Part shown: piece after piece, positions 1-64,000 of the stretch | How positions within the stretch are numbered: the stretch's first letter is position 1 | How the letters are laid out: the number at the start of each line of letters is the position of its first letter | NCBI GenBank assembly: GCA_020052415.1 | Contig: JAGVPB010000013.1 | Location: forward strand, 124,001-188,000 | Source: Bacteroidales bacterium | GTDB taxonomy: Bacteria > Bacteroidota > Bacteroidia > Bacteroidales > JAADJA01 | Direction of reading: 5' to 3' | Length of the DNA: 64,000 nt | The notes under the pieces: generated by a model | What the model saw: only the letters and a program-made list of their open reading frames with translations | What the model was told of the DNA's origin: nothing | Databases searched by the model: none | Position numbers and translations under genes: made by a program

Positions 1-1
1 C

Positions 2-139
2 ACTGATACCAATCCACACACCAACCATACCTCCATTACGATCAGCCTGGCTAATTCACAAACTGTTAAATCTTATTCGGGATCCTCGGATTTCGACAAC
101 GGGACCGTGATTTACCTGATCACTATCAAACACATCTAA
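2..139 (+). CDS. C-terminal fragment of an unknown protein (5' end outside window)
   Basis: An open frame runs from the first bases to a TAA at 137-139 and gives 45 residues. The fragment is rich in Thr, Ser and Asn, with alternating hydrophobic residues (ISLANSQTVKSYSGSSDFDN), which resembles the beta strands of an exported or outer-surface domain. Its stop lies two bases before the ATG of the next gene, so the two are probably co-transcribed. The family cannot be named from so short a piece, and no T9SS sorting motif is visible in it. Confidence 0.5.
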   Translation, partial: TDTNPHTNHTSITISLANSQTVKSYSGSSDFDNGTVIYLITIKHI

Positions 140-141
140 GC

Positions 142-1446
142 ATGGCAAAATTTCAACTCCTGTTAGTCATTTTACTCACAACGCTTTTCGTTTCAGGTCA
201 GGAAACCACAATAAAAGAAGAACTCATTGAATTGGGAATCCCATCCTACCCCGCAATAACACTGATGGGAATTCTGCCGCAGGAAATAACCCGGCCGAAA
301 TCACTCAACCAACTGGAAGCTACACTGATCAACTCCTTCGTTCAGGAGGGCAACTTTTCCATTCCGAGGAATTTTGCATTGGAGGTGATGCCTTACTGGC
401 TGAAATCGCATCCATTCAAAGAATTCAGCTATGAAGGCTTTTCTAAAAACGAATTTGCGCCATTGGAAAACTTCGCACTCTCGCTCGGTACTGTAAATGA
501 AAGTTTTGGTGACAGTGTTTTTAATACAAAAGTCGGCTTTGGAGCGCGAACACTGATACTTTCGGGGAAAGTGGAAAAAGAAAAACTGGATTCGATTGAT
601 AAGCTTGTGAAGCAATTCCATTTTCTTTCTTATTCAAATACAACACTAATTGCCGTACTTTTTACTGTGCAGGATGAAAACTTTGAAACATACAATGATT
701 TTTTCAGCAAAATTGAATTGGAAATGCGAAATAGCATGGCTGGCCAGGAACCGGCAATTGTCGAAGATGAAATATCGAAAGCAAAAGAATTCTTTAAGGA
801 ATTTATTCCTGAGGATGAATGGAATACTCAGGTGACTGATGCGCGTCCGACAATTACTCTTGCCGGGGATATGCTGACTCAATTGGACAAAAAAATGAAC
901 GATAAGGAATTTACCGAACTGGCAGCCCGGATTCAGAAGGTTCAGGCACGAAAAACCGGTATTTTCTGGGAGGTTGCAGCGTCCACTTATCTTGATTTTC
1001 CAAACGGAAATATGAATTTTTCTACCATACCAAAATTCGGGATTTGGTCAACTGCTTCATATACTTTATCCGGGTCAGATTTTGGGGCTATGGCAACAAT
1101 AAGATATATCAGGGACTTCGGGACAGAAACAAATACAAGCAATCTGGATTACGGCGGAGGCCTTTTTTATCAAACTCACAAAATAACCTTTGCTGCCGAA
1201 TTTCTTCAGCGTTACCAAACAACTACCATTGAACGTACAACCGACGAAGACGGCTACGAGCTCCATACAACGAAATCGCGTTATGAATACCGGTCAACTT
1301 TAAATGTCAGCTATAGGCTATCACATAGCATTGTGGTTGCATATACCTTTGGAAAAACATTTGGTGTGACTGACAATCGAAGCACAAATATTGTCAACCA
1401 GTTATCACTGAATTTCGGATTGGGAATGGTGCCTTTGAAACTGTAA
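142..1446 (+). CDS. unknown exported protein, probably outer-membrane associated
   Basis: This 434-residue protein begins with a good signal peptide (MAKFQLLLVILLTTLFVSGQ), so it is exported. The middle (about residues 60-260) is mixed helix and charged segments. The last ~150 residues alternate aromatic and polar residues in strand-like runs (TASYTLSGSDFGAMATIRY and YGGGLFYQTHKITFAAEF), the pattern of a transmembrane beta-barrel, and the chain ends in a hydrophobic-charged stretch. I do not recognise the family. It follows the upstream partial gene by two bases, so the pair probably forms an operon. A repeat-filled gap separates it from ispG. An outer-membrane location is inferred from composition only. 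Confidence 0.75.
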   Translation: MAKFQLLLVILLTTLFVSGQETTIKEELIELGIPSYPAITLMGILPQEITRPKSLNQLEATLINSFVQEGNFSIPRNFALEVMPYWLKSHPFKEFSYEGFSKNEFAPLENFALSLGTVNESFGDSVFNTKVGFGARTLILSGKVEKEKLDSIDKLVKQFHFLSYSNTTLIAVLFTVQDENFETYNDFFSKIELEMRNSMAGQEPAIVEDEISKAKEFFKEFIPEDEWNTQVTDARPTITLAGDMLTQLDKKMNDKEFTELAARIQKVQARKTGIFWEVAASTYLDFPNGNMNFSTIPKFGIWSTASYTLSGSDFGAMATIRYIRDFGTETNTSNLDYGGGLFYQTHKITFAAEFLQRYQTTTIERTTDEDGYELHTTKSRYEYRSTLNVSYRLSHSIVVAYTFGKTFGVTDNRSTNIVNQLSLNFGLGMVPLKL

Positions 1447-1469
1447 TGGCAGTAAAATGATTTGGGTGA

Positions 1470-1560
1470 GGAATGAGGGAATGAGGGAATATTGGAATGA
1501 TGGATTGGTGGAATAATGGAATATTGGAATGAGGGAATGAGGGAATGATGGAATGGATGA
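1470..1560 (+). repeat. GGAATG word repeat (CATTCC family, copy 1)
   Basis: About 90 bases consist of irregular repeats of the words GGAATGA, GGGAATG and ATTGGAATGA. Read on the other strand this is CATTCC/ATTCCATCATTCC, the same vocabulary as the blocks at 57045-57087 and 63021-63115. It lies directly downstream of the exported-protein gene. The period is not fixed, so it is not a simple microsatellite. Confidence 0.7.
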
Positions 1561-1633
1561 TTGTTCTGAGTTTTGTGTTCTGAGTTCCGTGCTGGTTACT
1601 GGTTGCTGGTTGCCAGTCTGACCCAACCAATTT

Positions 1634-1760
1634 AACCAATTCCGTCCACGAATTACACGAATTTCACGAATCCTCTGATTCAACCAATTCCGTCCACGAA
1701 TTACACGAATTTCACGAATCCTCTGATTCAACCGATTCAACCGATTCAACCGTTTTAACA
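1634..1760 (+). repeat. 48-bp tandem duplication plus GATTCAACC 9-mers
   Basis: Two near-identical 48-bp units (1634-1681 and 1682-1729) each carry the core CCACGAATTACACGAATTTC, followed by several ATTCAACCG/GATTCAACC 9-mers. The same unit with the same 48-bp period recurs at 9975-10070. Together with the GGAATG block and a stretch of TTCTGAGTT/TTACTGGTT words (1563-1620), this fills the whole 344-base gap before ispG, apart from the promoter at its end. Confidence 0.8.
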
Positions 1761-1774
1761 ATTCCCTTATTCAC

Positions 1775-1782
1775 TATTTTTG
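1775..1782 (+). promoter_or_regulatory. Bacteroidota -7 box of ispG
   Basis: TATTTTTG matches the Bacteroidota -7 consensus TAnnTTTG, with a weak TTTTAA element about 17 bases upstream. The expected start of transcription falls only a few bases before the ispG ATG at 1791, so the leader would be very short. Confidence 0.5.
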
Positions 1783-1790
1783 CAAGGTTA

Positions 1791-3539
1791 ATGAAAAACA
1801 TCGGATTTATATCGCGCATCGTACAGATCGGTGAAGTACCTCTCGGAGGTAAAAACCCGGTTCGCATCCAATCCATGACTTCAACCAATACTCTCGATAC
1901 CGGAGCAACCGTATCTCAGGCAATCAGGATGATTGAAGCCGGCTGTGAATATGTACGGTTGACGGCTCAGGGAATAAAAGAAGCCGGGCACCTTGCCGTG
2001 ATAAAAAAAGAATTAAAAAGAGCAGGATTTACTACTCCGCTGATTGCCGATATTCACTATAATCCTGTCGCGGCGGAAGTGGCGGCACGCTTAGTTGAAA
2101 AAGTAAGAATCAATCCTGGAAATTATGTGGACAGGAAAAAGGGCCGGCTCGCTTATTCCACTTCAGAATATTTTCAGGAAATTGAAAAAATCCGTGAAAG
2201 GATCAAGCCATTAATTAAGATTTGCAAGCAATATGGAACTGCATTGCGAATAGGCAGCAATCATGGTTCTCTTTCCGAAAGAATTTTGCTTCGCTATGGC
2301 GACACCCCTGCGGGAATGGTGGAATCGGCTCTTGAATTCGTAAGGATTTGTGAGGATTTAGACTTTCGGGATATTGTTTTATCAATGAAAGCAAGCAATG
2401 TGAAAGTTATGGTCCAGGCGAATCGCCTCCTGGTAAAAAAAATGACGGATGAAGGCAAAAATTATCCGGTTCATTTGGGAGTGACCGAAGCCGGAGATGC
2501 ATGGGATGGCAGGATGAAATCGGCAGCAGGTATTGGTACTTTACTTGAAGAAGGAATCGGTGACACGATCCGTGTTTCACTTACCGAGGATCCGGAATTT
2601 GAAATACCGGTCGCAAAAGCCATTGCCAGCCGGTTCAATGATGGGGCCAAGCGCAGGATTTTTACGATACCTGAAAATAAAGCCGGTGATCCTTTCAGCT
2701 ATTCAAGAAGACTCACTGCCGGCTATGATAAAATCGGGAATGAACAGGTACCGGTGATCGTTTGTGACGCTCCGGTTTCAAATATATTTCCTGATAATTT
2801 ATCACAGGATTTTTTGCCTGATTATATATTCCGGCCGGATAAGGAAGCCATTCACTCCGTTTCGATGGAGAATGGGAAACTGATGATCTCCGCTAAGGGA
2901 ATCAAACCGCTGATTGCAGATTCATTTGAGGAGCTTGTTAAAATTCCACAATTAAATCCCGGCAATTTTCTCATCATTAAAACAAACTCCGGACAAAAAA
3001 TCCATGAAGTCCGCCGGATGATCAATTTCCTGTTTGAAAATAAGATTCGGATTCCTGTAATTCTTCAACGGAATTTTTTCAATATGCCCGAAAATGAAGT
3101 TATTTTGCAAGCCGCCTGCGACTTTTCATTTTTGCTGGTGGATGGTCTGATTGATGGCATTTTGATCACTCATCAAAATTTGAATGTACAAACCATCAAT
3201 AATATTGCTTTTGGGATTCTGCAGGCGGCCGGCTCGCGCATATCCAGGACAGAATATGTTGCTTGTCCCTCTTGTGGAAGAACATTATTCGGCATTCAGG
3301 AAACTCTTAAAAAAATAAAAACTCAAACCTCACACCTGAAAGGATTAAAGATCGGAGTGATGGGTTGCTGTGTAAACGGCCCCGGCGAAATGGCTGACGC
3401 CGATTATGGTTATGTAGGTGCTGGAAGAGGGAAAATAACCCTTTACAGGCGAAAGCAGATTGTGCAGGCCGGTATTCCTGAAAATGAGGCGGTGGAAGCC
3501 TTAATTGATCTGATAAAGGTTAATGGAGATTGGAAATGA
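1791..3539 (+). CDS. ispG: 4-hydroxy-3-methylbut-2-en-1-yl diphosphate synthase, long form
   Basis: IspG (GcpE) reduces methylerythritol cyclodiphosphate to HMBPP with a [4Fe-4S] cluster in the MEP isoprenoid pathway. The N-terminal TIM-barrel signature is clear (GGKNPVRIQSMTSTNT near residue 20, then RLTAQG, LIADIHYNP and RIGSNHGSL). The reductase domain carries the cluster cysteines in CPSCG (C492, C495) and GCCVNGPGE (C526/C527). At 582 residues it is much longer than the ~370-residue proteobacterial enzyme. The extra ~200 residues between barrel and reductase domain (about 280-480) are the A* insert typical of Bacteroidota, Chlamydiae and plants. The ATG at 1791 sits just after a good promoter. 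Another MEP enzyme gene, ispF, lies at 60.9 kb. Confidence 0.96.
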   Translation: MKNIGFISRIVQIGEVPLGGKNPVRIQSMTSTNTLDTGATVSQAIRMIEAGCEYVRLTAQGIKEAGHLAVIKKELKRAGFTTPLIADIHYNPVAAEVAARLVEKVRINPGNYVDRKKGRLAYSTSEYFQEIEKIRERIKPLIKICKQYGTALRIGSNHGSLSERILLRYGDTPAGMVESALEFVRICEDLDFRDIVLSMKASNVKVMVQANRLLVKKMTDEGKNYPVHLGVTEAGDAWDGRMKSAAGIGTLLEEGIGDTIRVSLTEDPEFEIPVAKAIASRFNDGAKRRIFTIPENKAGDPFSYSRRLTAGYDKIGNEQVPVIVCDAPVSNIFPDNLSQDFLPDYIFRPDKEAIHSVSMENGKLMISAKGIKPLIADSFEELVKIPQLNPGNFLIIKTNSGQKIHEVRRMINFLFENKIRIPVILQRNFFNMPENEVILQAACDFSFLLVDGLIDGILITHQNLNVQTINNIAFGILQAAGSRISRTEYVACPSCGRTLFGIQETLKKIKTQTSHLKGLKIGVMGCCVNGPGEMADADYGYVGAGRGKITLYRRKQIVQAGIPENEAVEALIDLIKVNGDWK

Positions 3540-3630
3540 TCAGTTGCCAATTTTTATAGTTTTTGTATTTGATACAATAATAATTGCATTGAAAAACAGT
3601 TAATGAATAGTATAATTTTAAAAGCCCATC

Positions 3631-5988
3631 ATGATTAAATTCAGATTACTTTCAGTTTTATTTGTTTTTATTTGCTTCGGCCCAACGGCTATTACACAGG
3701 AAATTGCAATCGGTGAGTGGAGAGATCATTTGCCATACAGCAGCACCGTTTCGGTCGCAGCCACCGGCCAGCAAATCTGGTGTGCAACACCTTATAGTTT
3801 ATTTTATTTCAACAAAGAAGACAACAGCATCAACAGGTTTACAAGTATTTCCGGACTAAGTGATAATGGGATTTCAAGAATCGGATATAATAAAGAATAT
3901 AATACGCTGATCGTTGCTTACAGCAACACAAATCTCGACCTGATTAAAGGAAATGTCATCATCAATATGCGCGATATTATTGAAAGTGAAGCCATAACTC
4001 CTGAAGAAAAAACGATCAATAACATGACGTTCAGGGAAAACTTCGCTTACCTGTCGTGTGGTTTCGGTATTGTTGTCCTTAACCTTGAAAGCGAAGAAAT
4101 TTCCGACACTTATTATATTGGCCCCAATGGCATACATTTAAATGTTTTTGAGCTGACATATAACGATACTTCTTTTTTAGCCGCAACAGAAAGTGGAATT
4201 TATTCAGCCGATATCAACAGTCCCAACCTTGCTTACTTCGGTTCGTGGTCAAAGGATTTAAGCCTTCCATTTCCCGATGCTACCTATAATTATATTGCGA
4301 TTAACGGTGGACGGATTTTTGTTAACAGGTATTCTGAAGTTTTTGCCGAGGACACGATTTATTACTACGAAAACTCACAGTGGAAAAAGAACGAAGAGCT
4401 TTTTGCTCATGATGATGTAAAGGGATTAAAGGTTTATAACAACCGGTTATATGCCATTCACCTTTACTATATCAATATATATGATCAGGAACTAAACCAG
4501 CTTAGTTCTATCTGGACATATAATTTTCAGGCAAGTCCCAATCCCTATGATGTGATTTTGGATGAGAGCAATACATGGATCGCTGATCATCAGCTTGGCC
4601 TCGTAAGAATTGATCCGCAGGGATTATGTACTTTTATAAATCCAAACGGACCTAAAAATGCCGATGTATTCAGCATTTCGGCTGCCGGAGATAATGTCAG
4701 TGCTGTCCCCGGCGGAAGAGACCTTAGCTGGGGCAATATTTATAAACCAGGCAGCATATTTACATTTACTGATAATGAATGGAATACGGCCGACAGAAAG
4801 ACTGATGCTGCATTCGATACCATTTACGATATAGTTGTAACCGCTGTTAATCCTTTCAAGACATCGCAGGTTTTTGCGGGCTCCTGGTCAAGGGGTGTAA
4901 TCGAGCTGAATAACAATACTGTTACCAATGTCTATAGTCCATTAAACAGCGGCCTAGACTATAAAAACAATGAAGGACCTCCTATTTGTAAAGTGGGTGG
5001 ACTTGCATTTGATGCATCAGGCAATCTTTGGGCGACGAGTTCTCACGCAAATAATATTTTATCCGTCAGGATATCCGATGGCAGCTCCCTTGGATCGTGG
5101 TATTCCTTCAACCTGGGATCCTTTTCAGGTTCTCAGGATGTAGGGCAACTTATCATTGACTCCTATAATCAAAAGTGGATTATTGTCAGAGCGGAACACT
5201 CGCTAATTGTGTTTAACGACAACGGAACAATTTCAAATAATGGTGATGACCTGGTTAAGGTTTTATCCTCTGTTGCCGGAAATGGAGCCATACCCGGTAA
5301 CAAGGTTTACAGTATTGCCGAAGACAATGATGGCGAGATATGGCTTGGTACTGATGAAGGAATAGCTGTTTTTTATTCGCCCGGTAACATTTTTTCGAAC
5401 ACTTATAACTTCGATGCCCAGCGTATTTTAATACCCCGCAACGATGGTTCCGGATTGGCCGACATCCTTTTTGAGTTTGAAACCATTACTGCAATTGCTG
5501 TTGACGGCGACAACAACAAATGGATAGGTACCGACAGGTCCGGTGTATTTCTGATGTCACCCGACGGTCAGAAAGAGTTGCATCACTTTACTGAGGAAAA
5601 CAGCCCGTTGTTTTCCGACAACATTACGAGCTTAGCCATTGATGGTGACGGTGAAGTTTTTATCGGAACTTCCAAAGGGATCATATCTTATAAAGGACGA
5701 TCTACACCAATAGAACTTACTCCGGGAGAAGTATATGCATATCCGAATCCGGTTCGTCCGGGATACACAGGATTGATAGCCATCAGAGGCCTGGCTGAAA
5801 ATGCCAGTTTCAGGATCACCGATATTAGCGGAACTCTCATCTACAGCGGCAGAGCCGAAGGTACCCAGGCTATTTGGGATGGAAATAGCTTAAGCGGAAG
5901 GCGTGCACAGACAGGTGTTTATTATGTTTTTGTGGCAAGTGATGATGGTTCCGACGAAGTTGTGACAAAAATCCTCTTCATTAACTAA
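3631..5988 (+). CDS. porZ: type IX secretion system protein PorZ
   Basis: This 785-residue protein has a signal peptide (cleavage near residue 22), two seven-bladed-propeller-like regions with two-component-regulator propeller motifs (for example GEIWLGTDEGIAVF, NKWIGTDRSGVFLMS and GEVFIGTSKGIISY) and a C-terminal type A sorting-like domain (AYPNPVRPG, then TGVYYVFV and KILFIN). Length, domain order and the N-terminal sequence IGEWRDHLPY match PorZ. In Porphyromonas, PorZ is a surface part of the T9SS attachment complex that delivers anionic LPS to the sortase PorU. Its stop overlaps the recO start by one base (TAATG), a porZ-recO linkage common in Bacteroidota. Distinction from other propeller proteins rests on this context and length. 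Confidence 0.88.
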   Translation: MIKFRLLSVLFVFICFGPTAITQEIAIGEWRDHLPYSSTVSVAATGQQIWCATPYSLFYFNKEDNSINRFTSISGLSDNGISRIGYNKEYNTLIVAYSNTNLDLIKGNVIINMRDIIESEAITPEEKTINNMTFRENFAYLSCGFGIVVLNLESEEISDTYYIGPNGIHLNVFELTYNDTSFLAATESGIYSADINSPNLAYFGSWSKDLSLPFPDATYNYIAINGGRIFVNRYSEVFAEDTIYYYENSQWKKNEELFAHDDVKGLKVYNNRLYAIHLYYINIYDQELNQLSSIWTYNFQASPNPYDVILDESNTWIADHQLGLVRIDPQGLCTFINPNGPKNADVFSISAAGDNVSAVPGGRDLSWGNIYKPGSIFTFTDNEWNTADRKTDAAFDTIYDIVVTAVNPFKTSQVFAGSWSRGVIELNNNTVTNVYSPLNSGLDYKNNEGPPICKVGGLAFDASGNLWATSSHANNILSVRISDGSSLGSWYSFNLGSFSGSQDVGQLIIDSYNQKWIIVRAEHSLIVFNDNGTISNNGDDLVKVLSSVAGNGAIPGNKVYSIAEDNDGEIWLGTDEGIAVFYSPGNIFSNTYNFDAQRILIPRNDGSGLADILFEFETITAIAVDGDNNKWIGTDRSGVFLMSPDGQKELHHFTEENSPLFSDNITSLAIDGDGEVFIGTSKGIISYKGRSTPIELTPGEVYAYPNPVRPGYTGLIAIRGLAENASFRITDISGTLIYSGRAEGTQAIWDGNSLSGRRAQTGVYYVFVASDDGSDEVVTKILFIN

Positions 5989-6716
5989 TGCTTCATCACA
6001 CAAGAGGTATCGTTTTTCACCAGGTCAGATATTCAGAGACCAGCCTCATCGTTAAAATCTATACCGAGCTTTTTGGGTTGCAATCCTATATGATCCGTGG
6101 CATCAGGAGTAAGAAGTCACAGATCAGGCCTGCCCAGCTTCAGCATCTTTCAATTGTGGATATGGTGGTTTACCATAAAGAGAAAAAAGACATCCAGCAT
6201 ATTAAAGAATTAAAGATTGCATTGCCATTCAAATCCATTCCTTTCGACATCAGGAAAAGCTCAGTTGTTATTTTTCTGAATGAGGTATTGTACAATGTTA
6301 TTCGCGAACAGGAGGCCAATCCTGCCCTGTTTAATTTTCTTTACAACGCCCTTCAGGTACTTGATTTAAAAGAAAAGGGGCTTTCCGGTTTTCACCTTCA
6401 GTTCCTTGTACAGCTTACAAGGCATCTTGGATTTTTCCCCAGGAATAATTACTCTGATGAAGCTCCGGCATTCGACCTGCAGGAAGGTATTTTTACAAAA
6501 CAGTCGCTTCACCCTCTGCTTTACATGGATGAACCGTTGAGTAAGTATTTCTCCATACTCGCCACTCTTTCTTTCGATGATACTGAATCTTTCAGCATAC
6601 CGGCAGATCAACGGAATAAACTGCTCGAATATTTATTGCGCTATTATTCTATTCATATACCGGGAGTGAAGCCCATAAAATCACACATTATACTTCAAAC
6701 GGTTCTGAACGATTAG
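5988..6716 (+). CDS. recO: DNA repair protein RecO
   Basis: RecO works with RecF and RecR to load RecA onto SSB-coated single-stranded gaps and anneals complementary strands. This 242-residue protein has the family's N-terminal OB-fold (TRGIVFHQVRYSETSLIVKI, then GLQSYMIRGIRSKKS) followed by the helical region. The usual zinc-binding cysteines of the C-terminal half are absent, as is normal for the short Bacteroidota form. Its ATG overlaps the porZ stop, so it is translated from the same message. Length is normal. Confidence 0.93.
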   Translation: MLHHTRGIVFHQVRYSETSLIVKIYTELFGLQSYMIRGIRSKKSQIRPAQLQHLSIVDMVVYHKEKKDIQHIKELKIALPFKSIPFDIRKSSVVIFLNEVLYNVIREQEANPALFNFLYNALQVLDLKEKGLSGFHLQFLVQLTRHLGFFPRNNYSDEAPAFDLQEGIFTKQSLHPLLYMDEPLSKYFSILATLSFDDTESFSIPADQRNKLLEYLLRYYSIHIPGVKPIKSHIILQTVLND

Positions 6717-6770
6717 AAAATATTGTGAGGTTAACTTAAAAGTCATTTTAGGGTTCCACAGTCATACTTA

Positions 6771-6836
6771 GCCTGTCGAAGCATGATTGATTTTCAACCT
6801 AATATACATTTCGACAGGCGTTCGACTGAGCTCACG
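6771..6836 (+). repeat. TCGACAGG inverted repeat
   Basis: GCCTGTCGAA (6771-6780) and TTCGACAGGC (6810-6819) are perfect 10-base inverted arms around a 29-base loop. They are followed by GTTCGACTGAGCTCACGCCG, whose first GGCG/last CGCC can also pair. A second short pair, TCTCAA (6843-6848) and TTGAGA (about 6874-6879), follows. The block fills most of the recO-parA gap (6717-7062) and could end recO transcription or be a dispersed intergenic repeat. I see no gene there. Confidence 0.65.
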
Positions 6837-7012
6837 CCGAAGTCTCAATGTGTCCTGGTTCCCGACTTTTGAGACAGCCTCGAACAATCCTCGTTAAAAA
6901 CAATAATACAACCTTGTAATCACGCTTGCCGGATGTTGAATACCACTTCCGGATATTAACAGTTTGCCGGCAATTGTTAATATTTATTTATCCCGAACGG
7001 GTGTTAATATTG

Positions 7013-7020
7013 TATTTTTG
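7013..7020 (+). promoter_or_regulatory. -7 box of parA
   Basis: TATTTTTG (TAnnTTTG) lies 42 bases before the ATG at 7063, with TTTA 22 bases further up as a weak -33 element. It sits inside the longer reading frame that could begin with TTG at 6964, which argues that the upstream start is not used. Confidence 0.55.
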
Positions 7021-7062
7021 CACGTATTCAGCAAAGTGATTTTGTATTTAAAAAATGTTCAA

Positions 7063-7878
7063 ATGGGTAAAGTAATTGCGATAGCCAATCAAAAAGGCGG
7101 AGTGGGCAAAACAACAACTGCCATAAACCTTGCAGGGAGTTTTGCCGTTTTGGAATACAAAACCCTGATCATTGACGCTGATCCCCAGGCTAACGCTACC
7201 TCAGGTGTGGGATTCGATCCGAGGAACATTACCACAAGCATTTATGAATGCATCATTGATGATGTGGAACCGGCCAAAATAATCCTTAATACTGAAACTC
7301 CGAACCTGGACATTATACCCGCACATATAGATCTCGTAGGTGCTGAAATCGAAATTATAAACCTTCCGAACCGGGAAAAAATGTTGAGAAAAGTCATTGC
7401 CAAAATCAAAGATAACTATGATTTTATCATCATTGACTGCTCTCCTTCCCTCGGACTGATCACGGTAAACTCTCTCACGGCAGCCGATTCAGTGATTATC
7501 CCGGTTCAGTGTGAATACTTTGCGCTGGAGGGATTGGGTAAACTTTTAAACACCATTAAAATAGTTCAATCCAGGTTAAATCCAGAACTTGATATTGAAG
7601 GTATTTTGCTTACGATGTACGATCAGCGCCTGCGACTTGCAAAGCAGGTTGTTGAGGAAGTTAAGACTCATTTCCAGCAAATGGTGTTCGAAACCATCGT
7701 ACACCGCAATACACGGTTAAGCGAAGCCCCGAGCTTCGGGGAAACCATAATTATGCATGATGCCGACAGTGTCGGCGCCATCAACTATCTTAACCTTGCC
7801 AGGGAGATACTTCAAAAAAACAACCTTACAGCAATTAAAAATTCCGATAAACAAATTTCTATTGTAAATGAAAACTAA
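7063..7878 (+). CDS. parA: chromosome-partitioning ATPase ParA (Soj)
   Basis: ParA is the Walker-type ATPase that moves ParB-bound origin DNA to daughter cells. From the ATG at 7063 the protein has 271 residues and begins MGKVIAIANQKGGVGKTT, with the deviant Walker A motif at residues 11-18. Further family blocks are LIIDADPQANAT, DFIIIDCSPSLGLITVNSL and the arginine-containing RNTRLSEAPSFGE. A TTG 99 bases upstream would extend the frame, but that segment holds the promoter, and 7063 gives the standard N-terminus. The gene overlaps parB by 11 bases. Confidence 0.96.
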   Translation: MGKVIAIANQKGGVGKTTTAINLAGSFAVLEYKTLIIDADPQANATSGVGFDPRNITTSIYECIIDDVEPAKIILNTETPNLDIIPAHIDLVGAEIEIINLPNREKMLRKVIAKIKDNYDFIIIDCSPSLGLITVNSLTAADSVIIPVQCEYFALEGLGKLLNTIKIVQSRLNPELDIEGILLTMYDQRLRLAKQVVEEVKTHFQQMVFETIVHRNTRLSEAPSFGETIIMHDADSVGAINYLNLAREILQKNNLTAIKNSDKQISIVNEN

Positions 7879-8755
7879 GAAATCTGCTTTGGGCCGTGGG
7901 TTAAGCGCAATTCTTGAAAGCCCTGAAACGGATATTACATCAAGCGACATTTCCGGGAATTATGTTGTGGGAGCAATTGCAAGTATTGCAGTCGAAAAAA
8001 TTGAGGCTAATCCATTCCAGCCGAGGAATAAATTTGAAGAGGAATCGCTTAATGACCTTGCCAAATCCATAAAAGAACAGGGAATTATTCAACCTATTAC
8101 CGTCAGAAAGTTAGGATACGATAAGTACCAGCTAATATCCGGTGAAAGAAGATTACGTGCCGCTAAAATTGCCGGGCTGACGAATATTCCGACATTTATC
8201 AGGGTAGCTAATGACCAGCAAATGCTTGAAATGGCACTGATCGAGAATATTCACCGTGAAGACCTTAATTCTCTCGATATTGCAATCAGTTATCAACGCC
8301 TTTTAGAAGAATGTAAAATTACAAACGAGGAATTAAGCGACAGGATCGGCAAGGACCGCACAACCATCGCCAATTACATACGCCTTCTTAAACTACCCCC
8401 TCAAATTCAGCTCGCCCTGAAGGAAGATAAAATTTCAATGGGGCACGCGCGTGCAATCATTAACGTAGAAAATGAGGAGGTTCAATTACAGATACTGGAA
8501 GCAATCGTCGTAAAAGGCCTCTCTGTAAGGGAAGTTGAGCGTATTGTAAAGGGACTGAACGGCAATTCAAGGCCACTATCAATAAATTTACCAACACCTA
8601 TGCCCGATAAATTTTTATCGGTGAAAACGGTTTTAAAATCACATTTCGGGACTGAAGTCGAAATCAAAAGGAATACTAAAGGAAAAGGAAGTATCGTTAT
8701 CCCATTCAAATCTGAGGAGGAGTTCGACAGATTAATAAGTTTGCTGGAAATGTAA
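7868..8755 (+). CDS. parB: chromosome-partitioning protein ParB (Spo0J, CTPase)
   Basis: ParB binds centromere-like parS sites and spreads as a CTP-dependent clamp. This 295-residue protein has the N-terminal LGRGLSAIL stretch, the CTP-binding ParB/Srx domain (PFQPR, then GERRLRAAK around residues 95-103, and ENIHREDLNSLDIA), a helix-turn-helix (KDRTTIANYIRLL) and a C-terminal dimerisation region. It starts inside the end of parA, the usual coupled arrangement. I looked for a palindromic GTTTCACGTGAAAC-like parS site in the window and found none. Confidence 0.95.
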   Translation: MKTKKSALGRGLSAILESPETDITSSDISGNYVVGAIASIAVEKIEANPFQPRNKFEEESLNDLAKSIKEQGIIQPITVRKLGYDKYQLISGERRLRAAKIAGLTNIPTFIRVANDQQMLEMALIENIHREDLNSLDIAISYQRLLEECKITNEELSDRIGKDRTTIANYIRLLKLPPQIQLALKEDKISMGHARAIINVENEEVQLQILEAIVVKGLSVREVERIVKGLNGNSRPLSINLPTPMPDKFLSVKTVLKSHFGTEVEIKRNTKGKGSIVIPFKSEEEFDRLISLLEM

Positions 8756-8840
8756 GGCATAATAAAATTTTATTTTCGCATTATCACAGAGGTTTTAAAT
8801 AAAATTGTAAATTAGCGTTTATTCTTAAAAGAAGTTTGTA

Positions 8841-9023
8841 ATGTTAACAAAAACGAAATTAAGGGAACAAATTGAAAAATTTCCTGAAGAATTTTCACTT
8901 GACGATCTTATAGACAGATTGATTTTGATTGATAAAATTGAACGTGGAAACAAACAATCAGAAAATGGAGAAGTGATTTCTGAAGAAGAGTTGGATAAAG
9001 AAATTGAAAAATGGTTCAAATAA
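8841..9023 (+). CDS. small antitoxin-like protein of a type II toxin-antitoxin pair
   Basis: This 60-residue acidic protein is mostly predicted helix (KFPEEFSLDDLIDRLILIDK, then SEEELDKEIEKWF). It overlaps the ParE-like gene behind it by 13 bases, the usual order and coupling of antitoxin and toxin. The amphipathic C-terminal helix would wrap the toxin. No clear DNA-binding fold is visible, so any autoregulation is unsupported. The first 60 bases are only about 25% G+C, lower than parB, and the pair interrupts the usual parB-DUF5683 adjacency. Both suggest insertion of a transferred module. The gene is identified mainly from its partner. Confidence 0.72.
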   Translation: MLTKTKLREQIEKFPEEFSLDDLIDRLILIDKIERGNKQSENGEVISEEELDKEIEKWFK

Positions 9024-9307
9024 ACTGGACTTTTCAAGCAAAAGAGGACTTAAAAAGTATTTCAGATTACATTTCAAGAGATTCAGTTCACTATGCAAAA
9101 CTTCATGTTAACAAAATTAGGACAAGGACAAAAATTTTAAAATCCCATTTTAAAATTGGCAAAATAGTTACAGAAATCGGTGACCAAAACATACGAGAGT
9201 TGATACAAGGAAATTACAGAATTATATACAAAATCGTTTCGGAAAACCAAATTGATATATTAACAATCCACCATTCAGCAAGAGATTTATCAGGAAGGTC
9301 AATTTAG
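9011..9307 (+). CDS. RelE/ParE-family toxin
   Basis: This 98-residue basic protein has the ParE/RelE fold signature: WTFQAKEDLKSISDYI (helical start after the first strand), an Arg-Lys rich middle, then the strand series IRELIQGNYRIIYKIV and ending DILTIHHSARDL. The NYRIIYKI and HHSARDL blocks are typical of ParE-like toxins, which either poison gyrase or cleave mRNA. Which target applies cannot be told from sequence. It is translationally coupled to the antitoxin-like gene by a 13-base overlap and is A+T rich. Confidence 0.87.
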   Translation: MVQINWTFQAKEDLKSISDYISRDSVHYAKLHVNKIRTRTKILKSHFKIGKIVTEIGDQNIRELIQGNYRIIYKIVSENQIDILTIHHSARDLSGRSI

Positions 9308-9353
9308 AAAATTCATTTATAAAACATTTACCTTCGCAATTTATATTTATTAA

Positions 9354-9968
9354 ATGACTTGGTTTTCGCGTATCGGCCTATATTTATTGTTTGTATTTTG
9401 GATACTGGTTCATACCGCAGGCCTCGGACAGAATTCAGCCGGTGAGGATTCTACCTTGAATATGTCTTCGAAAAAGAGAACAAGTGATACAATCGTCAAA
9501 AAGCACAATCCGACAAAAGCAAGCATTTATTCGATGGTGCTTCCAGGCCTGGGTCAGGCATATAATAAGAAATACTGGAAAATTCCTGTTGTTTATGCAG
9601 GATTTGGGGTGTTTTATTATTTCATACAATTTAACGACAAAGAATATAAAGCATGGCGGGCGGCCTATAACCATACATTACTGGACCCCGGTAACCTCGA
9701 ACCACCGGTAAATGATTATGAACTATTTTATGGCGACCGGGAAGATGTTTTGAGGGACCAAAAAGATTATTATCGCCGCAACCGTGACCTGACCTATATT
9801 TTAACAAGCATCTGGTACCTTCTGAACATTGTTGATGCAACTGTAGATGCCCACCTGTTTACCTGGGAGGTAGATGAAAACCTTTCTATGAAAATTGAAC
9901 CATCTTTTATTGATCCCATGCCCGGATACAACCTCAATGGAGGCGTCAGGCTTACATTAAAATTTTAA
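9354..9968 (+). CDS. DUF5683 domain membrane-associated protein
   Basis: This 204-residue protein has an N-terminal signal or anchor (WFSRIGLYLLFVFWILVHT), a linker, and the DUF5683 core (KASIYSMVLPGLGQAYNKKY at about residues 52-72, then a hydrophobic segment PVVYAGFGVFYYFIQF and WYLLNIVDATVDAHLF). The same gene follows parAB in many Bacteroidota genomes, often ahead of dapB and lepB, so a role in the cell envelope is usually assumed but unproven. A TACCTTCG box (9329-9336), one base off the -7 consensus, lies just upstream. It may provide its own promoter now that the toxin-antitoxin pair separates it from parB. Confidence 0.9.
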   Translation: MTWFSRIGLYLLFVFWILVHTAGLGQNSAGEDSTLNMSSKKRTSDTIVKKHNPTKASIYSMVLPGLGQAYNKKYWKIPVVYAGFGVFYYFIQFNDKEYKAWRAAYNHTLLDPGNLEPPVNDYELFYGDREDVLRDQKDYYRRNRDLTYILTSIWYLLNIVDATVDAHLFTWEVDENLSMKIEPSFIDPMPGYNLNGGVRLTLKF

Positions 9969-9974
9969 CTGATT

Positions 9975-10220
9975 CAGTCCACAAATTATACGAATGTCAC
10001 GAATCTACCATTTCAACCATTTCAGTCCACGAATTACACGAATGTCACGAATTTACCGATTCAACCAGTTCAACCGATTCAACTTATACACTTATACCGT
10101 TCACGTTCTGATTTCTCAGTTCTCAGTTCAACCAATTCAACAGATTCAACAAGCCAGTCGGCAACAATTCACCCAATAAACCGATTCAACCGAATCAAAC
10201 GATCATCCAATTCAACCGGT
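9975..10220 (+). repeat. 48-bp CCACGAATTACACGAAT repeat, second locus, with GATTCAACC 9-mers
   Basis: Two 48-bp units (9975-10022, 10023-10070) carry GTCCACGAATTACACGAAT or a close variant and share unit length and core with the block at 1634-1729. They are followed by GATTCAACC-type 9-mers, a TTCTCAGTTCTCAGTTC stretch and more 9-mers to about 10220. The block occupies the whole gap between the convergent DUF5683 and rluD-like genes. Confidence 0.8.
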
Positions 10221-10234
10221 CCGTATGCATCTTA

Positions 10235-11299
10235 TCAATAGTGCTCGTTGTTCAGTTTATGGACTGCATAATTTCTCCATTTATCAATCAGATCAGCCAT
10301 ATCCGGCGGCAATTTCGATTCAAAATATAAAGAAGATTGAAGGATGGGATGGATAAATCCCAGCGACTTTGCATGAAGCGCCTGCCGGGGACAAATTTTA
10401 AAGCAATTGCTGACAAACTGCTTGTATTTCGAAAAAGTCGTTCCTTTCAGTATCTCATTACCTCCATAAGTTTCATCATTAAAAAGCGGATGACCGATAT
10501 ATTTCATGTGAACCCTTATCTGATGGGTTCGGCCGGTTTCAAGTTCACATTCGATCAAGGTAACGTAGCCAAGGCGCTCAATGACTTTGTAATGCGTTAT
10601 GGCATGCTTACCAACATCCCCGTTTGGAAACACAGTAAAGACTTTTCTGTTGCGGGCGCTCCTTCCTATATGTCCTGTGATGGTTCCGCTGTTCATTTTT
10701 AAATCTCCCCAGACTACCGCCTGGTATTTCCGATTGATAGTATGCTGAAAAAACTGACTGGACAACAGTACCTGGGATCTTTCATTTTTTGCAACAAGCA
10801 TAACTCCAGATGTATCCTTATCAATACGATGTACCAAATAAGGCCCGACAGTGTTTTCTTTATTTCTTCCGTTGTTTTTTCTGAAATGGCCCATCAGTGC
10901 ATTAACAACGGTTCCGCGGTAATTGCCGTAAGCAGGATGCACCACCATTCCGGCCGGTTTATTAAGTACAATAAGGTCCCGGTCTTCAAACAGGATTTCG
11001 AGCGGAATATCTTCAGGGATCAATTCTATTTCACGCAATGGCTGTGTCATCATCACAGTGATCACATCATCCGGCTTTATATTATAAGATGGTTTAACCG
11101 TGTTCCCGTTAACCAGCACGTATCCTGCATTGGTAGCGATCTGTACCTTACTTCGGGAGGCATTCATTATCCTTGACATCAGAAATTTATCAATTCGTAG
11201 CAATCCCTGGCCTTTATCTACCTCGAACCTGAAATGTTCAAATAATTCCCGCTCGTCGTCCTGATAATTGTTGTTTTCCGTCTCTGTTTTTGATGTCAT
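10235..11299 (-). CDS. rluD: RluA/RluD-family 23S rRNA pseudouridine synthase
   Basis: The enzyme isomerises uridines to pseudouridine in large-subunit rRNA. This 354-residue protein has an N-terminal S4 RNA-binding domain (RIDKFLMSRIMNASRSKVQ at about 35-53, VNGNTVKPSYNI) and an RluA catalytic domain with NKPAGMVVHP (~113-122) and HRIDKDTSG (157-165), where D160 is the expected catalytic aspartate. ETGRTHQIRVHM follows. The product is most like RluD, but RluA-type paralogues have different uridine targets, so site specificity is inferred. In Bacteroidota this gene is commonly found near a PASTA protein and ddl, as here. Confidence 0.9.
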   Translation of the reverse strand: MTSKTETENNNYQDDERELFEHFRFEVDKGQGLLRIDKFLMSRIMNASRSKVQIATNAGYVLVNGNTVKPSYNIKPDDVITVMMTQPLREIELIPEDIPLEILFEDRDLIVLNKPAGMVVHPAYGNYRGTVVNALMGHFRKNNGRNKENTVGPYLVHRIDKDTSGVMLVAKNERSQVLLSSQFFQHTINRKYQAVVWGDLKMNSGTITGHIGRSARNRKVFTVFPNGDVGKHAITHYKVIERLGYVTLIECELETGRTHQIRVHMKYIGHPLFNDETYGGNEILKGTTFSKYKQFVSNCFKICPRQALHAKSLGFIHPILQSSLYFESKLPPDMADLIDKWRNYAVHKLNNEHY

Positions 11300-11434
11300 A
11301 TAATTGTTTTAACCACTAATGAAGGGTTGAAAAATGATTTCCAAACGATTGAATTAAGTACTAAGAAGTTAGTTAATGAGCCTTATGGATAAATCAATCG
11401 CTGCTGAATATTTACTTATTACTTTGTTCGGATT

Positions 11435-13567
11435 TCACTTTTTTTCAACAAGCATTTTAGTTGTATAATGCCTCGTATAAGCAGCATCAAAGATATCTAT
11501 AATATAAAAACCTGTATCAAGCCCTGAAATATCCAGGAATTCATTAAACTGTGCTGAATAAATCTTCCTGCCGTAAAGGTCAAAAATCCTCAGCGTAAGG
11601 TATTTTTTATAGTCCGGGTCGGAGAAATCTCCCGGCAATATAAGATTAACAAATTGAATATCGCCTGCAGGATTGGGATAAATTTTCAATTCGGACGGAT
11701 AGCTTTTCGTTGTTTCACCGGTGTCAGCTAATGCTTTGCCAAATAAAGGCCGTATCATCAGCGATCCGTCAAAAGGTGAATCTACCCATTGGCCATCGGT
11801 ATTATAAAAAGTTCTGCTTCTTGAATTGGTATTCTTATCAAATCCTATATTCAGGTTGTCGTTGCTTTTTTGGATCAACCCGATATAAAATACATCCACT
11901 CCCATTCTGATGATGTCGCTGAATAAGTATGTTGAGAACTCACCTGAACCTAAAAATACAGGCCGCTTGTTTTCCATCGTATCTATAAGTGTACCGGGCT
12001 TACCATTATTATCGGACCAAACGCCTATATCGAAGTTTTTTAGGTTATAATCACCCTGAACTTTATTGAAATAGATTTGAACTCCCCTCAAAGTATCCGT
12101 TGTCAATGTCCTGAACTGAACCACCATTTTTGTATTGTCTGACGACGCGCCATAGCTTCTTTCGGCCGTTGCGTCATCATACGCAAAATAATTGCTGAAG
12201 CGCTGAAGCGATTGAATTGTATCGCCTGCATTCAGTTCATCATTATTGAGAATTATATGATTCACGGTGTAATTTGCTGAATCAGTATCAAGGTAATCAA
12301 AATAACTATTGACCGGGATATTTGCAAAAGGACTGTATGAATTGATGTTCAGGTTAACAAACGGCTCCATTATATCAGTAAAACCGGGGTAATTAAATCC
12401 GGGCAGAAATTCACCGGACTCATCCTGCACGGTATAAGTATATGTACATGAATGCCCTGTCGAATCGAGATTATTTGCATATACAGTAATCGTATCAACC
12501 ATCATATCCTGATCGTAATGCCACATCGGTATAGAAGTATAAGGACTGAGCAGTGAATGCGCCGGCTGGACAAACCTGATTTCATCGGTATAGAAATCAG
12601 TCATTGATCTGCCTGTCCCCAAATAAACCTTATCAATATGCCAGTGGTCGGTATTGCTTTTCCAGCTGTTGATGACCGACAGGCTCCCGTAATTGAAAAA
12701 CCTGAACTGAAAATCGTTTCTTAACCACGCTGTATCGGTAACCGGGATCATTACTCTTTTAAAGTAAACATTATTTTGAACTAAAAAAGAATCAATAGCC
12801 TGCCCGCCCGCAGCCCAGATATTTTCCCATTCAGTTTCATTGACGAAAACGGAATCACATGGGATCATGAGAGAGTCATTATAGAAAAGAGTATCCGTCA
12901 GTAAATACCACATGCTCGTATCGCAAATTAATGGAGGCTGAATATGAGACCCGGGTAAGGCAAACTCATCGGGATTGTTAATAAAATCAAATCCATAAAC
13001 CTTAATGGAGTCCAGATAAGAAAAAATTAAATCATCGGTATAATGTCCGAATTGCAAAACAAGTGAGTCATTCGGCAGCGGAACATCTCCCAGACCCTGT
13101 GGCTGGTAATAAAAACTGAGATAAATAGAATCTGCGGCTGTTGTTTTCCAAAGGCCGTTATGGTTCTCATCAAATACGGAATCCAGTCGTAAAGGATAAG
13201 AAGTCAGATAATCAGCGACAAAGGGAAAAGTGCTTGCGCTTGAATATATATCTCCTTCGGAATTCAGCACATCCATAGTTGCAACACCATAATCCACAGG
13301 GAAAATTGGATATTGGGCATTAATGTAGGCATTAATATCAGTCCATTTCGTAGTGTCAGGATAAATACTGTTGTAAGAAAAATCATCTTTAAATGGCGGG
13401 TAAATACTTTGATAGGTCTTTACAGAAGACTTCCATGCCGGTAAACCAGGATTCTTTTCCAGATAATCTTTTATTACCGGATTGGATCCTATTCCCGAAA
13501 GGTAAACCTGTCCGAATGAAGACACAGGCATCAGGAAAATTAAAATATATTTAATAAGTGTTTTCAT
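11435..13567 (-). CDS. secreted T9SS type A cargo protein, function unknown
   Basis: This 710-residue protein has a signal peptide (MKTLIKYILIFLMPVSSFGQ). Most of the chain is beta-rich, with many Asp, Asn and Tyr residues, like stacked Ig or jelly-roll domains. The last ~80 residues are a type A sorting domain (IYPNPAG at ~637-643, RIFDLYGRKIYS, DTGFYIIDIF and KMLVEKK). It is therefore predicted to cross the outer membrane through the T9SS and be attached or released. It follows the PASTA gene by only three bases, so they form one transcription unit. This linkage of cargo, PASTA protein, RluD and Ddl looks conserved rather than random, and an envelope-related role is plausible. No catalytic motif was recognised. 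Confidence 0.82.
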   Translation of the reverse strand: MKTLIKYILIFLMPVSSFGQVYLSGIGSNPVIKDYLEKNPGLPAWKSSVKTYQSIYPPFKDDFSYNSIYPDTTKWTDINAYINAQYPIFPVDYGVATMDVLNSEGDIYSSASTFPFVADYLTSYPLRLDSVFDENHNGLWKTTAADSIYLSFYYQPQGLGDVPLPNDSLVLQFGHYTDDLIFSYLDSIKVYGFDFINNPDEFALPGSHIQPPLICDTSMWYLLTDTLFYNDSLMIPCDSVFVNETEWENIWAAGGQAIDSFLVQNNVYFKRVMIPVTDTAWLRNDFQFRFFNYGSLSVINSWKSNTDHWHIDKVYLGTGRSMTDFYTDEIRFVQPAHSLLSPYTSIPMWHYDQDMMVDTITVYANNLDSTGHSCTYTYTVQDESGEFLPGFNYPGFTDIMEPFVNLNINSYSPFANIPVNSYFDYLDTDSANYTVNHIILNNDELNAGDTIQSLQRFSNYFAYDDATAERSYGASSDNTKMVVQFRTLTTDTLRGVQIYFNKVQGDYNLKNFDIGVWSDNNGKPGTLIDTMENKRPVFLGSGEFSTYLFSDIIRMGVDVFYIGLIQKSNDNLNIGFDKNTNSRSRTFYNTDGQWVDSPFDGSLMIRPLFGKALADTGETTKSYPSELKIYPNPAGDIQFVNLILPGDFSDPDYKKYLTLRIFDLYGRKIYSAQFNEFLDISGLDTGFYIIDIFDAAYTRHYTTKMLVEKK

Positions 13568-13570
13568 ATT

Positions 13571-14443
13571 TTAAAATACCTCCGCAGAGTCATATTCAAG
13601 ACTGTCGGCCTGCAATGTATCCTGCGACAAGGTTTCAATATATTCATCAAAATCGAACAGATCATCCGATTTATACCATAAATGAATGGAATCGCCCGGG
13701 AAGCAGGGAATATCCGAATTCCATAACGGATCCTGCATATAAACCCTTGAAGTTTCGTCCATGATGCTGTCAATATAAACTTCCTGTCCAAGATTAAAAG
13801 AAGCGGCATTAATATTATGAATCGCTTCCTGTCTTGTTTTTCCGATTAAAAAAGGAACAGGGATTTTATACTGACTGCCACCCGATCCAACCATAAGGTC
13901 AATCACTGAACCCTTTAAAATTGTATCGCCGGGCATGATTGTATCTCCATTGTAAAATTGTTCCAAAACAGCATTTTTATCAAAACTCGGTACATAGATC
14001 AATTTGCCTGTTTTAAGCTTTGCCGAACCGATGATATTGATCGCCTGCCTTAAGGTCAGGTCTTTCAAGTCGGGCATAAGAACCATTTCGGGCAGGGAGG
14101 CTACAATAGTAACATAGATGTTTCGTCCCTTTTTCACTTTTGAACCTGCTGCCGGATCCTGTATAACGACAGACCCGCTTTTGTGAACTTCATCAAACAT
14201 TGAATCTATCACAAAAAAGTCAAATTGATCATTATATCCCACCGATTCTATTTCCGATATTGTCCGCCCATGAAAATCAGGGACAATAAGTTCTTCACCA
14301 TGGCCGGTATAAATATTTATGAACTTAAATAATAACAATAACAGTAAAATGAGTAAAACTATTGCCGCACCAAGATGATAAACAAATTTTTTACTGAAAA
14401 AAAAGGCAATTAAACCACCTCCTGCTGAATTTGATTTTTGCAT
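13571..14443 (-). CDS. PASTA-domain membrane protein
   Basis: From the ATG at 14443 the protein has 290 residues: a short cytoplasmic Ser/Gly segment, one membrane helix (LGAAIVLLILLLLLLFKFI at about 23-41) and three PASTA repeats outside the membrane (VPDFHGRTISEIES, MPDLKDLTLRQAIN, VPFLIGKTRQEAI), then an acidic tail. PASTA domains bind muropeptides or peptidoglycan-related ligands. Unlike the Firmicute versions there is no kinase domain, as is usual in Bacteroidota. The frame is open up to an ATG at 14611, but that 56-residue extension looks unlike the family and contains an exact TATCTTTG promoter box, so I prefer 14443. It is divergent from ddl. Confidence 0.85.
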   Translation of the reverse strand: MQKSNSAGGGLIAFFFSKKFVYHLGAAIVLLILLLLLLFKFINIYTGHGEELIVPDFHGRTISEIESVGYNDQFDFFVIDSMFDEVHKSGSVVIQDPAAGSKVKKGRNIYVTIVASLPEMVLMPDLKDLTLRQAINIIGSAKLKTGKLIYVPSFDKNAVLEQFYNGDTIMPGDTILKGSVIDLMVGSGGSQYKIPVPFLIGKTRQEAIHNINAASFNLGQEVYIDSIMDETSRVYMQDPLWNSDIPCFPGDSIHLWYKSDDLFDFDEYIETLSQDTLQADSLEYDSAEVF

Positions 14444-14518
14444 TCGCCTGCTGAATTCTTTCTTCTTTCGTAAATAAATCCAATAACTTTGAAACTTTTC
14501 CTTTATTGCTTCAGTGCA

Positions 14519-14526
14519 CAAAGATA
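14519..14526 (-). promoter_or_regulatory. candidate -7 box of the PASTA operon
   Basis: On the minus strand TATCTTTG fits TAnnTTTG, about 75 bases before the preferred start at 14443. No clear -33 element is visible. It would be inside the coding region if translation began at 14611. Confidence 0.35.
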
Positions 14527-14658
14527 TACTCTTTCTTATCAGGTCAGTAAAAAATACCGGTTCCAATAAACTGTTTATTTTTGTCTGAAAATTAAGTTCC
14601 GGATATACCATCAGAGGACTTTGTCCGGTTCGTTGTTAAAAAATGTAATAGTTCCTTT

Positions 14659-15654
14659 ATGCAGAAATTAAATATCGCAATTGTTAGCGGAGGCGATTCG
14701 GGTGAATTTGAAATATCAATGCAGAGCGGTGATGTCGTTAAAAAGTATATTGATCCCAATAAATATAAAATTTATCCGATCCGAATGAAGGGTCAGGAAT
14801 GGCAGTATGAATGCAAAAATCAGAATGTTTATCCCATCGATAAAAATGATTTTACCATTGAGATGCCGGGCGAAAAAGTGAGGTTCGATTGCGTATTTAT
14901 TGCCATTCACGGCACACCCGGGGAAGACGGTAAGCTGCAGGGTTATTTCGATATGCTTGGAATACCTTACACTTCCTGTGATCATGTGACCTCCGCCCTA
15001 ACCTTTAACAAGTATTTCTGCAAAAATTATATCAGCAATTTTGGTGTTAGAACCGCAAAGTCTGTTTATATAACAAATCCTGAACAAGCTGATCCGGGAC
15101 ATATTTTAAACCAGCTCTCCCTTCCAGTATTTGTAAAACCGAATAACGGAGGATCGAGTGTCGGAATGTCGAAGGTGAATAAGCCGGAAGAACTGGAGCC
15201 AGCTATTGTAAAGGCTTTTGAGCAAGATGATGAAATCCTTGTAGAAGAATTTATAAAAGGCAGGGAAATAACCTGTGGTGTTCTCAAGTATAATCACAAA
15301 ACACTTGTCCTTCCTGTTACTGAAATAATTAGCAAAAAGGAATATTTTGATTATGAAGCCAAATACACACCCAACCTTTCCGAAGAGGTGGTTCCTGCAC
15401 AAATTTCTGACAAGATGTATAACGAATGCCAGGAAACATCAGCAATTCTTTATGGAAAACTAAATTGCAAGGGTGTGGTTAGGTTCGATTATATTTTCAA
15501 TGATGATGGCATTTATTTTCTTGAAGTTAACACCGTTCCCGGCCTGACAGAAGCAAGCATTGTCCCGAAAATGGCAAAATGCTACGGGCTTACTCTTCAG
15601 CAGCTTTTCAGCATGCTGGTGGAGGAATCTTTACTCAAGTCCGTTCAACAATGA
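14659..15654 (+). CDS. ddl: D-alanine--D-alanine ligase
   Basis: Ddl makes the D-Ala-D-Ala dipeptide of peptidoglycan using ATP in the cytoplasm. The 331-residue protein shows the ATP-grasp order: N-terminal AIVSGGDSGEFEISMQSG, the glycine loop and IAIHGTPGEDGKLQGYFDML (about residues 86-105), LPVFVKPNNGGSSVGMSKV, the GREITCGVL block and the metal-binding YFLEVNTVPGLTEASIVPKM near the end. Length is normal. It is transcribed away from the PASTA gene, with 215 bases between the preferred starts, linking two peptidoglycan functions. Confidence 0.94.
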   Translation: MQKLNIAIVSGGDSGEFEISMQSGDVVKKYIDPNKYKIYPIRMKGQEWQYECKNQNVYPIDKNDFTIEMPGEKVRFDCVFIAIHGTPGEDGKLQGYFDMLGIPYTSCDHVTSALTFNKYFCKNYISNFGVRTAKSVYITNPEQADPGHILNQLSLPVFVKPNNGGSSVGMSKVNKPEELEPAIVKAFEQDDEILVEEFIKGREITCGVLKYNHKTLVLPVTEIISKKEYFDYEAKYTPNLSEEVVPAQISDKMYNECQETSAILYGKLNCKGVVRFDYIFNDDGIYFLEVNTVPGLTEASIVPKMAKCYGLTLQQLFSMLVEESLLKSVQQ

Positions 15655-15940
15655 GTCAAAGCAATCTCTTTTGGAAAAATTTGTGAAAAAATTATTCCCT
15701 CTCTGACAGCTATTTAATTCTTAAATCTGTCTTGGTATATAATTCAGTAATTGGGCAGCAGTGAAATTTATGCTCATCTGTTGAACTGTCGGCACTAACT
15801 ATTGATTATTTTGTATTTTTAGGCACTCCGTTAGAATCGGATAATTGGAATTAATTATGTAACAGGAGCCCCTTTCTTATTCAATTCCGTTTATAATAAC
15901 GCGGATTAATTTTATGAACTTAATAAAACAATTGCCAGGT

Positions 15941-18250
15941 ATGAAAAGAATTATCCTTTTAATCACATCTCTGATCATCAGCCATACACTTGTTCTTTCG
16001 CAGGGGTGTCTTCCTGATGGTATAATTTTTACACTCCAGTCGGAAATTGATAGCTTTCAGTACAATTATCCGGGATGCACGATCATCGAAGGAGATGTTA
16101 TTATCAGTGGCGACAGCATCACTAATCTCAACGGATTGGACGTATTGACTTCTGTAATGGGATTGGTCAACATTACCGGCAACGACACACTCTATAATCT
16201 TTCAGGACTGGAAAATCTTACTGCAGTAGGCGGGGACCTTATTATTAACAGCAATGATACACTCGGTAACGTGACAGGACTTGATGGCCTCGCTGATATT
16301 GGTGGAGACCTTGTAATAAGCAAGAATGTCCGTCTCCTCAATCTGAATGAACTTAACACTCTGAATACCGTGGGCGGAAGTGTTTATATTGAGGATAATG
16401 ATTCTTTAACAAGCCTGATGGGATTAAATAAACTGACAACTATTGGCGAGGACCTGGAAATAAATTTAAATAATCTTCTGCCAAATCTGGATGGATTGTA
16501 TAGTCTTACCGCAATACCTGGTAATCTCAGGGTTTCGGGAAATTACTCAATGATTTCACTCACGGGATTAGAACAAGTAGCCTCTGTTGACGGCGAAATT
16601 GAAATAAGCTACAATTATTCTCTTAGCAGTTTGGAAGGTTTGGGAAGTTTTACCGAACTGGAAAATGATTTGATCATACTGGAAAACATGTCGTTATTAA
16701 GCTTAACAGGACTGGAGGATTTATCTTTGATTAATACCAACCTTTTGATCAGGGGTAACAAAAGCCTCACCAGCCTGACAGGATTGGAAGGATTAACAGC
16801 AATCGGGGAAAATCTTACTTTGTATAATAATGATTCCTTAACAGACTTAGCCGGGTTGACTAACCTTATCAGTATCGGAGATAAATTTTCCATTACCGGA
16901 AATAATGATCTTATTGAGCTCACAGGAATAGATAGTTTGATCTATATCGGCGGTGAGTTGGAAATAAATTCAAACTATTCACTTACCAACCTTGTCGGAC
17001 TCGAACATTTTACAACCTTAATGAGTAACCTGAAGATATTATCAAACTCTTCACTCACCACTCTTCATGGATTGGAAAATTTATCCGCTGTTAACGGAAG
17101 CCTTTGGATCTATGACAATGATAAACTCCATTCGCCTCAGGGACTCGAAAACCTGACTGCCGTGGGACTTGAACTTTTTATATATAATAATGATACGATC
17201 GTTAATTTAACCGGATTGGATAGTCTGAATTATGTCGGTGTAGATTTAATAATTAGTGGAAATAAATCGCTGACCGGTTTTACAGGACTCGAAAATCTTT
17301 CATTTATCGGAGGCTCAGTGGAAATCAGGTCAAACCAAATTTTAACCAATCTCAACGGATTGAGATTTACTGTACTTCAGAACGACCTCAAAATACTGGA
17401 AAACCCTGCCCTTACTTCCCTGACCGGACTTGAAAATTTAACCGCTGTCAATGGAGGTATCCGACTTTATTACAACAATCAGCTTGCAAATCTTACCGGG
17501 CTCAATAACCTGACAACTCTCGGCGGAGGTCTCAGGATAGAAAATAATAACGGACTGAATAATCTGTCAGGACTGGACAATCTGCTTAATTTCGGAGGCG
17601 AGTTTTATATTAAAGAAAATTCCGGGCTGGTAAGCCTGGCCGGTATGAATAACCTTACATCTATTGAAGGATTGCTGAATATCAGTGGCAATAGCTCCCT
17701 GGGCAGCCTGACGGAATTAAGCGGACTGACCTCACTGGCCGGCGACCTGATCATAAGTGGTAACTCCATACTTACAAGCCTTATTGGGATTCATAATATT
17801 GCAGCTGTCAGCATAACAGGTTTGTACATCCATAATAATGCAACTCTTTCAACTTGTGCTGTTAAATGTATCTGTGCTTATCTGGAACTTCCCAACGGGC
17901 CGATTGTAATAAACCAGAATGCACCCGGCTGTGATGATGTAGAGGAAATTACTGCGTTTTGCGATACCATAGGAGTTTCTGATAATACCTTAAATGAGGG
18001 ATTTTCAGTTTATCCCAATCCATTTAATAATTCGATATATATCGAATATATTTCCGAAGATGTCTCCCCGGTTGAAATAACAATTTTAAACCAACTTGGG
18101 CAGGTAAAAGAATTTCAGGTAATTGAAAATCAAACCAAGGGTAATCACCAAATGGAATGGGATGCAAAAGCACTGCCTGCGGGTGTGTATTATTGCCGGA
18201 TCAATACCGGCAGCCAGGTCAGGTCAATAAAAATTATTAAAACGAAATGA
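15941..18250 (+). CDS. secreted leucine-rich repeat T9SS type A cargo
   Basis: This 769-residue protein has a signal peptide (MKRIILLITSLIISHTLVLSQ), then a short cap with CLPDGIIF. About 24 consecutive repeats of ~24 residues follow, with the pattern LTSLTGLENLTAVGGDLTI..N.S (residues ~45-620). A Cys-rich end cap (TCAVKCICAYL) and a type A sorting domain (YPNPFNN, then GVYYCRIN and IKIIKTK) complete it. The repeats resemble receptor-L/leucine-rich solenoids used for surface binding, but the ligand is unknown. An ATG at 15914 would add nine residues. The short paralogue at 20163 begins in the same way as the 15941 start, so I chose that. The 259-base gap before it shows no gene and no convincing promoter. 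Confidence 0.85.
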   Translation: MKRIILLITSLIISHTLVLSQGCLPDGIIFTLQSEIDSFQYNYPGCTIIEGDVIISGDSITNLNGLDVLTSVMGLVNITGNDTLYNLSGLENLTAVGGDLIINSNDTLGNVTGLDGLADIGGDLVISKNVRLLNLNELNTLNTVGGSVYIEDNDSLTSLMGLNKLTTIGEDLEINLNNLLPNLDGLYSLTAIPGNLRVSGNYSMISLTGLEQVASVDGEIEISYNYSLSSLEGLGSFTELENDLIILENMSLLSLTGLEDLSLINTNLLIRGNKSLTSLTGLEGLTAIGENLTLYNNDSLTDLAGLTNLISIGDKFSITGNNDLIELTGIDSLIYIGGELEINSNYSLTNLVGLEHFTTLMSNLKILSNSSLTTLHGLENLSAVNGSLWIYDNDKLHSPQGLENLTAVGLELFIYNNDTIVNLTGLDSLNYVGVDLIISGNKSLTGFTGLENLSFIGGSVEIRSNQILTNLNGLRFTVLQNDLKILENPALTSLTGLENLTAVNGGIRLYYNNQLANLTGLNNLTTLGGGLRIENNNGLNNLSGLDNLLNFGGEFYIKENSGLVSLAGMNNLTSIEGLLNISGNSSLGSLTELSGLTSLAGDLIISGNSILTSLIGIHNIAAVSITGLYIHNNATLSTCAVKCICAYLELPNGPIVINQNAPGCDDVEEITAFCDTIGVSDNTLNEGFSVYPNPFNNSIYIEYISEDVSPVEITILNQLGQVKEFQVIENQTKGNHQMEWDAKALPAGVYYCRINTGSQVRSIKIIKTK

Positions 18251-18308
18251 TCTTGCTCACAGGTCACCGGAGCATTTTAAAGATTTAAAAACATTTCACA
18301 GCTTTCCG

Positions 18309-18325
18309 ACTGACGTTCAGTTTTT
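18309..18325 (+). terminator. weak intrinsic terminator candidate after the repeat protein
   Basis: ACTGA-CGT-TCAGT forms a five-pair hairpin followed by TTTT. The stem is short, so this is tentative. Confidence 0.25.
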
Positions 18326-18442
18326 CTGATTTCGTGCAATGTATCCTGTTTGAAAAACATAGCTCTCCTGCAATTGTTACTATTTTCAGGTTATGTATTA
18401 TTTCAGGCATTATGCATGAGTATGCATACCGCTTACTTTTTA

Positions 18443-18450
18443 TAAGTTTG
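18443..18450 (+). promoter_or_regulatory. -7 box of the aldehyde dehydrogenase gene
   Basis: TAAGTTTG fits TAnnTTTG and lies 22 bases before the ATG at 18472. It falls inside the longer open frame starting near 18334, which supports the shorter protein. No clear -33 element is present. Confidence 0.45.
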
Positions 18451-18471
18451 CTACCTAAATTGAAAAATTCT

Positions 18472-19887
18472 ATGAAAATGTTTATTGATGGTCAGTGGAT
18501 TGACCGCGATGAGAAGATTGTGGTTTATGATCCATACGACAACTCGGTGGTGGATTTTGTCCCAAAAGGAACCGTTGAAGATGCTGGAAAGGCAGTGTCT
18601 GCAGCTCAAAAGGGATTTGAAGTTTCAAAGAAAATGAGTGTTCATGCCAGGGCCGGTATTTTATATAAAACTGCTGAGATCGTTAAAAATAAACTTGAAG
18701 ATTTTGCCATAACCATTGCAAAGGAAGGTTCCAAAACCATACGTGAAGCCCGTAAAGAAGCGGCACGATGCGTAAATACATTGATGGTTTCATCAGAGGA
18801 ATCAAAAAGAATATTGGGCGAAACCATCCCATTCGATTCCTTTCCGGGTGGTGAGAACCGGGTGGGTTATTACTATCGTTTTCCGATCGGGGTCGTTCTT
18901 GCGATTACTCCTTTCAACGATCCGCTGAACCTTGTGGCACACAAACTGGGACCAGCCATTGCAGCCGGAAACAGTGTTATTCTGAAACCGGCGACCGTTA
19001 CACCATTGTCGGCTATCAAACTTGTGCAGGCGATGCTTGAAGCAGGTTTGCCACCTGAATGCATACAGTTGATCACTGGCAGCGGAAATGAACTGGGTTC
19101 TGCACTGATTCAAAATGATATTGTAAGGATGGTTTCCTTTACAGGAGGACTTGAAGCAGGCAAAAGAATTGTCCAAATGGCAGGAATAAAGAAGATCGGG
19201 ATGGAACTGGGTTCCAATTCTCCTGTGATTGTCTGGAATGATGCTGATGTTGATGATGCAGCAGAATCATGTGTTTCAGGAGCATTCTGGGCAGCAGGTC
19301 AGAATTGTATCGGCGTTCAGCGGATTTATATTCATGATGAAGTGTATGAAAATTTCAGGAAAAAATTTGTTGATCTTACATTAAAATATAAAACCGGCAA
19401 CAAACTTCTGGAAGAAACAGATATGGGCCCCATGATAACTGAAAAAGAAGCTATCCGGGTGGAACAATGGACTGAAGAAGCAAGTGGGATGGGTGCAGGC
19501 ATCCTGTGCGGCGGGAAAAGAAAAGGAGCTATCATGGAGCCTACAGTTCTCGAAAACGTACCTTTAAATGCTAAAATCCATAAGGATGAAGTGTTCGGGC
19601 CGGCTGTAAACCTTCACAAAGTTTCAGACATAGATGATGCAATTGAAAAATCGAACAGCCTGCCGTTTGGGATACATGCCGCGATTTTTACAAATAATTT
19701 TAATTTTGCAATGAAGGCTGCGTATAATTTAAACTGCGGAGGTGTGATGATCAACGAATCAACGGATTATCGTCTCGATTCAATGCCTTTTGGTGGAATT
19801 AAAAACTCAGGCCTTGGACGGGAGGGGATCAAATTTTCTATACAGGAAATGACCGAACCGAAGACGATTTGCTTCAGGGTAAGATAG
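18472..19887 (+). CDS. NAD(P)-dependent aldehyde dehydrogenase
   Basis: The 471-residue protein is a complete aldehyde dehydrogenase that oxidises an aldehyde to its acid or acyl product. It has the cofactor region (ITPFNDPLNLVAHKLGPAIA, LKPATVTPLSA, SFTGGLEAG), the general base E245 in GMELGSNSP, the nucleophile C279 in AAGQNCIGVQR, and the C-terminal PFGGIKNSGLGREG. It resembles the broad lactaldehyde/GapN/phosphonoacetaldehyde branch, and the substrate cannot be decided. The open frame extends to 18334, but MKMFIDGQWIDRD is the typical N-terminus and a promoter box precedes it. It sits alone between two leucine-rich repeat paralogues. Confidence 0.9.
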   Translation: MKMFIDGQWIDRDEKIVVYDPYDNSVVDFVPKGTVEDAGKAVSAAQKGFEVSKKMSVHARAGILYKTAEIVKNKLEDFAITIAKEGSKTIREARKEAARCVNTLMVSSEESKRILGETIPFDSFPGGENRVGYYYRFPIGVVLAITPFNDPLNLVAHKLGPAIAAGNSVILKPATVTPLSAIKLVQAMLEAGLPPECIQLITGSGNELGSALIQNDIVRMVSFTGGLEAGKRIVQMAGIKKIGMELGSNSPVIVWNDADVDDAAESCVSGAFWAAGQNCIGVQRIYIHDEVYENFRKKFVDLTLKYKTGNKLLEETDMGPMITEKEAIRVEQWTEEASGMGAGILCGGKRKGAIMEPTVLENVPLNAKIHKDEVFGPAVNLHKVSDIDDAIEKSNSLPFGIHAAIFTNNFNFAMKAAYNLNCGGVMINESTDYRLDSMPFGGIKNSGLGREGIKFSIQEMTEPKTICFRVR

Positions 19888-19904
19888 AAGGTTAAATCGG
19901 TTAA

Positions 19905-20050
19905 TTGGTGCAGACTGCCGACTGCTCCCGCCTTTGGCGAGACCGACCGTTACTGTTTCTGTTACTGTCACAGTCAGTTCCATTGCCACTGTTACTGCCG
20001 CTGCTGCTGCCGACTGCCGACAGCTCATTGCGGACTGGTTACTGGTTTGA
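19905..20050 (+). repeat. CTGCCGACTG / TTACTGTTACTG word repeat
   Basis: This stretch is made of short words: GACTGCCGACTG (twice at each end), TTACTGTTTCTGTTACTG, CACTGTTACTGCCGCTGCTG and GGTTACTGGTTTG. Related words (TTACTGGTTGCTGGTTGCC) occur at 1592-1615. It occupies most of the gap between the aldehyde dehydrogenase gene and the broken repeat-protein gene. No gene is supported there. Confidence 0.6.
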
Positions 20051-20162
20051 TCCGTGGATTTGAACATTCCAAAAAGAAAAATCACATATTTACTTGACTT
20101 CGATGTTTATTTGTAATATTTTTATGCACTAAATATTAAGACTAACAAAAAAGAAGTTAAAA

Positions 20163-21032
20163 ATGAAAAAACTAATTCCTTTATTAACAGTGGTGGCAAT
20201 TAGCTACACATTCGCATTGTCTCAATCCTGCTTGCCTGAAGGTATAATATTTACCAGCCAGGAACAGATCGATAATTTTCAAACCAATTATCCGGGGTGC
20301 ACGGAGATTATGGGAACTGTACTAATTGAAGGGAACAACATTACCGACTTAAATGGATTAAATGTAATTACTTCAGTCGGAGGGTTTTTATGACTTTGTA
20401 ACAACGCCGTCCTGGCAAATGTAGCCGGGTTGCAGGCAATTACAAGCATCGGAGGAGAATTCTGGATTGACAACAATCCTCTGTTGACGGATTTATCACC
20501 GTTTGAAAATTTAATTTCCATTGGAGTAAACTTTAATATTATCAACAATGCTTCCCTCACAAATTTATCAGGTTTGGAAAATATTAATCCAAATTCGATC
20601 ATCAACCTGAACATTTATAATAATACTCTTTTATCATTTTGCGCAGTACAAAGTATTTGCGATAACCTGCTAAACCCCAACGGGACTATAATAATTAGTA
20701 ACAACGCTTCCGGATGTAACAGCCAACAAGAGGTTGAAGATGCCTGTGAGGTGATTGGCGATCAGGAAATTAACTTTGAAAGGGGATTTACTATTTTTCC
20801 CAATCCTTGTTGTGCATTAACCATATTTGCTTATCAGCTTGAAGAAAACACTACAGTTACCCTAACCATATTCAACCATCTCGGGAGTGAGGTTAAAACA
20901 CTTTTGGATGAACTCCAATACAAGGGCAATCACAGTGTGCAATGGAATTTCAAAAGCCTGCCGGCAGGAACATATTATTGTCAGCTAAAAACGAAGGAAG
21001 AGGTGATTGCAAAGAAAATTATTAAACTGTGA
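20163..21032 (+). pseudogene. short leucine-rich repeat T9SS cargo broken by an in-frame TGA
   Basis: A single reading frame runs from ATG 20163 to TGA 21032 except for one TGA at 20391-20393 (codon 77). Before it lie a signal peptide (MKKLIPLLTVVAISYTFALS) and CLPEGIIF...NYPGC, matching the start of the 15941 gene. After it the frame continues with the same 24-residue repeats (LANVAGLQAITSIGGEFWID), the Cys-rich cap and a type A sorting domain (IFPNPC...GTYYCQLK...KKIIKL). At the stop the repeat pattern calls for a hydrophobic or aromatic residue, so a TGG-to-TGA change is the simplest cause. Apart from this codon it is an intact ~289-residue paralogue with about four repeats. A sequencing error is possible. 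Confidence 0.82.
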
Positions 21033-21199
21033 AACCATCCCCATAGTGAGTTTCAGCTTAATCTGAGACGATGTCTCGTTCCAAGAACTGTTATTGAGAA
21101 GAAATCTATATTTATCTGAAGAATCTCAACTTTAAACACATGAAGTTTAGAATCCGGATCAATGACTGGATTTTTCACAGTAATAATATGTTTGTATGA

Positions 21200-21233
21200 T
21201 TTGCTTTATGGACTTAAAATTTTTCTAACTTTG
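21200..21233 (+). promoter_or_regulatory. promoter of the second toxin-antitoxin pair
   Basis: TTTG at 21200-21203 and TAACTTTG at 21226-21233 are separated by 22 bases, fitting the Bacteroidota -33/-7 pair. The antitoxin ATG follows at 21259. Confidence 0.6.
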
Positions 21234-21258
21234 TTCTTCTTCTAAAATTCATTCAACA

Positions 21259-21459
21259 ATGATAACTGTTAAGGAACTTAAAAAAGCTGTCTCTCAATTA
21301 TCGCCTGAAAAACTTTTAGAATTCAGGTCATGGTACGAAAAGTTTGATGCGAAACAATGGGATGAACAATTTACTAATGACGTGAAAGCAGGAAAACTTG
21401 ATACCACTGCCAACGAAGCACTCGAAGATTATAAAAGAGGAAATTTTAAGGAGCTATGA
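21259..21459 (+). CDS. antitoxin of a type II toxin-antitoxin pair
   Basis: This 66-residue acidic, helical protein (TVKELKKAVSQLSPEKLLEF, RSWYEKFDAKQWDEQF, EALEDYKRGNFKEL) matches the small antitoxin proteins found before RelE/HigB-like toxins. The ending DYKRGNFKEL is common in this group. It has its own promoter and overlaps the toxin start by four bases (ATGA), so the two are translationally coupled. No classical DNA-binding motif is obvious. Confidence 0.8.
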   Translation: MITVKELKKAVSQLSPEKLLEFRSWYEKFDAKQWDEQFTNDVKAGKLDTTANEALEDYKRGNFKEL

Positions 21460-21710
21460 AGCACTTAACGAGTCCATTGTTCTGGCAAACTTATAACAAA
21501 CTACCATCAAACGTCCAAAATTTAGCAAAGTCATATTTCAATAAATTGAAACAACAATCTCGGTACCCTTCCCTAAATTTAAAAAAGGTGGGGCGCTATT
21601 GGTCAATTCGCATTGGAAAGAAACACAGAGCATTAGCTGTGGAATCAGATTCAGGATTGCTTTGGTTTTGGATTGGAACACATGATGAATATGATCAATT
21701 AATCAAATAA
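21456..21710 (+). CDS. RelE/HigB-like toxin
   Basis: This 84-residue basic protein has the RelE-superfamily pattern: a helical start (FWQTYNKLPSNVQNLAKSYF), then LNLKKVGRYWSIRIGKKHRA and the strand ALAVES...LLWFWIGTHDEYDQLI. The VGRYWSIRIGKKHRAL and WIGTHDEYD blocks are characteristic of RelE-like mRNA interferases in this subfamily. Ribosome-dependent cleavage is inferred. It is the second such pair in 13 kb and is unrelated in sequence to the ParE-like pair at 9.0 kb. Confidence 0.85.
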   Translation: MKHLTSPLFWQTYNKLPSNVQNLAKSYFNKLKQQSRYPSLNLKKVGRYWSIRIGKKHRALAVESDSGLLWFWIGTHDEYDQLIK

Positions 21711-21719
21711 TTTTATCCG

Positions 21720-23888
21720 GTGAAAAATTTAATACTTATTCTGTTTTATATGTTTATTTCAATTCATGCCTTTTCCCAACATCTTGAAATAACTGACCAT
21801 TACTTAAAGATCAATGCTTCCACCAATGATCCGTTATTCACCACTTATGCCGCTTCCATGGAACGATCAAGGCTATACGGCGACAAGGCTTACAAGATGG
21901 CCTATTTTTCCGGTTGTTCGCCCATCAGTTATTCCAGCGATCAGGCCGGCTGGATTTATAATGTCTGGATGATCAACAAGCTGGTTATTGATAAAATTTC
22001 AAAGTTTTATTCAAAACCGGTGGTAATTGCTTCATTTCCCGATATGGCCATCCTGGAATATCAGCTTTTTGAGGGGATCAGCGTACAGGAATGTTTTTTT
22101 GTTTACAGTTCCACCCTGTCTTTGGTTCAGCTTAATATTGAAAACTATTCCGGTTCGAACCAGGCCATCGAGTTGTTTCCAATTCTTGAGACGGGAAACG
22201 ATTCACTTCAGATCATCCGGTTCGATAAAGAAAACAACGGTTATGTGACTCATCACTTCGAAACCAAAAAGCGGCTCATCAGCAATCTGTATGCGAAAGC
22301 CCCCTACCCGACTGACACCCGCGATTTTTTTGCCGGTAGTGAAATGCCTTATTCTTATGGAGGATTTTTGGGAACTTCTGACGACTTCTATAACTATATC
22401 AAAACCGATTTCTACAGTGAAAGCCGGACACAGGATTCACTGAATTTCAGTGACAGCGGTTATGTGGACTTTGTTTCGTTACATTATAAATTCGAATTGA
22501 AGCCAGGAGAATCCAAAACGATCAGGTATTTCAGGGGTGAACAGGATCAGACAGAAGATGTTTCGAATCTGGTTCAGCAGGTAAATGAGTTAAGAACTAC
22601 ATCACTTCAGCCTTTTGTTGATAATAATATCCGTTTATTCGGCAAAATCCCAAGGATAGATTTCAAATCAGAAGAAGAAAAACTGGTTTACCTTAGCGCT
22701 TTCAACCTGGTGAGAAGCTGTATGCTGCCACCAACCGGTGAAACCAAACATAATTTCTATGTCTTTTCCCGAAATCCGCTTTGGGGCTGGGGCCATGGCC
22801 ACCAGGTTTTACACGAATCTTTAAGCATGATGGCTTATGTATATCTCGATCCTGAGTCTGCACTGGAATCACAGCGGGTTTACATGGAGCAGCAGTCCGA
22901 CAGCGGGTTGATTGCATACCGGCATGGGCCAAGAGGCGCTCAGGCTTATCCGCACAATGGCGAACCCACAACCTCTGCTCCTTTCTTTAGCTGGATCAAC
23001 TGGGAATTGTACAAGGTAAGCAAGGATAAAAAGTTCCTGACAGAAGCTTACGAATCGGGCGTAAAATATACGCAATGGCTTTTCGAACACAGGGATAAGG
23101 ACAAGGATGGCTTGTATGAATGGGGTCCGTATGGAATCATTGAGAATGTCCGCGACTGGTACAATGCCGTATTCCAGGTTTCAGCCGAGCGCTTCCTCGA
23201 TGTGGACAAGGAAGATATTTCAGATGAACTCGAATGTCTCGATCTGACCACGATGATCATTAAAGAAATGAGATGCCTTTCTGAGATGGCAGCGGAGTTG
23301 GGCAAAAAGAAAGAAGCAAAGGACTGGATGGAGAAAGCAGATAAAACCTCTGAACTTGTCAATCAGCAAATGTGGGACGAAAACAGCAGGTTTTATTATT
23401 CAATCAACATGAAAGACCATTCTTCATTCTTTATGGATCGCGATCTGAAACGACAGGAGATCATTGGATTTCTTCCACTCTGGGCAAAGGCCACCGACAA
23501 AGAACGCGCGAATTTGTTGATTCAAACATTAACCGATTCAACGAAATTCTGGAGAAAATATGGTGTTCCAACTTTGTCGGCTGCAGACGAATGGTACAGC
23601 CCCTATGTGGATTACTGCTGCAAATGGAACGGGCCGGTCTGGTTGCTTTGGGATTACATGGTTTTTGATGGTTTGTTGAACTACGGTTATAACGATCTCG
23701 CCATTCAGCTTGCCGATAAAATGACACTTGCAGTCACGGAGCAACTTTCAAAAAATCATAATTACTGGGAATCATATTCCCCCGACAATACTTTGCTTGA
23801 CTGCCCGCCGAATTATATCTGGGATGCCATTATGGCGAAAGTGTTGATCGAAAAGTACAGGATCACAGTGACTCAGAAAAAAAATTAG
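21720..23888 (+). CDS. exported glycoside hydrolase, GH63/MGH1-like (alpha/alpha)6 barrel
   Basis: The 722-residue protein starts with GTG and a signal peptide (MKNLILILFYMFISIHAFSQ). The first ~320 residues are a beta-rich sandwich. The rest is an (alpha/alpha)6 barrel with blocks typical of GH63/GH37/MGH1-like enzymes: NPLWGWGHGHQVLHESLSMM, KDGLYEWGPYGIIENVRDWY, a WNGPVWLLWDYMVFDGLLNY run, and HNYWESYSPDN. Such enzymes hydrolyse alpha-linked oligosaccharides (glucosyl, mannosyl or mannosylglycerate). The substrate is not known here. No lipobox or sorting domain is visible, so it is probably periplasmic. It starts 10 bases after the toxin gene. Confidence 0.82.
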   Translation: MKNLILILFYMFISIHAFSQHLEITDHYLKINASTNDPLFTTYAASMERSRLYGDKAYKMAYFSGCSPISYSSDQAGWIYNVWMINKLVIDKISKFYSKPVVIASFPDMAILEYQLFEGISVQECFFVYSSTLSLVQLNIENYSGSNQAIELFPILETGNDSLQIIRFDKENNGYVTHHFETKKRLISNLYAKAPYPTDTRDFFAGSEMPYSYGGFLGTSDDFYNYIKTDFYSESRTQDSLNFSDSGYVDFVSLHYKFELKPGESKTIRYFRGEQDQTEDVSNLVQQVNELRTTSLQPFVDNNIRLFGKIPRIDFKSEEEKLVYLSAFNLVRSCMLPPTGETKHNFYVFSRNPLWGWGHGHQVLHESLSMMAYVYLDPESALESQRVYMEQQSDSGLIAYRHGPRGAQAYPHNGEPTTSAPFFSWINWELYKVSKDKKFLTEAYESGVKYTQWLFEHRDKDKDGLYEWGPYGIIENVRDWYNAVFQVSAERFLDVDKEDISDELECLDLTTMIIKEMRCLSEMAAELGKKKEAKDWMEKADKTSELVNQQMWDENSRFYYSINMKDHSSFFMDRDLKRQEIIGFLPLWAKATDKERANLLIQTLTDSTKFWRKYGVPTLSAADEWYSPYVDYCCKWNGPVWLLWDYMVFDGLLNYGYNDLAIQLADKMTLAVTEQLSKNHNYWESYSPDNTLLDCPPNYIWDAIMAKVLIEKYRITVTQKKN

Positions 23889-23910
23889 GAGTCCGGTTTG
23901 GTCAAATTTT

Positions 23911-24060
23911 TTTTACCACATAGAATCATAGGAACATAGATTTTACATAGATTAACTAAATGGGATAGTTGCTTTTATTATAAATATCTAAATAATTCTG
24001 TGTTATTTGTAAACAGAACTATGTGGTTGGCTATGTATCTATTGTGTCTATGTGGTAAAA
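23911..24060 (+). repeat. 150-bp inverted repeat of ACATAG/CTATGT words
   Basis: TTTTACCACATAG (23911-23923) and its perfect complement CTATGTGGTAAAA (24048-24060) bound a 150-bp block. Inside, the left arm carries three ACATAG copies and the right arm three CTATGT copies around an A+T-rich centre. The shape is that of a small palindromic dispersed element. It could also end transcription of the glycosidase gene. No open frame or transposase is present. Confidence 0.75.
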
Positions 24061-24118
24061 TATTGCGGCTGAGTAGTTATAAATTTTCTGACTTTTGTAA
24101 AAAAGATTAAATAATGAA

Positions 24119-24820
24119 ATGCTGACTAGCAAACGCGATATTCTTTTCACGATCCTTGCAGGCATTTTTATCACTAATGCCGTGGCAGGCGAACTCATTG
24201 GAGGGAAGCTCATCCAGCTTGGTCCTTTTACCATGAGCATAGGGATCATTCCCTGGCCGGTCGTGTTTCTCACCACAGATTTGATTAATGAGTATTACGG
24301 CAAAAAAGGAGTCAGAAGACTGACTTTGCTGACAACGCTACTTATCATTTATACATTTGTCCTTCTTTTCGTAGGGATGAAAGTTCCTGCATCCGGAATA
24401 TCGCCGGTTAAAGACGAACAATTTTATGCTGTATTTGGCCAGTCGCTGTGGATCATAGCCGGAAGCATTACTGCTTTCCTCGCTTCCCAGCTTATTGATG
24501 TTGTTGTCTTCTGGCTGATCCGTAAAAAAACCGGCCACAGAATGATATGGCTGAGAGCAACAGGATCCACAGTAATTTCACAACTCATTGATACGTTTAT
24601 TGTCACAGGCATTGCCTTTTGGTTGCCGGGAAAACTTTCCTTCGGAGACTTTATTAATACTGCGGCAACAGGTTACTTTGTAAAACTGCTGATCGCGATC
24701 CTAATAACGCCGCTGATTTACCTCGGTCATGGGATTATCCACCGATACCTCGGAGAACCTGCCTCAGAAAAGATCATTGAGCAAATAGCAAATGAAGAAA
24801 CCGGGATTAAAAAATCGTGA
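24119..24820 (+). CDS. yhhQ: queuosine precursor transporter (YhhQ/DUF165 family)
   Basis: The 233-residue integral membrane protein belongs to the VUT/YhhQ family that imports queuosine precursors (preQ0, preQ1 or queuine) for tRNA modification. It has the signature NAVAGELIGGKLIQLG near the start, DLINEYYGKKGVRR, and membrane helices including LTTLLIIYTFVLLFVGM, SLWIIAGSITAFLASQLIDV and LLIAILITPLIYLGHGII. WLRATGSTVISQLIDTFIV is the family's conserved block. The ATG at 24119 is used because an earlier ATG at 24114 meets a stop after three codons. It converges with the PNGase F-like gene, 26 bases away. Confidence 0.92.
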   Translation: MLTSKRDILFTILAGIFITNAVAGELIGGKLIQLGPFTMSIGIIPWPVVFLTTDLINEYYGKKGVRRLTLLTTLLIIYTFVLLFVGMKVPASGISPVKDEQFYAVFGQSLWIIAGSITAFLASQLIDVVVFWLIRKKTGHRMIWLRATGSTVISQLIDTFIVTGIAFWLPGKLSFGDFINTAATGYFVKLLIAILITPLIYLGHGIIHRYLGEPASEKIIEQIANEETGIKKS

Positions 24821-24846
24821 CCCGCTATTACAGGGATTTCAGATTA

Positions 24847-27348
24847 TTACTGAATGATCAGCTTATTCACTTTCGTATCATTAATCCCATTTACAGTTAA
24901 AATATACATCCCTTTTGGGTAAGATGAAAGGTCCAGAACTTTTGCACAGCCATCCCATTGAAATTCATCAAGGTGAAGGCCGGCCATATCAAGAATTTTA
25001 ACAGTTGTTTCATGCTTTACCACAGTTCCGTTCATTGAAATTTCTACTAATCCGCTGGAAGGATTGGGTTTAATTGAAATCTCTTGCTCCCGGAAATCTC
25101 TCTGACCAACCAAAATCGGATTCTCAGCAAAAACAACTATGTTGCAGGCTACATCGAGAACCGGGTTGAAGCCATCGTCACAATCCGTACAGGTCACCCC
25201 AGTCACGCAGTCGGGATGGTTCGGATGGCACAAGTCAACATAGTTTTCATAAAAAACATAACTCATTTCAATATCACCGATCGCCACAAAGGGAGTCATG
25301 TTATAATCGAACCACTGGGCAATTGTGCCCGGACACCAGCCAGCACGATTATAATACCAGGTTCCGTTCTGCGGCTGACAGGCATCGGGATTCGGGTTGC
25401 AATCGTACCAGTTGTGCTGCTCGAATGTCTGAGCACTGTTCACCCAGATATGATGAGTGGCTTCATAGAATTCCGCAGCATTGCCGGTATTGAGCGTACC
25501 CCAGCCATGACCTGTCGAAACAAGCTTGAGTGTTGACGCTACCGCATTGGCAGGGAAAGCGAAGGTGGCAGGCTCCACTGGCTGCAGGTTCGCATAATCG
25601 CCAAAGGGATATATTTCATTCCATATTTCGTAAACGGAACTATATACATACTCGGGAATTCCGGCTGTATAAAACAAGGTCAGTTTATAAAGATATCCGT
25701 TATCAAGCGTCGAGCAATTGAAGCGGAAGCTGATCTTACCATTTAATATTGAAATATAATCCGTTAAGTCAATGGAATGCGAACACGGAACCCCGTAAGG
25801 GGTGATATACCTGATAATTTCGAACCACCGTCCATCATGCCCTTTGGCATCTATCCATGCCACGCGGTCCCATTCGCCACAGCCACCTTCAGGACAGGAT
25901 ACTTCGAGCAAAGCATTTACCTGATTAAAGGCACCGACAAACGAAGGAAGTTCCGCTTCGACCACCTGCGTAACATTATTGGGATTCAGCCAAACATCTT
26001 CTGCTGCAAGAACCTCCAAGTCCGTTGCTGACTGTGTGAGAGTGAATGAAACCGTTTCGGTGGCTATCGCTCCGAAATTATTAGCCGAGGTAATGGTCAG
26101 TGTATAATTTCCATAAGCAGGTGGAGTCCACCATGCCGTATAATGATTATTGAAAAAATTCTGGGCAGTGATCGTCTGCCCGTTGATGGTAAATTTAACC
26201 CAGTTGACATTGAACAGGTCCGGATACGTGATGGTGGAAATCGCAGCAAGTTGAATTTTAGTAAGAACCGGTGCATAAACATTTCCTTCGAGCGGATGCC
26301 GGGCATCAATTTCCGGAACATGTACAGCAGGATCAAGCACCATAAATGTGTTCGTAACAGGTTCGGCCGGATCCCATATTGTATTTCCCGGCTGAGTGGC
26401 TTCTACGATCACTTCGCCAGCAGTTCCGGTCAAAGTAACCGTATTACCAACAATGGTTGCTGGGCCTGAAAGCACTTCAAAAAGCACATCGAGGCCTGAA
26501 GTGGCAGTTGCGTCAATATCAAACGGAGGATCCGAAATCAGGTGATTTGCAATTTGGGGAAATGAAATAGCCTGGAATCCCGGATCGAGTGTGCCGTTAA
26601 AGTTGGACGTTTCGCCGGTCAGGGCAAAATTCATCAGGTCGGCATCCCTTTCGCCACTGCCAATCTCGCATTCTAACTGGGTTATGGCAGTGTTATTTCC
26701 TCCTGGTTCTCCCTGGTTGAATTTATAATACAGTTGCAGTCCTTCTTCGGTTCCCGTAAGCTCATTGTCAATCATATCCTGGATTTCCGTTTGTGAAAGG
26801 GCTTTGTTCCATGCTGTGACTTCATCAATCCGGCCTCCAAATACAAAGTTGAATCCACCCAAAATGCTTTTTCCAATTCCAAAGGTGACATTCGAACCTG
26901 AAAATGCACCGGAAGCCGGGGAACTTCCAATAAAGAATCCGTTTACATACAGCTTGATCGCACTGCCATCATAAATCCAGGCGATGTGCTGCCAAACCTG
27001 TGGTATTGCCGTATTAGCCGGGGCCACATACTCGTGAAAGCCCGCTGTCGTTACGAGGCGGCATTCCATAACTCCGTTATTTAATTGGATCAGATAGAAT
27101 TCTGCATTCCCCGAACCTGCTCTGAATCCCATATATCCCTGGCCATAAGCGAGAGCATCGCAATAAAACCACCCGGTAATAGAAAGCTCGCTGGTGCCCG
27201 AAAAATATTGGGAGCCATCCACAAGCTGGACAAAATCATCCACCATATCGAAATGAAGATACTGATTTGATTGAGCATTAATGAAAACGGTCGGCGTTAA
27301 TATACAGGTAATTAAAATTACCAGAGCCTTTTTGTATAAATATTTCAT
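24847..27348 (-). CDS. LamG plus PNGase F-like T9SS cargo enzyme
   Basis: From ATG 27348 the protein has 833 residues with signal peptide MKYLYKKALVILITCIL. Domains in order are a LamG/concanavalin-like lectin fold (about 30-210, with SITGWFYCDAL and HIAWIYDGSAIKLYVNG), Ig-like regions, and then a region like the C-terminal part of peptide-N-glycosidase F (GCGEWDRVAWIDAK, STGHGWG, AAEFYEATHHIWVN, NRAGWCPG). A type A sorting domain (IKPNPSSG, KGMYILTVN) ends it. PNGase F removes N-glycans from asparagine. Whether this protein keeps that activity is untested. An upstream ATG at 27450 would overlap susD and skip the promoter between them, so 27348 is preferred. Confidence 0.8.
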   Translation of the reverse strand: MKYLYKKALVILITCILTPTVFINAQSNQYLHFDMVDDFVQLVDGSQYFSGTSELSITGWFYCDALAYGQGYMGFRAGSGNAEFYLIQLNNGVMECRLVTTAGFHEYVAPANTAIPQVWQHIAWIYDGSAIKLYVNGFFIGSSPASGAFSGSNVTFGIGKSILGGFNFVFGGRIDEVTAWNKALSQTEIQDMIDNELTGTEEGLQLYYKFNQGEPGGNNTAITQLECEIGSGERDADLMNFALTGETSNFNGTLDPGFQAISFPQIANHLISDPPFDIDATATSGLDVLFEVLSGPATIVGNTVTLTGTAGEVIVEATQPGNTIWDPAEPVTNTFMVLDPAVHVPEIDARHPLEGNVYAPVLTKIQLAAISTITYPDLFNVNWVKFTINGQTITAQNFFNNHYTAWWTPPAYGNYTLTITSANNFGAIATETVSFTLTQSATDLEVLAAEDVWLNPNNVTQVVEAELPSFVGAFNQVNALLEVSCPEGGCGEWDRVAWIDAKGHDGRWFEIIRYITPYGVPCSHSIDLTDYISILNGKISFRFNCSTLDNGYLYKLTLFYTAGIPEYVYSSVYEIWNEIYPFGDYANLQPVEPATFAFPANAVASTLKLVSTGHGWGTLNTGNAAEFYEATHHIWVNSAQTFEQHNWYDCNPNPDACQPQNGTWYYNRAGWCPGTIAQWFDYNMTPFVAIGDIEMSYVFYENYVDLCHPNHPDCVTGVTCTDCDDGFNPVLDVACNIVVFAENPILVGQRDFREQEISIKPNPSSGLVEISMNGTVVKHETTVKILDMAGLHLDEFQWDGCAKVLDLSSYPKGMYILTVNGINDTKVNKLIIQ

Positions 27349-27388
27349 GGCGATAAAATTTATTGTTATTAAATGAATTCTTAAATTA

Positions 27389-27422
27389 CAAATGTAGCTA
27401 TTGTCATTGTTTATTTGACAAT
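27389..27422 (-). promoter_or_regulatory. promoter of the PNGase F-like gene
   Basis: On the minus strand TACATTTG (27396-27389) fits TAnnTTTG and an ATTG lies 22 bases upstream (27422-27419). It sits in the 89-base gap after susD and 41 bases before the preferred start, so this gene may have its own promoter. Confidence 0.45.
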
Positions 27423-27437
27423 TTAATTTAAATAGTT

Positions 27438-29069
27438 TCAGGGTATCCACCAGATTTTAAAATCAGGTGATTCGCCCCCCTGGTTTGCTATAGCTTGAGA
27501 CCAGTTTTCAGTATTGTATTCCTTTTCCGATTCAGGATAGGGTAATCTGAAATGGTTTCCAGGATCACCCTCCCGTGGTGTTAAACCGGTTCTGCGGACA
27601 AGGGCATAAACATCCCATGGTTGCCTGAAAGAATCAATCATCCACTGAGTGTATATATACATCAGCTTTTCTTCGTCTGTTGTTGCATTCCATGATCCGA
27701 ACTTCATCAAAACGGAAGCGGCATTCAGCGATGATGGAATGGTGACATAATCAGGAAAAGCCATTCCCGACAAAGGAAGTTTTGAATTTTCAGCAACCTG
27801 GGCCCACCAATCCACTGATGAATTGATTCCGTTCATATACTCAATATCCGCTTGATCCTGATCAACACCCACTCCTATCCCCCTGAAATAGGCCTCTGCT
27901 CTCAGGAAATGAATTTCGGCACCGGTAATAATTATAATGGGCATATAATCTTCGTCCCTGATCAGGAAATAATTGAATGGTGAATAGTTGCAGTCACCCT
28001 TGATTTGAAAAGCAGCAGGATTATCGCGGTGACCCTGGTAAGGAATGCCGCCTGACGAAGGAGTGTTTACTTCCGGAATTTGCGGAAACGCCTTCCATTG
28101 ATTATCCTTGTTAGTCTCAAAGAAAATATAAGCCCTTGGATCGAAGATACCGCTGCCGTCAAGGCTGTCGTGGTATGAGAACTGATGCCAGATATTTGAT
28201 CCCATTCGGAGGTTGTTGTGTTCCCGGAAGGACCAGTTCACACTTTCATTTTTAAATCCCATTGCTGCAGGCCATAAGCAGGCGCTTTCAAGAACAGGGG
28301 TCAGAAAATCATACCCCAGAAATACAGGTCTGTTGTTCTCAATCAAATCTATTATAATCTCACCCGCAAGATCAGGTTCCTTTTCTGACATCCGCATGGC
28401 GTGCCTCATCCTGAGTGAATTGGCAAGCTTTCTCCATTTCGTCATATCACCGTTGAAAAGCTTGTCGAATTGGATAAATGTGGTAAAGGGTTCAACCACA
28501 ACTGCTGTATCATTAATATTCTCGTCAGCCCATTTGAGGTCGTTGAGCAGAGCAAGATAAATATCGCGCTGGTGGTCATACTTAGGCCGGAGCAATTCGA
28601 GATTCTGAAATCCGTATCCGGCTTTAGAAAACGGAATGTCGCCAAACAGATCTGTTACTTTAAATGTCTTTAAAGCAAGGACTATTTTCAGCATGGCCCG
28701 CATATTAACATATCCCGCCTCCTCACCATAGCCATTAAAGCGCTTTTCGAGCTCCCTTATTTCCGGCAAAGCTGTGTAGTAATTACTCCAGATTTCTTCC
28801 GTGCCGAGCATGTAATTGCTCCAGGCTTCTTTTGTCAGCGCAGCAAGTTGTGTTTGTTTGTACAGGATTTCATTGTTGATGTAAAACTGTTCGTTCCACC
28901 CCAGGGGAAGGGTACTGATAATATTATTAAACAGGCTTCCGTCACTGGCTGTAGTAAAACCTTGGGGATTCGTGTTGATTTCCTCGAAATCTTTCGTGCA
29001 GGAAGCAAGAATAATAATTAAAGGTATTACCAGGAAATATGTTTTAAAACTTAAATTGATATTCTTCAT
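27438..29069 (-). CDS. SusD/RagB-family outer-membrane glycan-binding lipoprotein
   Basis: This 543-residue lipoprotein has a signal peptide with lipobox LASC (C24), so it is anchored to the outer membrane. The SusD fold is shown by CTKDFEEINTNPQGF at the N-terminus, an alpha-helical TPR-like body (LALKTFKVTDLFGDIPFSKA, DKLFNGDMTKWRKLANSLRM) and FLRAEAYFRG near the end. SusD proteins cap the SusC barrel and bind glycans or peptides for import. It follows susC by 12 bases. A Shine-Dalgarno AAGGAGG (29083-29077) overlaps the susC stop and fixes this start. The ligand is unknown. Confidence 0.95.
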   Translation of the reverse strand: MKNINLSFKTYFLVIPLIIILASCTKDFEEINTNPQGFTTASDGSLFNNIISTLPLGWNEQFYINNEILYKQTQLAALTKEAWSNYMLGTEEIWSNYYTALPEIRELEKRFNGYGEEAGYVNMRAMLKIVLALKTFKVTDLFGDIPFSKAGYGFQNLELLRPKYDHQRDIYLALLNDLKWADENINDTAVVVEPFTTFIQFDKLFNGDMTKWRKLANSLRMRHAMRMSEKEPDLAGEIIIDLIENNRPVFLGYDFLTPVLESACLWPAAMGFKNESVNWSFREHNNLRMGSNIWHQFSYHDSLDGSGIFDPRAYIFFETNKDNQWKAFPQIPEVNTPSSGGIPYQGHRDNPAAFQIKGDCNYSPFNYFLIRDEDYMPIIIITGAEIHFLRAEAYFRGIGVGVDQDQADIEYMNGINSSVDWWAQVAENSKLPLSGMAFPDYVTIPSSLNAASVLMKFGSWNATTDEEKLMYIYTQWMIDSFRQPWDVYALVRRTGLTPREGDPGNHFRLPYPESEKEYNTENWSQAIANQGGESPDFKIWWIP

Positions 29070-29081
29070 ATTTCATCCTCC

Positions 29082-32000
29082 TTAAAATGATGCATTAATT
29101 CCAAAAACAAAAGACCTTGTTCCGGGATACGAAGCCCACTCGAAACCCTGGGCATTTCCCGCACCCATGATGCCCTCCGGATTAATCTTGTCGGGAAGTG
29201 TTGTATAAAAATAAAACAGGTCACGACCGGTAATATTTAGACTCAGGTTTTGAAACACCTTTGACTTATTAATCCACTTTTGCGGCAGTATAAATGATAA
29301 TGAAATCTCTCGCATTTTCACCCAGGTGTTTTCGATGATACCGGGTGTCGAAAGAAAATGTCCCCAGCCACCTGCATTGGGCAGATATTTATAATAATAA
29401 TGTACCACTGTAGTGTTAGGTGTTCCGTCTTCATGCACTCCTTCAAGAATCACTCCGATATTGCTCGTGTTGCCATCAGGATCAGTGTAGGGTAAGCCTC
29501 CGCCTTCCCTTTCAATCAATGTTTCAGGGCTTTGGCCTGTTTGCAAAGCAATGACATAAGAGCCGCAATAGATATCTCCGCCCCACTTAGTATCAACCAG
29601 AAAGCTAAGTCGAAGATTTTTATATTTAAAATCGGTTGACCAGCCCGCGATGAAATCCGGTGAGGCATTACCGACAGGCACGCGGTTGTCAGTCACCAGG
29701 TATTTGGTTCCGGCATCATTTACTATTCGGTTACCATTGGCATCATAAACATAATCATACCCGTAAATAGTGCCATATTCATCTCCTTCGTGCAGGGCCA
29801 TTGCCGGTCCGTTCAAACCCCAGATATCAGCCAAAGGGAAGACATCGGCATAATTTCCCAGACTTATTACTTTATTCCGGTTACGCGCAAAATTGATCCC
29901 GGAGGTAATTAAGAAGTTTTTTTTCTGCAAAGGAACTGTATTCAGCTTGATTTCAAATCCCTGGTTGGTAAGTTCACCTTCGTTGATCGTAATGGTTGGC
30001 GCTCCTGAAGAAACCGGGACGGGAAGATCGGATAGGATTTGGTCAAAGGAATAATTGTAATAGTATGTAAAATAAAAGTCTATCCGGTTTTCGAAGAATC
30101 CCATATTGATACCTCCTTCATACGCATTCACTCCTTGCGGTTTCAGTAAGAAGGGTGGTATTGTACCTGGTAATCCCGATGTTTGTTCTCCACCGAACAA
30201 TCCAGTAGTATAATAAAAGTCTTTCACATAGGGATCGGTATCGGTCGCGGTTAAGGCTGCCCCGCCCCTCAGTTTCAAAAAGTTGAACCATGGGAGTCTC
30301 TCGCTGAAGCGAAAAGCCTCGGAGGCAATAAAACTCAGGGAGGCTGATGGATAAAAATAGGAGTTTTCGCCTGGAGGCAAAGTTGAAGACCAGTCGTTCC
30401 TGCCGGTCAGCTCGATGAAAAGGTATTTGTTATAAGAAATATTGAAAAACGAATAAACCGAATTGATCCGCTCCCGCCAAAACGATTCCTGAGGCACCAC
30501 TGAGCTTGCAGAATTTCCTGCCGACTGCAAGACGGTATTTCCGTTTTCGTCTGTATAATATGAGTTTTCCGTAAGGTTGAAAAAAGTGTACATGTTGGGA
30601 TAATACCACGTGCCTGAGTGCCCGCTGATCCCATAAATATTATGATTCCACCGGCTTGTGCCTGCAGCGAACATTAAATCGAATTTTGATCTGAGAAAAC
30701 TTTCTTTCGTGGCCATCAGCATCAGATCGAAATTATCGCCGACATTTCTAAACAGACTATTTGAATAATAACCGTTTTCGAGTCCGATCACATCGGTAGG
30801 TTCACGTTTTGTTTCATACTGATCAATTGTGTAATCCCTGCCTGCCTTTCCCATAATGTTTAACCAGGAGGTCACATCGTATGTAAGCGTCAGGATTCCA
30901 AGATATTTATCACGGATCAGGGTTGTATTGTTCTTATAGTAATTCCACCAGAGAAACTTATCCACATAATTATAGGGGTAATTATCCATCGGATTTCGTG
31001 ATCCATCGGGAAGCTCATAATATTCTTTATCCTCTCCCTGGTAGCTTGTCGGCCACGAATACAATAATCCTTTGTTGAATGAATTCGCATCTTCGCCTAT
31101 TATCGGGCTGTTCAGCCTGTGGAAATTGACATAGGAAAATACCAGGTCGGCTTTGACTTTATCCGAAACCTTCAGATTCACTCCCGTGTTGATTGTCGTC
31201 CTGTTGAAATCACTGTTGTCGATGATCGGGCTATGATCCTGTCGGGTCAGGGAAACCCTCATGGTTCCTCTTTCTCCTCCTCCGGAAGCAGATATATTGT
31301 GAGTTACGGTATAGCCATCGTGGTAAGGGATCTGCTGATAATCGGGATAGGGTGAATAGGCTCGCATAGTGCCGTCCCACCATTTCACCATTTGTCCCCC
31401 CATTTCAGGTCCCCACGACACACCTCCGCCGTAATAACCGAATTCGCCGATAGAAGAGGATGTTGCTCCTGTTGTATCTATGATGAGGTTCTGAGTCTCA
31501 TAGATCCCGGGGTAGCCCAGAACTGTATCGCCGTTCAGGGTATCGAGCGGAAACGTCGGGGGTGTAAATGAAATGGGGCCACCGGCACCATAAACATCCT
31601 GCACTTCCCTGAACCTGTAAGGAGTCGTGATCTTGTATTCCAGATTGTAATTGACTCCGATCCCATTTTGTCGGGTGCCTCTCTTGCTGGTAAGGTAAAC
31701 TACCCCGTTGGCGCCGCGTGAGCCATACAGAGCCGTAGCTTTCCCTCCGTATAGCACAGTCATGTTCTCCATGTCATACATGTTCAGGTCATTGATTGCA
31801 CTACCCCAGTCAACACCTCTTCCGACATCTGTTAAACCGGGAATATTTTCCATCGGAATTCCATCCACAACAAACAGAGGCTGATTATTTGCAGAAATAT
31901 TATTATTTCCACGGATAATGATTCGCGTAGATCCGCCTTCCACACCATCGGCCTGTGAAATCTGAACTCCGGGAGCTCTGCCAGAAATAGCGCTCACAAG

Positions 32001-32414
32001 GTTTTGGGCTCCTGACCTCGTAATTGCTTCTACATCGATCTTTTCGGCTGTATAGCCAATCTCCCTCTCCTGCCGCTTAATACCGAGCGCCGTTACGACG
32101 ACCCCCTCAATTTCTTTGGTGCTGACCAACATCCGCACATTAATCATCTTTTTTTCACCAGCTGTTATTTCCTGCTGATCGTACCCGACAAAACTGAAAA
32201 CAAGTACCGATCCCGCATTCACTCCCGCCAGCTTATAAAAGCCATCAATGTCAGTTACAGTTCCAGTGGTCGTGCCTTTCACATAAACTGAAACTCCCGG
32301 CAGCGATTTTTCGTCCTCAGCTGAAGTCACTGTTCCCGTGACGGTTCTTTCCTGCGAAAAAATCCACTGGGAAAAGAAAAGAATGAATAAAAACACGTGT
32401 AAAACTCTTTTCAT
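29082..32414 (-). CDS. SusC/RagA-family TonB-dependent outer-membrane transporter
   Basis: This 1110-residue protein has a signal peptide (MKRVLHVFLFILFFSQWIFS), a carboxypeptidase-D-regulatory-like domain (about 22-110: VTGTVTSAEDEKSLPGVSVY), a plug domain with the SusC/RagA signature (NISANNQPLFVVDGIPMEN) and a 22-strand barrel ending in an aromatic residue (RSFVFGINASF). It imports oligosaccharides or peptides with SusD, powered by TonB-ExbBD. No anti-sigma interaction (STN) domain is present and no ECF sigma factor, SusR or hybrid sensor lies nearby, so its regulator is elsewhere. The pair belongs with the PNGase F-like gene downstream. Confidence 0.96.
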   Translation of the reverse strand: MKRVLHVFLFILFFSQWIFSQERTVTGTVTSAEDEKSLPGVSVYVKGTTTGTVTDIDGFYKLAGVNAGSVLVFSFVGYDQQEITAGEKKMINVRMLVSTKEIEGVVVTALGIKRQEREIGYTAEKIDVEAITRSGAQNLVSAISGRAPGVQISQADGVEGGSTRIIIRGNNNISANNQPLFVVDGIPMENIPGLTDVGRGVDWGSAINDLNMYDMENMTVLYGGKATALYGSRGANGVVYLTSKRGTRQNGIGVNYNLEYKITTPYRFREVQDVYGAGGPISFTPPTFPLDTLNGDTVLGYPGIYETQNLIIDTTGATSSSIGEFGYYGGGVSWGPEMGGQMVKWWDGTMRAYSPYPDYQQIPYHDGYTVTHNISASGGGERGTMRVSLTRQDHSPIIDNSDFNRTTINTGVNLKVSDKVKADLVFSYVNFHRLNSPIIGEDANSFNKGLLYSWPTSYQGEDKEYYELPDGSRNPMDNYPYNYVDKFLWWNYYKNNTTLIRDKYLGILTLTYDVTSWLNIMGKAGRDYTIDQYETKREPTDVIGLENGYYSNSLFRNVGDNFDLMLMATKESFLRSKFDLMFAAGTSRWNHNIYGISGHSGTWYYPNMYTFFNLTENSYYTDENGNTVLQSAGNSASSVVPQESFWRERINSVYSFFNISYNKYLFIELTGRNDWSSTLPPGENSYFYPSASLSFIASEAFRFSERLPWFNFLKLRGGAALTATDTDPYVKDFYYTTGLFGGEQTSGLPGTIPPFLLKPQGVNAYEGGINMGFFENRIDFYFTYYYNYSFDQILSDLPVPVSSGAPTITINEGELTNQGFEIKLNTVPLQKKNFLITSGINFARNRNKVISLGNYADVFPLADIWGLNGPAMALHEGDEYGTIYGYDYVYDANGNRIVNDAGTKYLVTDNRVPVGNASPDFIAGWSTDFKYKNLRLSFLVDTKWGGDIYCGSYVIALQTGQSPETLIEREGGGLPYTDPDGNTSNIGVILEGVHEDGTPNTTVVHYYYKYLPNAGGWGHFLSTPGIIENTWVKMREISLSFILPQKWINKSKVFQNLSLNITGRDLFYFYTTLPDKINPEGIMGAGNAQGFEWASYPGTRSFVFGINASF

Positions 32415-32536
32415 ACCGTTGAAATAAATTGTCTTAATATCAAAACAAATAACCCGAAACCGAAATTCCTACGAAGTAAAAATAAAATAAATATGGAATT
32501 GTGAAACCGGAAATGATAAAAAGAAAAAACTTTTCA

Positions 32537-32606
32537 AAGTCGCAAGTCTTAAGTCTTAAGTCAAATGACTGAGGACCAAAGACTAAAGACTCAGTACTAA
32601 CGACTT
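32537..32606 (+). repeat. AAGTCTTAAGTC / AAAGACTAAAGACT word repeat
   Basis: Short words AAGTCTTAAGTCTTAAGTC and CCAAAGACTAAAGACTCAG alternate in this 70-base stretch between rnfA and susC. AAGTC and GACTT words can pair, so it may act as the rnf operon terminator, but there is no clean hairpin with a T-run. It looks like the other word-type intergenic repeats in the window. Confidence 0.45.
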
Positions 32607-32611
32607 ATTTC

Positions 32612-33187
32612 CTACTTCACCAGATTAGCAAATCCCATAAACGCCAGCGAAAGCAAACCTGCCGTTATCAGTGAAATCGGAAACCCTTTCATCCCTTTTG
32701 GAATGCCCGTCAGTTCAAGCTGTTCGCGAATCCCTGCCATCAGTATTAGAGCAAGGGTAAATCCTGCTGCTATTGAAGAAGCATACACCACACTTGTCAC
32801 AAGATTATAATCTTTTTGTACAGCCAGAATAGCAATCCCCAACACTGCACAATTTGTTGTAATAAGCGGAAGGTAAATACCCAGAGCCTGGTACAGGGAA
32901 GGCGCAGATTTTTTAAGAATAATCTCAACCACCTGTACAAGAAAAGCAATGACAAGTATGAATGTGATGGTTTGCATAAACTCGATATGCAACGGGTTCA
33001 GAACATAGAACTGAATGAGAAAAGTTACAAGGTTTGCCAATGCCATAACAAAAATCACTGCGGCGCCCATTCCCAAAGAGGTCTGAACCTTATTTGAAAC
33101 ACCCAGGAAAGGGCAAATACCCAGGAACTGGGCCAATACGACATTGTTGACTACAAGGGCGAGAATGATTATTTTAACGAGTTCCAT
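32612..33187 (-). CDS. rnfA: Rnf electron-transport complex subunit A
   Basis: RnfA is an integral membrane subunit of the ferredoxin:NAD+ oxidoreductase that pumps Na+ or H+. The 191-residue protein has six membrane helices and the family blocks VNNVVLAQFLGICPFLGVS and ITTNCAVLGIAILAVQ. The cysteines in these blocks (C25 and C108) are those proposed to hold the intramembrane iron-sulfur cluster shared with RnfE. It is the last gene of the operon, 37 bases after rnfE. Length is normal. Confidence 0.96.
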   Translation of the reverse strand: MELVKIIILALVVNNVVLAQFLGICPFLGVSNKVQTSLGMGAAVIFVMALANLVTFLIQFYVLNPLHIEFMQTITFILVIAFLVQVVEIILKKSAPSLYQALGIYLPLITTNCAVLGIAILAVQKDYNLVTSVVYASSIAAGFTLALILMAGIREQLELTGIPKGMKGFPISLITAGLLSLAFMGFANLVK

Positions 33188-33224
33188 TTTGTATTTTTAA
33201 AATTGTTGAACCTTCAGATTTTGA

Positions 33225-33821
33225 TTAAACATTATATCTTGCCTTGATCCTGTTCATTATTGCTATCAGGTATCCATAAGTCAGAAATGCACCCGGAGGA
33301 AGGATAAAAATAAGTATTGTCTTCGCTTCCTGCGACATCAGCCGGATATCGAAAATCGAACCATTGCCGAGAACTTCCCTTATGCTCCCCATCAGTGTGA
33401 TGGCAAGGGTAAAACCAAGACCCATTCCAAGCCCGTCAAGTATGGAATTATAAACCGTATTTTTCTGGGCAAAGGCTTCGGCTCTCCCGAGTATGATGCA
33501 GTTGACTACAATCAATGGTATAAAAATTCCCAGGGTCTTGTACAAATCGGGAGTATATGCTTTCATCACCAGGTCAACAATCGTGACAAACGTGGCTATA
33601 ACTACAATGAAAGCTGCTATTCTTACCTTGTCGGGAATGACATTTTTAAGTAACGCCACAAACAGGTTTGAGAAAACCAGCACGAAAGTGGTCGCCAGGC
33701 CCATTCCGATTCCGTTCATCGCTGCCGTGGTAACCGCAAGGGTAGGACAAGTGCCAAGCACCAGTACAAAGGTCGGATTTTCTTTAAAGAATCCTTTCGT
33801 AAAATGTTTTATGTTGCTCAT
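33225..33821 (-). CDS. rnfE: Rnf electron-transport complex subunit E
   Basis: RnfE is the membrane partner of RnfA. From the ATG at 33821 the protein has 198 residues and starts MSNIKHFTKGFFKENPTFVL. It carries LGTCPTLAVTTAAMNGIGMG and PLIVVNCIILGRAEAFAQKN, with the cluster-ligand cysteines. The frame is open for 40 more codons upstream, but these lie in another reading frame of rnfG. The 33821 start has AAAGGAGG six bases before it and overlaps the rnfG stop as ATGA, so it is clearly the real one. Confidence 0.96.
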   Translation of the reverse strand: MSNIKHFTKGFFKENPTFVLVLGTCPTLAVTTAAMNGIGMGLATTFVLVFSNLFVALLKNVIPDKVRIAAFIVVIATFVTIVDLVMKAYTPDLYKTLGIFIPLIVVNCIILGRAEAFAQKNTVYNSILDGLGMGLGFTLAITLMGSIREVLGNGSIFDIRLMSQEAKTILIFILPPGAFLTYGYLIAIMNRIKARYNV

Positions 33822-34447
33822 TGATTTCCTCCTTTTGATTGGCTGATTGTATCCGTTGGTAAAGAACCGGCTTTCACCGGTATTGAATCTTGTATGCAAT
33901 TGGCTATATAACCCTCCCAGGCCCGCTGAACGGCATCGCAAAACGCCCTGGAGCTGATGGTCGCCGCCGTGATGGCATCAACTGAGCCTCCGTCCTTTTT
34001 AACACGAAGTTTATCCACCGCCGGATTTTTGCCGGGAAACTGATCTTTAAATTTGGGTTCTTTCATCTTGGTTCCAAGCCCGGGAGTTTCTCTTTGATCA
34101 AGTACACTTATATTATGAATTGTTCCATCGGGTTTAAAACCAACCATGAGTGTGAACCGGCCACTAAAACCTTTATCGGTAAAAGTGTTGATCGCATAAC
34201 CAACCAGCTGATCCTGTTTGGTTGCAATATAATAACTAAGACCGGCAACAGATTTAACAGATGTTGTAGGGTCGTTATCAAATTCCGGCAACACTTCTGT
34301 TATTGCCTGAACCTCTTTTTGCTTCTGAGCAATTGCTATGGGTTCTTTGGTGAGATTATAAACGAATCCCAGCGCTGCCGACATCCCGATCGAAATGACC
34401 GTGAGTGACAATAACATATTTTTGAATGACGAATCTAATTTAGCCAT
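33818..34447 (-). CDS. rnfG: Rnf electron-transport complex subunit G (FMN-binding)
   Basis: RnfG carries a covalently bound FMN on the outer face of the membrane. The 209-residue protein has one N-terminal membrane helix (NMLLSLTVISIGMSAALGFV), then the FMN-binding domain with FSGRFTLMVGFKPDGTIHNI, ETPGLGTKM and DAITAATISSRA, the place of the flavinylated threonine (usual motif S/T-G-A-T). The glycine is replaced by alanine (TAAT). It overlaps rnfD by eight bases and rnfE by four, so translation is coupled. Confidence 0.94.
   Translation of the reverse strand: MAKLDSSFKNMLLSLTVISIGMSAALGFVYNLTKEPIAIAQKQKEVQAITEVLPEFDNDPTTSVKSVAGLSYYIATKQDQLVGYAINTFTDKGFSGRFTLMVGFKPDGTIHNISVLDQRETPGLGTKMKEPKFKDQFPGKNPAVDKLRVKKDGGSVDAITAATISSRAFCDAVQRAWEGYIANCIQDSIPVKAGSLPTDTISQSKGGNQ
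33827..33834 (-). promoter_or_regulatory. ribosome binding site of rnfE
   Basis: AAGGAGGA on the minus strand, five bases before the rnfE ATG (33821). It decides the start. Similar strong sites precede rnfG (GGGGAGG, 34463-34457) and susD, whereas most first genes in the window have none. Confidence 0.75.
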
Positions 34448-35438
34448 TTTTTACTACCTCCCCGAACCGTTTAGGTTTAAATCCTCTGTTGATCAGCGGC
34501 ACACAGGCATTCATGATAAGAATGGCAAAGGAAACTCCTTCGGGATAGGCGCCGAACACACGGATCAGGACGGTAAGAATGCCGCATCCGGTACCAAAAA
34601 TGATCATGCCTTTATAGGTCATTGGCGACGTCACCATATCTGTTGCCATAAAAATAGCGCCAAGCATCAGCCCTCCGGCCAGCAGATGAAATACCGGGTC
34701 AATATAGTGCTCCGGATCCGTCAGGTAAAGAATACCGCTAAACATAAAAACCGAAAGCATAAACGAAACAGGGATATGCCAGGTAATGATTTTTTTGTAA
34801 AGCATAAATAAACCGCCAATGATCAGTGCAAGGGCAGAAACTTCACCCAGGGAACCGCCGATATCTCCCATGAACATTTGCTGGTAAGCCGGAAGTTGTG
34901 AGGAAATCTGTGATACAGTTTCACCATTCGCAAGCCCTTCCTTTAATATCCCAAGAGTTGTGGGTCCGGTAACTGCATCTGTCAGAACCATCCGGTTTGT
35001 CACTGGCAAAGGCCAGGAAGTCATGTCAACCGGAAATGAAATCAGCATAAAGACCCTGCCGATCAATGCCGGATTAAACGGATTTTTACCAAGCCCGCCA
35101 AACGACATCTTTGCTATTGCTATTGCAACGATACACCCGATGAGGAGTTCCCAAACCGGAAGATTGCTGGGAACATTGAATGCCAATAAAATTCCTGTGA
35201 TCACAGCGGAACCGTCCTTAACCGAAGGTGCTTCTTTTAATAAATAACGCTGCACCAGATATTCAATCAATACACAGAAGATTACTGCACTCAAGGTAAT
35301 AATTATGCCACCCAGCCCGAAGTACCAGAAAGATACCAATGTGGCAGGTATCATTGCAATTACGACTCCCCACATGATCTTGCTTACCGATGTATCGTTA
35401 AATACATGTGGGGAACCTGAAACTGTTAATAAATTCAT
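34440..35438 (-). CDS. rnfD: Rnf electron-transport complex subunit D
   Basis: RnfD is the large membrane subunit that binds FMN covalently and is related to NqrB. From ATG 35438 it has 332 residues beginning MNLLTVSGSPHVFNDTSVSK and about nine membrane helices. The family pattern LTVSGSPH at the start and the block TDAVTGPTTLGILKEG (FMN threonine region, S/T-G-A-T-like VTGPTT) are present, as is the end GVSFAILIMNACVPLINRG. The frame is open 39 codons upstream, but that would overlap rnfC and lacks family similarity. Confidence 0.95.
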   Translation of the reverse strand: MNLLTVSGSPHVFNDTSVSKIMWGVVIAMIPATLVSFWYFGLGGIIITLSAVIFCVLIEYLVQRYLLKEAPSVKDGSAVITGILLAFNVPSNLPVWELLIGCIVAIAIAKMSFGGLGKNPFNPALIGRVFMLISFPVDMTSWPLPVTNRMVLTDAVTGPTTLGILKEGLANGETVSQISSQLPAYQQMFMGDIGGSLGEVSALALIIGGLFMLYKKIITWHIPVSFMLSVFMFSGILYLTDPEHYIDPVFHLLAGGLMLGAIFMATDMVTSPMTYKGMIIFGTGCGILTVLIRVFGAYPEGVSFAILIMNACVPLINRGFKPKRFGEVVKNG

Positions 35439-35449
35439 TAATTCTTCTT

Positions 35450-36781
35450 TTATTTGTTTCTTGTCCTGATTATCTGCAACACTTTTCCTTTCCCGAACCT
35501 TATATAATCCAAAAGAGGCCGCTTCGAAGGACAAGTATAGTGACACGAGCCGCATTCCATGCAGTCCACTATCTTTTCAGCCTCTGCTTTTTCGAAATTT
35601 TCGTTGATAACAAGTTTTTCAAGTAGCCAGGGTTCAAGTCCCATCGGACATACCGTTATACATTTCCCGCAACGGATACAATTTTTTAATTCCTGCCTGC
35701 CGGATTCTTCACGGTTCATGATTAAAATTCCGGAAGTTCCTTTTACAATAGGTACTTCTGGTGATACCAGTGCTTTTCCCATCATGGGTCCGCCACCGAT
35801 AATTTTACCGGTATCCTCTGGCAGGCCGCCTGAAGCTGCGATCAAGTCTGACACAGGAGTGCCGATCCTAACAAGAAAGTTTCCGGGATTTTTTACAGAC
35901 TTACCTGTTATAGTAACAACCCTTTCAAAAAGCGGTTTGTTTTTTTGAACGGCTTCATAGACGGCAAAGGACGTTCCGGCGTTATGGACAACAGCACCAA
36001 CCTCAATAGGCAATTTCCCCGACGGAACCTCTCTGTTCACCAAAGCCTTGATCAACTGTTTTTCAGCTCCCTGCGGATACTTGACTTTAAGTCCATGAAC
36101 CTGAATGCCATTAAAATTTTTAGCCAGTTCAGTGAGATGTGCGATCGCATCCGGTTTATTGTTTTCTATTCCGATCATTGCTTTTGAAACACCAAGGGCA
36201 ATCATCAGGATTTGTGTTCCGACAAGGATTTCCTCTCCCTTTTCAAGCATCAGCCTGTGATCGGAAGTAAGATAGGGTTCGCATTCGACGCCATTAATGA
36301 TCAGCAATTCTGCCTTTTTACCTTCCGGCACCATGAGCTTTACGTGTGAAGGAAATGTAGCGCCACCCAATCCGACAACACCCATTTCATTAATCCTTTT
36401 TATGATCTCTTTCTGCGAAAGGATAATGTCTTTGCTGATCCTATCGCTCCGGTCAATAGATTCGTCCCATACATCACCTTCCACTTCGATAATTACCGAT
36501 GGCTTTCTGTATCCGCTGGTTTCAATAACCTCATCTATTTTCTGAACTTTTCCTGAAACGGAAGAATGAATATTGGCTGAAATAAATGCTTCGCCCTTTG
36601 CAATAAGTTGTCCTGCTTTTACCTTGTCCCCTTTCGCAACCAGTACTTTTGCAGGAGCTCCCAAATGTTGTGAAAAAGGAATATACACGATTGCCGGGAC
36701 AGGCAGTACTTTAATGGCCTGTTTTTCAGTTATCTTATTTTCCGGAGGATGAACCCCTCCTGTTTTGAATGTTTTTAACAT
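35450..36781 (-). CDS. rnfC: Rnf electron-transport complex subunit C
   Basis: RnfC is the NADH-binding peripheral subunit. The 443-residue protein begins TFKTGGVHPPENKITE, the family's N-terminus. It has an NADH/FMN-binding Nqo1-like core (GVVGLGGATFPSHVKL, LIINGVECEPYLTSDHRLM) and two [4Fe-4S] motifs near the end, CIRCGKCITVCPMG and CMECGSCHYTCPSKRP. It is the shorter form without the long Ala-rich extension of enterobacteria. It lies 44 bases after rnfB and 11 before rnfD. Confidence 0.96.
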   Translation of the reverse strand: MLKTFKTGGVHPPENKITEKQAIKVLPVPAIVYIPFSQHLGAPAKVLVAKGDKVKAGQLIAKGEAFISANIHSSVSGKVQKIDEVIETSGYRKPSVIIEVEGDVWDESIDRSDRISKDIILSQKEIIKRINEMGVVGLGGATFPSHVKLMVPEGKKAELLIINGVECEPYLTSDHRLMLEKGEEILVGTQILMIALGVSKAMIGIENNKPDAIAHLTELAKNFNGIQVHGLKVKYPQGAEKQLIKALVNREVPSGKLPIEVGAVVHNAGTSFAVYEAVQKNKPLFERVVTITGKSVKNPGNFLVRIGTPVSDLIAASGGLPEDTGKIIGGGPMMGKALVSPEVPIVKGTSGILIMNREESGRQELKNCIRCGKCITVCPMGLEPWLLEKLVINENFEKAEAEKIVDCMECGSCHYTCPSKRPLLDYIRFGKGKVLQIIRTRNK

Positions 36782-36825
36782 CCCTGTGTGATTTTCAAAT
36801 TAAATTATTGATGTTTTTACAATGA

Positions 36826-37791
36826 TTAAGTCTCATTTGAGATACCACCATTATTGTTACCAGATTTACTATCCGGGGTCATGGCCGGTTCGCTTACTTT
36901 TTCTGTTAAAGCTTCATTCCTTGAACCTGTCTTATTTATTTCAGTAGCTAGAGTTTCCTTTTTCTGCGGGAAATTTAATTCATGAATAGCTCCGGTAGGG
37001 CATTCCGGAGCACATTTACGACAAAGCCTGCATTTTAACGGATCAATATAAGCCAGGTTATTTAAGAGGGTAATGGCATCAAAAGCACAAACCTTAACGC
37101 ATTTACCACAACCGATACATGCAACGGCACAATTCTTTTTAGCCGGACCACCTTTTTCCTGGTTCACACAACTTACGAATATTCTTCTGTCTTTTTTTCC
37201 TTTTGGCCGGAGCTCAATAATTTTACGCGGGCAGGCTGTAACACAGGCTCCGCATGCAACACATTTTTCATTAACGACCGGTAATCCTGTGGCTTTGTCA
37301 ATATCAATTGCATCAAAATTACACACCTTTACACAATCGCCTAAACCCAAACAACCATAAGGGCATCCTCCTTCTCCGGCAAAAAGGTTGTGTGCAAAAA
37401 CGCAGGATGTAGCTCCCTCGAATATTACTTTCTTAGGTGAATTGGCGAATGAACCATTGCATCTTACAACTGCAATTACCGGATCCTGTTGTTCCACAGT
37501 CAATCCAAGAATTCCAGCTACCTGCGCCATGACATCATTTCCGCCAACAGGACATTTGAGTCCATCGAGATTGCCTTTTTCACCTCCCTGCATAACCAGT
37601 GCTTCAGCAAATGCCCTGCAACCTGCAAACCCGCATCCGCCGCAATTTGCTGACGGTAAAACTTCCTGCACCTGGTCAATCCTCGGATCCTCTATTACTT
37701 TAAATTTCTGAGCTACGAAATAAAGGATCACCGCCGATACCGACCCGATCAGACCAAGTGTGGCTACTGAATATATCAATTCAACATTCAC
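36826..37791 (-). CDS. rnfB: Rnf electron-transport complex subunit B
   Basis: RnfB takes electrons from ferredoxin. The 321-residue protein has an N-terminal membrane helix (residues 5-26), the cluster motif NCGGCGFAGCRAFAEAL (C50, C53, C58), and several ferredoxin-type four-cysteine motifs (CVACGACVTACP, CIGCGKCVKVC, CRLCRKCAPECPTG). A charged, low-complexity tail of about 45 residues follows. It is the first gene of the operon rnfBCDGEA, the common Bacteroidales order, and has its own promoter. Confidence 0.96.
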   Translation of the reverse strand: MNVELIYSVATLGLIGSVSAVILYFVAQKFKVIEDPRIDQVQEVLPSANCGGCGFAGCRAFAEALVMQGGEKGNLDGLKCPVGGNDVMAQVAGILGLTVEQQDPVIAVVRCNGSFANSPKKVIFEGATSCVFAHNLFAGEGGCPYGCLGLGDCVKVCNFDAIDIDKATGLPVVNEKCVACGACVTACPRKIIELRPKGKKDRRIFVSCVNQEKGGPAKKNCAVACIGCGKCVKVCAFDAITLLNNLAYIDPLKCRLCRKCAPECPTGAIHELNFPQKKETLATEINKTGSRNEALTEKVSEPAMTPDSKSGNNNGGISNET

Positions 37792-37839
37792 AATGATGTA
37801 TTTATATTGTTAAATCTATTGTTAATTAATTAACGGTGG

Positions 37840-37847
37840 CAAAAATA
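37840..37847 (-). promoter_or_regulatory. -7 box of the rnf operon
   Basis: Minus-strand TATTTTTG (TAnnTTTG), 48 bases before the rnfB ATG at 37791. No clear TTTG at -33. The 347-base gap 37792-38138 between rseC and rnfB otherwise shows only A+T-rich sequence with no gene, so the operon is likely transcribed independently of rseC. Confidence 0.5.
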
Positions 37848-38138
37848 TAAACATTTAATAATGAAGTAAATGTTTGGAAATAAAATTATTGCCCTTATAA
37901 GTGATTGGAATAAAACTACTTATCCAGATGTTTGATCCGCGCAAACAAAAGGCTTGATTGGAAATATATTGATTTAGAAATGATTAGGGGTTTTGTTTAA
38001 AAGAGTTCTAAATTTCAGGAGAAAAAATAATGGTATAAAATTCTGACAAAGAGAAAATGAAATACCGCTGACATTTATCTTTTCGAAAAATTAAATGGCT
38101 CAAAAGCAGGAACCTCAAACTAATCGAAACAACCGTTA

Positions 38139-38579
38139 TTATCTGATGCTGAAAACAAAAGTGCTTTTTAAACGCTCTTTCAAAGCATAAAGTACAAAGT
38201 AGTATGGAATCAGGATAAAAATTGCTGCTGCTCCGGCAAGACCTTCACTTTCTGAAATTTCATAAGTTAAGATCAGCGTGCTGAGAAGAAGTACAAAAGG
38301 CAAAATATAACCGAGTAGCACAGCCCTCACACCTAATGACTTCTTCATAAGTACCTCAACCTCATCACCAACTTTGCGGTCGTTATTATGTTTTCTGGGA
38401 ACCTCGATGATCTGATCATTCAGGTCTGTAATGCTGCATAATCCTTTGGAATAACAGTTAGAACAGGATTTTTGGGCAATAATGGAAACATAATAATATC
38501 TTTCGTCCAGCTTATTTATTATTCCACTATGCGCAATAGAATCGGATTCGCAATTTCGATCGGTGAAAATTTCTTCCAT
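38139..38579 (-). CDS. rseC: RseC/MucC-family membrane protein
   Basis: The 146-residue protein has the family's N-terminal small domain with cysteines (SCSNCYSKGLC, about residues 38-48), VGDEVEVLMKKSLG, and two membrane helices (VLLGYILPFVLLLSTLILTY and AAAIFILIPYYFVLYAL). RseC is linked to reduction of SoxR with Rnf-type (Rsx) complexes in enterobacteria, and in Bacteroidota it is regularly found just before rnfB. Here it keeps that position but a 347-base gap intervenes. A link to Rnf assembly or redox supply is inferred from this linkage. Confidence 0.88.
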   Translation of the reverse strand: MEEIFTDRNCESDSIAHSGIINKLDERYYYVSIIAQKSCSNCYSKGLCSITDLNDQIIEVPRKHNNDRKVGDEVEVLMKKSLGVRAVLLGYILPFVLLLSTLILTYEISESEGLAGAAAIFILIPYYFVLYALKERLKSTFVFSIR

Positions 38580-38590
38580 ATTTAAAGATA

Positions 38591-39295
38591 TTAAGGTGAG
38601 TTCAATGAAACAGGAATGATTTTACCATTCATAAAATGATGTCCGGTTGAAGCAAAATCTTTAATAAATTCTGCCATTTGGCCGGTGGAAAGCTGTGCCG
38701 TATGGCCGGGGAATGCCAGGTCAAACATTTCGGTTTGAACCGAACCGATGGCAAGGCAATTTACTTTAATCCCTTTTTCCTTAAATTCTTCGGCAAGGCA
38801 TTCGGATAAAACTGCTAAAGCGGCTTTGCTTGCACTATATAGAGATAAACCGGAAAATTTTGAACTGCCCTGAAATCCACCCATGCTACCGATATTAACA
38901 ATATGACTGCCAGAGTTTAAATACGGCAGAAGCGCCTGAGTTAAAATGAAAACACTTTTCACATTGGTGCTGAAAATTTCATCAAAATCTTTTTCGGTAA
39001 GGTCTTCAAAGGGTTTATTTATCAGCAGGCCTGCATTATTTATCAGAATATCTGCTGATGAAATAAATTTTAAAATTTTGCCTGGTAATTCTTTTACCAG
39101 TGTAGCAGAAGTCAGGTCACAAGGGATGGTCAATATTTCAGATTTCGCATTCAGATTTGTACATTCCGTCAGGAGATTTTCCAGTAAATGCTTATTTCTC
39201 GAAATAGCAACGATCCTGTTTCCCGGGTCCATGGCAAAGGTTTTCGCAGTTTCGAAACCTATACCCTTACCGGCTCCGGTTATGACAATGTTCAT
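38591..39295 (-). CDS. short-chain dehydrogenase/reductase
   Basis: This 234-residue NAD(P)-dependent oxidoreductase has the glycine motif TGAGKGIG (residues 6-13), DILINNAG, catalytic Ser in NIGSMGG and the YxxxK pair in YSASKAAL, then the IKVNCLAIGSVQTEMF region. The Arg near KNKHLL suggests a preference for NADPH, without certainty. The substrate is unknown and may be a 3-oxoacyl group or a sugar. It precedes rseC by 11 bases, so the two are probably co-transcribed. Confidence 0.88.
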   Translation of the reverse strand: MNIVITGAGKGIGFETAKTFAMDPGNRIVAISRNKHLLENLLTECTNLNAKSEILTIPCDLTSATLVKELPGKILKFISSADILINNAGLLINKPFEDLTEKDFDEIFSTNVKSVFILTQALLPYLNSGSHIVNIGSMGGFQGSSKFSGLSLYSASKAALAVLSECLAEEFKEKGIKVNCLAIGSVQTEMFDLAFPGHTAQLSTGQMAEFIKDFASTGHHFMNGKIIPVSLNSP

Positions 39296-39343
39296 CAGTA
39301 AAAGTTATTTAATAAAACTTTCTTTTTGGAATTTTCAACCAGA

Positions 39344-39377
39344 CAAATTTAGTTATTTTCTGACAGTAATTTCCAAA
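39344..39377 (-). promoter_or_regulatory. promoter of the SDR-rseC unit
   Basis: On the minus strand TTTG (39377-39374), 22 bases, then TAAATTTG (39351-39344). Both elements fit the Bacteroidota promoter. The start of transcription would be about 40 bases before the SDR ATG at 39295. Confidence 0.55.
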
Positions 39378-39416
39378 CTGAAAATAATGCCGCTGCAATA
39401 ATGAAATTCTTTTGTT

Positions 39417-39424
39417 TATTTTTG
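39417..39424 (+). promoter_or_regulatory. -7 box of the DUF4783-nadC unit
   Basis: TATTTTTG, fitting TAnnTTTG, 76 bases before the ATG at 39500. No -33 element stands out. Confidence 0.4.
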
Positions 39425-39499
39425 TTGTCAAACAATTTCCTCAACGGAAATAATATTGATGGTCTTGATTTTATTATTATTAAATAATTTAGAAGGAAG

Positions 39500-39898
39500 A
39501 TGAAAACTCTAACGGTCTTAGTCCTTGTGATATTTATGAACCTGAATCCTTTTGGAGGTTTTTATATGGGTGATGATGCTGTAAAGAACGTAAGTGAAGC
39601 TATAAAAACCATGGATGCCAAAAAGCTTGCAACCTATTTCAATACCGCGATTGATCTGGAGGTAGATGATATTTCAGGAACCTATAGTAAAATTCAGGCG
39701 GAAGAAATCATTCGTGATTTCTTTAAAAAAACCCCTTTGTTGTCATTTACAGTCAATCATGAGGGTTCTTCGAACGATGGTTCGGAGTTTATCATAGGTA
39801 CATACAAAACATCTTCTAAAAATTTCCGAGTATATGTATTAATGAAAAAAGAATCCGATAAATTACTGATCAGGCAATTGCAATTTGAAGTTGAATAA
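39500..39898 (+). CDS. DUF4783 domain protein, exported
   Basis: This 132-residue protein has a short signal peptide (MKTLTVLVLVIFMNLNPFGG) and a NTF2-like alpha-beta fold (VSEAIKTMDAKKLATYFNTA, DLEVDD...YSKIQAEEIIRDFF, TPLLSFTVNHEG, FIIGTYKTSSKNFRVYVLMK). The DUF4783 family is linked to nadC across Bacteroidota. Function is unknown. NTF2-like folds often bind small ligands. It precedes nadC by 18 bases. Confidence 0.88.
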   Translation: MKTLTVLVLVIFMNLNPFGGFYMGDDAVKNVSEAIKTMDAKKLATYFNTAIDLEVDDISGTYSKIQAEEIIRDFFKKTPLLSFTVNHEGSSNDGSEFIIGTYKTSSKNFRVYVLMKKESDKLLIRQLQFEVE

Positions 39899-39916
39899 AC
39901 CGTGAGGATACCAATC

Positions 39917-40753
39917 ATGCGTATTGATGAGATTATTGAAAAAGCACTCCGGGAAGATATCGGAGAAGGCGATCATACTTCTCTGGCTACCATACCAGCA
40001 AAAGCTTTTAGAAAAGCACAACTTATAGTGAAGGAAAATGGAATTCTGGCAGGAGTGAATATTGCGAAAAAAGTTTTTCAGAAATCAGATCCAACCCTCA
40101 GTTTTAAAATTTTCATTACCGATGGAACAGCAATATACAAAAAAGACATAGTTTTCGAAGTTGAAGGTAATCCCGTTTCTATTCTATCCGCGGAAAGGCT
40201 TGCCCTGAATTTTATGCAGCGAATGAGCGGTATAGCGACTCATACACGTAAACTATCGGATTTGCTTATCGGCCTCGATTGTAAATTGCTTGATACAAGA
40301 AAAACGACTCCATTGCTCAGGGAACTTGAAAAATATGCAGTAAGGATGGGAGGAGGTGAAAACCACCGCATGGGGCTGTATGATATGATCATGATCAAAG
40401 ATAATCATATTGATTTTGCCGGCGGGATTGGAAAGGCCATCGCATCAACCCATGAATATCTTAAAAAAATCAATAAAAACCTGAAAATCGAAATTGAGGT
40501 TAGAAATTTTAATGAACTCCGGGAAGTCCTGAATATTGGTGGAGTTGACCGGATTATGCTCGATAATTTTACTCCTGCCGATTTGAAGGAAGCAGTGAAA
40601 CTAATTGGTGGCAAATACGAAACCGAAGCCTCCGGAGGAATAAATTCAGAAACCCTGCGATCATTTGCTGAAACAGGTGTGAATTATATTTCGGTCGGAG
40701 CACTGACCCACCAGATTAAAAGCCTGGATTTGAGTTTGGTTGCAAAAGATTAA
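39917..40753 (+). CDS. nadC: nicotinate-nucleotide pyrophosphorylase (carboxylating)
   Basis: NadC converts quinolinate and PRPP to nicotinate mononucleotide in de novo NAD synthesis. From ATG 39917 the protein has 278 residues with the N-terminal EDIGEGDHTSLATIP, the core LNFMQRMSGIATHTRKL, LLDTRKTTPLLRELEKYAV (with the RKTTP PRPP/quinolinate-binding motif), GGGENHRMGLYDMIMIKDNH and the C-terminal VDRIMLDNFTP and EASGGINSETL. A GTG at 39902 would add five residues. It is followed by yihY after 12 bases. Confidence 0.95.
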   Translation: MRIDEIIEKALREDIGEGDHTSLATIPAKAFRKAQLIVKENGILAGVNIAKKVFQKSDPTLSFKIFITDGTAIYKKDIVFEVEGNPVSILSAERLALNFMQRMSGIATHTRKLSDLLIGLDCKLLDTRKTTPLLRELEKYAVRMGGGENHRMGLYDMIMIKDNHIDFAGGIGKAIASTHEYLKKINKNLKIEIEVRNFNELREVLNIGGVDRIMLDNFTPADLKEAVKLIGGKYETEASGGINSETLRSFAETGVNYISVGALTHQIKSLDLSLVAKD

Positions 40754-40765
40754 AGTTTTCATGAA

Positions 40766-41710
40766 ATGATTCATATTCCCGAGACAGTAAATCAAATTAA
40801 GCTCAAAATTTTAAAATCGCGGCCAGTCCTCAATTTTTTGGCTATGTCGAAACGGATTATTGTGCCAGGATTTGACGGGATGCCGCTTTATAATGTTGCA
40901 AAATTCTTTTTTCATGGAATTTCTGAGGGATCATTAGCGGCGAGGGCTTCTTCCATTGCTTTTAGCTTTTTTTTAGCTATTTTTCCTATGATCATCGTTT
41001 TTTTTACACTTATCCCTTTTATACCGATAAATGATTTTCAGGATTCGCTTCTGAATTTTATAAATAACATTATTCCCGACCAGGCGGAACCTGTAATCAG
41101 AAGCACTATGAATGACATCATTCTCCGCCCACGGGGACAACTCCTCTCATTAACATTTGTTCTTGCACTCATTTTTGCAATAAACGGATTTGACAGCATC
41201 ATTGATGGATTCAACACTACTGTTCATTCACTTGAAACCCGTTCCTGGATAAAACAAAAACTCATCTCACTGCTGCTTTTTTTTATCATCAGCATTATTC
41301 TTATCATCTCCATAGTTTTGCTCGCTACAGGAACATTCCTGCTCCAATATCTTGTTGAAAAACATATTTTTTCAAGCATTGTGAATGTTTATTTACTGGA
41401 AGCCGGGAAATGGCTGATCCTTATTTCTATGTTTTTCTTTACCATTTCATTTATCTATTATCTGGCTCCCGCACGGTCAAGCAAATTCCGGTTTATATCT
41501 CCCGGTTCCTCGCTGGCAACCTTCCTGACGGTAATAGCGACCGTTGGATTTAATTTTTATGTCAGTAACTTTTCAAATTACAATGCCCTGTATGGTTCTA
41601 TCGGAACCCTGCTCATCGTATTGGTATGGATATATTTTAATGCACTTATTCTTTTGATCGGTTTCGAATTGAATGCCAGCATTAAAAAAGCTGGAAAAAA
41701 TAAATCCTGA
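40766..41710 (+). CDS. YihY/virulence factor BrkB-family membrane protein
   Basis: This 314-residue integral membrane protein has about six helices, among them SFFLAIFPMIIVFFTLIPFI, QLLSLTFVLALIFAINGFDSI and SLLLFFIISIILIISIVLLA. The family marks include ARASSIAFSFFLA at about residues 60-72 and YGSIGTLLIVLVWIYFNALI...GFELNA at the end. The family was once called RNase BN in error; its function is not settled. It directly follows nadC. Length is typical. Confidence 0.9.
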   Translation: MIHIPETVNQIKLKILKSRPVLNFLAMSKRIIVPGFDGMPLYNVAKFFFHGISEGSLAARASSIAFSFFLAIFPMIIVFFTLIPFIPINDFQDSLLNFINNIIPDQAEPVIRSTMNDIILRPRGQLLSLTFVLALIFAINGFDSIIDGFNTTVHSLETRSWIKQKLISLLLFFIISIILIISIVLLATGTFLLQYLVEKHIFSSIVNVYLLEAGKWLILISMFFFTISFIYYLAPARSSKFRFISPGSSLATFLTVIATVGFNFYVSNFSNYNALYGSIGTLLIVLVWIYFNALILLIGFELNASIKKAGKNKS

Positions 41711-42059
41711 TGGCTGGTTTAAAAAAGTGTTTTTCAAAGTGGACTCTAATTTTAAACTCACAGTTTTCTGAGCGATTCTCAAATGAAAGTTTTAATGATC
41801 GAACTTTGATGCTGACATTTTGTTAATATCACATCAGGTTTAAAACAAAAGGTTAATAAAAAGGTCCGGCTTTGCAAAACCCCCTAAAATTAACGCTTTT
41901 AAGATGCCGTTATCACATATTTAACAAATTGAATATTTGTATGATAACTGTTAATAAAATTTAGTTTATATTTGTCCGGTTGTTATGTTGATTATTTTTA
42001 ATAATTTAAAGGATTTACAGACAACTTTTTCGTATAACATCCTGTCTTTTTTTGTAATG

Positions 42060-42067
42060 TATTTTTG
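42060..42067 (+). promoter_or_regulatory. -7 box before the giant-cargo operon
   Basis: TATTTTTG, 69 bases before the GTG start at 42136. A second match, TATATTTG, lies at 41967-41974. The rest of the 425-base gap 41711-42135 is A+T-rich with no gene, hairpin terminator or repeat I can support. Two boxes suggest tandem promoters. Confidence 0.45.
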
Positions 42068-42135
42068 CAGTGTCTTTAAATCGCTGAAAGAGCGATGTTT
42101 TCAGGTAAATAAATTAACCACTAAATGATATAAGT

Positions 42136-45100
42136 GTGAAACATTTTGTACCATTTTTAAATAGGGCTATATTAGTAAGCCTGATTTTTACAAGTTTAGG
42201 CTCCAATGCCCAGATAAATATTTTGCCGGGTCCGGGAGTAACTCCCGTTGATATGGTTGAAAATATTGTCGGTGAGGGTATTATTTATGATAATGTGACC
42301 TTTCAGGGAGCGAATGGTTCACGGGGTATTTTTAATAACGGGCAATCCACAAACCTCGGTATTGCGAGCGGGATATTCCTGACATCCGGAGCCGGTTATG
42401 TAATTCCGGGTCCGAATTCTTCATGCAGTGCAGGCGCGAATAACGGAATGCCCGGTAATGCAGTTCTGAATTCCATTACAACTTCCACCACTTATGATGC
42501 GGCTGTTCTGGAATTCGATTTTATCCCCGAATCGGATACCATGAGGTTCAAATATGTCTTTGGCTCCGAAGAATACAATGAATGGGTGGGTTCATCCTAT
42601 AATGATGTCTTCGGATATTTTGTCACGGGACCCAATCCGCAGGGAGGTTTTTATACGAATAAAAATATTGCCATCGTTCCGGGATCTGCCAATACATCTG
42701 TAAAGATCAACAGTGTGAACAACGGCTATTCATCGTGCGGCGTTATTCCACCCGGACCTGGTACAAATTCCCAGTACTATGATGACAATACAGGGGGACT
42801 TTCGCTCGAATATGACGGATTTACAGTTGTTTTAACTGCATTTATTCTTGTTGTGCCCTGCGAGGAATACCACATATTGATCGGTATCGCGGATGCCGGA
42901 GACGGAATCTATGACTCAGGGGTTTTTATTGAAGAAAACAGTTTTGAAAGCCCTAAGATCGAGGTTGAAACTGTTCCTTACCCCATTGGAGTATCGGAAA
43001 ACATGATAGAAGGATGTGTAGAGGCCGATATTATTTTCCGCTTACCCAATCCTGATTATGCTCCGATTACCGTCTGTTACGAGATCGGCGGAACAGCAAT
43101 AAATGGTGATGATTACGAGGAAATTGACAACTGCATTACCTTTGAAGAAGGCGAGGATTCGGTTGCCGTTCATATTGTGCCTATTAAAGACGGAGAGCTT
43201 GAAGGCGAAGAAAATATTGTACTGATCATCGAAAACACGCTCGGCTGTATTGTGCGATACGATACGGTCGAATTTATCATCATTGATTATGTGGACATGC
43301 TTACAGAGACGAGCCCCAATACGATGATCTGTGAGGGTCAGCAGATCGAGATATGGGTCAATACGGTACTGGGAATCCCACCATATACTTATGACTGGGA
43401 GGGATTTTCGATCAATAACGACACGATTACCGTTTCACCGGATACAACCACAACTTTCATGATAAATGTATTGGACATGTGTCTCGATACCGTTACAGAT
43501 TCAGTAAAGGTCATCGTCTTTCCTACTCCGGATATTGACCTGGGTAATGATTCAGTAATTATTTGCGAGGGGGATACTTTGATATTAAATGCCGGCGGAG
43601 GTTATATCGGATATTACTGGCAGGACGGATCAGGCGATTCTACTTATACCGTAACGGAATCGGGCCTTTACAGTGTACTTGTTACCGGGCCTGGAGGCTG
43701 TATGGGAAGCGATTCACTTTATGTTGATGTCTCAATAATAGATGTCTATCTTGGATCCGATACCACTATTTGCATTGGCGACACAATTGTTTTTGATCCC
43801 GGAGGAGGATTCCTTTCCTACATCTGGCAAAACGGCTCCCAAAATCAGCAATTTACCGCCTGGGAAACCGGAACATATTGGGTACAGGTTGGCAACGGGG
43901 AATGTTCGGATATTGATTCCATTTACCTGTATGTTGATGATCCTGCAGTTGGCCTGTTCATCGGAAATGATACAACGATTTGTGCCAATGATGAAATCAC
44001 CCTGTCTCCCGGAGGAGTTTATAATTCCTACCTGTGGTCAACAGGTGATACCACAGCGAATATCACGGTTGGTTTGCCGGGAACATATACACTGGACGTC
44101 ATCAGCGGATGCGGAACTGCCTCCGATCAGATCACGATCAGTAACTGGCCATATCCCGATCCGGGTTTGGGTGAGGATATAAATCTCTGCTATAACGAAT
44201 CGGTCACGCTGCAACCCTCATTAGGATTTTCATCCTATGTTTGGCAGGATAATTCAACCTTGCCGAACTTTCTCGTGACTCAAAGCGGATTATATTATGT
44301 AATTGTAACAGATTTCAATGGATGTCAGGGTGGCGACTCGGTTTATGTGGATATAGCATCAATTGTGGATCTGGGAGAAGATTCACTGAATCTGTGTACA
44401 GGATCTACAATTTCACTGAATGCCGGTAATGATTTCGATTTTTATACATGGAGTACGGGTGAATACGGGATTCCATCAATTAATATTACAACGGGTGGAA
44501 TGTATAGTGTCAGCGTGAATTATACTTTCGGTTGTACTTCCGAAGATTCGGTTTACATCACGGAATACCCGATTCCTGTTGCGGCCATTACAGGGGATAA
44601 CAGTTTCTGTACCGGTGATAGCGTGGTTCTTACCGCTCCCGTAGGCAATTATGTTTATGCCTGGTTTTTGGATAACAACCAAATTTCTACTCAGCCAAGC
44701 ATCGAAATTTACCAGGGAGGCAATTATATGGTGACAATGGAGAACCTGTGCGGCGAGGACACTGAGGCCATTGACGTATTGGAAAACTCATTACCCAATG
44801 TTTTTCTGGGAGAAAGCATTACTCTTTTCCCCGGTGAAAGTATAACTCTGGAAGTCAGCAGTGGTTACGAAACCTATGTTTGGAATAACATACCCGGAAC
44901 GAGCAACACTTATACAATTTCGTATGAAGACATAATAACGGATACCACGATCATGGTAGAAGTTACGGATGCCAATAGCTGTAAAAGCTCTGACGATGTT
45001 CTGATAGAGATCTATAATGTTATAGTCTATAAAGTCATTACTCCTAATGGCGACGGGGATAACGATATGTTCAAGCCGGCTCCTGAAGGATGGAGTGGTA

Positions 45101-45306
45101 TAAATGATCATACCATGGTCGTATTCAACCGTTGGGGCGAAAAAGTCTGGGAATCCAATAATTTCCCTGATGGCTGGGATGGCAAACAAAATGGCAAATA
45201 CGTTTCCGACGGTACTTATTTCTGGGTGCTCGAGGTTTTCTACGGGCCCCATGATGTTAAAAAGGTTTACAAAGGAAGTCTTACTGTATTGGGTACTGAA
45301 AATTAA
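42136..45306 (+). CDS. large secreted choice-of-anchor-L protein with T9SS type B (gliding-type) C-terminal domain
   Basis: The 1056-residue protein begins at GTG with a signal peptide (KHFVPFLNRAILVSLIFTSL). A choice-of-anchor L domain occupies about residues 30-270 (EFDFIPESDTMRFKYVFGSEEYNEWVG). A Calx-beta-like domain follows (ENIVLIIENT), then six or seven Ig/PKD-like modules built around YTYDWEG, YYWQDGSGDSTYTV, SYIWQNGSQNQQFTA and related repeats of GLYSVLVT. The end is the gliding-motility-associated type B sorting domain (VITPNGDGDNDMFKP, MVVFNRWGEKVWESN, DGTYFWVLEV). It should be displayed on or released from the cell surface by the T9SS. Role is likely adhesion or motility-like. It is the first gene of a four-gene operon with a PorP/SprF partner. 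Confidence 0.87.
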   Translation: MKHFVPFLNRAILVSLIFTSLGSNAQINILPGPGVTPVDMVENIVGEGIIYDNVTFQGANGSRGIFNNGQSTNLGIASGIFLTSGAGYVIPGPNSSCSAGANNGMPGNAVLNSITTSTTYDAAVLEFDFIPESDTMRFKYVFGSEEYNEWVGSSYNDVFGYFVTGPNPQGGFYTNKNIAIVPGSANTSVKINSVNNGYSSCGVIPPGPGTNSQYYDDNTGGLSLEYDGFTVVLTAFILVVPCEEYHILIGIADAGDGIYDSGVFIEENSFESPKIEVETVPYPIGVSENMIEGCVEADIIFRLPNPDYAPITVCYEIGGTAINGDDYEEIDNCITFEEGEDSVAVHIVPIKDGELEGEENIVLIIENTLGCIVRYDTVEFIIIDYVDMLTETSPNTMICEGQQIEIWVNTVLGIPPYTYDWEGFSINNDTITVSPDTTTTFMINVLDMCLDTVTDSVKVIVFPTPDIDLGNDSVIICEGDTLILNAGGGYIGYYWQDGSGDSTYTVTESGLYSVLVTGPGGCMGSDSLYVDVSIIDVYLGSDTTICIGDTIVFDPGGGFLSYIWQNGSQNQQFTAWETGTYWVQVGNGECSDIDSIYLYVDDPAVGLFIGNDTTICANDEITLSPGGVYNSYLWSTGDTTANITVGLPGTYTLDVISGCGTASDQITISNWPYPDPGLGEDINLCYNESVTLQPSLGFSSYVWQDNSTLPNFLVTQSGLYYVIVTDFNGCQGGDSVYVDIASIVDLGEDSLNLCTGSTISLNAGNDFDFYTWSTGEYGIPSINITTGGMYSVSVNYTFGCTSEDSVYITEYPIPVAAITGDNSFCTGDSVVLTAPVGNYVYAWFLDNNQISTQPSIEIYQGGNYMVTMENLCGEDTEAIDVLENSLPNVFLGESITLFPGESITLEVSSGYETYVWNNIPGTSNTYTISYEDIITDTTIMVEVTDANSCKSSDDVLIEIYNVIVYKVITPNGDGDNDMFKPAPEGWSGINDHTMVVFNRWGEKVWESNNFPDGWDGKQNGKYVSDGTYFWVLEVFYGPHDVKKVYKGSLTVLGTEN

Positions 45307-45321
45307 TCTAATCGTGAAATC

Positions 45322-48300
45322 ATGAAAAATAAGAAATTACTCTTTCTCTTTGTACTTTTCCTCAGCATTTCACAGATTTTTGCAGAGGACTATTATTGGG
45401 TTGGCGGCCAGGGTAACTGGTCCGACCTGAACAGCTGGCGGACAGCCTCCGGTCAGATACCGAATGAGGTGCCTGATTCCGAAGATAATGTCATCTTTAA
45501 CCAGTATTCCTTTGAGAATGACTATGACACTGTTTTCATACTTTCAGGAAACCCGTACTGTAAAAACATGACCTGGGTAAATATTCAGGATACAGTTGTG
45601 ATGTATGGCAACAATTTAAATGCAATCTTTAATATTTACGGGTCAATAACCTTTCATCCCAAAGTTAAAAATGAGTATTACGGAAAAATCTACTTTGCTT
45701 CGGATTTACCCGGAAATACCATTACCTGCGCGGGGACAAGGTTCCCCGGCGACATCTGGTTCGAAGGGAGCGGTGAATATATCCTGCAGGATACCTTATT
45801 TGTTTATGATTCAACCGACTGGCAAGCAATCATTGACACTCTCAACCCGGTTGAGCCTTCACAACCAAATCCCCTCATCATTCATGAAAACGGATATTTC
45901 AATTCCAATAACCAGACAATCATTAACAGAGGTTTCATTATGTCGGGTAATAAAGCCCGTAAGGTGAACCTTCAGAACAGTCATATATTAATGGTGGGAA
46001 GTTGGATACTCAGCGCTGAAAATCTCGATTTCGATGCCACCAATAGCCATATTCTGATCGGCGGAGATATGAATAATTTTGCAGGTGAAACAGTAACCTA
46101 TCATGATATTGATTTTTTACCGGTTGACGGCTCCATTAAAAATACTGATATCCGGTCTATTATCCGAAAGGTCCATTTCCTTGGTAGCGGAACTCTTGAC
46201 GGTAAAAAGACTCCCGGAATAGAAGGTAACTTCACGATTGACACCCTGCTGTTTGAGGGAGCAATCACATTGATGGGACCTATAGTTTGTGCAGTAAAAG
46301 GGATAGACAATTATATTTGGTACACACGGGTCAATATGGTCCATGGTGAGTTTGAAACCAATGAATCATTTTACCACCGAGTTGACTTTAACGGAAGTGA
46401 CTTTGGGCTAGGGCTTCCGAGTTTTATAAAAGGGCCCGGAAATGAATCGGATAGTATTTTCTTTAATGTTCCCAAGGGAATTATAGCAGGGCGACATCAG
46501 ATCAATGATTATCTGTTCTTTAAAACAGATGGTGTTGTCGGGGCCGATTTGGAAATGAAAAATGAAATCAATCATGCAGTTTTCAGCGGCAACGGATGGT
46601 TCGAAGGCAATAACGATTTTAATAAAGTAACTCTGAATACCGGATTCACTTACTTGATGAATGCCGACTCCCTCATTCATCCGGGAAGCGTAGAAACGAA
46701 TACCTATATCCAAACCATTAATGCTATCGAGGTCACCAATAATGACGATTGCTTGATTGGCATTACCTATCTGCAGTCGGCACAAAAATTAACCAGTGCA
46801 GTGATGGATTATACCGGACCACCGGTTGGATTCAAATACTTTGCAGTTAAAGACATTAAAAATATCGGTTCTACCATCAGCATCACTAAAGGTATTAATT
46901 TAGGTCATAATACAGGATTCTATTTTGATCCGGCGCCAGGTGCGCAATTGGAACCGCGAACACTTTATTGGGTAGGTGGACAGGGAAATTGGTTTGATGA
47001 GACTCACTGGTCACTGGTTTCAGGTGGAGGTGGAGGTCCCGGAGATCAATGTCCGCCAATCCTACTGGATGATGTTTTCTTCGATGCCAATTCCGGTTTT
47101 CAGGCTGAAGACACAGTTTATGTAGATCGCAAGAATGTTTTTGTCAACGACATGACCTGGACGGATGATGTTCCAAACTATCCTTGCCTGGAAGGCGCTG
47201 ACACCTGCGCATTTCGTATGTGGGGATCACTGAAATTAAGTCCGGCAATGTGCTATTGGTTTTGGGGAAATATGTATTTTGAATCGGAGGATGACGATGA
47301 ATGGGAAACAATTGATGTGACGTGGACCTATGATAGTAATTTAGTATATTATTTACTTAACCAAACTTATTTTTACGGTGAGAACGGAAAATGGAGATTC
47401 GACAGCCAGGTATGGAACCTGTTTGATTCGCTCTTCGTGAAGATGGGAAGCATCGAACTGCAGAATGACACTCTTGAAACCCTTAATTTTATTGCTGACG
47501 ATACACTTCAGAAAGGAATATATTTTCTTGAAAAAACACTTTGCGTAGTACACCAGTACCAGGCGAATGCATGGCTGCTGAATGCATGGTTGCCAGATTC
47601 GGTATTTTTATACGATTTCGGTGAATCAACCATACGGGCTATGGGTGACATAACTCCGCCTATGGGAGCGCCTCCGGGATTCTGCAACATCCGAACCTAT
47701 GTCGGAGAAGTGGACTACCACAATATTGAATTTTCAACACCGGATGTCAGCGGCATCAAATCAATGCTTATAAGCGAAAGCCAGAACAGCTATAATCTGG
47801 TGGATTACTATGTATTGTATGGTGATGCAGTCGGAACCGGGTTTATTGATACCCTAACATATAAAAGGGTTTGGGATATTGATCCGGTTACCGGGGATTC
47901 AGTTATAGTTGTAAGCGCCGACGGATGTAAGATACGTAATAATTTCACAACCAACTTCTTGTTCGCTGAAAGCTATGGAGATACCCTGATAGGCAACCAG
48001 CAGATTGATACGGCTTATTTCAAGGGTGACAACGGAGCTATGTTTGGTTATAATGAAATAGGTTACCTTCAGGCTGACAGCCTTATGACCATGATGCTGA
48101 AAAATTATGTCTGGGATAAAGCCATTCTTTATGGAAATGGAAAGTTTAAGGGAAACAATAAAATGGAAAGGCTTGAACTTACGGCTACTAAAAAATACTA
48201 TTTCCAGCATGATGTAATGGATTCCGGTGAATCCGATACAACAATAATTGTAAAGGACCTGCTTATGTTGGGTGCCTGCGACGGGACCATCAGGATACAA

Positions 48301-50847
48301 TCCGACTCAATAGGTACAAAAAGTTATATTCTCTATCAGGCTCTTTCACCAACCTATCCGGATTTTACAGCCAAATACGCCTCTATCCGCGATATATACA
48401 TGGTTCCTTATAACGGGAATGAATATATCGCTGAAAATTCGGTGGATTTGGGAAATAATACAAACTGGACATTTACACTGACCGAAGACCAGAATTATTA
48501 CTGGGTCGGTGGCACAGGGAACTGGGGCGACTGGAATCACTGGTCATTTACCAGTGGCGGAGTGCCTATTCCTGAACAATGTACACCTAAAGAAATAAAT
48601 ACAGTAATTTTTGATGATAATTCCTTCTTAACTGGTAGCGACACAGTGACAGTTGATGTGAAAAATGCATATTGCAACAGTATGTATTGGAAGAATTCTT
48701 CCATGTATGATCCACTTTTTATAAATAGTGATACTACTTCCGGATTGTACATTTACGGTTCACTCGAATTAAGCCACTCGATGAACTATGCCTATTCGGG
48801 AACTATATTCTTCGACCAGTTCAATGATCCTTTGGTTCTTGCCGATACAATTACTACAAGGGGTAATTTATTCCTTAACCATATCCGGTTCCAGGGAATA
48901 AATGATGAAGTTGTCCTTGGCGATGATGTTACCATGTTTATTGATCCTCCGAATAGTATTTTCAGGAGTGTTTTCCTCGAACACGGTGCATTGGTTTTGA
49001 ATGGGAATCACTTGTCAACGGCCGGATTCTATTCAACTTATAAAAATAACAGGACCCTGAACATGGTTAATTCCGATGTTACCCTGCGATATGACTATGG
49101 AAAAGCCTGGAGGGTAAATGGCGCCAATCTGAACCTTTTCGCACATAACTCCAATATTTACAATCAGTCTCTGCAAGGCAGCATGATGACCGAGAACGGT
49201 GATTATCTCAAGTACCATAATGTTTACCTTAATGGGTTTACCGATAGCCTTGCCAATTTAAATAATGTAGTGGAATATAATATTATTTCAGCCAATGAAA
49301 TTTGGGGTATTATAACAGGAGATTTTATCGCGGATACCATTTTACTGCGTGGGCAGTATTCAGGGATTTATAAGAAATCTAAAACCAATGTTGTGATTAT
49401 TGACACGGCTTCCGGTTCAATCAATCAAAATCATCTGATCAACAAATGTATTGTAAACCGTTACGGTGAAATCAACGGTTCCAATTATATCAAATATTGT
49501 GTTTTTTATGACGATGGAAAATTTACCGGCAATAATGACTTTGATACATTGATACTCTTCCCCGGCGGAGGCAATACCCAGTATCAGGGCAACTGGTTTA
49601 CTTTCCAGTCCGATTCCACACAAACGATACATGACTCGCTTTATATCCGGGGAAATCAATGCAGCAGCATAACCCTTATTTCGACCAATACTTCCAAACT
49701 TGCTTACCTGAAAAAAGATAAGCCGGGTTATGATGTTTCATGCGATTATCTGGATATTTATAATGTATCGGCAGTAGATGATTTTGTTGATTTTTATGCC
49801 GGCGATTACAGCAAAGCGCTTCCCGACCCGACCAATCCGCCACCAGGATGGATTTTCGAAAATGCACAGGGATATGTTTACGGATTCAATGGCAGGACTG
49901 AGCGTTTCTGCGAGGGTACCGAGTTTGTAATTGATGCAGGTGACTTTAACGGGGATACCTATACCCAATACTTTTGGCAGGGATCACCGTTGCCGGGTGA
50001 TGATACTTATACCATAACTGAACCGGGAATTTATCATATCCAGGTGCAATATTTTGAAGGCTGCACAGTAGATGATTATATCGTTATTGAACTGCATTAT
50101 CCTCCATTGGCAGACATGGATGATGGTCCATTCTGCGAAGGAGATCCTATCAATGTGTATGTTTCTCCTGATAATAATGCATATAAATATTATTGGTCCT
50201 CTGGTGGAATAACTGAGCAGATCATTGCAGATACTTCAATGAACGGAGGTATTTATGTACTGGTAGAGGATACGATCAATGGTTGTGTAGCAACAGTAGA
50301 GAAAACGATTGAAGTTAAACCGGTTCCGAAACCCGAAGAAGTACTGGGTGAGGATGTGTGGCTTAATTTTGGGGAAACGGTTACCATTGATGCCGGTGAA
50401 GGGGAATCCTACGAGTGGTCTTCATTGCCTGAAACTACAGTATCGGATTCAACATCCCGGATCATTACTGTTCCGGGAGCGAATGATCCGACGCTTTACC
50501 TTGTTCAGGTTGAGTTAGATGGATGCTTTGGACAGGGAGAGAAACTGGTAAATATGTATCCTCTGAGCAGGCTTGGAATTCCAACCGCATTTTCACCCAA
50601 TAAAGAGGATGATATAAATCCGCGACTTTATTTATTAGGTAGCGGCTTTGCGCAAGTAACATTCAGAATTTTTGACCGATATGGTAAATTGGTTTTCGAA
50701 TCAACGGATCCAAACGGCAGCGAGGGCTGGGATGGAACTTTCGAAGGTAGGGATCTTGAGATGGACGTTTACACTTATTATGTTAAAGTAATTTATCAGG
50801 ATGGCGGTGTAGAGGAACGGAAAGGAAATGTCACTTTACTTAGGTAA
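45322..50847 (+). CDS. giant modular secreted protein with T9SS type B sorting domain
   Basis: At 1841 residues this is the largest protein here. After a signal peptide (KLLFLFVLFLSISQIFA) come three ~520-residue modules, each opening with YYWVGG.GNW (residues ~24, ~548 and ~1059). Each opening is followed by an acidic PDSEDNVIFN-like segment and strand-rich sequence with repeated G..L..NNDF/NKM words; the first two modules close with LGHNTGFYF or LGNNTNW. The modules look like beta-solenoid or carbohydrate-binding-like folds, but I cannot name the family. Two Ig-like domains (FCEGTEFVIDAG, FCEGDPINVYVS) and a type B domain (IPTAFSPNKEDDINP, FRIFDRYGKLVFEST, YTYYVKVIYQ) end it. It lies 15 bases after the first cargo gene and 3 before porP/sprF. 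Confidence 0.85.
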   Translation: MKNKKLLFLFVLFLSISQIFAEDYYWVGGQGNWSDLNSWRTASGQIPNEVPDSEDNVIFNQYSFENDYDTVFILSGNPYCKNMTWVNIQDTVVMYGNNLNAIFNIYGSITFHPKVKNEYYGKIYFASDLPGNTITCAGTRFPGDIWFEGSGEYILQDTLFVYDSTDWQAIIDTLNPVEPSQPNPLIIHENGYFNSNNQTIINRGFIMSGNKARKVNLQNSHILMVGSWILSAENLDFDATNSHILIGGDMNNFAGETVTYHDIDFLPVDGSIKNTDIRSIIRKVHFLGSGTLDGKKTPGIEGNFTIDTLLFEGAITLMGPIVCAVKGIDNYIWYTRVNMVHGEFETNESFYHRVDFNGSDFGLGLPSFIKGPGNESDSIFFNVPKGIIAGRHQINDYLFFKTDGVVGADLEMKNEINHAVFSGNGWFEGNNDFNKVTLNTGFTYLMNADSLIHPGSVETNTYIQTINAIEVTNNDDCLIGITYLQSAQKLTSAVMDYTGPPVGFKYFAVKDIKNIGSTISITKGINLGHNTGFYFDPAPGAQLEPRTLYWVGGQGNWFDETHWSLVSGGGGGPGDQCPPILLDDVFFDANSGFQAEDTVYVDRKNVFVNDMTWTDDVPNYPCLEGADTCAFRMWGSLKLSPAMCYWFWGNMYFESEDDDEWETIDVTWTYDSNLVYYLLNQTYFYGENGKWRFDSQVWNLFDSLFVKMGSIELQNDTLETLNFIADDTLQKGIYFLEKTLCVVHQYQANAWLLNAWLPDSVFLYDFGESTIRAMGDITPPMGAPPGFCNIRTYVGEVDYHNIEFSTPDVSGIKSMLISESQNSYNLVDYYVLYGDAVGTGFIDTLTYKRVWDIDPVTGDSVIVVSADGCKIRNNFTTNFLFAESYGDTLIGNQQIDTAYFKGDNGAMFGYNEIGYLQADSLMTMMLKNYVWDKAILYGNGKFKGNNKMERLELTATKKYYFQHDVMDSGESDTTIIVKDLLMLGACDGTIRIQSDSIGTKSYILYQALSPTYPDFTAKYASIRDIYMVPYNGNEYIAENSVDLGNNTNWTFTLTEDQNYYWVGGTGNWGDWNHWSFTSGGVPIPEQCTPKEINTVIFDDNSFLTGSDTVTVDVKNAYCNSMYWKNSSMYDPLFINSDTTSGLYIYGSLELSHSMNYAYSGTIFFDQFNDPLVLADTITTRGNLFLNHIRFQGINDEVVLGDDVTMFIDPPNSIFRSVFLEHGALVLNGNHLSTAGFYSTYKNNRTLNMVNSDVTLRYDYGKAWRVNGANLNLFAHNSNIYNQSLQGSMMTENGDYLKYHNVYLNGFTDSLANLNNVVEYNIISANEIWGIITGDFIADTILLRGQYSGIYKKSKTNVVIIDTASGSINQNHLINKCIVNRYGEINGSNYIKYCVFYDDGKFTGNNDFDTLILFPGGGNTQYQGNWFTFQSDSTQTIHDSLYIRGNQCSSITLISTNTSKLAYLKKDKPGYDVSCDYLDIYNVSAVDDFVDFYAGDYSKALPDPTNPPPGWIFENAQGYVYGFNGRTERFCEGTEFVIDAGDFNGDTYTQYFWQGSPLPGDDTYTITEPGIYHIQVQYFEGCTVDDYIVIELHYPPLADMDDGPFCEGDPINVYVSPDNNAYKYYWSSGGITEQIIADTSMNGGIYVLVEDTINGCVATVEKTIEVKPVPKPEEVLGEDVWLNFGETVTIDAGEGESYEWSSLPETTVSDSTSRIITVPGANDPTLYLVQVELDGCFGQGEKLVNMYPLSRLGIPTAFSPNKEDDINPRLYLLGSGFAQVTFRIFDRYGKLVFESTDPNGSEGWDGTFEGRDLEMDVYTYYVKVIYQDGGVEERKGNVTLLR

Positions 50848-50850
50848 TAA

Positions 50851-51870
50851 ATGAAATATACTCTCAAATTTGTGCTAGCGATGATTCTGCTTGCCTCCGG
50901 ATTATCTCAGTCCGGAGCACAGGACGTCCATTACTCTCAGATGTACGCTACACCGCTTTACATCAATCCTGCATTTACGGGAAATCATGACTGCGATTAC
51001 AGGGCAGCAGTAAATTATCGTAAACAGGCATATTTTACAAAGCCTTATGAAACATACACAGCCTGGGGCGATACCCGGTTCTACCCGGAATTTTTGAGGA
51101 GAAACGGATGGATCGGTTTGGGTACTCATTTGTTTTATGATAATGCAGGTGATGCGCCATTGCAAAAGATACAGGCAATGATATTTTCAGCCTATAGTCA
51201 GGGTTTCAATATTGACAATTCCATTTATGGAAGCCTTGGTGTTGGTTTGGGAATAACAAACAGAAGCGTCAATAAAGCAAACCTGATTTTTGAAGATCAA
51301 TGGGATTCAACCCTTTATGTTTTCACCGATAATGGCACTAAGGATCCATTATTTAATAATTCGACCTCTATTTTTTATATGGATTTCAATATTGGCATGA
51401 CATTTCATCACCTGGTTAACGAAAATTGGATGTACGAGGCAGGTATGAGTATAAACCACATCACCAAACCACGGGAGTCTTTTTTCGGAACAAGTAATAA
51501 CCGTGTGGGAAGAAAAATCATCGCCCATGCAACAGTTCAGCATAAATTATCAGACAAAGTGCTGTTAAAACCTGAAGTCTATTATATTGCGCACATGGGT
51601 TCCGATGAATTGATCATGGGTGCTAACCTTGTTCGTGGTGTTGAGGAATTGAAACTTTACGGTGGATTATGGTACCGCTTTGGACGGGATATTATTCCAA
51701 GTATAGGAATAGAGTTCAATAAAATGACCATCATGTTTACCTATGATATAAATGTATCAAAACAACGCCTGGCCAGCAAATACCAGGGTGGATTTGAGGT
51801 ATCAATAATCAAAAGATTTTGTGCCCGGAAATCCACCAGGCGTGAACCCTGTAAGATGTTACAATTTTAG
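50851..51870 (+). CDS. PorP/SprF-family type IX secretion outer-membrane protein
   Basis: The 339-residue protein has a signal peptide (LKFVLAMILLASGLSQSGA), then the family start QDVHYSQMYATPLYINPAFTG at about residues 24-44 and a barrel of aromatic-alternating strands. PorP/SprF proteins are outer-membrane barrels needed for secretion or anchoring of type B cargo (SprF for SprB in Flavobacterium). It is encoded three bases after the giant type B cargo and two genes after another, and is therefore the likely dedicated partner. The Cys-Lys-Arg tail (CARKSTRREPCKML) is unusual. Confidence 0.92.
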   Translation: MKYTLKFVLAMILLASGLSQSGAQDVHYSQMYATPLYINPAFTGNHDCDYRAAVNYRKQAYFTKPYETYTAWGDTRFYPEFLRRNGWIGLGTHLFYDNAGDAPLQKIQAMIFSAYSQGFNIDNSIYGSLGVGLGITNRSVNKANLIFEDQWDSTLYVFTDNGTKDPLFNNSTSIFYMDFNIGMTFHHLVNENWMYEAGMSINHITKPRESFFGTSNNRVGRKIIAHATVQHKLSDKVLLKPEVYYIAHMGSDELIMGANLVRGVEELKLYGGLWYRFGRDIIPSIGIEFNKMTIMFTYDINVSKQRLASKYQGGFEVSIIKRFCARKSTRREPCKMLQF

Positions 51871-51887
51871 AAAAGCAATCTGTGCAA

Positions 51888-53993
51888 ATGAGAATACCCT
51901 TTACACTCCTCACCATAATTATTATTTATTTTCAGGGTTACTCACAATGGTATTGGGAACATCCTGTGCCCCAGGGTAACCACCTTACGGAACTGTCTTT
52001 CAATGGCACTTCTCCCATAGGTTTTGCTGTCGGTGATTATGGCATCATTATTAAGACCAATAATTTCGGCATGGACTGGGAACTGATGGATTCGGTCACA
52101 ACGGAAAACCTGAGTTCTGTTTTCATGACCGATAACCATGCTTATATCGTAGGGGACAATGGAATAATGCTGAAAACAGATGATTTCGAAAACTGGTATC
52201 AAACCGAATCGTTCACCCATTATAAGCTCCACTCGGTTTATTTTACCGATGATGACCACGGATATGCCGCCGGATACCAGGGTATTATATTAAAAACTAA
52301 CGGCGGAGGAGAGTTCTGGCAATTCATCTTATCAGGAACACCGTTTTCATTGTACTCCATTTATTTTGCGACTGATGATACCGGTATTATTGTCGGCGAT
52401 AGTGGTGTGATCCTGAGAACCTCAGATGCTGGATTGACCTGGAACCCCACAGGAAGCTATACCAATCCATTGTATGATGTTCATTTTCCTTCAGCGTCAA
52501 CAGGATACATCGCCGGTAAAGATGGGATTATATTAAGGTCAAACGACGCCGGATTAACCTGGAGTGATGTTTCATCACCCATCATCAAGACCGATCTTTA
52601 TTCCGTACATTTTTATAACGACACAGTAGGTTTTGTTGCAGGTGCCGATGGAATCATGATCCATACTTATGATGGGGGTGCACTTTGGAACCTGGACACT
52701 ACAAGGACAACACTTGCCATTAATTCGGTTTATCAGTTTTATAATGATACTATTTGCGATACAGTGATTTGTTGCGGTGAATTTGGGATGGTACAAAGGA
52801 CATCTACCTGCGGAAATTTTACTAATGTCACCGGAAGCAGTTATCAGACCTTCAGTTCTGTGCTCTTTTTACCGGACTCAAGCGGTATTGCCGTCGGCGG
52901 TTCACCCTTCACCGACGAGCCGCTCATTTACAGAACACCCAAACCCGGAGAACCGTGGTCAGAAATTACACTTGACTCTGTACCTCACTATACTACCGAC
53001 ATCAGCTTTGCAACTGACAGTATTGGTTACATTTCAGCAAGAAAAGGTAAAATTTATAAAACCACTGATGCCGGAAATTCATGGATTCCAATCCGCACCG
53101 ATGTAACTTTAGACTTATACACCGTTTGCTTTCCCGACTCCAGCCGAGGTTATGCAGCCGGAGTGGATGGGTTGATAATAAAAACCACCACTATTGATAC
53201 CATGTGGACGCAACTGGTTACCGGAACGGCAAATAACCTTTTTGCATTGCATTTTTTCGATGAGGAAAATGGTTATGCTGCTGGTGAGAACGGTACCCTG
53301 CTACGGATAAAAAACAGCGGTCAAAATATTTCTAACGTAAATACCGGAACTTCAGTCACACTTTATGACCTCTGTTTTCCAACCGACACGCTCGGCTTTA
53401 TATGCGGATACGATGGAAAAATATTTAAACTCAGGAGGTATCCCTTAAGTGATTCCCTGTTCCCCATTAATTCCGGAGTGACTGTGCCTCTGAATAAAAT
53501 CTGGTTCCCTAATCCGGATACCGGCTATATTGCAGGAGAAGTCGGAACGATATTGAAGTCCACTGACGGTGGAAATACCTGGTATCCGCAATATACAGGG
53601 ACAACGAACAGCCTTAGGGGTATTTATTTCTTTAATGGTTACAAAGGCATAGCTGTTGGCGCCGGACTAACAATTTTATCAACTGAAAACGGCGGAGGTG
53701 GTGTGATACTTCCGGCTGTTCCTGAAGTTACACTCGCTGAAGACCATATTCTGTTATATCCAAATCCGGCCTCAGGATTCACTGTTGTGGAATATGAAAC
53801 TGAACATTTCCGGAAGGCCGAGATACAACTTTTTGATTTGACCGGGAGGGTAATCAACTCACAGCAAACGTCCATTCTTTCAGGACGAAAAAACAAGGTT
53901 CGGATAGAAACCATAGATTTGAATCCCGGTATTTACCTGGTCATGATAGAGGCTGATGATAGATACTTTACGAAGAAGCTGGTCATTTATTAA
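51888..53993 (+). CDS. Ycf48/Asp-box propeller T9SS type A cargo
   Basis: This 701-residue protein has a signal peptide (MRIPFTLLTIIIIYFQGYS). About twelve beta-propeller-like blade repeats with the Asp-box pattern follow (TSDAGLTWNP, SNDAGLTWSD, TYDGGALWNL, TTDAGNSWIP, STDGGNTWYP), together with GY.AG..G.I..T strands. This is the Ycf48/BNR type of scaffold, generally a binding fold without enzymatic activity. A type A sorting domain ends it (LYPNPASG, LDTTGR-like LFDLTGRVIN, KLVIY). A GTG at 51882 would add two residues. It is 17 bases after porP/sprF and closes the apparent operon. Confidence 0.85.
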   Translation: MRIPFTLLTIIIIYFQGYSQWYWEHPVPQGNHLTELSFNGTSPIGFAVGDYGIIIKTNNFGMDWELMDSVTTENLSSVFMTDNHAYIVGDNGIMLKTDDFENWYQTESFTHYKLHSVYFTDDDHGYAAGYQGIILKTNGGGEFWQFILSGTPFSLYSIYFATDDTGIIVGDSGVILRTSDAGLTWNPTGSYTNPLYDVHFPSASTGYIAGKDGIILRSNDAGLTWSDVSSPIIKTDLYSVHFYNDTVGFVAGADGIMIHTYDGGALWNLDTTRTTLAINSVYQFYNDTICDTVICCGEFGMVQRTSTCGNFTNVTGSSYQTFSSVLFLPDSSGIAVGGSPFTDEPLIYRTPKPGEPWSEITLDSVPHYTTDISFATDSIGYISARKGKIYKTTDAGNSWIPIRTDVTLDLYTVCFPDSSRGYAAGVDGLIIKTTTIDTMWTQLVTGTANNLFALHFFDEENGYAAGENGTLLRIKNSGQNISNVNTGTSVTLYDLCFPTDTLGFICGYDGKIFKLRRYPLSDSLFPINSGVTVPLNKIWFPNPDTGYIAGEVGTILKSTDGGNTWYPQYTGTTNSLRGIYFFNGYKGIAVGAGLTILSTENGGGGVILPAVPEVTLAEDHILLYPNPASGFTVVEYETEHFRKAEIQLFDLTGRVINSQQTSILSGRKNKVRIETIDLNPGIYLVMIEADDRYFTKKLVIY

Positions 53994-54108
53994 TCCGTAC
54001 CTGTAAATCTCATTTAATTCCTTCTCTTAAATGTACCAATTTCCATGGTTCTAAATGAATCAAAAGGAAAATGCTTAATATTGCAATCCGATAAAAGTTT
54101 CCCGGGCA

Positions 54109-55566
54109 TTGGCGACAAATCTTAACAATAAGGAATTTTTTAAGCTATCCTTTCTGTATTCTGCAGTCGCAGCTTTACCCCCTTTATTAAATTTAGTGAT
54201 CAGGCCTTTAATAGAAGGGGAAGGCAAACTGGTTTCAGCAGATTTTTCGAGGATTGAAATTACGGAGACCATCATCACCCTGGCTCTGGTTATTGCATCT
54301 TTCGCGGCAAGCAGTTCGATAGCCCGGTTTTATTATGATTATAATGAGGATAAAAAGGGCCTCAATATTTTGGTGTCGGGTATTTTTAATTCCATTTTAT
54401 TTCGCGGATTTATCATTCTTGCAGTCGCTTTTTTAGCCAGGAATTATATTGGAAAAATATTTACCCAACCCGAATTGCAGGATTTCCCGAATTATGGTTT
54501 CGCAGCCATTATTGCCGGTATAAACCGTGCAGTCAATTTAACTGCATTTGCACTCTACCGTAATGAAAAAAAAGTAAGAAAATATCTTATTCTGAGTTTC
54601 CTGCTTGGTATTTTGAGAGCAGGTTTTCAGCTTGCCGGGGTTTATTATTATGAAATGAGTTTTGTAGGTTATGTTTATGGAACCTGCATCGGGAGCAGCA
54701 TAGTGTCTATTTCAATCCTTGCCTATACTTATAAAAAATCCGGGTTCCACTATAAATTCAAAATAATGAAGCCGGTTGACACTTATGCATTTCCTCTTTT
54801 TGAATATAGCTTACTGGTATGGGGCCTCAGTTTTGCCGATCGCTTTTTTCTCGAAAGTTCACCTGTTATGCTTGGCATTTATGGTCAGGCCATTTTACTT
54901 GGCAGGGGAATAGATATCATTCTGCAGGGATTACAGGGAGCTTCCCAGCCTGAAATGTTCAGACTTCTGAAACTTGGCATCGAAAAGAACATGGATGAGA
55001 TAAAAAAACTCTCCCACCTGCTGATGGCTCAAAGTCAGATCATCATTGCTCTGGCCATTATTCCTGCTATAGTTTATTGCTCCATTTTTAAAACTGATCT
55101 GCAACTTGCCGCCGGCTACGTTGCGATAGTCATGGTAAGCTATATTCTCCGTACCCAATATTTAATTCTTTCTCTCCCCGTATATTACGAAAAGAAGACA
55201 AAAATACTGTTATACATCAATTTAATTGTCCTTGCTGTTAATCTCGTTTTACTTTATTTGCTGGTACCTTATTTACAAGCTTACGGGGCTATTATTGCTA
55301 TGATGGCTTCTCTGTTTTTACAAGTAATTGGAATATATATTGCTCAGCATGCGATAGTTAAAATCAACTGGAATTTAAACAAATTACTGATATTCCCTTT
55401 TATTATTGTAGGACTGACAATCATTGCGGAGATAATCAAACTGAAGTTACAGATGAATATTTATTTCAGTGCAGTCTTTATTACTCTACTGATCGGAGCA
55501 AGTCAGATACTTCTTTATCGAAGAGAACTTATGGGAATTTTTAGAGGGAAATGGAAATTAAATTAG
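54109..55566 (+). CDS. polysaccharide/lipid flippase-like MOP-family membrane protein
   Basis: The 485-residue protein has about 14 membrane helices with the pattern of Wzx-like oligosaccharide flippases (MOP superfamily): PLLNLVIRPLIEGEGKLVSADFSR near the start, FAASSSIARFYYDYNEDKKG, FEYSLLVWGLSFADRFFLES, and a helical C-terminal bundle. It is predicted to move a lipid-linked sugar across the inner membrane. The substrate is unknown and no glycosyltransferases sit nearby, which is unusual. The start is TTG at 54109 because an upstream ATG at 54071 meets a stop after seven codons. It is followed by a permease gene after three bases. Confidence 0.8.
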   Translation: MATNLNNKEFFKLSFLYSAVAALPPLLNLVIRPLIEGEGKLVSADFSRIEITETIITLALVIASFAASSSIARFYYDYNEDKKGLNILVSGIFNSILFRGFIILAVAFLARNYIGKIFTQPELQDFPNYGFAAIIAGINRAVNLTAFALYRNEKKVRKYLILSFLLGILRAGFQLAGVYYYEMSFVGYVYGTCIGSSIVSISILAYTYKKSGFHYKFKIMKPVDTYAFPLFEYSLLVWGLSFADRFFLESSPVMLGIYGQAILLGRGIDIILQGLQGASQPEMFRLLKLGIEKNMDEIKKLSHLLMAQSQIIIALAIIPAIVYCSIFKTDLQLAAGYVAIVMVSYILRTQYLILSLPVYYEKKTKILLYINLIVLAVNLVLLYLLVPYLQAYGAIIAMMASLFLQVIGIYIAQHAIVKINWNLNKLLIFPFIIVGLTIIAEIIKLKLQMNIYFSAVFITLLIGASQILLYRRELMGIFRGKWKLN

Positions 55567-55569
55567 TTT

Positions 55570-57018
55570 ATGAGTTTAAAGGAAAAATCACAGGGTAAAT
55601 TGGTCCAGTCGCTCGGCTTGTTTTCAGCTTTTATTCTTACAGTCAGCTCAGTGGTAGGATCAGGAGTTTACAAAAAAGTAGCTCCCATGTCAGCAGAATT
55701 ATTATCGGCCGACTGGGTGATCATCTGCTGGGTACTCGCCGGGATTATTACTCTTTTCGGAGCTTTGAGCAATGCAGAGGTGGCTGGTTTACTTGCCGAT
55801 TCAGGTGGTGAATATGTCTATTTCAAAAAGATCTACAATAAATTCTTTGCCTTTATTTTCGGCTGGACAACCTTCACCGTGATACGTTCGGCTGCAGTGG
55901 CATCAATAGCCTACGTTTTTGCACATTCATTCAATACATTAATAATATTGCCCACTTTACCTGATTCACTCACACAGGTCTCGATCCTTGGTATTTTTTC
56001 TCCGTTTGATAACTTTGGCGTTAAAGTACTGACTGTTTTACTGATCGTCGGTCTTTCATACGTTAATTACAGGGGTTTGAAATTTGGAGAAGGGTTAAGC
56101 AAGTTCGTGCTCCTTATCGTAGTGATCAGTATTTTCCTTATAATTATTTCCGGGTTAACGATTGGTGGAGGCAGCCTTCATAACTTCAATACACCTGCTG
56201 CCGGATTTGTCCATCGCCCTTTCTTTTCTTCAGGATTTATCCAGGGTATTTTTGCTGCGATGCTGGCTGCATTCTGGGCTTATGAGGGCTGGAGTGCTAC
56301 CGGATATATCGGTGGTGAAATTAAAAATCCTTACCGGAACCTGCCTCTGGCGCTTGTTCTTGGAGTCCTGTTTACCATGTTGCTGTATGTCACAGTTAAT
56401 TTCACCTACCTATACGTTTTGCCAATAGATGAATTGATTTCTGTGCATTCGTCTCAAAATACGATTGCGGCTGTAGCTGTAGTCACAAAATTTCTGGGAG
56501 AAACGGGTGGAATTTTCATTGCCGTACTGGTTTTGATAACTACTTTCGGTTGTACCAATGCCACTTTACTCGCCCCGCCAAGATTATACTATGCAATGGC
56601 AAGAGAAGGGTTGTTTTTCAAATCTGCATTCCACATTCACCCGAAATATAACACCCCATCCAAGGCAATTCTGATTCAGGCTGTATGGTCTTCAATACTC
56701 GTTTTTTCAGGAAGTTTCGACCAACTAACAGACATGCTGATCTTTGCTGCTTTTATTTTTTATGGAGCCACAACGCTCGGGGTTTTTATATTGAGAAAGA
56801 AAATGCCTGATGCCCACCGTCCCGTTAAAGCCTGGGGCTATCCGATTGTACCGGCGCTTTTTATCATTTTCTGTATTACACTGATATTGGTTACTCTCGT
56901 AGGAAAACCGCGCGAAGCTTTAATAGGACTGGCACTTATCGCAAGCGGCCTGCCTTTTTACTGGTTCTGGAACCGGAATAAAATATCAGACAATACTAAG
57001 ATCACCACTAAAAAGTGA
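55570..57018 (+). CDS. APC-family amino acid permease
   Basis: The 482-residue protein has 12 membrane helices. The family's helix-1 glycine motif is SSVVGSGVYKKVAPMSAELL (about 24-43). Further matches are VAGLLADSGGEYVYFKKIYN, AFWAYEGWSATGYIGGEIKNP, and AMAREGLFFKSAFHIHPKYN with TPSKAI. It is likely an amino acid or polyamine transporter of the LAT-like branch. Substrate is undetermined. It is three bases after the flippase gene. Confidence 0.92.
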   Translation: MSLKEKSQGKLVQSLGLFSAFILTVSSVVGSGVYKKVAPMSAELLSADWVIICWVLAGIITLFGALSNAEVAGLLADSGGEYVYFKKIYNKFFAFIFGWTTFTVIRSAAVASIAYVFAHSFNTLIILPTLPDSLTQVSILGIFSPFDNFGVKVLTVLLIVGLSYVNYRGLKFGEGLSKFVLLIVVISIFLIIISGLTIGGGSLHNFNTPAAGFVHRPFFSSGFIQGIFAAMLAAFWAYEGWSATGYIGGEIKNPYRNLPLALVLGVLFTMLLYVTVNFTYLYVLPIDELISVHSSQNTIAAVAVVTKFLGETGGIFIAVLVLITTFGCTNATLLAPPRLYYAMAREGLFFKSAFHIHPKYNTPSKAILIQAVWSSILVFSGSFDQLTDMLIFAAFIFYGATTLGVFILRKKMPDAHRPVKAWGYPIVPALFIIFCITLILVTLVGKPREALIGLALIASGLPFYWFWNRNKISDNTKITTKK

Positions 57019-57044
57019 GGAATACAGGACTAATGATTAAACAG

Positions 57045-57087
57045 CATTATTCCATTTTTCCATCATTCCACAATTCCATTATTCCAC
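57045..57087 (+). repeat. CATTATTCC word repeat (CATTCC family, copy 2)
   Basis: About 40 bases of ATTCC words (CATTATTCCATTTTTCC, ATCATTCCACAATTCC, ATTATTCCACC) lie between the convergent permease and secreted-protein genes. They match the blocks at 1470-1560 (other strand) and 63021-63115. Confidence 0.65.
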
Positions 57088-57178
57088 CGAAGGAGCGTCT
57101 TTGGAGAACTATTCCAACTCCAATTACTAGATCTTATTATTACAGAAGCTTTGTGGATTAAGCGATGAATCTCGGTTC

Positions 57179-58438
57179 TTAAGTTTTCTGCTTTTTCTTT
57201 TTAGCTGCCGGGAAAAGTACATTATTCAGGATTAACCTGTACCCCGGAGAGTTCGGGAATAAATCAAGATCGGTGGCAGGATCACCCACAAAATGCTGGT
57301 AGTCTTCAGGATCGTGGCCGGCAAGAAATGTCCACATGCCTTTGCCAAATTCCCCATGAATATATCTTGCCTCGTCAAGGGCTTTGCTTTCGCCCATGAT
57401 TAAAACATTGGATTTCACAGTTTGCTTTCTGAAAGCCGTGGTCTGACCCATAAATCCTTTGATCAATTGGGTATGATCCTGGCAAAGCATGGTAGGAACC
57501 GGATCCCATTTGGCCGAAAACTCGAAAAGTGAAAAATAATCATTCAACGGATTCAACACCCGGCGGGCAGGATCAATATCAATGGTTGAAATTTCATATT
57601 CATAAGGGTTTACACTGAGAGTAAAATTCTGGAACGCAAAACATTTCGAGTAATCGAGTTTTTGCTGGGCGTTCGGATCACGAGGATCTCCGTCAAACAT
57701 GAAGTCACATATATCAATTCCTTCGGCTGCCAATGCAACATCGTAACTATCGGGCGCTGAGCACATCGAAAACAAGTAACCACCGCCGGCTGTAAAGTCC
57801 CTGATCATTTTAGCTACAGCTAACTTACATTGAGAAACTTTACTGAATCCAAGCTTTTGAGCAATTTCTTCATTGGCTTTTACATCTTCTCTGTACCAGT
57901 CAGCATCTTTGTAGCGGGCCCAGAATTTTCCATATTGCCCGGTAAAATCTTCATGATGCATGTGAAGCCAATCGTACAATGGCAAAACACCAGCAATCAC
58001 TTCCTCATCATAAACTACATCGTATGGAATTTCAGCATAAGCCAGAACAAGGGTAACGGCATCGTCCCAGGGCTGTTTGTTTTTTGGCGAATAAACTGCC
58101 ATCTTCGGGGCTTTTTGCAGCTTGACATCATCCATGTTCACCTGCGGATCGGCAATTTCAACTAAAATTGCCGAATACTGTGCATCAGCAATGATCTGAT
58201 AGGTTACTCCGCGTATAACACATTCCTTTTCAATCAGATCATGATAAGGGCACATGAAACTACCGCCCTGGTAATTCAGCAACCAATCAACCTCAACTTC
58301 CTGTTGCAGTATCCAATAAGCAATGCCGTAAGCCTTTAAATGGTTTTGCTGTGAATCATCCATAGGAATAAGCAGGTATGCGGCTTTCAGATAGGTTAAA
58401 ATTAAAAGAAGAATAATTGTAAAAAGAAATTTTTTCAT
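57179..58438 (-). CDS. exported protein of unclear function (database entries call it asparagine synthetase B)
   Basis: The 419-residue protein has a signal peptide (KKFLFTIILLLILTYLKA). The middle shows PLYDWLHMHHEDFTGQYGKF and GGGYLFSMCSAPDSYDVALA, which has a GxGGG...SMCSA arrangement like the nucleophile elbow of class I glutamine amidotransferase-like folds. Family members in Bacteroidota are often named asparagine synthetase B, but I see neither the N-terminal Cys-2 glutaminase nor the ATP pyrophosphatase PP-loop. The name is not supported. The tail KKKKQKT is basic. The gene is alone, with dnaB 108 bases upstream. Confidence 0.75.
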   Translation of the reverse strand: MKKFLFTIILLLILTYLKAAYLLIPMDDSQQNHLKAYGIAYWILQQEVEVDWLLNYQGGSFMCPYHDLIEKECVIRGVTYQIIADAQYSAILVEIADPQVNMDDVKLQKAPKMAVYSPKNKQPWDDAVTLVLAYAEIPYDVVYDEEVIAGVLPLYDWLHMHHEDFTGQYGKFWARYKDADWYREDVKANEEIAQKLGFSKVSQCKLAVAKMIRDFTAGGGYLFSMCSAPDSYDVALAAEGIDICDFMFDGDPRDPNAQQKLDYSKCFAFQNFTLSVNPYEYEISTIDIDPARRVLNPLNDYFSLFEFSAKWDPVPTMLCQDHTQLIKGFMGQTTAFRKQTVKSNVLIMGESKALDEARYIHGEFGKGMWTFLAGHDPEDYQHFVGDPATDLDLFPNSPGYRLILNNVLFPAAKKKKQKT

Positions 58439-58546
58439 TCAGAAAGTTTAGTTTCAAACGGAATTTCTCTACATTATATTATTATAGAACTTTAACGGAT
58501 GAAACACCTCGGGTCAATCTCAGGAAAATTAAGAATTTGGTACCCT

Positions 58547-60097
58547 CTAAAATGGCTGATCTTCTTCAGGTGAGTCATTCATTTTCGATGGAACCGTGTA
58601 AGTGTTTTCACTCGGATATTCATAATCAGATGGCATAACGCCTGAAGTTTCAGGATAACCACCTTCATAATCTGTGAATTTCGCAAATTTATCTATGAAC
58701 TGAAGTTTAACTTCAGCAAGCGCTCCGTTTCTGTGCTTGGCAATAATAAGTTCAGCCAGCCCACGCGTAGAATTTCCAAGTTCATCCTGCTCCAGTTTAT
58801 AGTACTCCGGCCTGTAAATAAAGCAAACAAGATCGGCATCCTGTTCAATGGCGCCGGATTCGCGAAGGTCGGAAAGGATAGGCCGTTTTGATCCTGCACG
58901 TGTTTCAACCGACCGGTTCAGCTGAGATAGTGTAATGATAGGTACATTCAGTTCTTTTGAAAGCGCTTTTAAAGACCGTGAAATTGTGCTGATTTCCTGC
59001 TCGCGGTTTCCCTTGTTTTTACTTTCTTCTCCGGTTGACATCAATTGTATATAATCAATAATGACTATTTGAATATCATACTGTGCTTTTAACCGCCGAC
59101 ATTTTGCACGCAACTCAAAAATGGAAAGAGCCGGAGTGTCGTCAATAAAAATAGGTGCATCCACCAGTTTACCGATTTTGGCATTGAGTTGTTCCCATTC
59201 ATAATTTTCAAGATTGCCTTTTTTCAATTTATCAGCCGATAAATGGGTCTCACTTGAAATAAGTCGGGTTACAAGTTGCACTGAGGACATTTCAAGAGAA
59301 AAGATGGCAACCGGAATATTGAAATCCACACCGATGTTTCTTGCCATTGAAAGCACGAAAGCTGTTTTTCCCATACCCGGCCGTGCTGCAAGTATGATCA
59401 AATCCGATTTTTGCCATCCTGCTGTAACCCTGTCAAGGTCAGTAAAACCCGAAGGAATTCCGCGGAGGTTGCCTTCATGATTGCGGGCTGATTGAATATC
59501 TTTTATCGCTTCAGTAACGAGGGATTGCATGCTGTCGAATTTTCTCCTGAAATTATTTTCGCTTACAGCAAACAGTCCTTTTTCAGCTTTATCCAATAAG
59601 TCAAACACATCAGTCGTATCTTCAAAGGCATCTTTAATGATCTCGGATGAAATGCGGATTAATTCGCGCTGGATATACTTTTGCGTAACGATCCTTGCGT
59701 GATATTCAATATTTGCAGATGATGCAACCCTGTTTGTAAGCTGGGTAATAAAGTAAGCTCCGCCAACAAGTTCGAGTTCACCGGTTGATTTTAATTCATT
59801 GGTCACCGTAAGAATATCTACCGGTTGTGATTTGGCAAAAAGGCGGTGAATGGCATTGAAAATTATTTTATGTGATTCCTTATAAAATGCATCAGACTTC
59901 AGAATATCTATTACTGTGGTAAGAGCATTTTGCTCCAGCATCAAAGCTCCCAGCACTGCTTCCTCAAGGTCCACTGCCTGTGGTGGTACACGGCCATGTT
60001 CAGCCAGCCCCTGAATCAACATGCTTTTTTGAATGCGCTTTTTAACTTGATCCTGTATATCAGACTGCTTGCTAATGTTTTTTTCCTGTTCCTCCAT
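58547..60097 (-). CDS. dnaB: replicative DNA helicase DnaB
   Basis: DnaB is the hexameric helicase that unwinds DNA at the fork. The 516-residue protein has the N-terminal domain (VPPQAVDLEEAVLGALMLE, about 37-55), a linker, and the RecA-like ATPase domain with Walker A AARPGMGKTA (237-246), EMSSVQLVTRLISSE, Walker B IVIIDYIQLMS, LSQLNRSVETR and the arginine-finger block LIIAKHRNG. A ~30-residue acidic tail follows. There is no intein. A promoter lies only four bases upstream. Confidence 0.96.
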   Translation of the reverse strand: MEEQEKNISKQSDIQDQVKKRIQKSMLIQGLAEHGRVPPQAVDLEEAVLGALMLEQNALTTVIDILKSDAFYKESHKIIFNAIHRLFAKSQPVDILTVTNELKSTGELELVGGAYFITQLTNRVASSANIEYHARIVTQKYIQRELIRISSEIIKDAFEDTTDVFDLLDKAEKGLFAVSENNFRRKFDSMQSLVTEAIKDIQSARNHEGNLRGIPSGFTDLDRVTAGWQKSDLIILAARPGMGKTAFVLSMARNIGVDFNIPVAIFSLEMSSVQLVTRLISSETHLSADKLKKGNLENYEWEQLNAKIGKLVDAPIFIDDTPALSIFELRAKCRRLKAQYDIQIVIIDYIQLMSTGEESKNKGNREQEISTISRSLKALSKELNVPIITLSQLNRSVETRAGSKRPILSDLRESGAIEQDADLVCFIYRPEYYKLEQDELGNSTRGLAELIIAKHRNGALAEVKLQFIDKFAKFTDYEGGYPETSGVMPSDYEYPSENTYTVPSKMNDSPEEDQPF

Positions 60098-60101
60098 GCC
60101 T

Positions 60102-60109
60102 CAAAAATA
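60102..60109 (-). promoter_or_regulatory. -7 box directly before dnaB
   Basis: On the minus strand TATTTTTG (60109-60102) ends four bases before the dnaB ATG at 60097. Transcription would start at or next to the start codon, so the message may be leaderless. Confidence 0.5.
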
Positions 60110-60212
60110 AACCAGAAATAATGAGTTCCTGATTTTTTAAACGTTTTTATTTATGAACATAAATTTGAAATTTTAAAAATTTTTCAACAAGTTAATGTTA
60201 ATATTCTTTTGC

Positions 60213-60244
60213 TTTGATCCGATCATTTAATATGAATAAATTTG
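60213..60244 (+). promoter_or_regulatory. promoter of the FAH-family gene
   Basis: TTTG (60213-60216), 20 bases, TAAATTTG (60237-60244): the best full match to the Bacteroidota promoter in the window. It covers the TTG at 60242, so the real start is the ATG at 60287. Confidence 0.7.
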
Positions 60245-60286
60245 CCTGCTGTTCTTTTAAACATTCCATTAAATATTAAGCACAAT

Positions 60287-60898
60287 ATGAAAATCTTTTG
60301 TATCGGCCGCAATTATGCTGAACATGCCAGGGAACTCAATCATCCGTTGCCTGCTGCTCCTGTTTTTTTTATGAAACCAGATACCAGTATCGTGATCAGA
60401 AACCGGCCATTTTTTTATCCTGAGTTCTCAAATGATATTCAGCATGAATTGGAACTTGTTATAAAATTATGTAAAAACGGCAAACACATCCAGGAAAAAT
60501 TCGCGCACACCTATTACCATGAAATCGGATTGGGAATTGATTTTACAGCACGTGATCTGCAACAATCATGTAAGAAAAACGGATTACCCTGGGAGATCGC
60601 CAAGGGATTTGATCAATCGGCTCCGGTAAGTAAAATGATTCCTCTGAAAGATCTGGAGAATCCAAAGGCAATCCCCTTCCACCTCGATTTGAATGGAAAA
60701 ACCGTACAGGAAAGCAATTCGACCGAAATGATTTTTTCAATTGATAAGATAATCACCTACATCTCGAAATTTATTACAGTGAAAATGGGTGACCTTATTT
60801 TCACCGGAACCCCGGCAGGTGTTGGGCAGGTTAAAATAGGCGATCATCTTGAAGGATATCTCGGACAAAAGAAATTACTGGATTTTTACGTGAAATAG
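60287..60898 (+). CDS. fumarylacetoacetate hydrolase-family protein
   Basis: From ATG 60287 the protein has 203 residues: MKIFCIGRNYAEHARELNHP, FFMKPDTSIV, the metal-binding acidic pair in ELELVIKL, GIDFTARDLQQSCKKNGLPW, GFDQSAPVSKMI and FTGTPAGVGQVKIGD. This is the complete FAH core, which in related proteins hydrolyses acylpyruvates or decarboxylates oxaloacetate with Mg2+. The specific substrate is unknown. A longer frame starting with TTG 60242 is excluded by the promoter. Confidence 0.92.
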   Translation: MKIFCIGRNYAEHARELNHPLPAAPVFFMKPDTSIVIRNRPFFYPEFSNDIQHELELVIKLCKNGKHIQEKFAHTYYHEIGLGIDFTARDLQQSCKKNGLPWEIAKGFDQSAPVSKMIPLKDLENPKAIPFHLDLNGKTVQESNSTEMIFSIDKIITYISKFITVKMGDLIFTGTPAGVGQVKIGDHLEGYLGQKKLLDFYVK

Positions 60899-60938
60899 TT
60901 AAATCCATTCACAGAGAAGAAAGAAAAAATGATTGAGC

Positions 60939-61424
60939 TTACTTTTTATTTTTTTTCACCAGAACAACGCTATATGCAGCTATTCCTTCCTGACGGCCGG
61001 TAAACCCTAATTTTTCAGTTGTTGTCGCTTTAATTGAAATATCATCTTCGGTAAGGCCGGTAGCGGCAGCCAGCGCCTTTTTCATGAAAGGAATAAATTC
61101 TGATATTTTCGGTTTTTCGAGACTGACTGTTGAATCTATATTGCTGATGGAATATCCGTTTTCGCTTGCCATACTGCAAACTTTCGATAATAATACGGTG
61201 CTTGCTATATTTCGATAGGTCTTATCAGTATCAGGAAAGTGAAAGCCGATATCCCTCATATTTAAAGCTCCGAGAATCGCATCGCAAATCGCATGGATCA
61301 GGACATCAGCATCCGAATGCCCGACAGCTCCTTTTTCAGATGGGACTTTAACTCCGCCAATCCACAGATCAGCGTCTTCAACGAGTCTGTGTACATCGAA
61401 TCCGAATCCAACTTTAACTTTCAT
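60939..61424 (-). CDS. ispF: 2-C-methyl-D-erythritol 2,4-cyclodiphosphate synthase
   Basis: IspF cyclises CDP-methylerythritol phosphate in the MEP pathway. The 161-residue protein has the metal ligands in GFGFDVHRL (D10, H12), GHSDADVLIHAICDAILGA, DIGFHFPDTD, then NIDSTVSLEKPKI and the C-terminal KATTTEKLGFTGRQEGIAAY. Length is normal for the stand-alone enzyme. The terminator of porV lies just upstream of it on the same strand, so ispF needs its own promoter; none was identified. Confidence 0.96.
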   Translation of the reverse strand: MKVKVGFGFDVHRLVEDADLWIGGVKVPSEKGAVGHSDADVLIHAICDAILGALNMRDIGFHFPDTDKTYRNIASTVLLSKVCSMASENGYSISNIDSTVSLEKPKISEFIPFMKKALAAATGLTEDDISIKATTTEKLGFTGRQEGIAAYSVVLVKKNKK

Positions 61425-61477
61425 ATTTTTTCCAGGTTGAAATACAGAAAACCGTTACAAATTAACGAATAATTGCA

Positions 61478-61515
61478 AAAACAAAAAAGGCCAGTACTAT
61501 GAAGTATTGACCTTA
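61478..61515 (-). terminator. intrinsic terminator of porV
   Basis: Read on the minus strand, AAGGTCAATACT and AGTACTGGCCTT form a 12-pair stem (with two G-T pairs) around a TCAT loop (61515-61488). TTTTTTGTTTTTG follows. This is the clearest Rho-independent terminator in the window. It lies 31 bases after the porV stop. Confidence 0.85.
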
Positions 61516-61546
61516 ATTCATAATGCTATTTCTATGCGAGCACTAT

Positions 61547-62746
61547 TTAATTCTGACTTTTAAATCCATCAAAATCGAAAGTCAGAGTAAAGCGAAGTGT
61601 ATTGGCTAAAGGGTTTTGTTGTTCGGTTGGGATCAGATAAGAAAAATCAAGCCCGAATACATTATATCTTAGACCGACTCCCAGAGTGAAAAATTGTCTT
61701 CCGCCTTTCATCATGCTTTCGTGAAAATATCCACCTCTTACGCTAAACTGTTTTGCATACCAGTATTCTGCTCCCAACACCCAGATGATTTCCTTCATTT
61801 CTTCACTGAAGCCTCCCGGTGCGTCGTAAAACGACTGGTACATACCTTTAACAACTGACACATCGTCTTCCATACCATCAATGACAATATAATTCCCTTC
61901 CACATCGGCAGAATCAGATCTGATAGGTGGAGTAGGTACAAGCAGTTTATTCAGGTCAATCGAAAACCTGATCGAATTGAATTCATCAATATTCATAAGC
62001 CATGAAGGGCCAATCCTAAGGTTTGTCGGAATAAAATCTTTATAGGAATCATCATTCGAATATGAAATCTTCGACCCGATATTTGTGATTGCGATTCCGA
62101 AACTAACTTTTGATGATTCGAGCCATGCGATTGTCAGATCATCGGTATAAAAAAATGCAACATCGGCAGCAATAGAAGTTCCCGCCTTAGTAGTTGTTCC
62201 CTGTACAACCTGACCCTGAGTTAAATTTGAATAAATAAATCTTCCTGCGACAGCACCTGATATCTTCTCAGAAAATTTTCTTGAATAAGCTGCATCAATT
62301 GAAAATTCATTTGGTCGGGCATTAAGATAATTGTACCCTTCCTCATCTGTGAAGGCAATTTCACCCAATGAAAAATATTTTAACGATGCTGCTACCGTTG
62401 ACCGGTCGTCAATTCTTTTGTATCCGCTGAGATATGCAAGGTTGATATCGGGAACCAATTTTTTCAGCCAGGGACTGTATGAAACCGAAAAACCAAAATC
62501 CTTATTGATAAAAGCATATTTTGAAGGATTCCAATGCATTGAAGTTGCATCAGGTTCAGTTGCAGCACCCAATTCTCCCATTCCACCCGACCTGGCATCA
62601 GGTCCGATCCCTACGAATGGGACTGCAGTTGTTATTGTATTTCGGGTGAGCTGTTGCCCGTTAAAAGTTGTATCCATCGGATTTTGTGAGATTGTAATTC
62701 CAATGGTAAATAAAACTCCGGAAATAATTAAGGAAAGTCTCTTCAT
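61547..62746 (-). CDS. porV: type IX secretion outer-membrane protein PorV (LptO)
   Basis: PorV is the outer-membrane barrel that carries T9SS cargo from the translocon to the sortase. The 399-residue protein has a signal peptide, then NTITTAVPFVGIGPDARSGG and GMGELGAATEPDATSMHWNP (about residues 35-75), the PorV/FadL-like N-terminal blocks. A barrel ending FDFDGFKSQN follows. PorU is not adjacent within this window. A promoter TACCTTTG lies at 62791-62784 and the terminator follows the gene, so porV is probably transcribed alone. Confidence 0.92.
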   Translation of the reverse strand: MKRLSLIISGVLFTIGITISQNPMDTTFNGQQLTRNTITTAVPFVGIGPDARSGGMGELGAATEPDATSMHWNPSKYAFINKDFGFSVSYSPWLKKLVPDINLAYLSGYKRIDDRSTVAASLKYFSLGEIAFTDEEGYNYLNARPNEFSIDAAYSRKFSEKISGAVAGRFIYSNLTQGQVVQGTTTKAGTSIAADVAFFYTDDLTIAWLESSKVSFGIAITNIGSKISYSNDDSYKDFIPTNLRIGPSWLMNIDEFNSIRFSIDLNKLLVPTPPIRSDSADVEGNYIVIDGMEDDVSVVKGMYQSFYDAPGGFSEEMKEIIWVLGAEYWYAKQFSVRGGYFHESMMKGGRQFFTLGVGLRYNVFGLDFSYLIPTEQQNPLANTLRFTLTFDFDGFKSQN

Positions 62747-62783
62747 AAAATAAAAACGGATATTAATTTTTTTTAAAAGTGTG

Positions 62784-62791
62784 CAAAGGTA
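62784..62791 (-). promoter_or_regulatory. -7 box of porV
   Basis: Minus-strand TACCTTTG (TAnnTTTG), 37 bases before the porV ATG at 62746. A TTTCG lies about 23 bases further up in place of TTTG. Confidence 0.5.
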
Positions 62792-63020
62792 ACGATATTT
62801 TATTTCAGATATTGCGAAAAATTTTTGAAGCAGGGAACCATATAATTCAGTAATAATAATAATGTAAAAATCTTTTCATAATAATTCAACCGCTTTACCT
62901 ATTGACTTGAAATAAACTGTCAATTCACTTTTTTATTGTAATTCTATTCTTTTCCCTATGAAAAAAATAAAAGCTTATTTTAATAAAAAATCAAAACATA
63001 TCCTGAAACTCAAAATGTCA

Positions 63021-63115
63021 ATCCATTATTCCAATTTTCCATTATTCCATTCTTCCAATATTCCATCCTTCCAATATTCCATCATTCCATCATTCCATTA
63101 TTCCCTTCTTCCAAT
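63021..63115 (+). repeat. CATTCC word repeat, copy 3
   Basis: About 95 bases are built from ATTCC, CTTCC and ATTATTCC words (ATTCCATCATTCCATCATTC is the most regular part). The block is in the 451-base gap between the divergent porV and guaB genes. The rest of that gap is A+T-rich, with one promoter at each end and no supported gene. Confidence 0.75.
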
Positions 63116-63167
63116 TTGCTCCAGTATTAAGTTAATGTAAACCTACCTGGCAGCCAACATTTTTATC

Positions 63168-63175
63168 TACTTTTG
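63168..63175 (+). promoter_or_regulatory. -7 box of guaB
   Basis: TACTTTTG fits TAnnTTTG, 22 bases before the guaB ATG at 63198. No clear -33 element. Confidence 0.5.
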
Positions 63176-63197
63176 CCGTACTTAATAAGTATTCATT

Positions 63198-64000
63198 ATG
63201 ATTTTTGATAAAGATAAATTTGCCGGTGAAGGACTCACGTATGATGATGTCCTCTTGCAACCCGCCTATTCTGATATTCTTCCACGGGAAGTGGATACTA
63301 CAACTCTTTTTACAAGGAATATCCGGTTAAATATACCAATCGTATCGGCAGCAATGGATACAGTTACCGAACATAAAATGGCAATTGCTCTTGCTCAGGA
63401 AGGAGGCATCGGGGTAATCCACAAAAACATGACCATCGAAGAACAAGCCAATGAAGTAAGGAAAGTGAAAAGAGCGGAAAACGGTATGATACTCGATCCT
63501 GTTACGATTGAAAAGGATGCGCTTGTGCGTGATGCACTCCAAAGTATGAGTGAATTCGGAATTGGAGGAATTCCTGTTGTTGACAGGAATAATATTCTCG
63601 TGGGTATCGTTACCAACAGGGATTTGCGGTTCGAAAGAAATCCTGAAAAGCCGATTGAAGAAGTAATGACCAGGGAGCATCTGATCACAACCACCGAATT
63701 TACTGACTTTGAAAAAGCGGCAGATATCCTTCAGCAATATAAAATTGAAAAATTACCTGTCGTCGATCAAAACTATAAACTTGTAGGTTTAATTACATAT
63801 AAGGACATAATTAAAATAAAAGAAAGGCCAAATGCATGTAAAGATAACCGTGGCCGGTTACGTGTTGGCGCTGCAGTTGGGGTTGCCGCTGATACTCTCG
63901 ACAGAGTGAGTGCTCTGGTTGATGCGCAGGTGGATGCAATTGTAATAGATACGGCACATGGTCATTCACAGGGAGTGCTTAACATGGCAAAGGAAGTTAA
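63198..64000 (+). CDS. guaB: inosine-5'-monophosphate dehydrogenase, 5' part
   Basis: GuaB oxidises IMP to XMP with NAD+, the first step to guanine nucleotides. The frame is open from ATG 63198 to the window end (267 codons). It has GLTYDDVLLQPAYSDILPRE, IPIVSAAMDTVTEHKMAIAL, GGIGVIHKNM, a tandem CBS region (about residues 95-205, with GIVTNRDLRF and LPVVDQNYKLVGLITYKDI), then RLRVGAAVG and VIDTAHGHSQGV. The catalytic cysteine loop and the flap lie beyond the end. The lack of a stop is due to the window edge. Confidence 0.95.
   Translation, partial: MIFDKDKFAGEGLTYDDVLLQPAYSDILPREVDTTTLFTRNIRLNIPIVSAAMDTVTEHKMAIALAQEGGIGVIHKNMTIEEQANEVRKVKRAENGMILDPVTIEKDALVRDALQSMSEFGIGGIPVVDRNNILVGIVTNRDLRFERNPEKPIEEVMTREHLITTTEFTDFEKAADILQQYKIEKLPVVDQNYKLVGLITYKDIIKIKERPNACKDNRGRLRVGAAVGVAADTLDRVSALVDAQVDAIVIDTAHGHSQGVLNMAKEV

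Follow-up and report, generated by a model that had tools for sequence, protein, structure and literature searches.

What do four closely spaced genes of a Bacteroidales bacterium build at the cell surface, and is it fixed in place or moved along the cell? We analyzed a stretch of 64,000 nucleotides (the window) in which an original prediction had seen an operon for two giant type B surface proteins, a dedicated PorP/SprF barrel and an Asp-box cargo. ORF calls and domain matches confirmed four genes, A to D, at the predicted places on the + strand, with the predicted products and with gaps of 15 bases between A and B, 3 between B and C, and 17 between C and D, the last measured to the ATG of D (Table 1). 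From that ATG, at 51888, gene D encodes 701 aa; from its GTG it encodes 703 aa.

Table 1. Features of the A-D locus, with positions in the window
Feature	Position	Strand	Remarks
TAnnTTTG promoter-like element 5' of A	42060..42067	+	Match to the general consensus; weak
Gene A	42136..45306	+	GTG start, 1056 aa; choice-of-anchor L head, Calx-beta stretch, repeats, type B sorting domain
A choice-of-anchor L domain, aa 40-270	42253..42945	+	Domain match; predicted jelly roll
A CHU_C / type B CTERM domain, aa 963-1051	45022..45288	+	Profile match
Gene B	45322..50847	+	1841 aa; three YWVGG modules, part resembling the A repeats, type B sorting domain
B module 1, aa 22-545	45385..46956	+	First of the three YWVGG modules
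B module 2, aa 546-1056	46957..48489	+	Second YWVGG module
B module 3, aa 1057-1524	48490..49893	+	Third YWVGG module; modelled as a parallel beta-helix (pLDDT 89.6)
B CHU_C / type B CTERM domain, aa 1752-1838	50575..50835	+	Profile match
Gene C	50851..51870	+	339 aa, PorP/SprF-family outer-membrane carrier
C Cys324 (tail)	51820..51822	+	Kept in 13/15 aligned rows and in L090
C Cys334 (terminal)	51850..51852	+	Kept in 15/15 aligned rows and in L090
Gene D	51882..53993	+	Asp-box/YCF48-like, type A sorting domain; fourth gene, outside the conserved unit

The gap sizes suggest that A to D are transcribed as a single unit. The Bacteroidota -7 promoter element, TAnnTTTG, occurs zero times in the three gaps; A is preceded by two copies, at 41967 and 42060, both weak candidates because the + strand of the window has 39 copies in all. 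Motifs of the sigma-70 type (43 versus 37.9 in shuffles) and terminator-like ones (9 versus 10.6) stayed at about shuffle level and were uninformative.

The predicted four-gene order was kept in part. Where contigs allow reading, A and B are adjacent in 9/9 loci and B and C in 12/12, but D follows C in only 9 of the 15 readable loci and is absent from the other six. The nearest relatives of the host are known only as assembled environmental genomes. D does match the PSII_BNR/YCF48-like family, in agreement with its description as an Asp-box propeller protein, and its sorting domain is of type A (Por_Secre_tail, 50.2 bits; TIGR04183, 45 bits against a cut-off of 23), so PorV, not C, should handle it. 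A role for D as a further subunit of the structure would fit its closeness to C and the nine loci that keep it there, but we consider this very improbable: besides the type A domain and the six loci without it, its identity to the window protein is 32 to 45% in the same eight genomes where C reaches 60 to 65%, and four related proteins are found elsewhere in the same genome. The proposal of an accessory subunit is therefore not upheld, and a complex of all four gene products was rejected, D being optional, of type A and accompanied by paralogues. Since D is missing from six loci and has four relatives in the genome, we take A-B-C as the conserved unit. Sorting carriers with and without D into clades was also dropped; the tree needs one change, either a gain or a loss of D, on a branch with a support of 48/58, and four of the 18 rows are ungrouped.

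A and B both carry CHU_C and type B CTERM matches, and their sorting domains score 42.7 and 45.7 bits against the TIGR04131 cut-off of 35, as expected of two giant type B proteins. A also matches choice_anch_L with 241.3 bits (cut-off 27); the phrase "choice-of-anchor L" was not found in the literature searched. The N termini of the operon proteins show putative Sec signal peptides, judged by eye. By eye, too, the repeats of A look Ig-like. A model of the A head (aa 24 to 275) gave a predicted jelly roll with a pLDDT of 89.9, and structure prediction for the B modules, proposed along with the original prediction, yielded the predicted parallel beta-helix of module 3. For these two models, Foldseek found nothing below E 0.001, and VIA-align comparisons were confined to Foldseek's own lists. 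The A head reached a top Z of 7.4, under 8, so a specific fold family or carbohydrate binding was dropped in favor of a jelly roll in general. Module 3 aligned best with the beta-helices of AlgE4 and a PL6 lyase (Z 13.8 to 15.6), which could point to a role of B in binding polysaccharide or acting on it, instead of one as an adhesin proper. This is very unlikely, since identity is just 7 to 11%, antifreeze, autotransporter and other beta-helices score near, and Pfam enzyme families gave no match in B up to E 0.1.

C belongs to the PorP_SprF/T9SS_PorP_fam family (152.1 bits; cut-off 90.55), and a profile of its own family gave no match among PDB sequences up to E 1. Type B cargo next to a PorP/SprF carrier is a kind already known, not the uncharacterized structure first proposed; the new elements are C's cysteine tail and the clustering of several cargoes. 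Of the proposed surface system with its own secretion partner, the conserved A-B-C unit of type B cargo and PorP/SprF carrier stood. The word "dedicated" is uncertain, because the genome, a draft, holds 11 type B CTERM places (8 above the cut-off) and 5 PorP proteins, and because one shuttle can serve several cargoes: Fjoh_1677 is described as serving three type B cargoes (PMC12618676). A possible alternative, though not the one we favor, is that C carries B alone while A relies on a different PorP encoded in the genome, such as the gldJ-linked one. B adjoins C, type B CTDs are described as strongly pair-specific (PMC12618676), and no PorP shares a contig with 8 of the 11 type B places, whose carriers are therefore either shared or distant. 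Opposed to this are the unbroken A-B and B-C adjacency and the precedent of Fjoh_1677. That one carrier serves both A and B would resemble Fjoh_1677, for which several cargoes were demonstrated; unlike here, where cargo genes are clustered with the carrier, the accounts of that system place its three cargo genes as orphans away from the shuttle gene. Five relatives of the same genus have extra cargo genes next to a single carrier.

How might C be held? In Flavobacterium, a CxC tail of SprF is described as bonding GldK on the gliding track (SprB/SprF sources PMC12635249, PMC12618676, PMC9143113), and this CxC as invariant among close SprF homologues. The tail of C is a C-x9-C, with Cys324 and Cys334, and orthologues having both cysteines show 8 to 11 residues between them. 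A terminal Cys, mostly paired, is present at position -6 to -8 in 16/16 C orthologues, the window included; rows L080 to L094 other than L090 were excluded as lying, judged by length, on the same contigs as G loci, and L069 as identical to the window, both here and in the sample chosen by likeness to C that is described below. C has no Cys-Xaa-Cys, and for this spacing we do not file it as SprF itself. In other respects, as far as the published accounts go, the locus resembles SprB/SprF of Flavobacterium johnsoniae: a giant type B cargo with its PorP/SprF carrier just 3', an operon without PorE, a Cys in the carrier's C-terminal tail, and a genome that encodes T9SS and Gld components. It differs in its tail spacing, its two upstream cargoes and its predicted beta-helix modules, and its movement is a prediction.

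The host genome encodes a T9SS translocon and gliding proteins: SprA (2566 bits), PorU, PorK, PorL and PorN, GldB and GldD, and GldJ at 450.4 bits, slightly below the cut-off of 458.2. Its PorK has Cys319 within KGCFLGN, which aligns with GCFLGN of Porphyromonas gingivalis PorK, where Cys356 is described within RGCF (PMC12635249). By analogy, the Cys tail of C suggests that the carrier may be hooked to an internal gliding track, and the surface proteins may be movable along the cell.

We therefore favor, at about even odds (roughly 0.5), reading A-B-C as a multi-cargo T9SS type B surface system whose Cys-tailed carrier is bonded to the moving PorK/GldK track, with D dispensable. A and B would enter the periplasm via Sec, pass the SprA translocon, be taken up by the barrel C and remain on it as long surface adhesins, B presenting three beta-helix modules in a row (the fold being modelled for module 3) plus repeats, and A a jelly-roll head on repeats. 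The periplasmic tail Cys of C would form a disulfide to PorK/GldK, as in SprF, and through this bond the adhesins would ride the moving track and not be fixed through a PorE/OmpA protein. A single carrier would thus hold more than one cargo, the set being enlarged in some relatives, and D would be a type A protein exported via PorV and encoded alongside here. The system is probably a track-linked, multi-cargo variant of the known kind; its motion we infer from the analogy.

A less likely alternative is a static adhesin, in which C holds its cargo unmoving, via a PorE/OmpA protein encoded elsewhere or, in a non-gliding cell, via a bond to a closed PorKN ring. Static anchoring of type B proteins is described for the PorP-PorE-PG1035 complex (PMC9143113) and for Fjoh_3952/3951/3950 (PMC12618676), and mobile cargoes as having an operon without a PorE gene (PMC12618676). 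These static systems share with ours a type B cargo and a PorP-family carrier; here, unlike in their published descriptions, the operon is without a PorE/OmpA gene and the carrier has tail cysteines. A chimera with the CTD of Fjoh_1123, which uses the shared shuttle, was reported as mostly static, moving in only 3% of cells (PMC12618676), and an operon-linked OmpA gene does accompany certain Cys-tailed PorPs (L203, L095, L097 and L098). However, neither the window operon nor its orthologue loci showed an OmpA/PorE gene, the terminal Cys is kept in all 16 C orthologues, and gldJ-linked PorPs have the same kind of tail.

We then asked how tail cysteines and OmpA linkage are distributed in the PorP family. 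Among 127 other PorP-family proteins (the set 2 part among the matches listed), an operon-linked PorE-like OmpA gene accompanied 3 of 61 with a tail Cys versus 29 of 66 without one. Set 1 came from eight genomes with 57 PorPs, of which 56 were used and one, a fragment, was excluded. Of these, 50 entered the count; the six left aside were ORFs longer than 460 aa, namely three PorP-OmpA fusions lacking a tail Cys, one that had a tail Cys but not OmpA, and two long ones with neither. Set 2 held 80 places in 35 genomes among the matches listed, in score order: the first and last listed per genome, one more in 17 genomes and the only one in 7 (G148, G154, G155 and G156 had none among those matches). 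Here 77 were counted and three ORFs over 460 aa set aside, one with an in-ORF OmpA domain and no tail Cys. The counts for both, Cys only, OmpA only and neither were 3/24/13/10 in set 1 (p=8e-4) and, among the matches listed, 0/34/16/27 in set 2 (p=3e-5); rows are paralogues and so not independent events. With a strict tail of the last 12 aa, the counts became 0/18/16/43 in set 2 (p=0.016) and 3/42/29/53 in both sets (p=2e-4), set 2 again among the matches listed. Within six of the eight set 1 genomes there was no such exclusion (3/17/2/8, p=1.0). Taking both sets, with set 2 among the matches listed, 29 of the 32 OmpA-linked unfused PorPs had no tail Cys, three proteins of 127 combined both features (L203, L185 and L207), and 37 of 127 had neither, so tail Cys and PorE together leave part of the family uncovered. 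In a sample chosen by likeness to C, three of 63 combined both (L095, L097 and L098). The gldJ-linked PorPs had a terminal Cys in 15/16 cases (set 2, among the matches listed, 10/10; set 1, 1/1; order-level sample, 4/5); the exception, L149 of G098, has lost it.

A general rule linking tail cysteines and PorE was not found in a literature search of titles and abstract openings. Our tentative reading of these numbers is that Bacteroidota have two opposite PorP/SprF anchoring classes, one with a terminal-Cys tail on the PorK/GldK track, mobile, and one with PorE/OmpA as partner, in some cases as a fusion with the barrel, on peptidoglycan, static, plus a remainder with neither; the window operon would then belong to the first class, as an adhesin array for multiple cargoes, driven by the track and having a wide-spaced Cys pair in its carrier's tail. 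Two findings make this reading less probable: the 37 of 127 proteins lacking both features, and the gldJ-linked exception in G098. If it is true, the final dozen residues of a carrier, together with the next gene, could often tell a mobile type B surface protein from a fixed one, adhesin transport of the gliding type would extend to this lineage, and the SprF mechanism would become a testable rule.

GldJ, scored as present at 200 bits or more (the broken one of G089, 209.7 bits, was taken as present), was found in 85 of 99 genomes and is for that reason a poor sign of actual gliding. C-like PorPs occurred in 67 of the 85 genomes with GldJ versus 1 of the 14 without it (p=4e-7, own genome included). 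As a gliding marker, GldJ was given little weight, since T9SS presence was uncontrolled and the C query also matches gldJ-linked PorPs. The one genome with C-like PorPs but without GldJ, G068, is 85% complete.

The original prediction of four same-strand genes with short gaps, encoding a choice-of-anchor-L protein, a modular protein, a PorP/SprF protein and an Asp-box propeller protein, was borne out by our ORF calls and domain matches. These genes, here A to D, are separated by 15 (A-B), 3 (B-C) and 17 bases (C-D, measured to the ATG of D). In A, choice-of-anchor L scores 241.3 bits and the type B sorting domain 42.7 bits (cut-off 35), and there is also a Calx-beta stretch; in B a type B sorting domain (45.7 bits) is the sole match to known families. 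C is a PorP/SprF-family protein (152.1 bits, cut-off 90.55); D is YCF48/PSII_BNR-like, and its sorting domain is of type A (45 bits, cut-off 23). According to two reports, PorV carries type A proteins and PorP/SprF proteins carry type B proteins (PMC12635249; PMC12618676). We put the probability of a cargo-carrier relation in this operon at about 90%. D had been read as a possible accessory subunit, but since it is a type A protein, expected to be carried by PorV, unlike the type B cargo, its meaning changes. It has four relatives elsewhere in its own genome, G000.

Genes of the operon, in window positions
Gene	Position	Strand	Feature
A	42136-45306	+	ORF
B	45322-50847	+	ORF
C	50851-51870	+	ORF
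D	51882-53993	+	ORF; ATG at 51888

We used C as the query over 99 genomes and annotated gene order on the fetched contigs. An orthologue with 55-65% identity is present in 12 of 16 same-genus genomes, followed by G061 (50%) and G098 (43%). Of the four-gene order expected in relatives, the first three genes held: B follows A in 9/9 readable loci (G000, G001, G005, G010, G011, G014, G015, G016, G061) and C follows B in 12/12 (G000, G003, G005, G006, G010, G011, G012, G013, G014, G015, G016, G061), the two pairs being read from separate contigs in G061 and G016. D follows C in only 9/15 loci (G000, G002, G003, G005, G008, G010, G012, G013, G014); it is absent there in G006, with just 378 bases downstream, G011, G015, G016, G061 and locus L090. 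All four genes share a single contig in G000, G005, G010 and G014. A nadC-like gene (named by eye) and a BrkB gene upstream of the operon, and a 485-aa gene downstream with no Pfam family above its cut-off, hold the same positions in several genomes. The C orthologue is missing from four genus members, of which G001 and G009 carry A at its usual place on contigs that end before the expected start of C; none was found in G004 (73% complete) or G007 (87% complete).

A second B-like gene (26-29% identical to B) comes next at this locus in G002, G011, G012, G015 and G016; G012 has three A-like genes as well, and G015 one, so that up to five type B genes occur on one contig with one PorP. Both A-like proteins tested have a type B sorting domain, and neither matches choice-of-anchor L. 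At L090, C is preceded by a B-like gene whose identity is 34% to B and 37% to the second B-like type, and followed by an A-like gene. In G098 the end of a type B protein lies before the C relative, and the order in G098 and G056 is C-like, B-like, A-like. It is somewhat more likely than not that A and B share C as their carrier.

B has three modules, each starting YWVGG. Structure prediction, proposed originally as a check, gave for module 3 a beta-helix model (pLDDT 89.6, pTM 0.86, from 16 aligned rows). Foldseek returned no match under E 0.001 for this model. VIA-align matched it to beta-helix proteins, with AlgE4 at Z 15.6 (265 residues, 3.2 A), PL6 lyases at about 14, and an antifreeze protein and autotransporter passengers close behind; these matches make it most likely that B consists of parallel beta-helices in a row, followed by repeats and the sorting domain. 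The predicted head of A (pLDDT 89.9, pTM 0.89, 29 rows) looks like a jelly roll. Its best Z is 7.4, and carbohydrate-binding modules, MAM domains and gingipain adhesin domains score near 6-7; being below 8, the match names a common arrangement only.

As described in PMC12635249, the periplasmic C-tail of SprF carries a Cys-Xaa-Cys pair, whose second Cys bonds GldK Cys343, mounting the adhesin on the moving track; export does not require the pair, and in P. gingivalis PorK the cysteine for PorG is Cys356, within an RGCF motif. Our genome's own PorK has Cys319 in KGCFLGN, aligned with GCFLGN of the P. gingivalis protein. Cys334 of C is present in all 15 aligned rows, window included, and 13 of them keep Cys324; L090 has both. 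We tested C for the CxC motif and, since it is absent, rejected C as SprF proper: 9 residues separate the two Cys in the window's C, and 8-11 in other orthologues. Its tail (Cys at -16 and -6) is similar to that of the gldJ-linked PorP of the same genome (-16 and -4).

PMC12618676 reports that the operons of mobile cargoes lack a PorE gene, whereas that of a static cargo has one, and that three cargoes are served by a single shuttle. If a tail Cys marks the track and PorE a static cargo, the two features are expected to avoid each other. We scored PorPs, counted as paralogues with home-made profiles, as both features/tail Cys only/operon-linked OmpA (PorE-like) only/neither; the OmpA profile was built from 11 regex seeds, with a few members checked by Pfam or NCBIfam. 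Set 1 comprised 56 of 57 PorPs from the eight genomes with any PorP at E 1e-10 among 40 drawn from the phylum, besides our own genome. Its 50 unfused PorPs gave 3/24/13/10 (p=0.0008), an exclusion owed to G119 and G123 (0/7/11/2); without these two, the remaining six genomes gave 3/17/2/8 (p=1.0), with no exclusion. Three more set 1 ORFs, all in G135 (L187, L188, L217), are PorPs fused to an OmpA domain and lack a tail Cys; the L187 fusion was confirmed with Pfam. Set 2, 80 PorPs from 35 genomes of the class at one genome per family, gave 0/34/16/27 for 77 unfused PorPs (p=0.00003). The pooled sets gave 3/58/29/37 (p=3e-7), or 3/42/29/53 (p=0.0002) with the tail restricted to the last 12 residues. 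Since 37 PorPs have neither feature, tail Cys and PorE do not cover the whole family. In set 2, many PorPs located directly downstream of a type B gene of about 1150-1330 aa (for example, at L220, L236 and L256) are of this kind, with neither feature. In a third sample, chosen for likeness to C, both features occur in 3/63 (L095, L097, L098), all ending PCARF.

Among set 2 PorPs, a terminal Cys is present in 10/10 with gldJ in the fetched stretch, nine as a pair, in 0/17 with porK and in 8/50 with neither; Cys at -18 to -22 occurs in 15/17 of the porK-linked proteins. The single gldJ-linked PorP of set 1 (L189) has the terminal Cys, as do 4/5 in an order-level sample; the exception, from G098 (L149), retains the upstream Cys and has lost the terminal one. 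A PorP gene immediately before gldJ recurs (L056:10866-13468 and relatives), its product's tail mostly C-x11-C ending CPEF or CPSF. Core PorPs linked to porK, such as L057:8221-9189, share a Cys at about -19, often GYC.

C belongs to the class with tail Cys and no OmpA, and its own genome has SprA, GldB, GldD and GldJ. The simplest account is therefore that a track-linked PorP carries a set of type B adhesins, with the chances of the track link itself evenly balanced. The kind of system is already known. What is new is the clustering of several cargo genes around one carrier, the wide-spaced tail Cys pair, and the near-exclusion of tail Cys and operon-linked PorE, a rule of which we found no statement in the passages and paper listings covered, and which may already be in print.

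G000 encodes five PorP/SprF proteins and has type B domain matches at 11 places (8 above cut-off); of the 11, 8 are on contigs that carry no PorP. One of the five PorPs stands first in a row with PorK, PorL, a 532-aa ORF and PorN, another adjoins gldJ, and a third is convergent with a protein that matches type B below the cut-off. One further protein of this genome (1642 aa, on C54) has B-like modules. The window also contains a further T9SS part, PorZ, at 3631-5988 (609.5 bits against NF052228, cut-off 260), and, at 24847-32414 on the minus strand, a type A protein that combines a laminin-G-like domain with a match to the PNGase F C-terminal family, adjoined by SusD-like and TonB-receptor genes.
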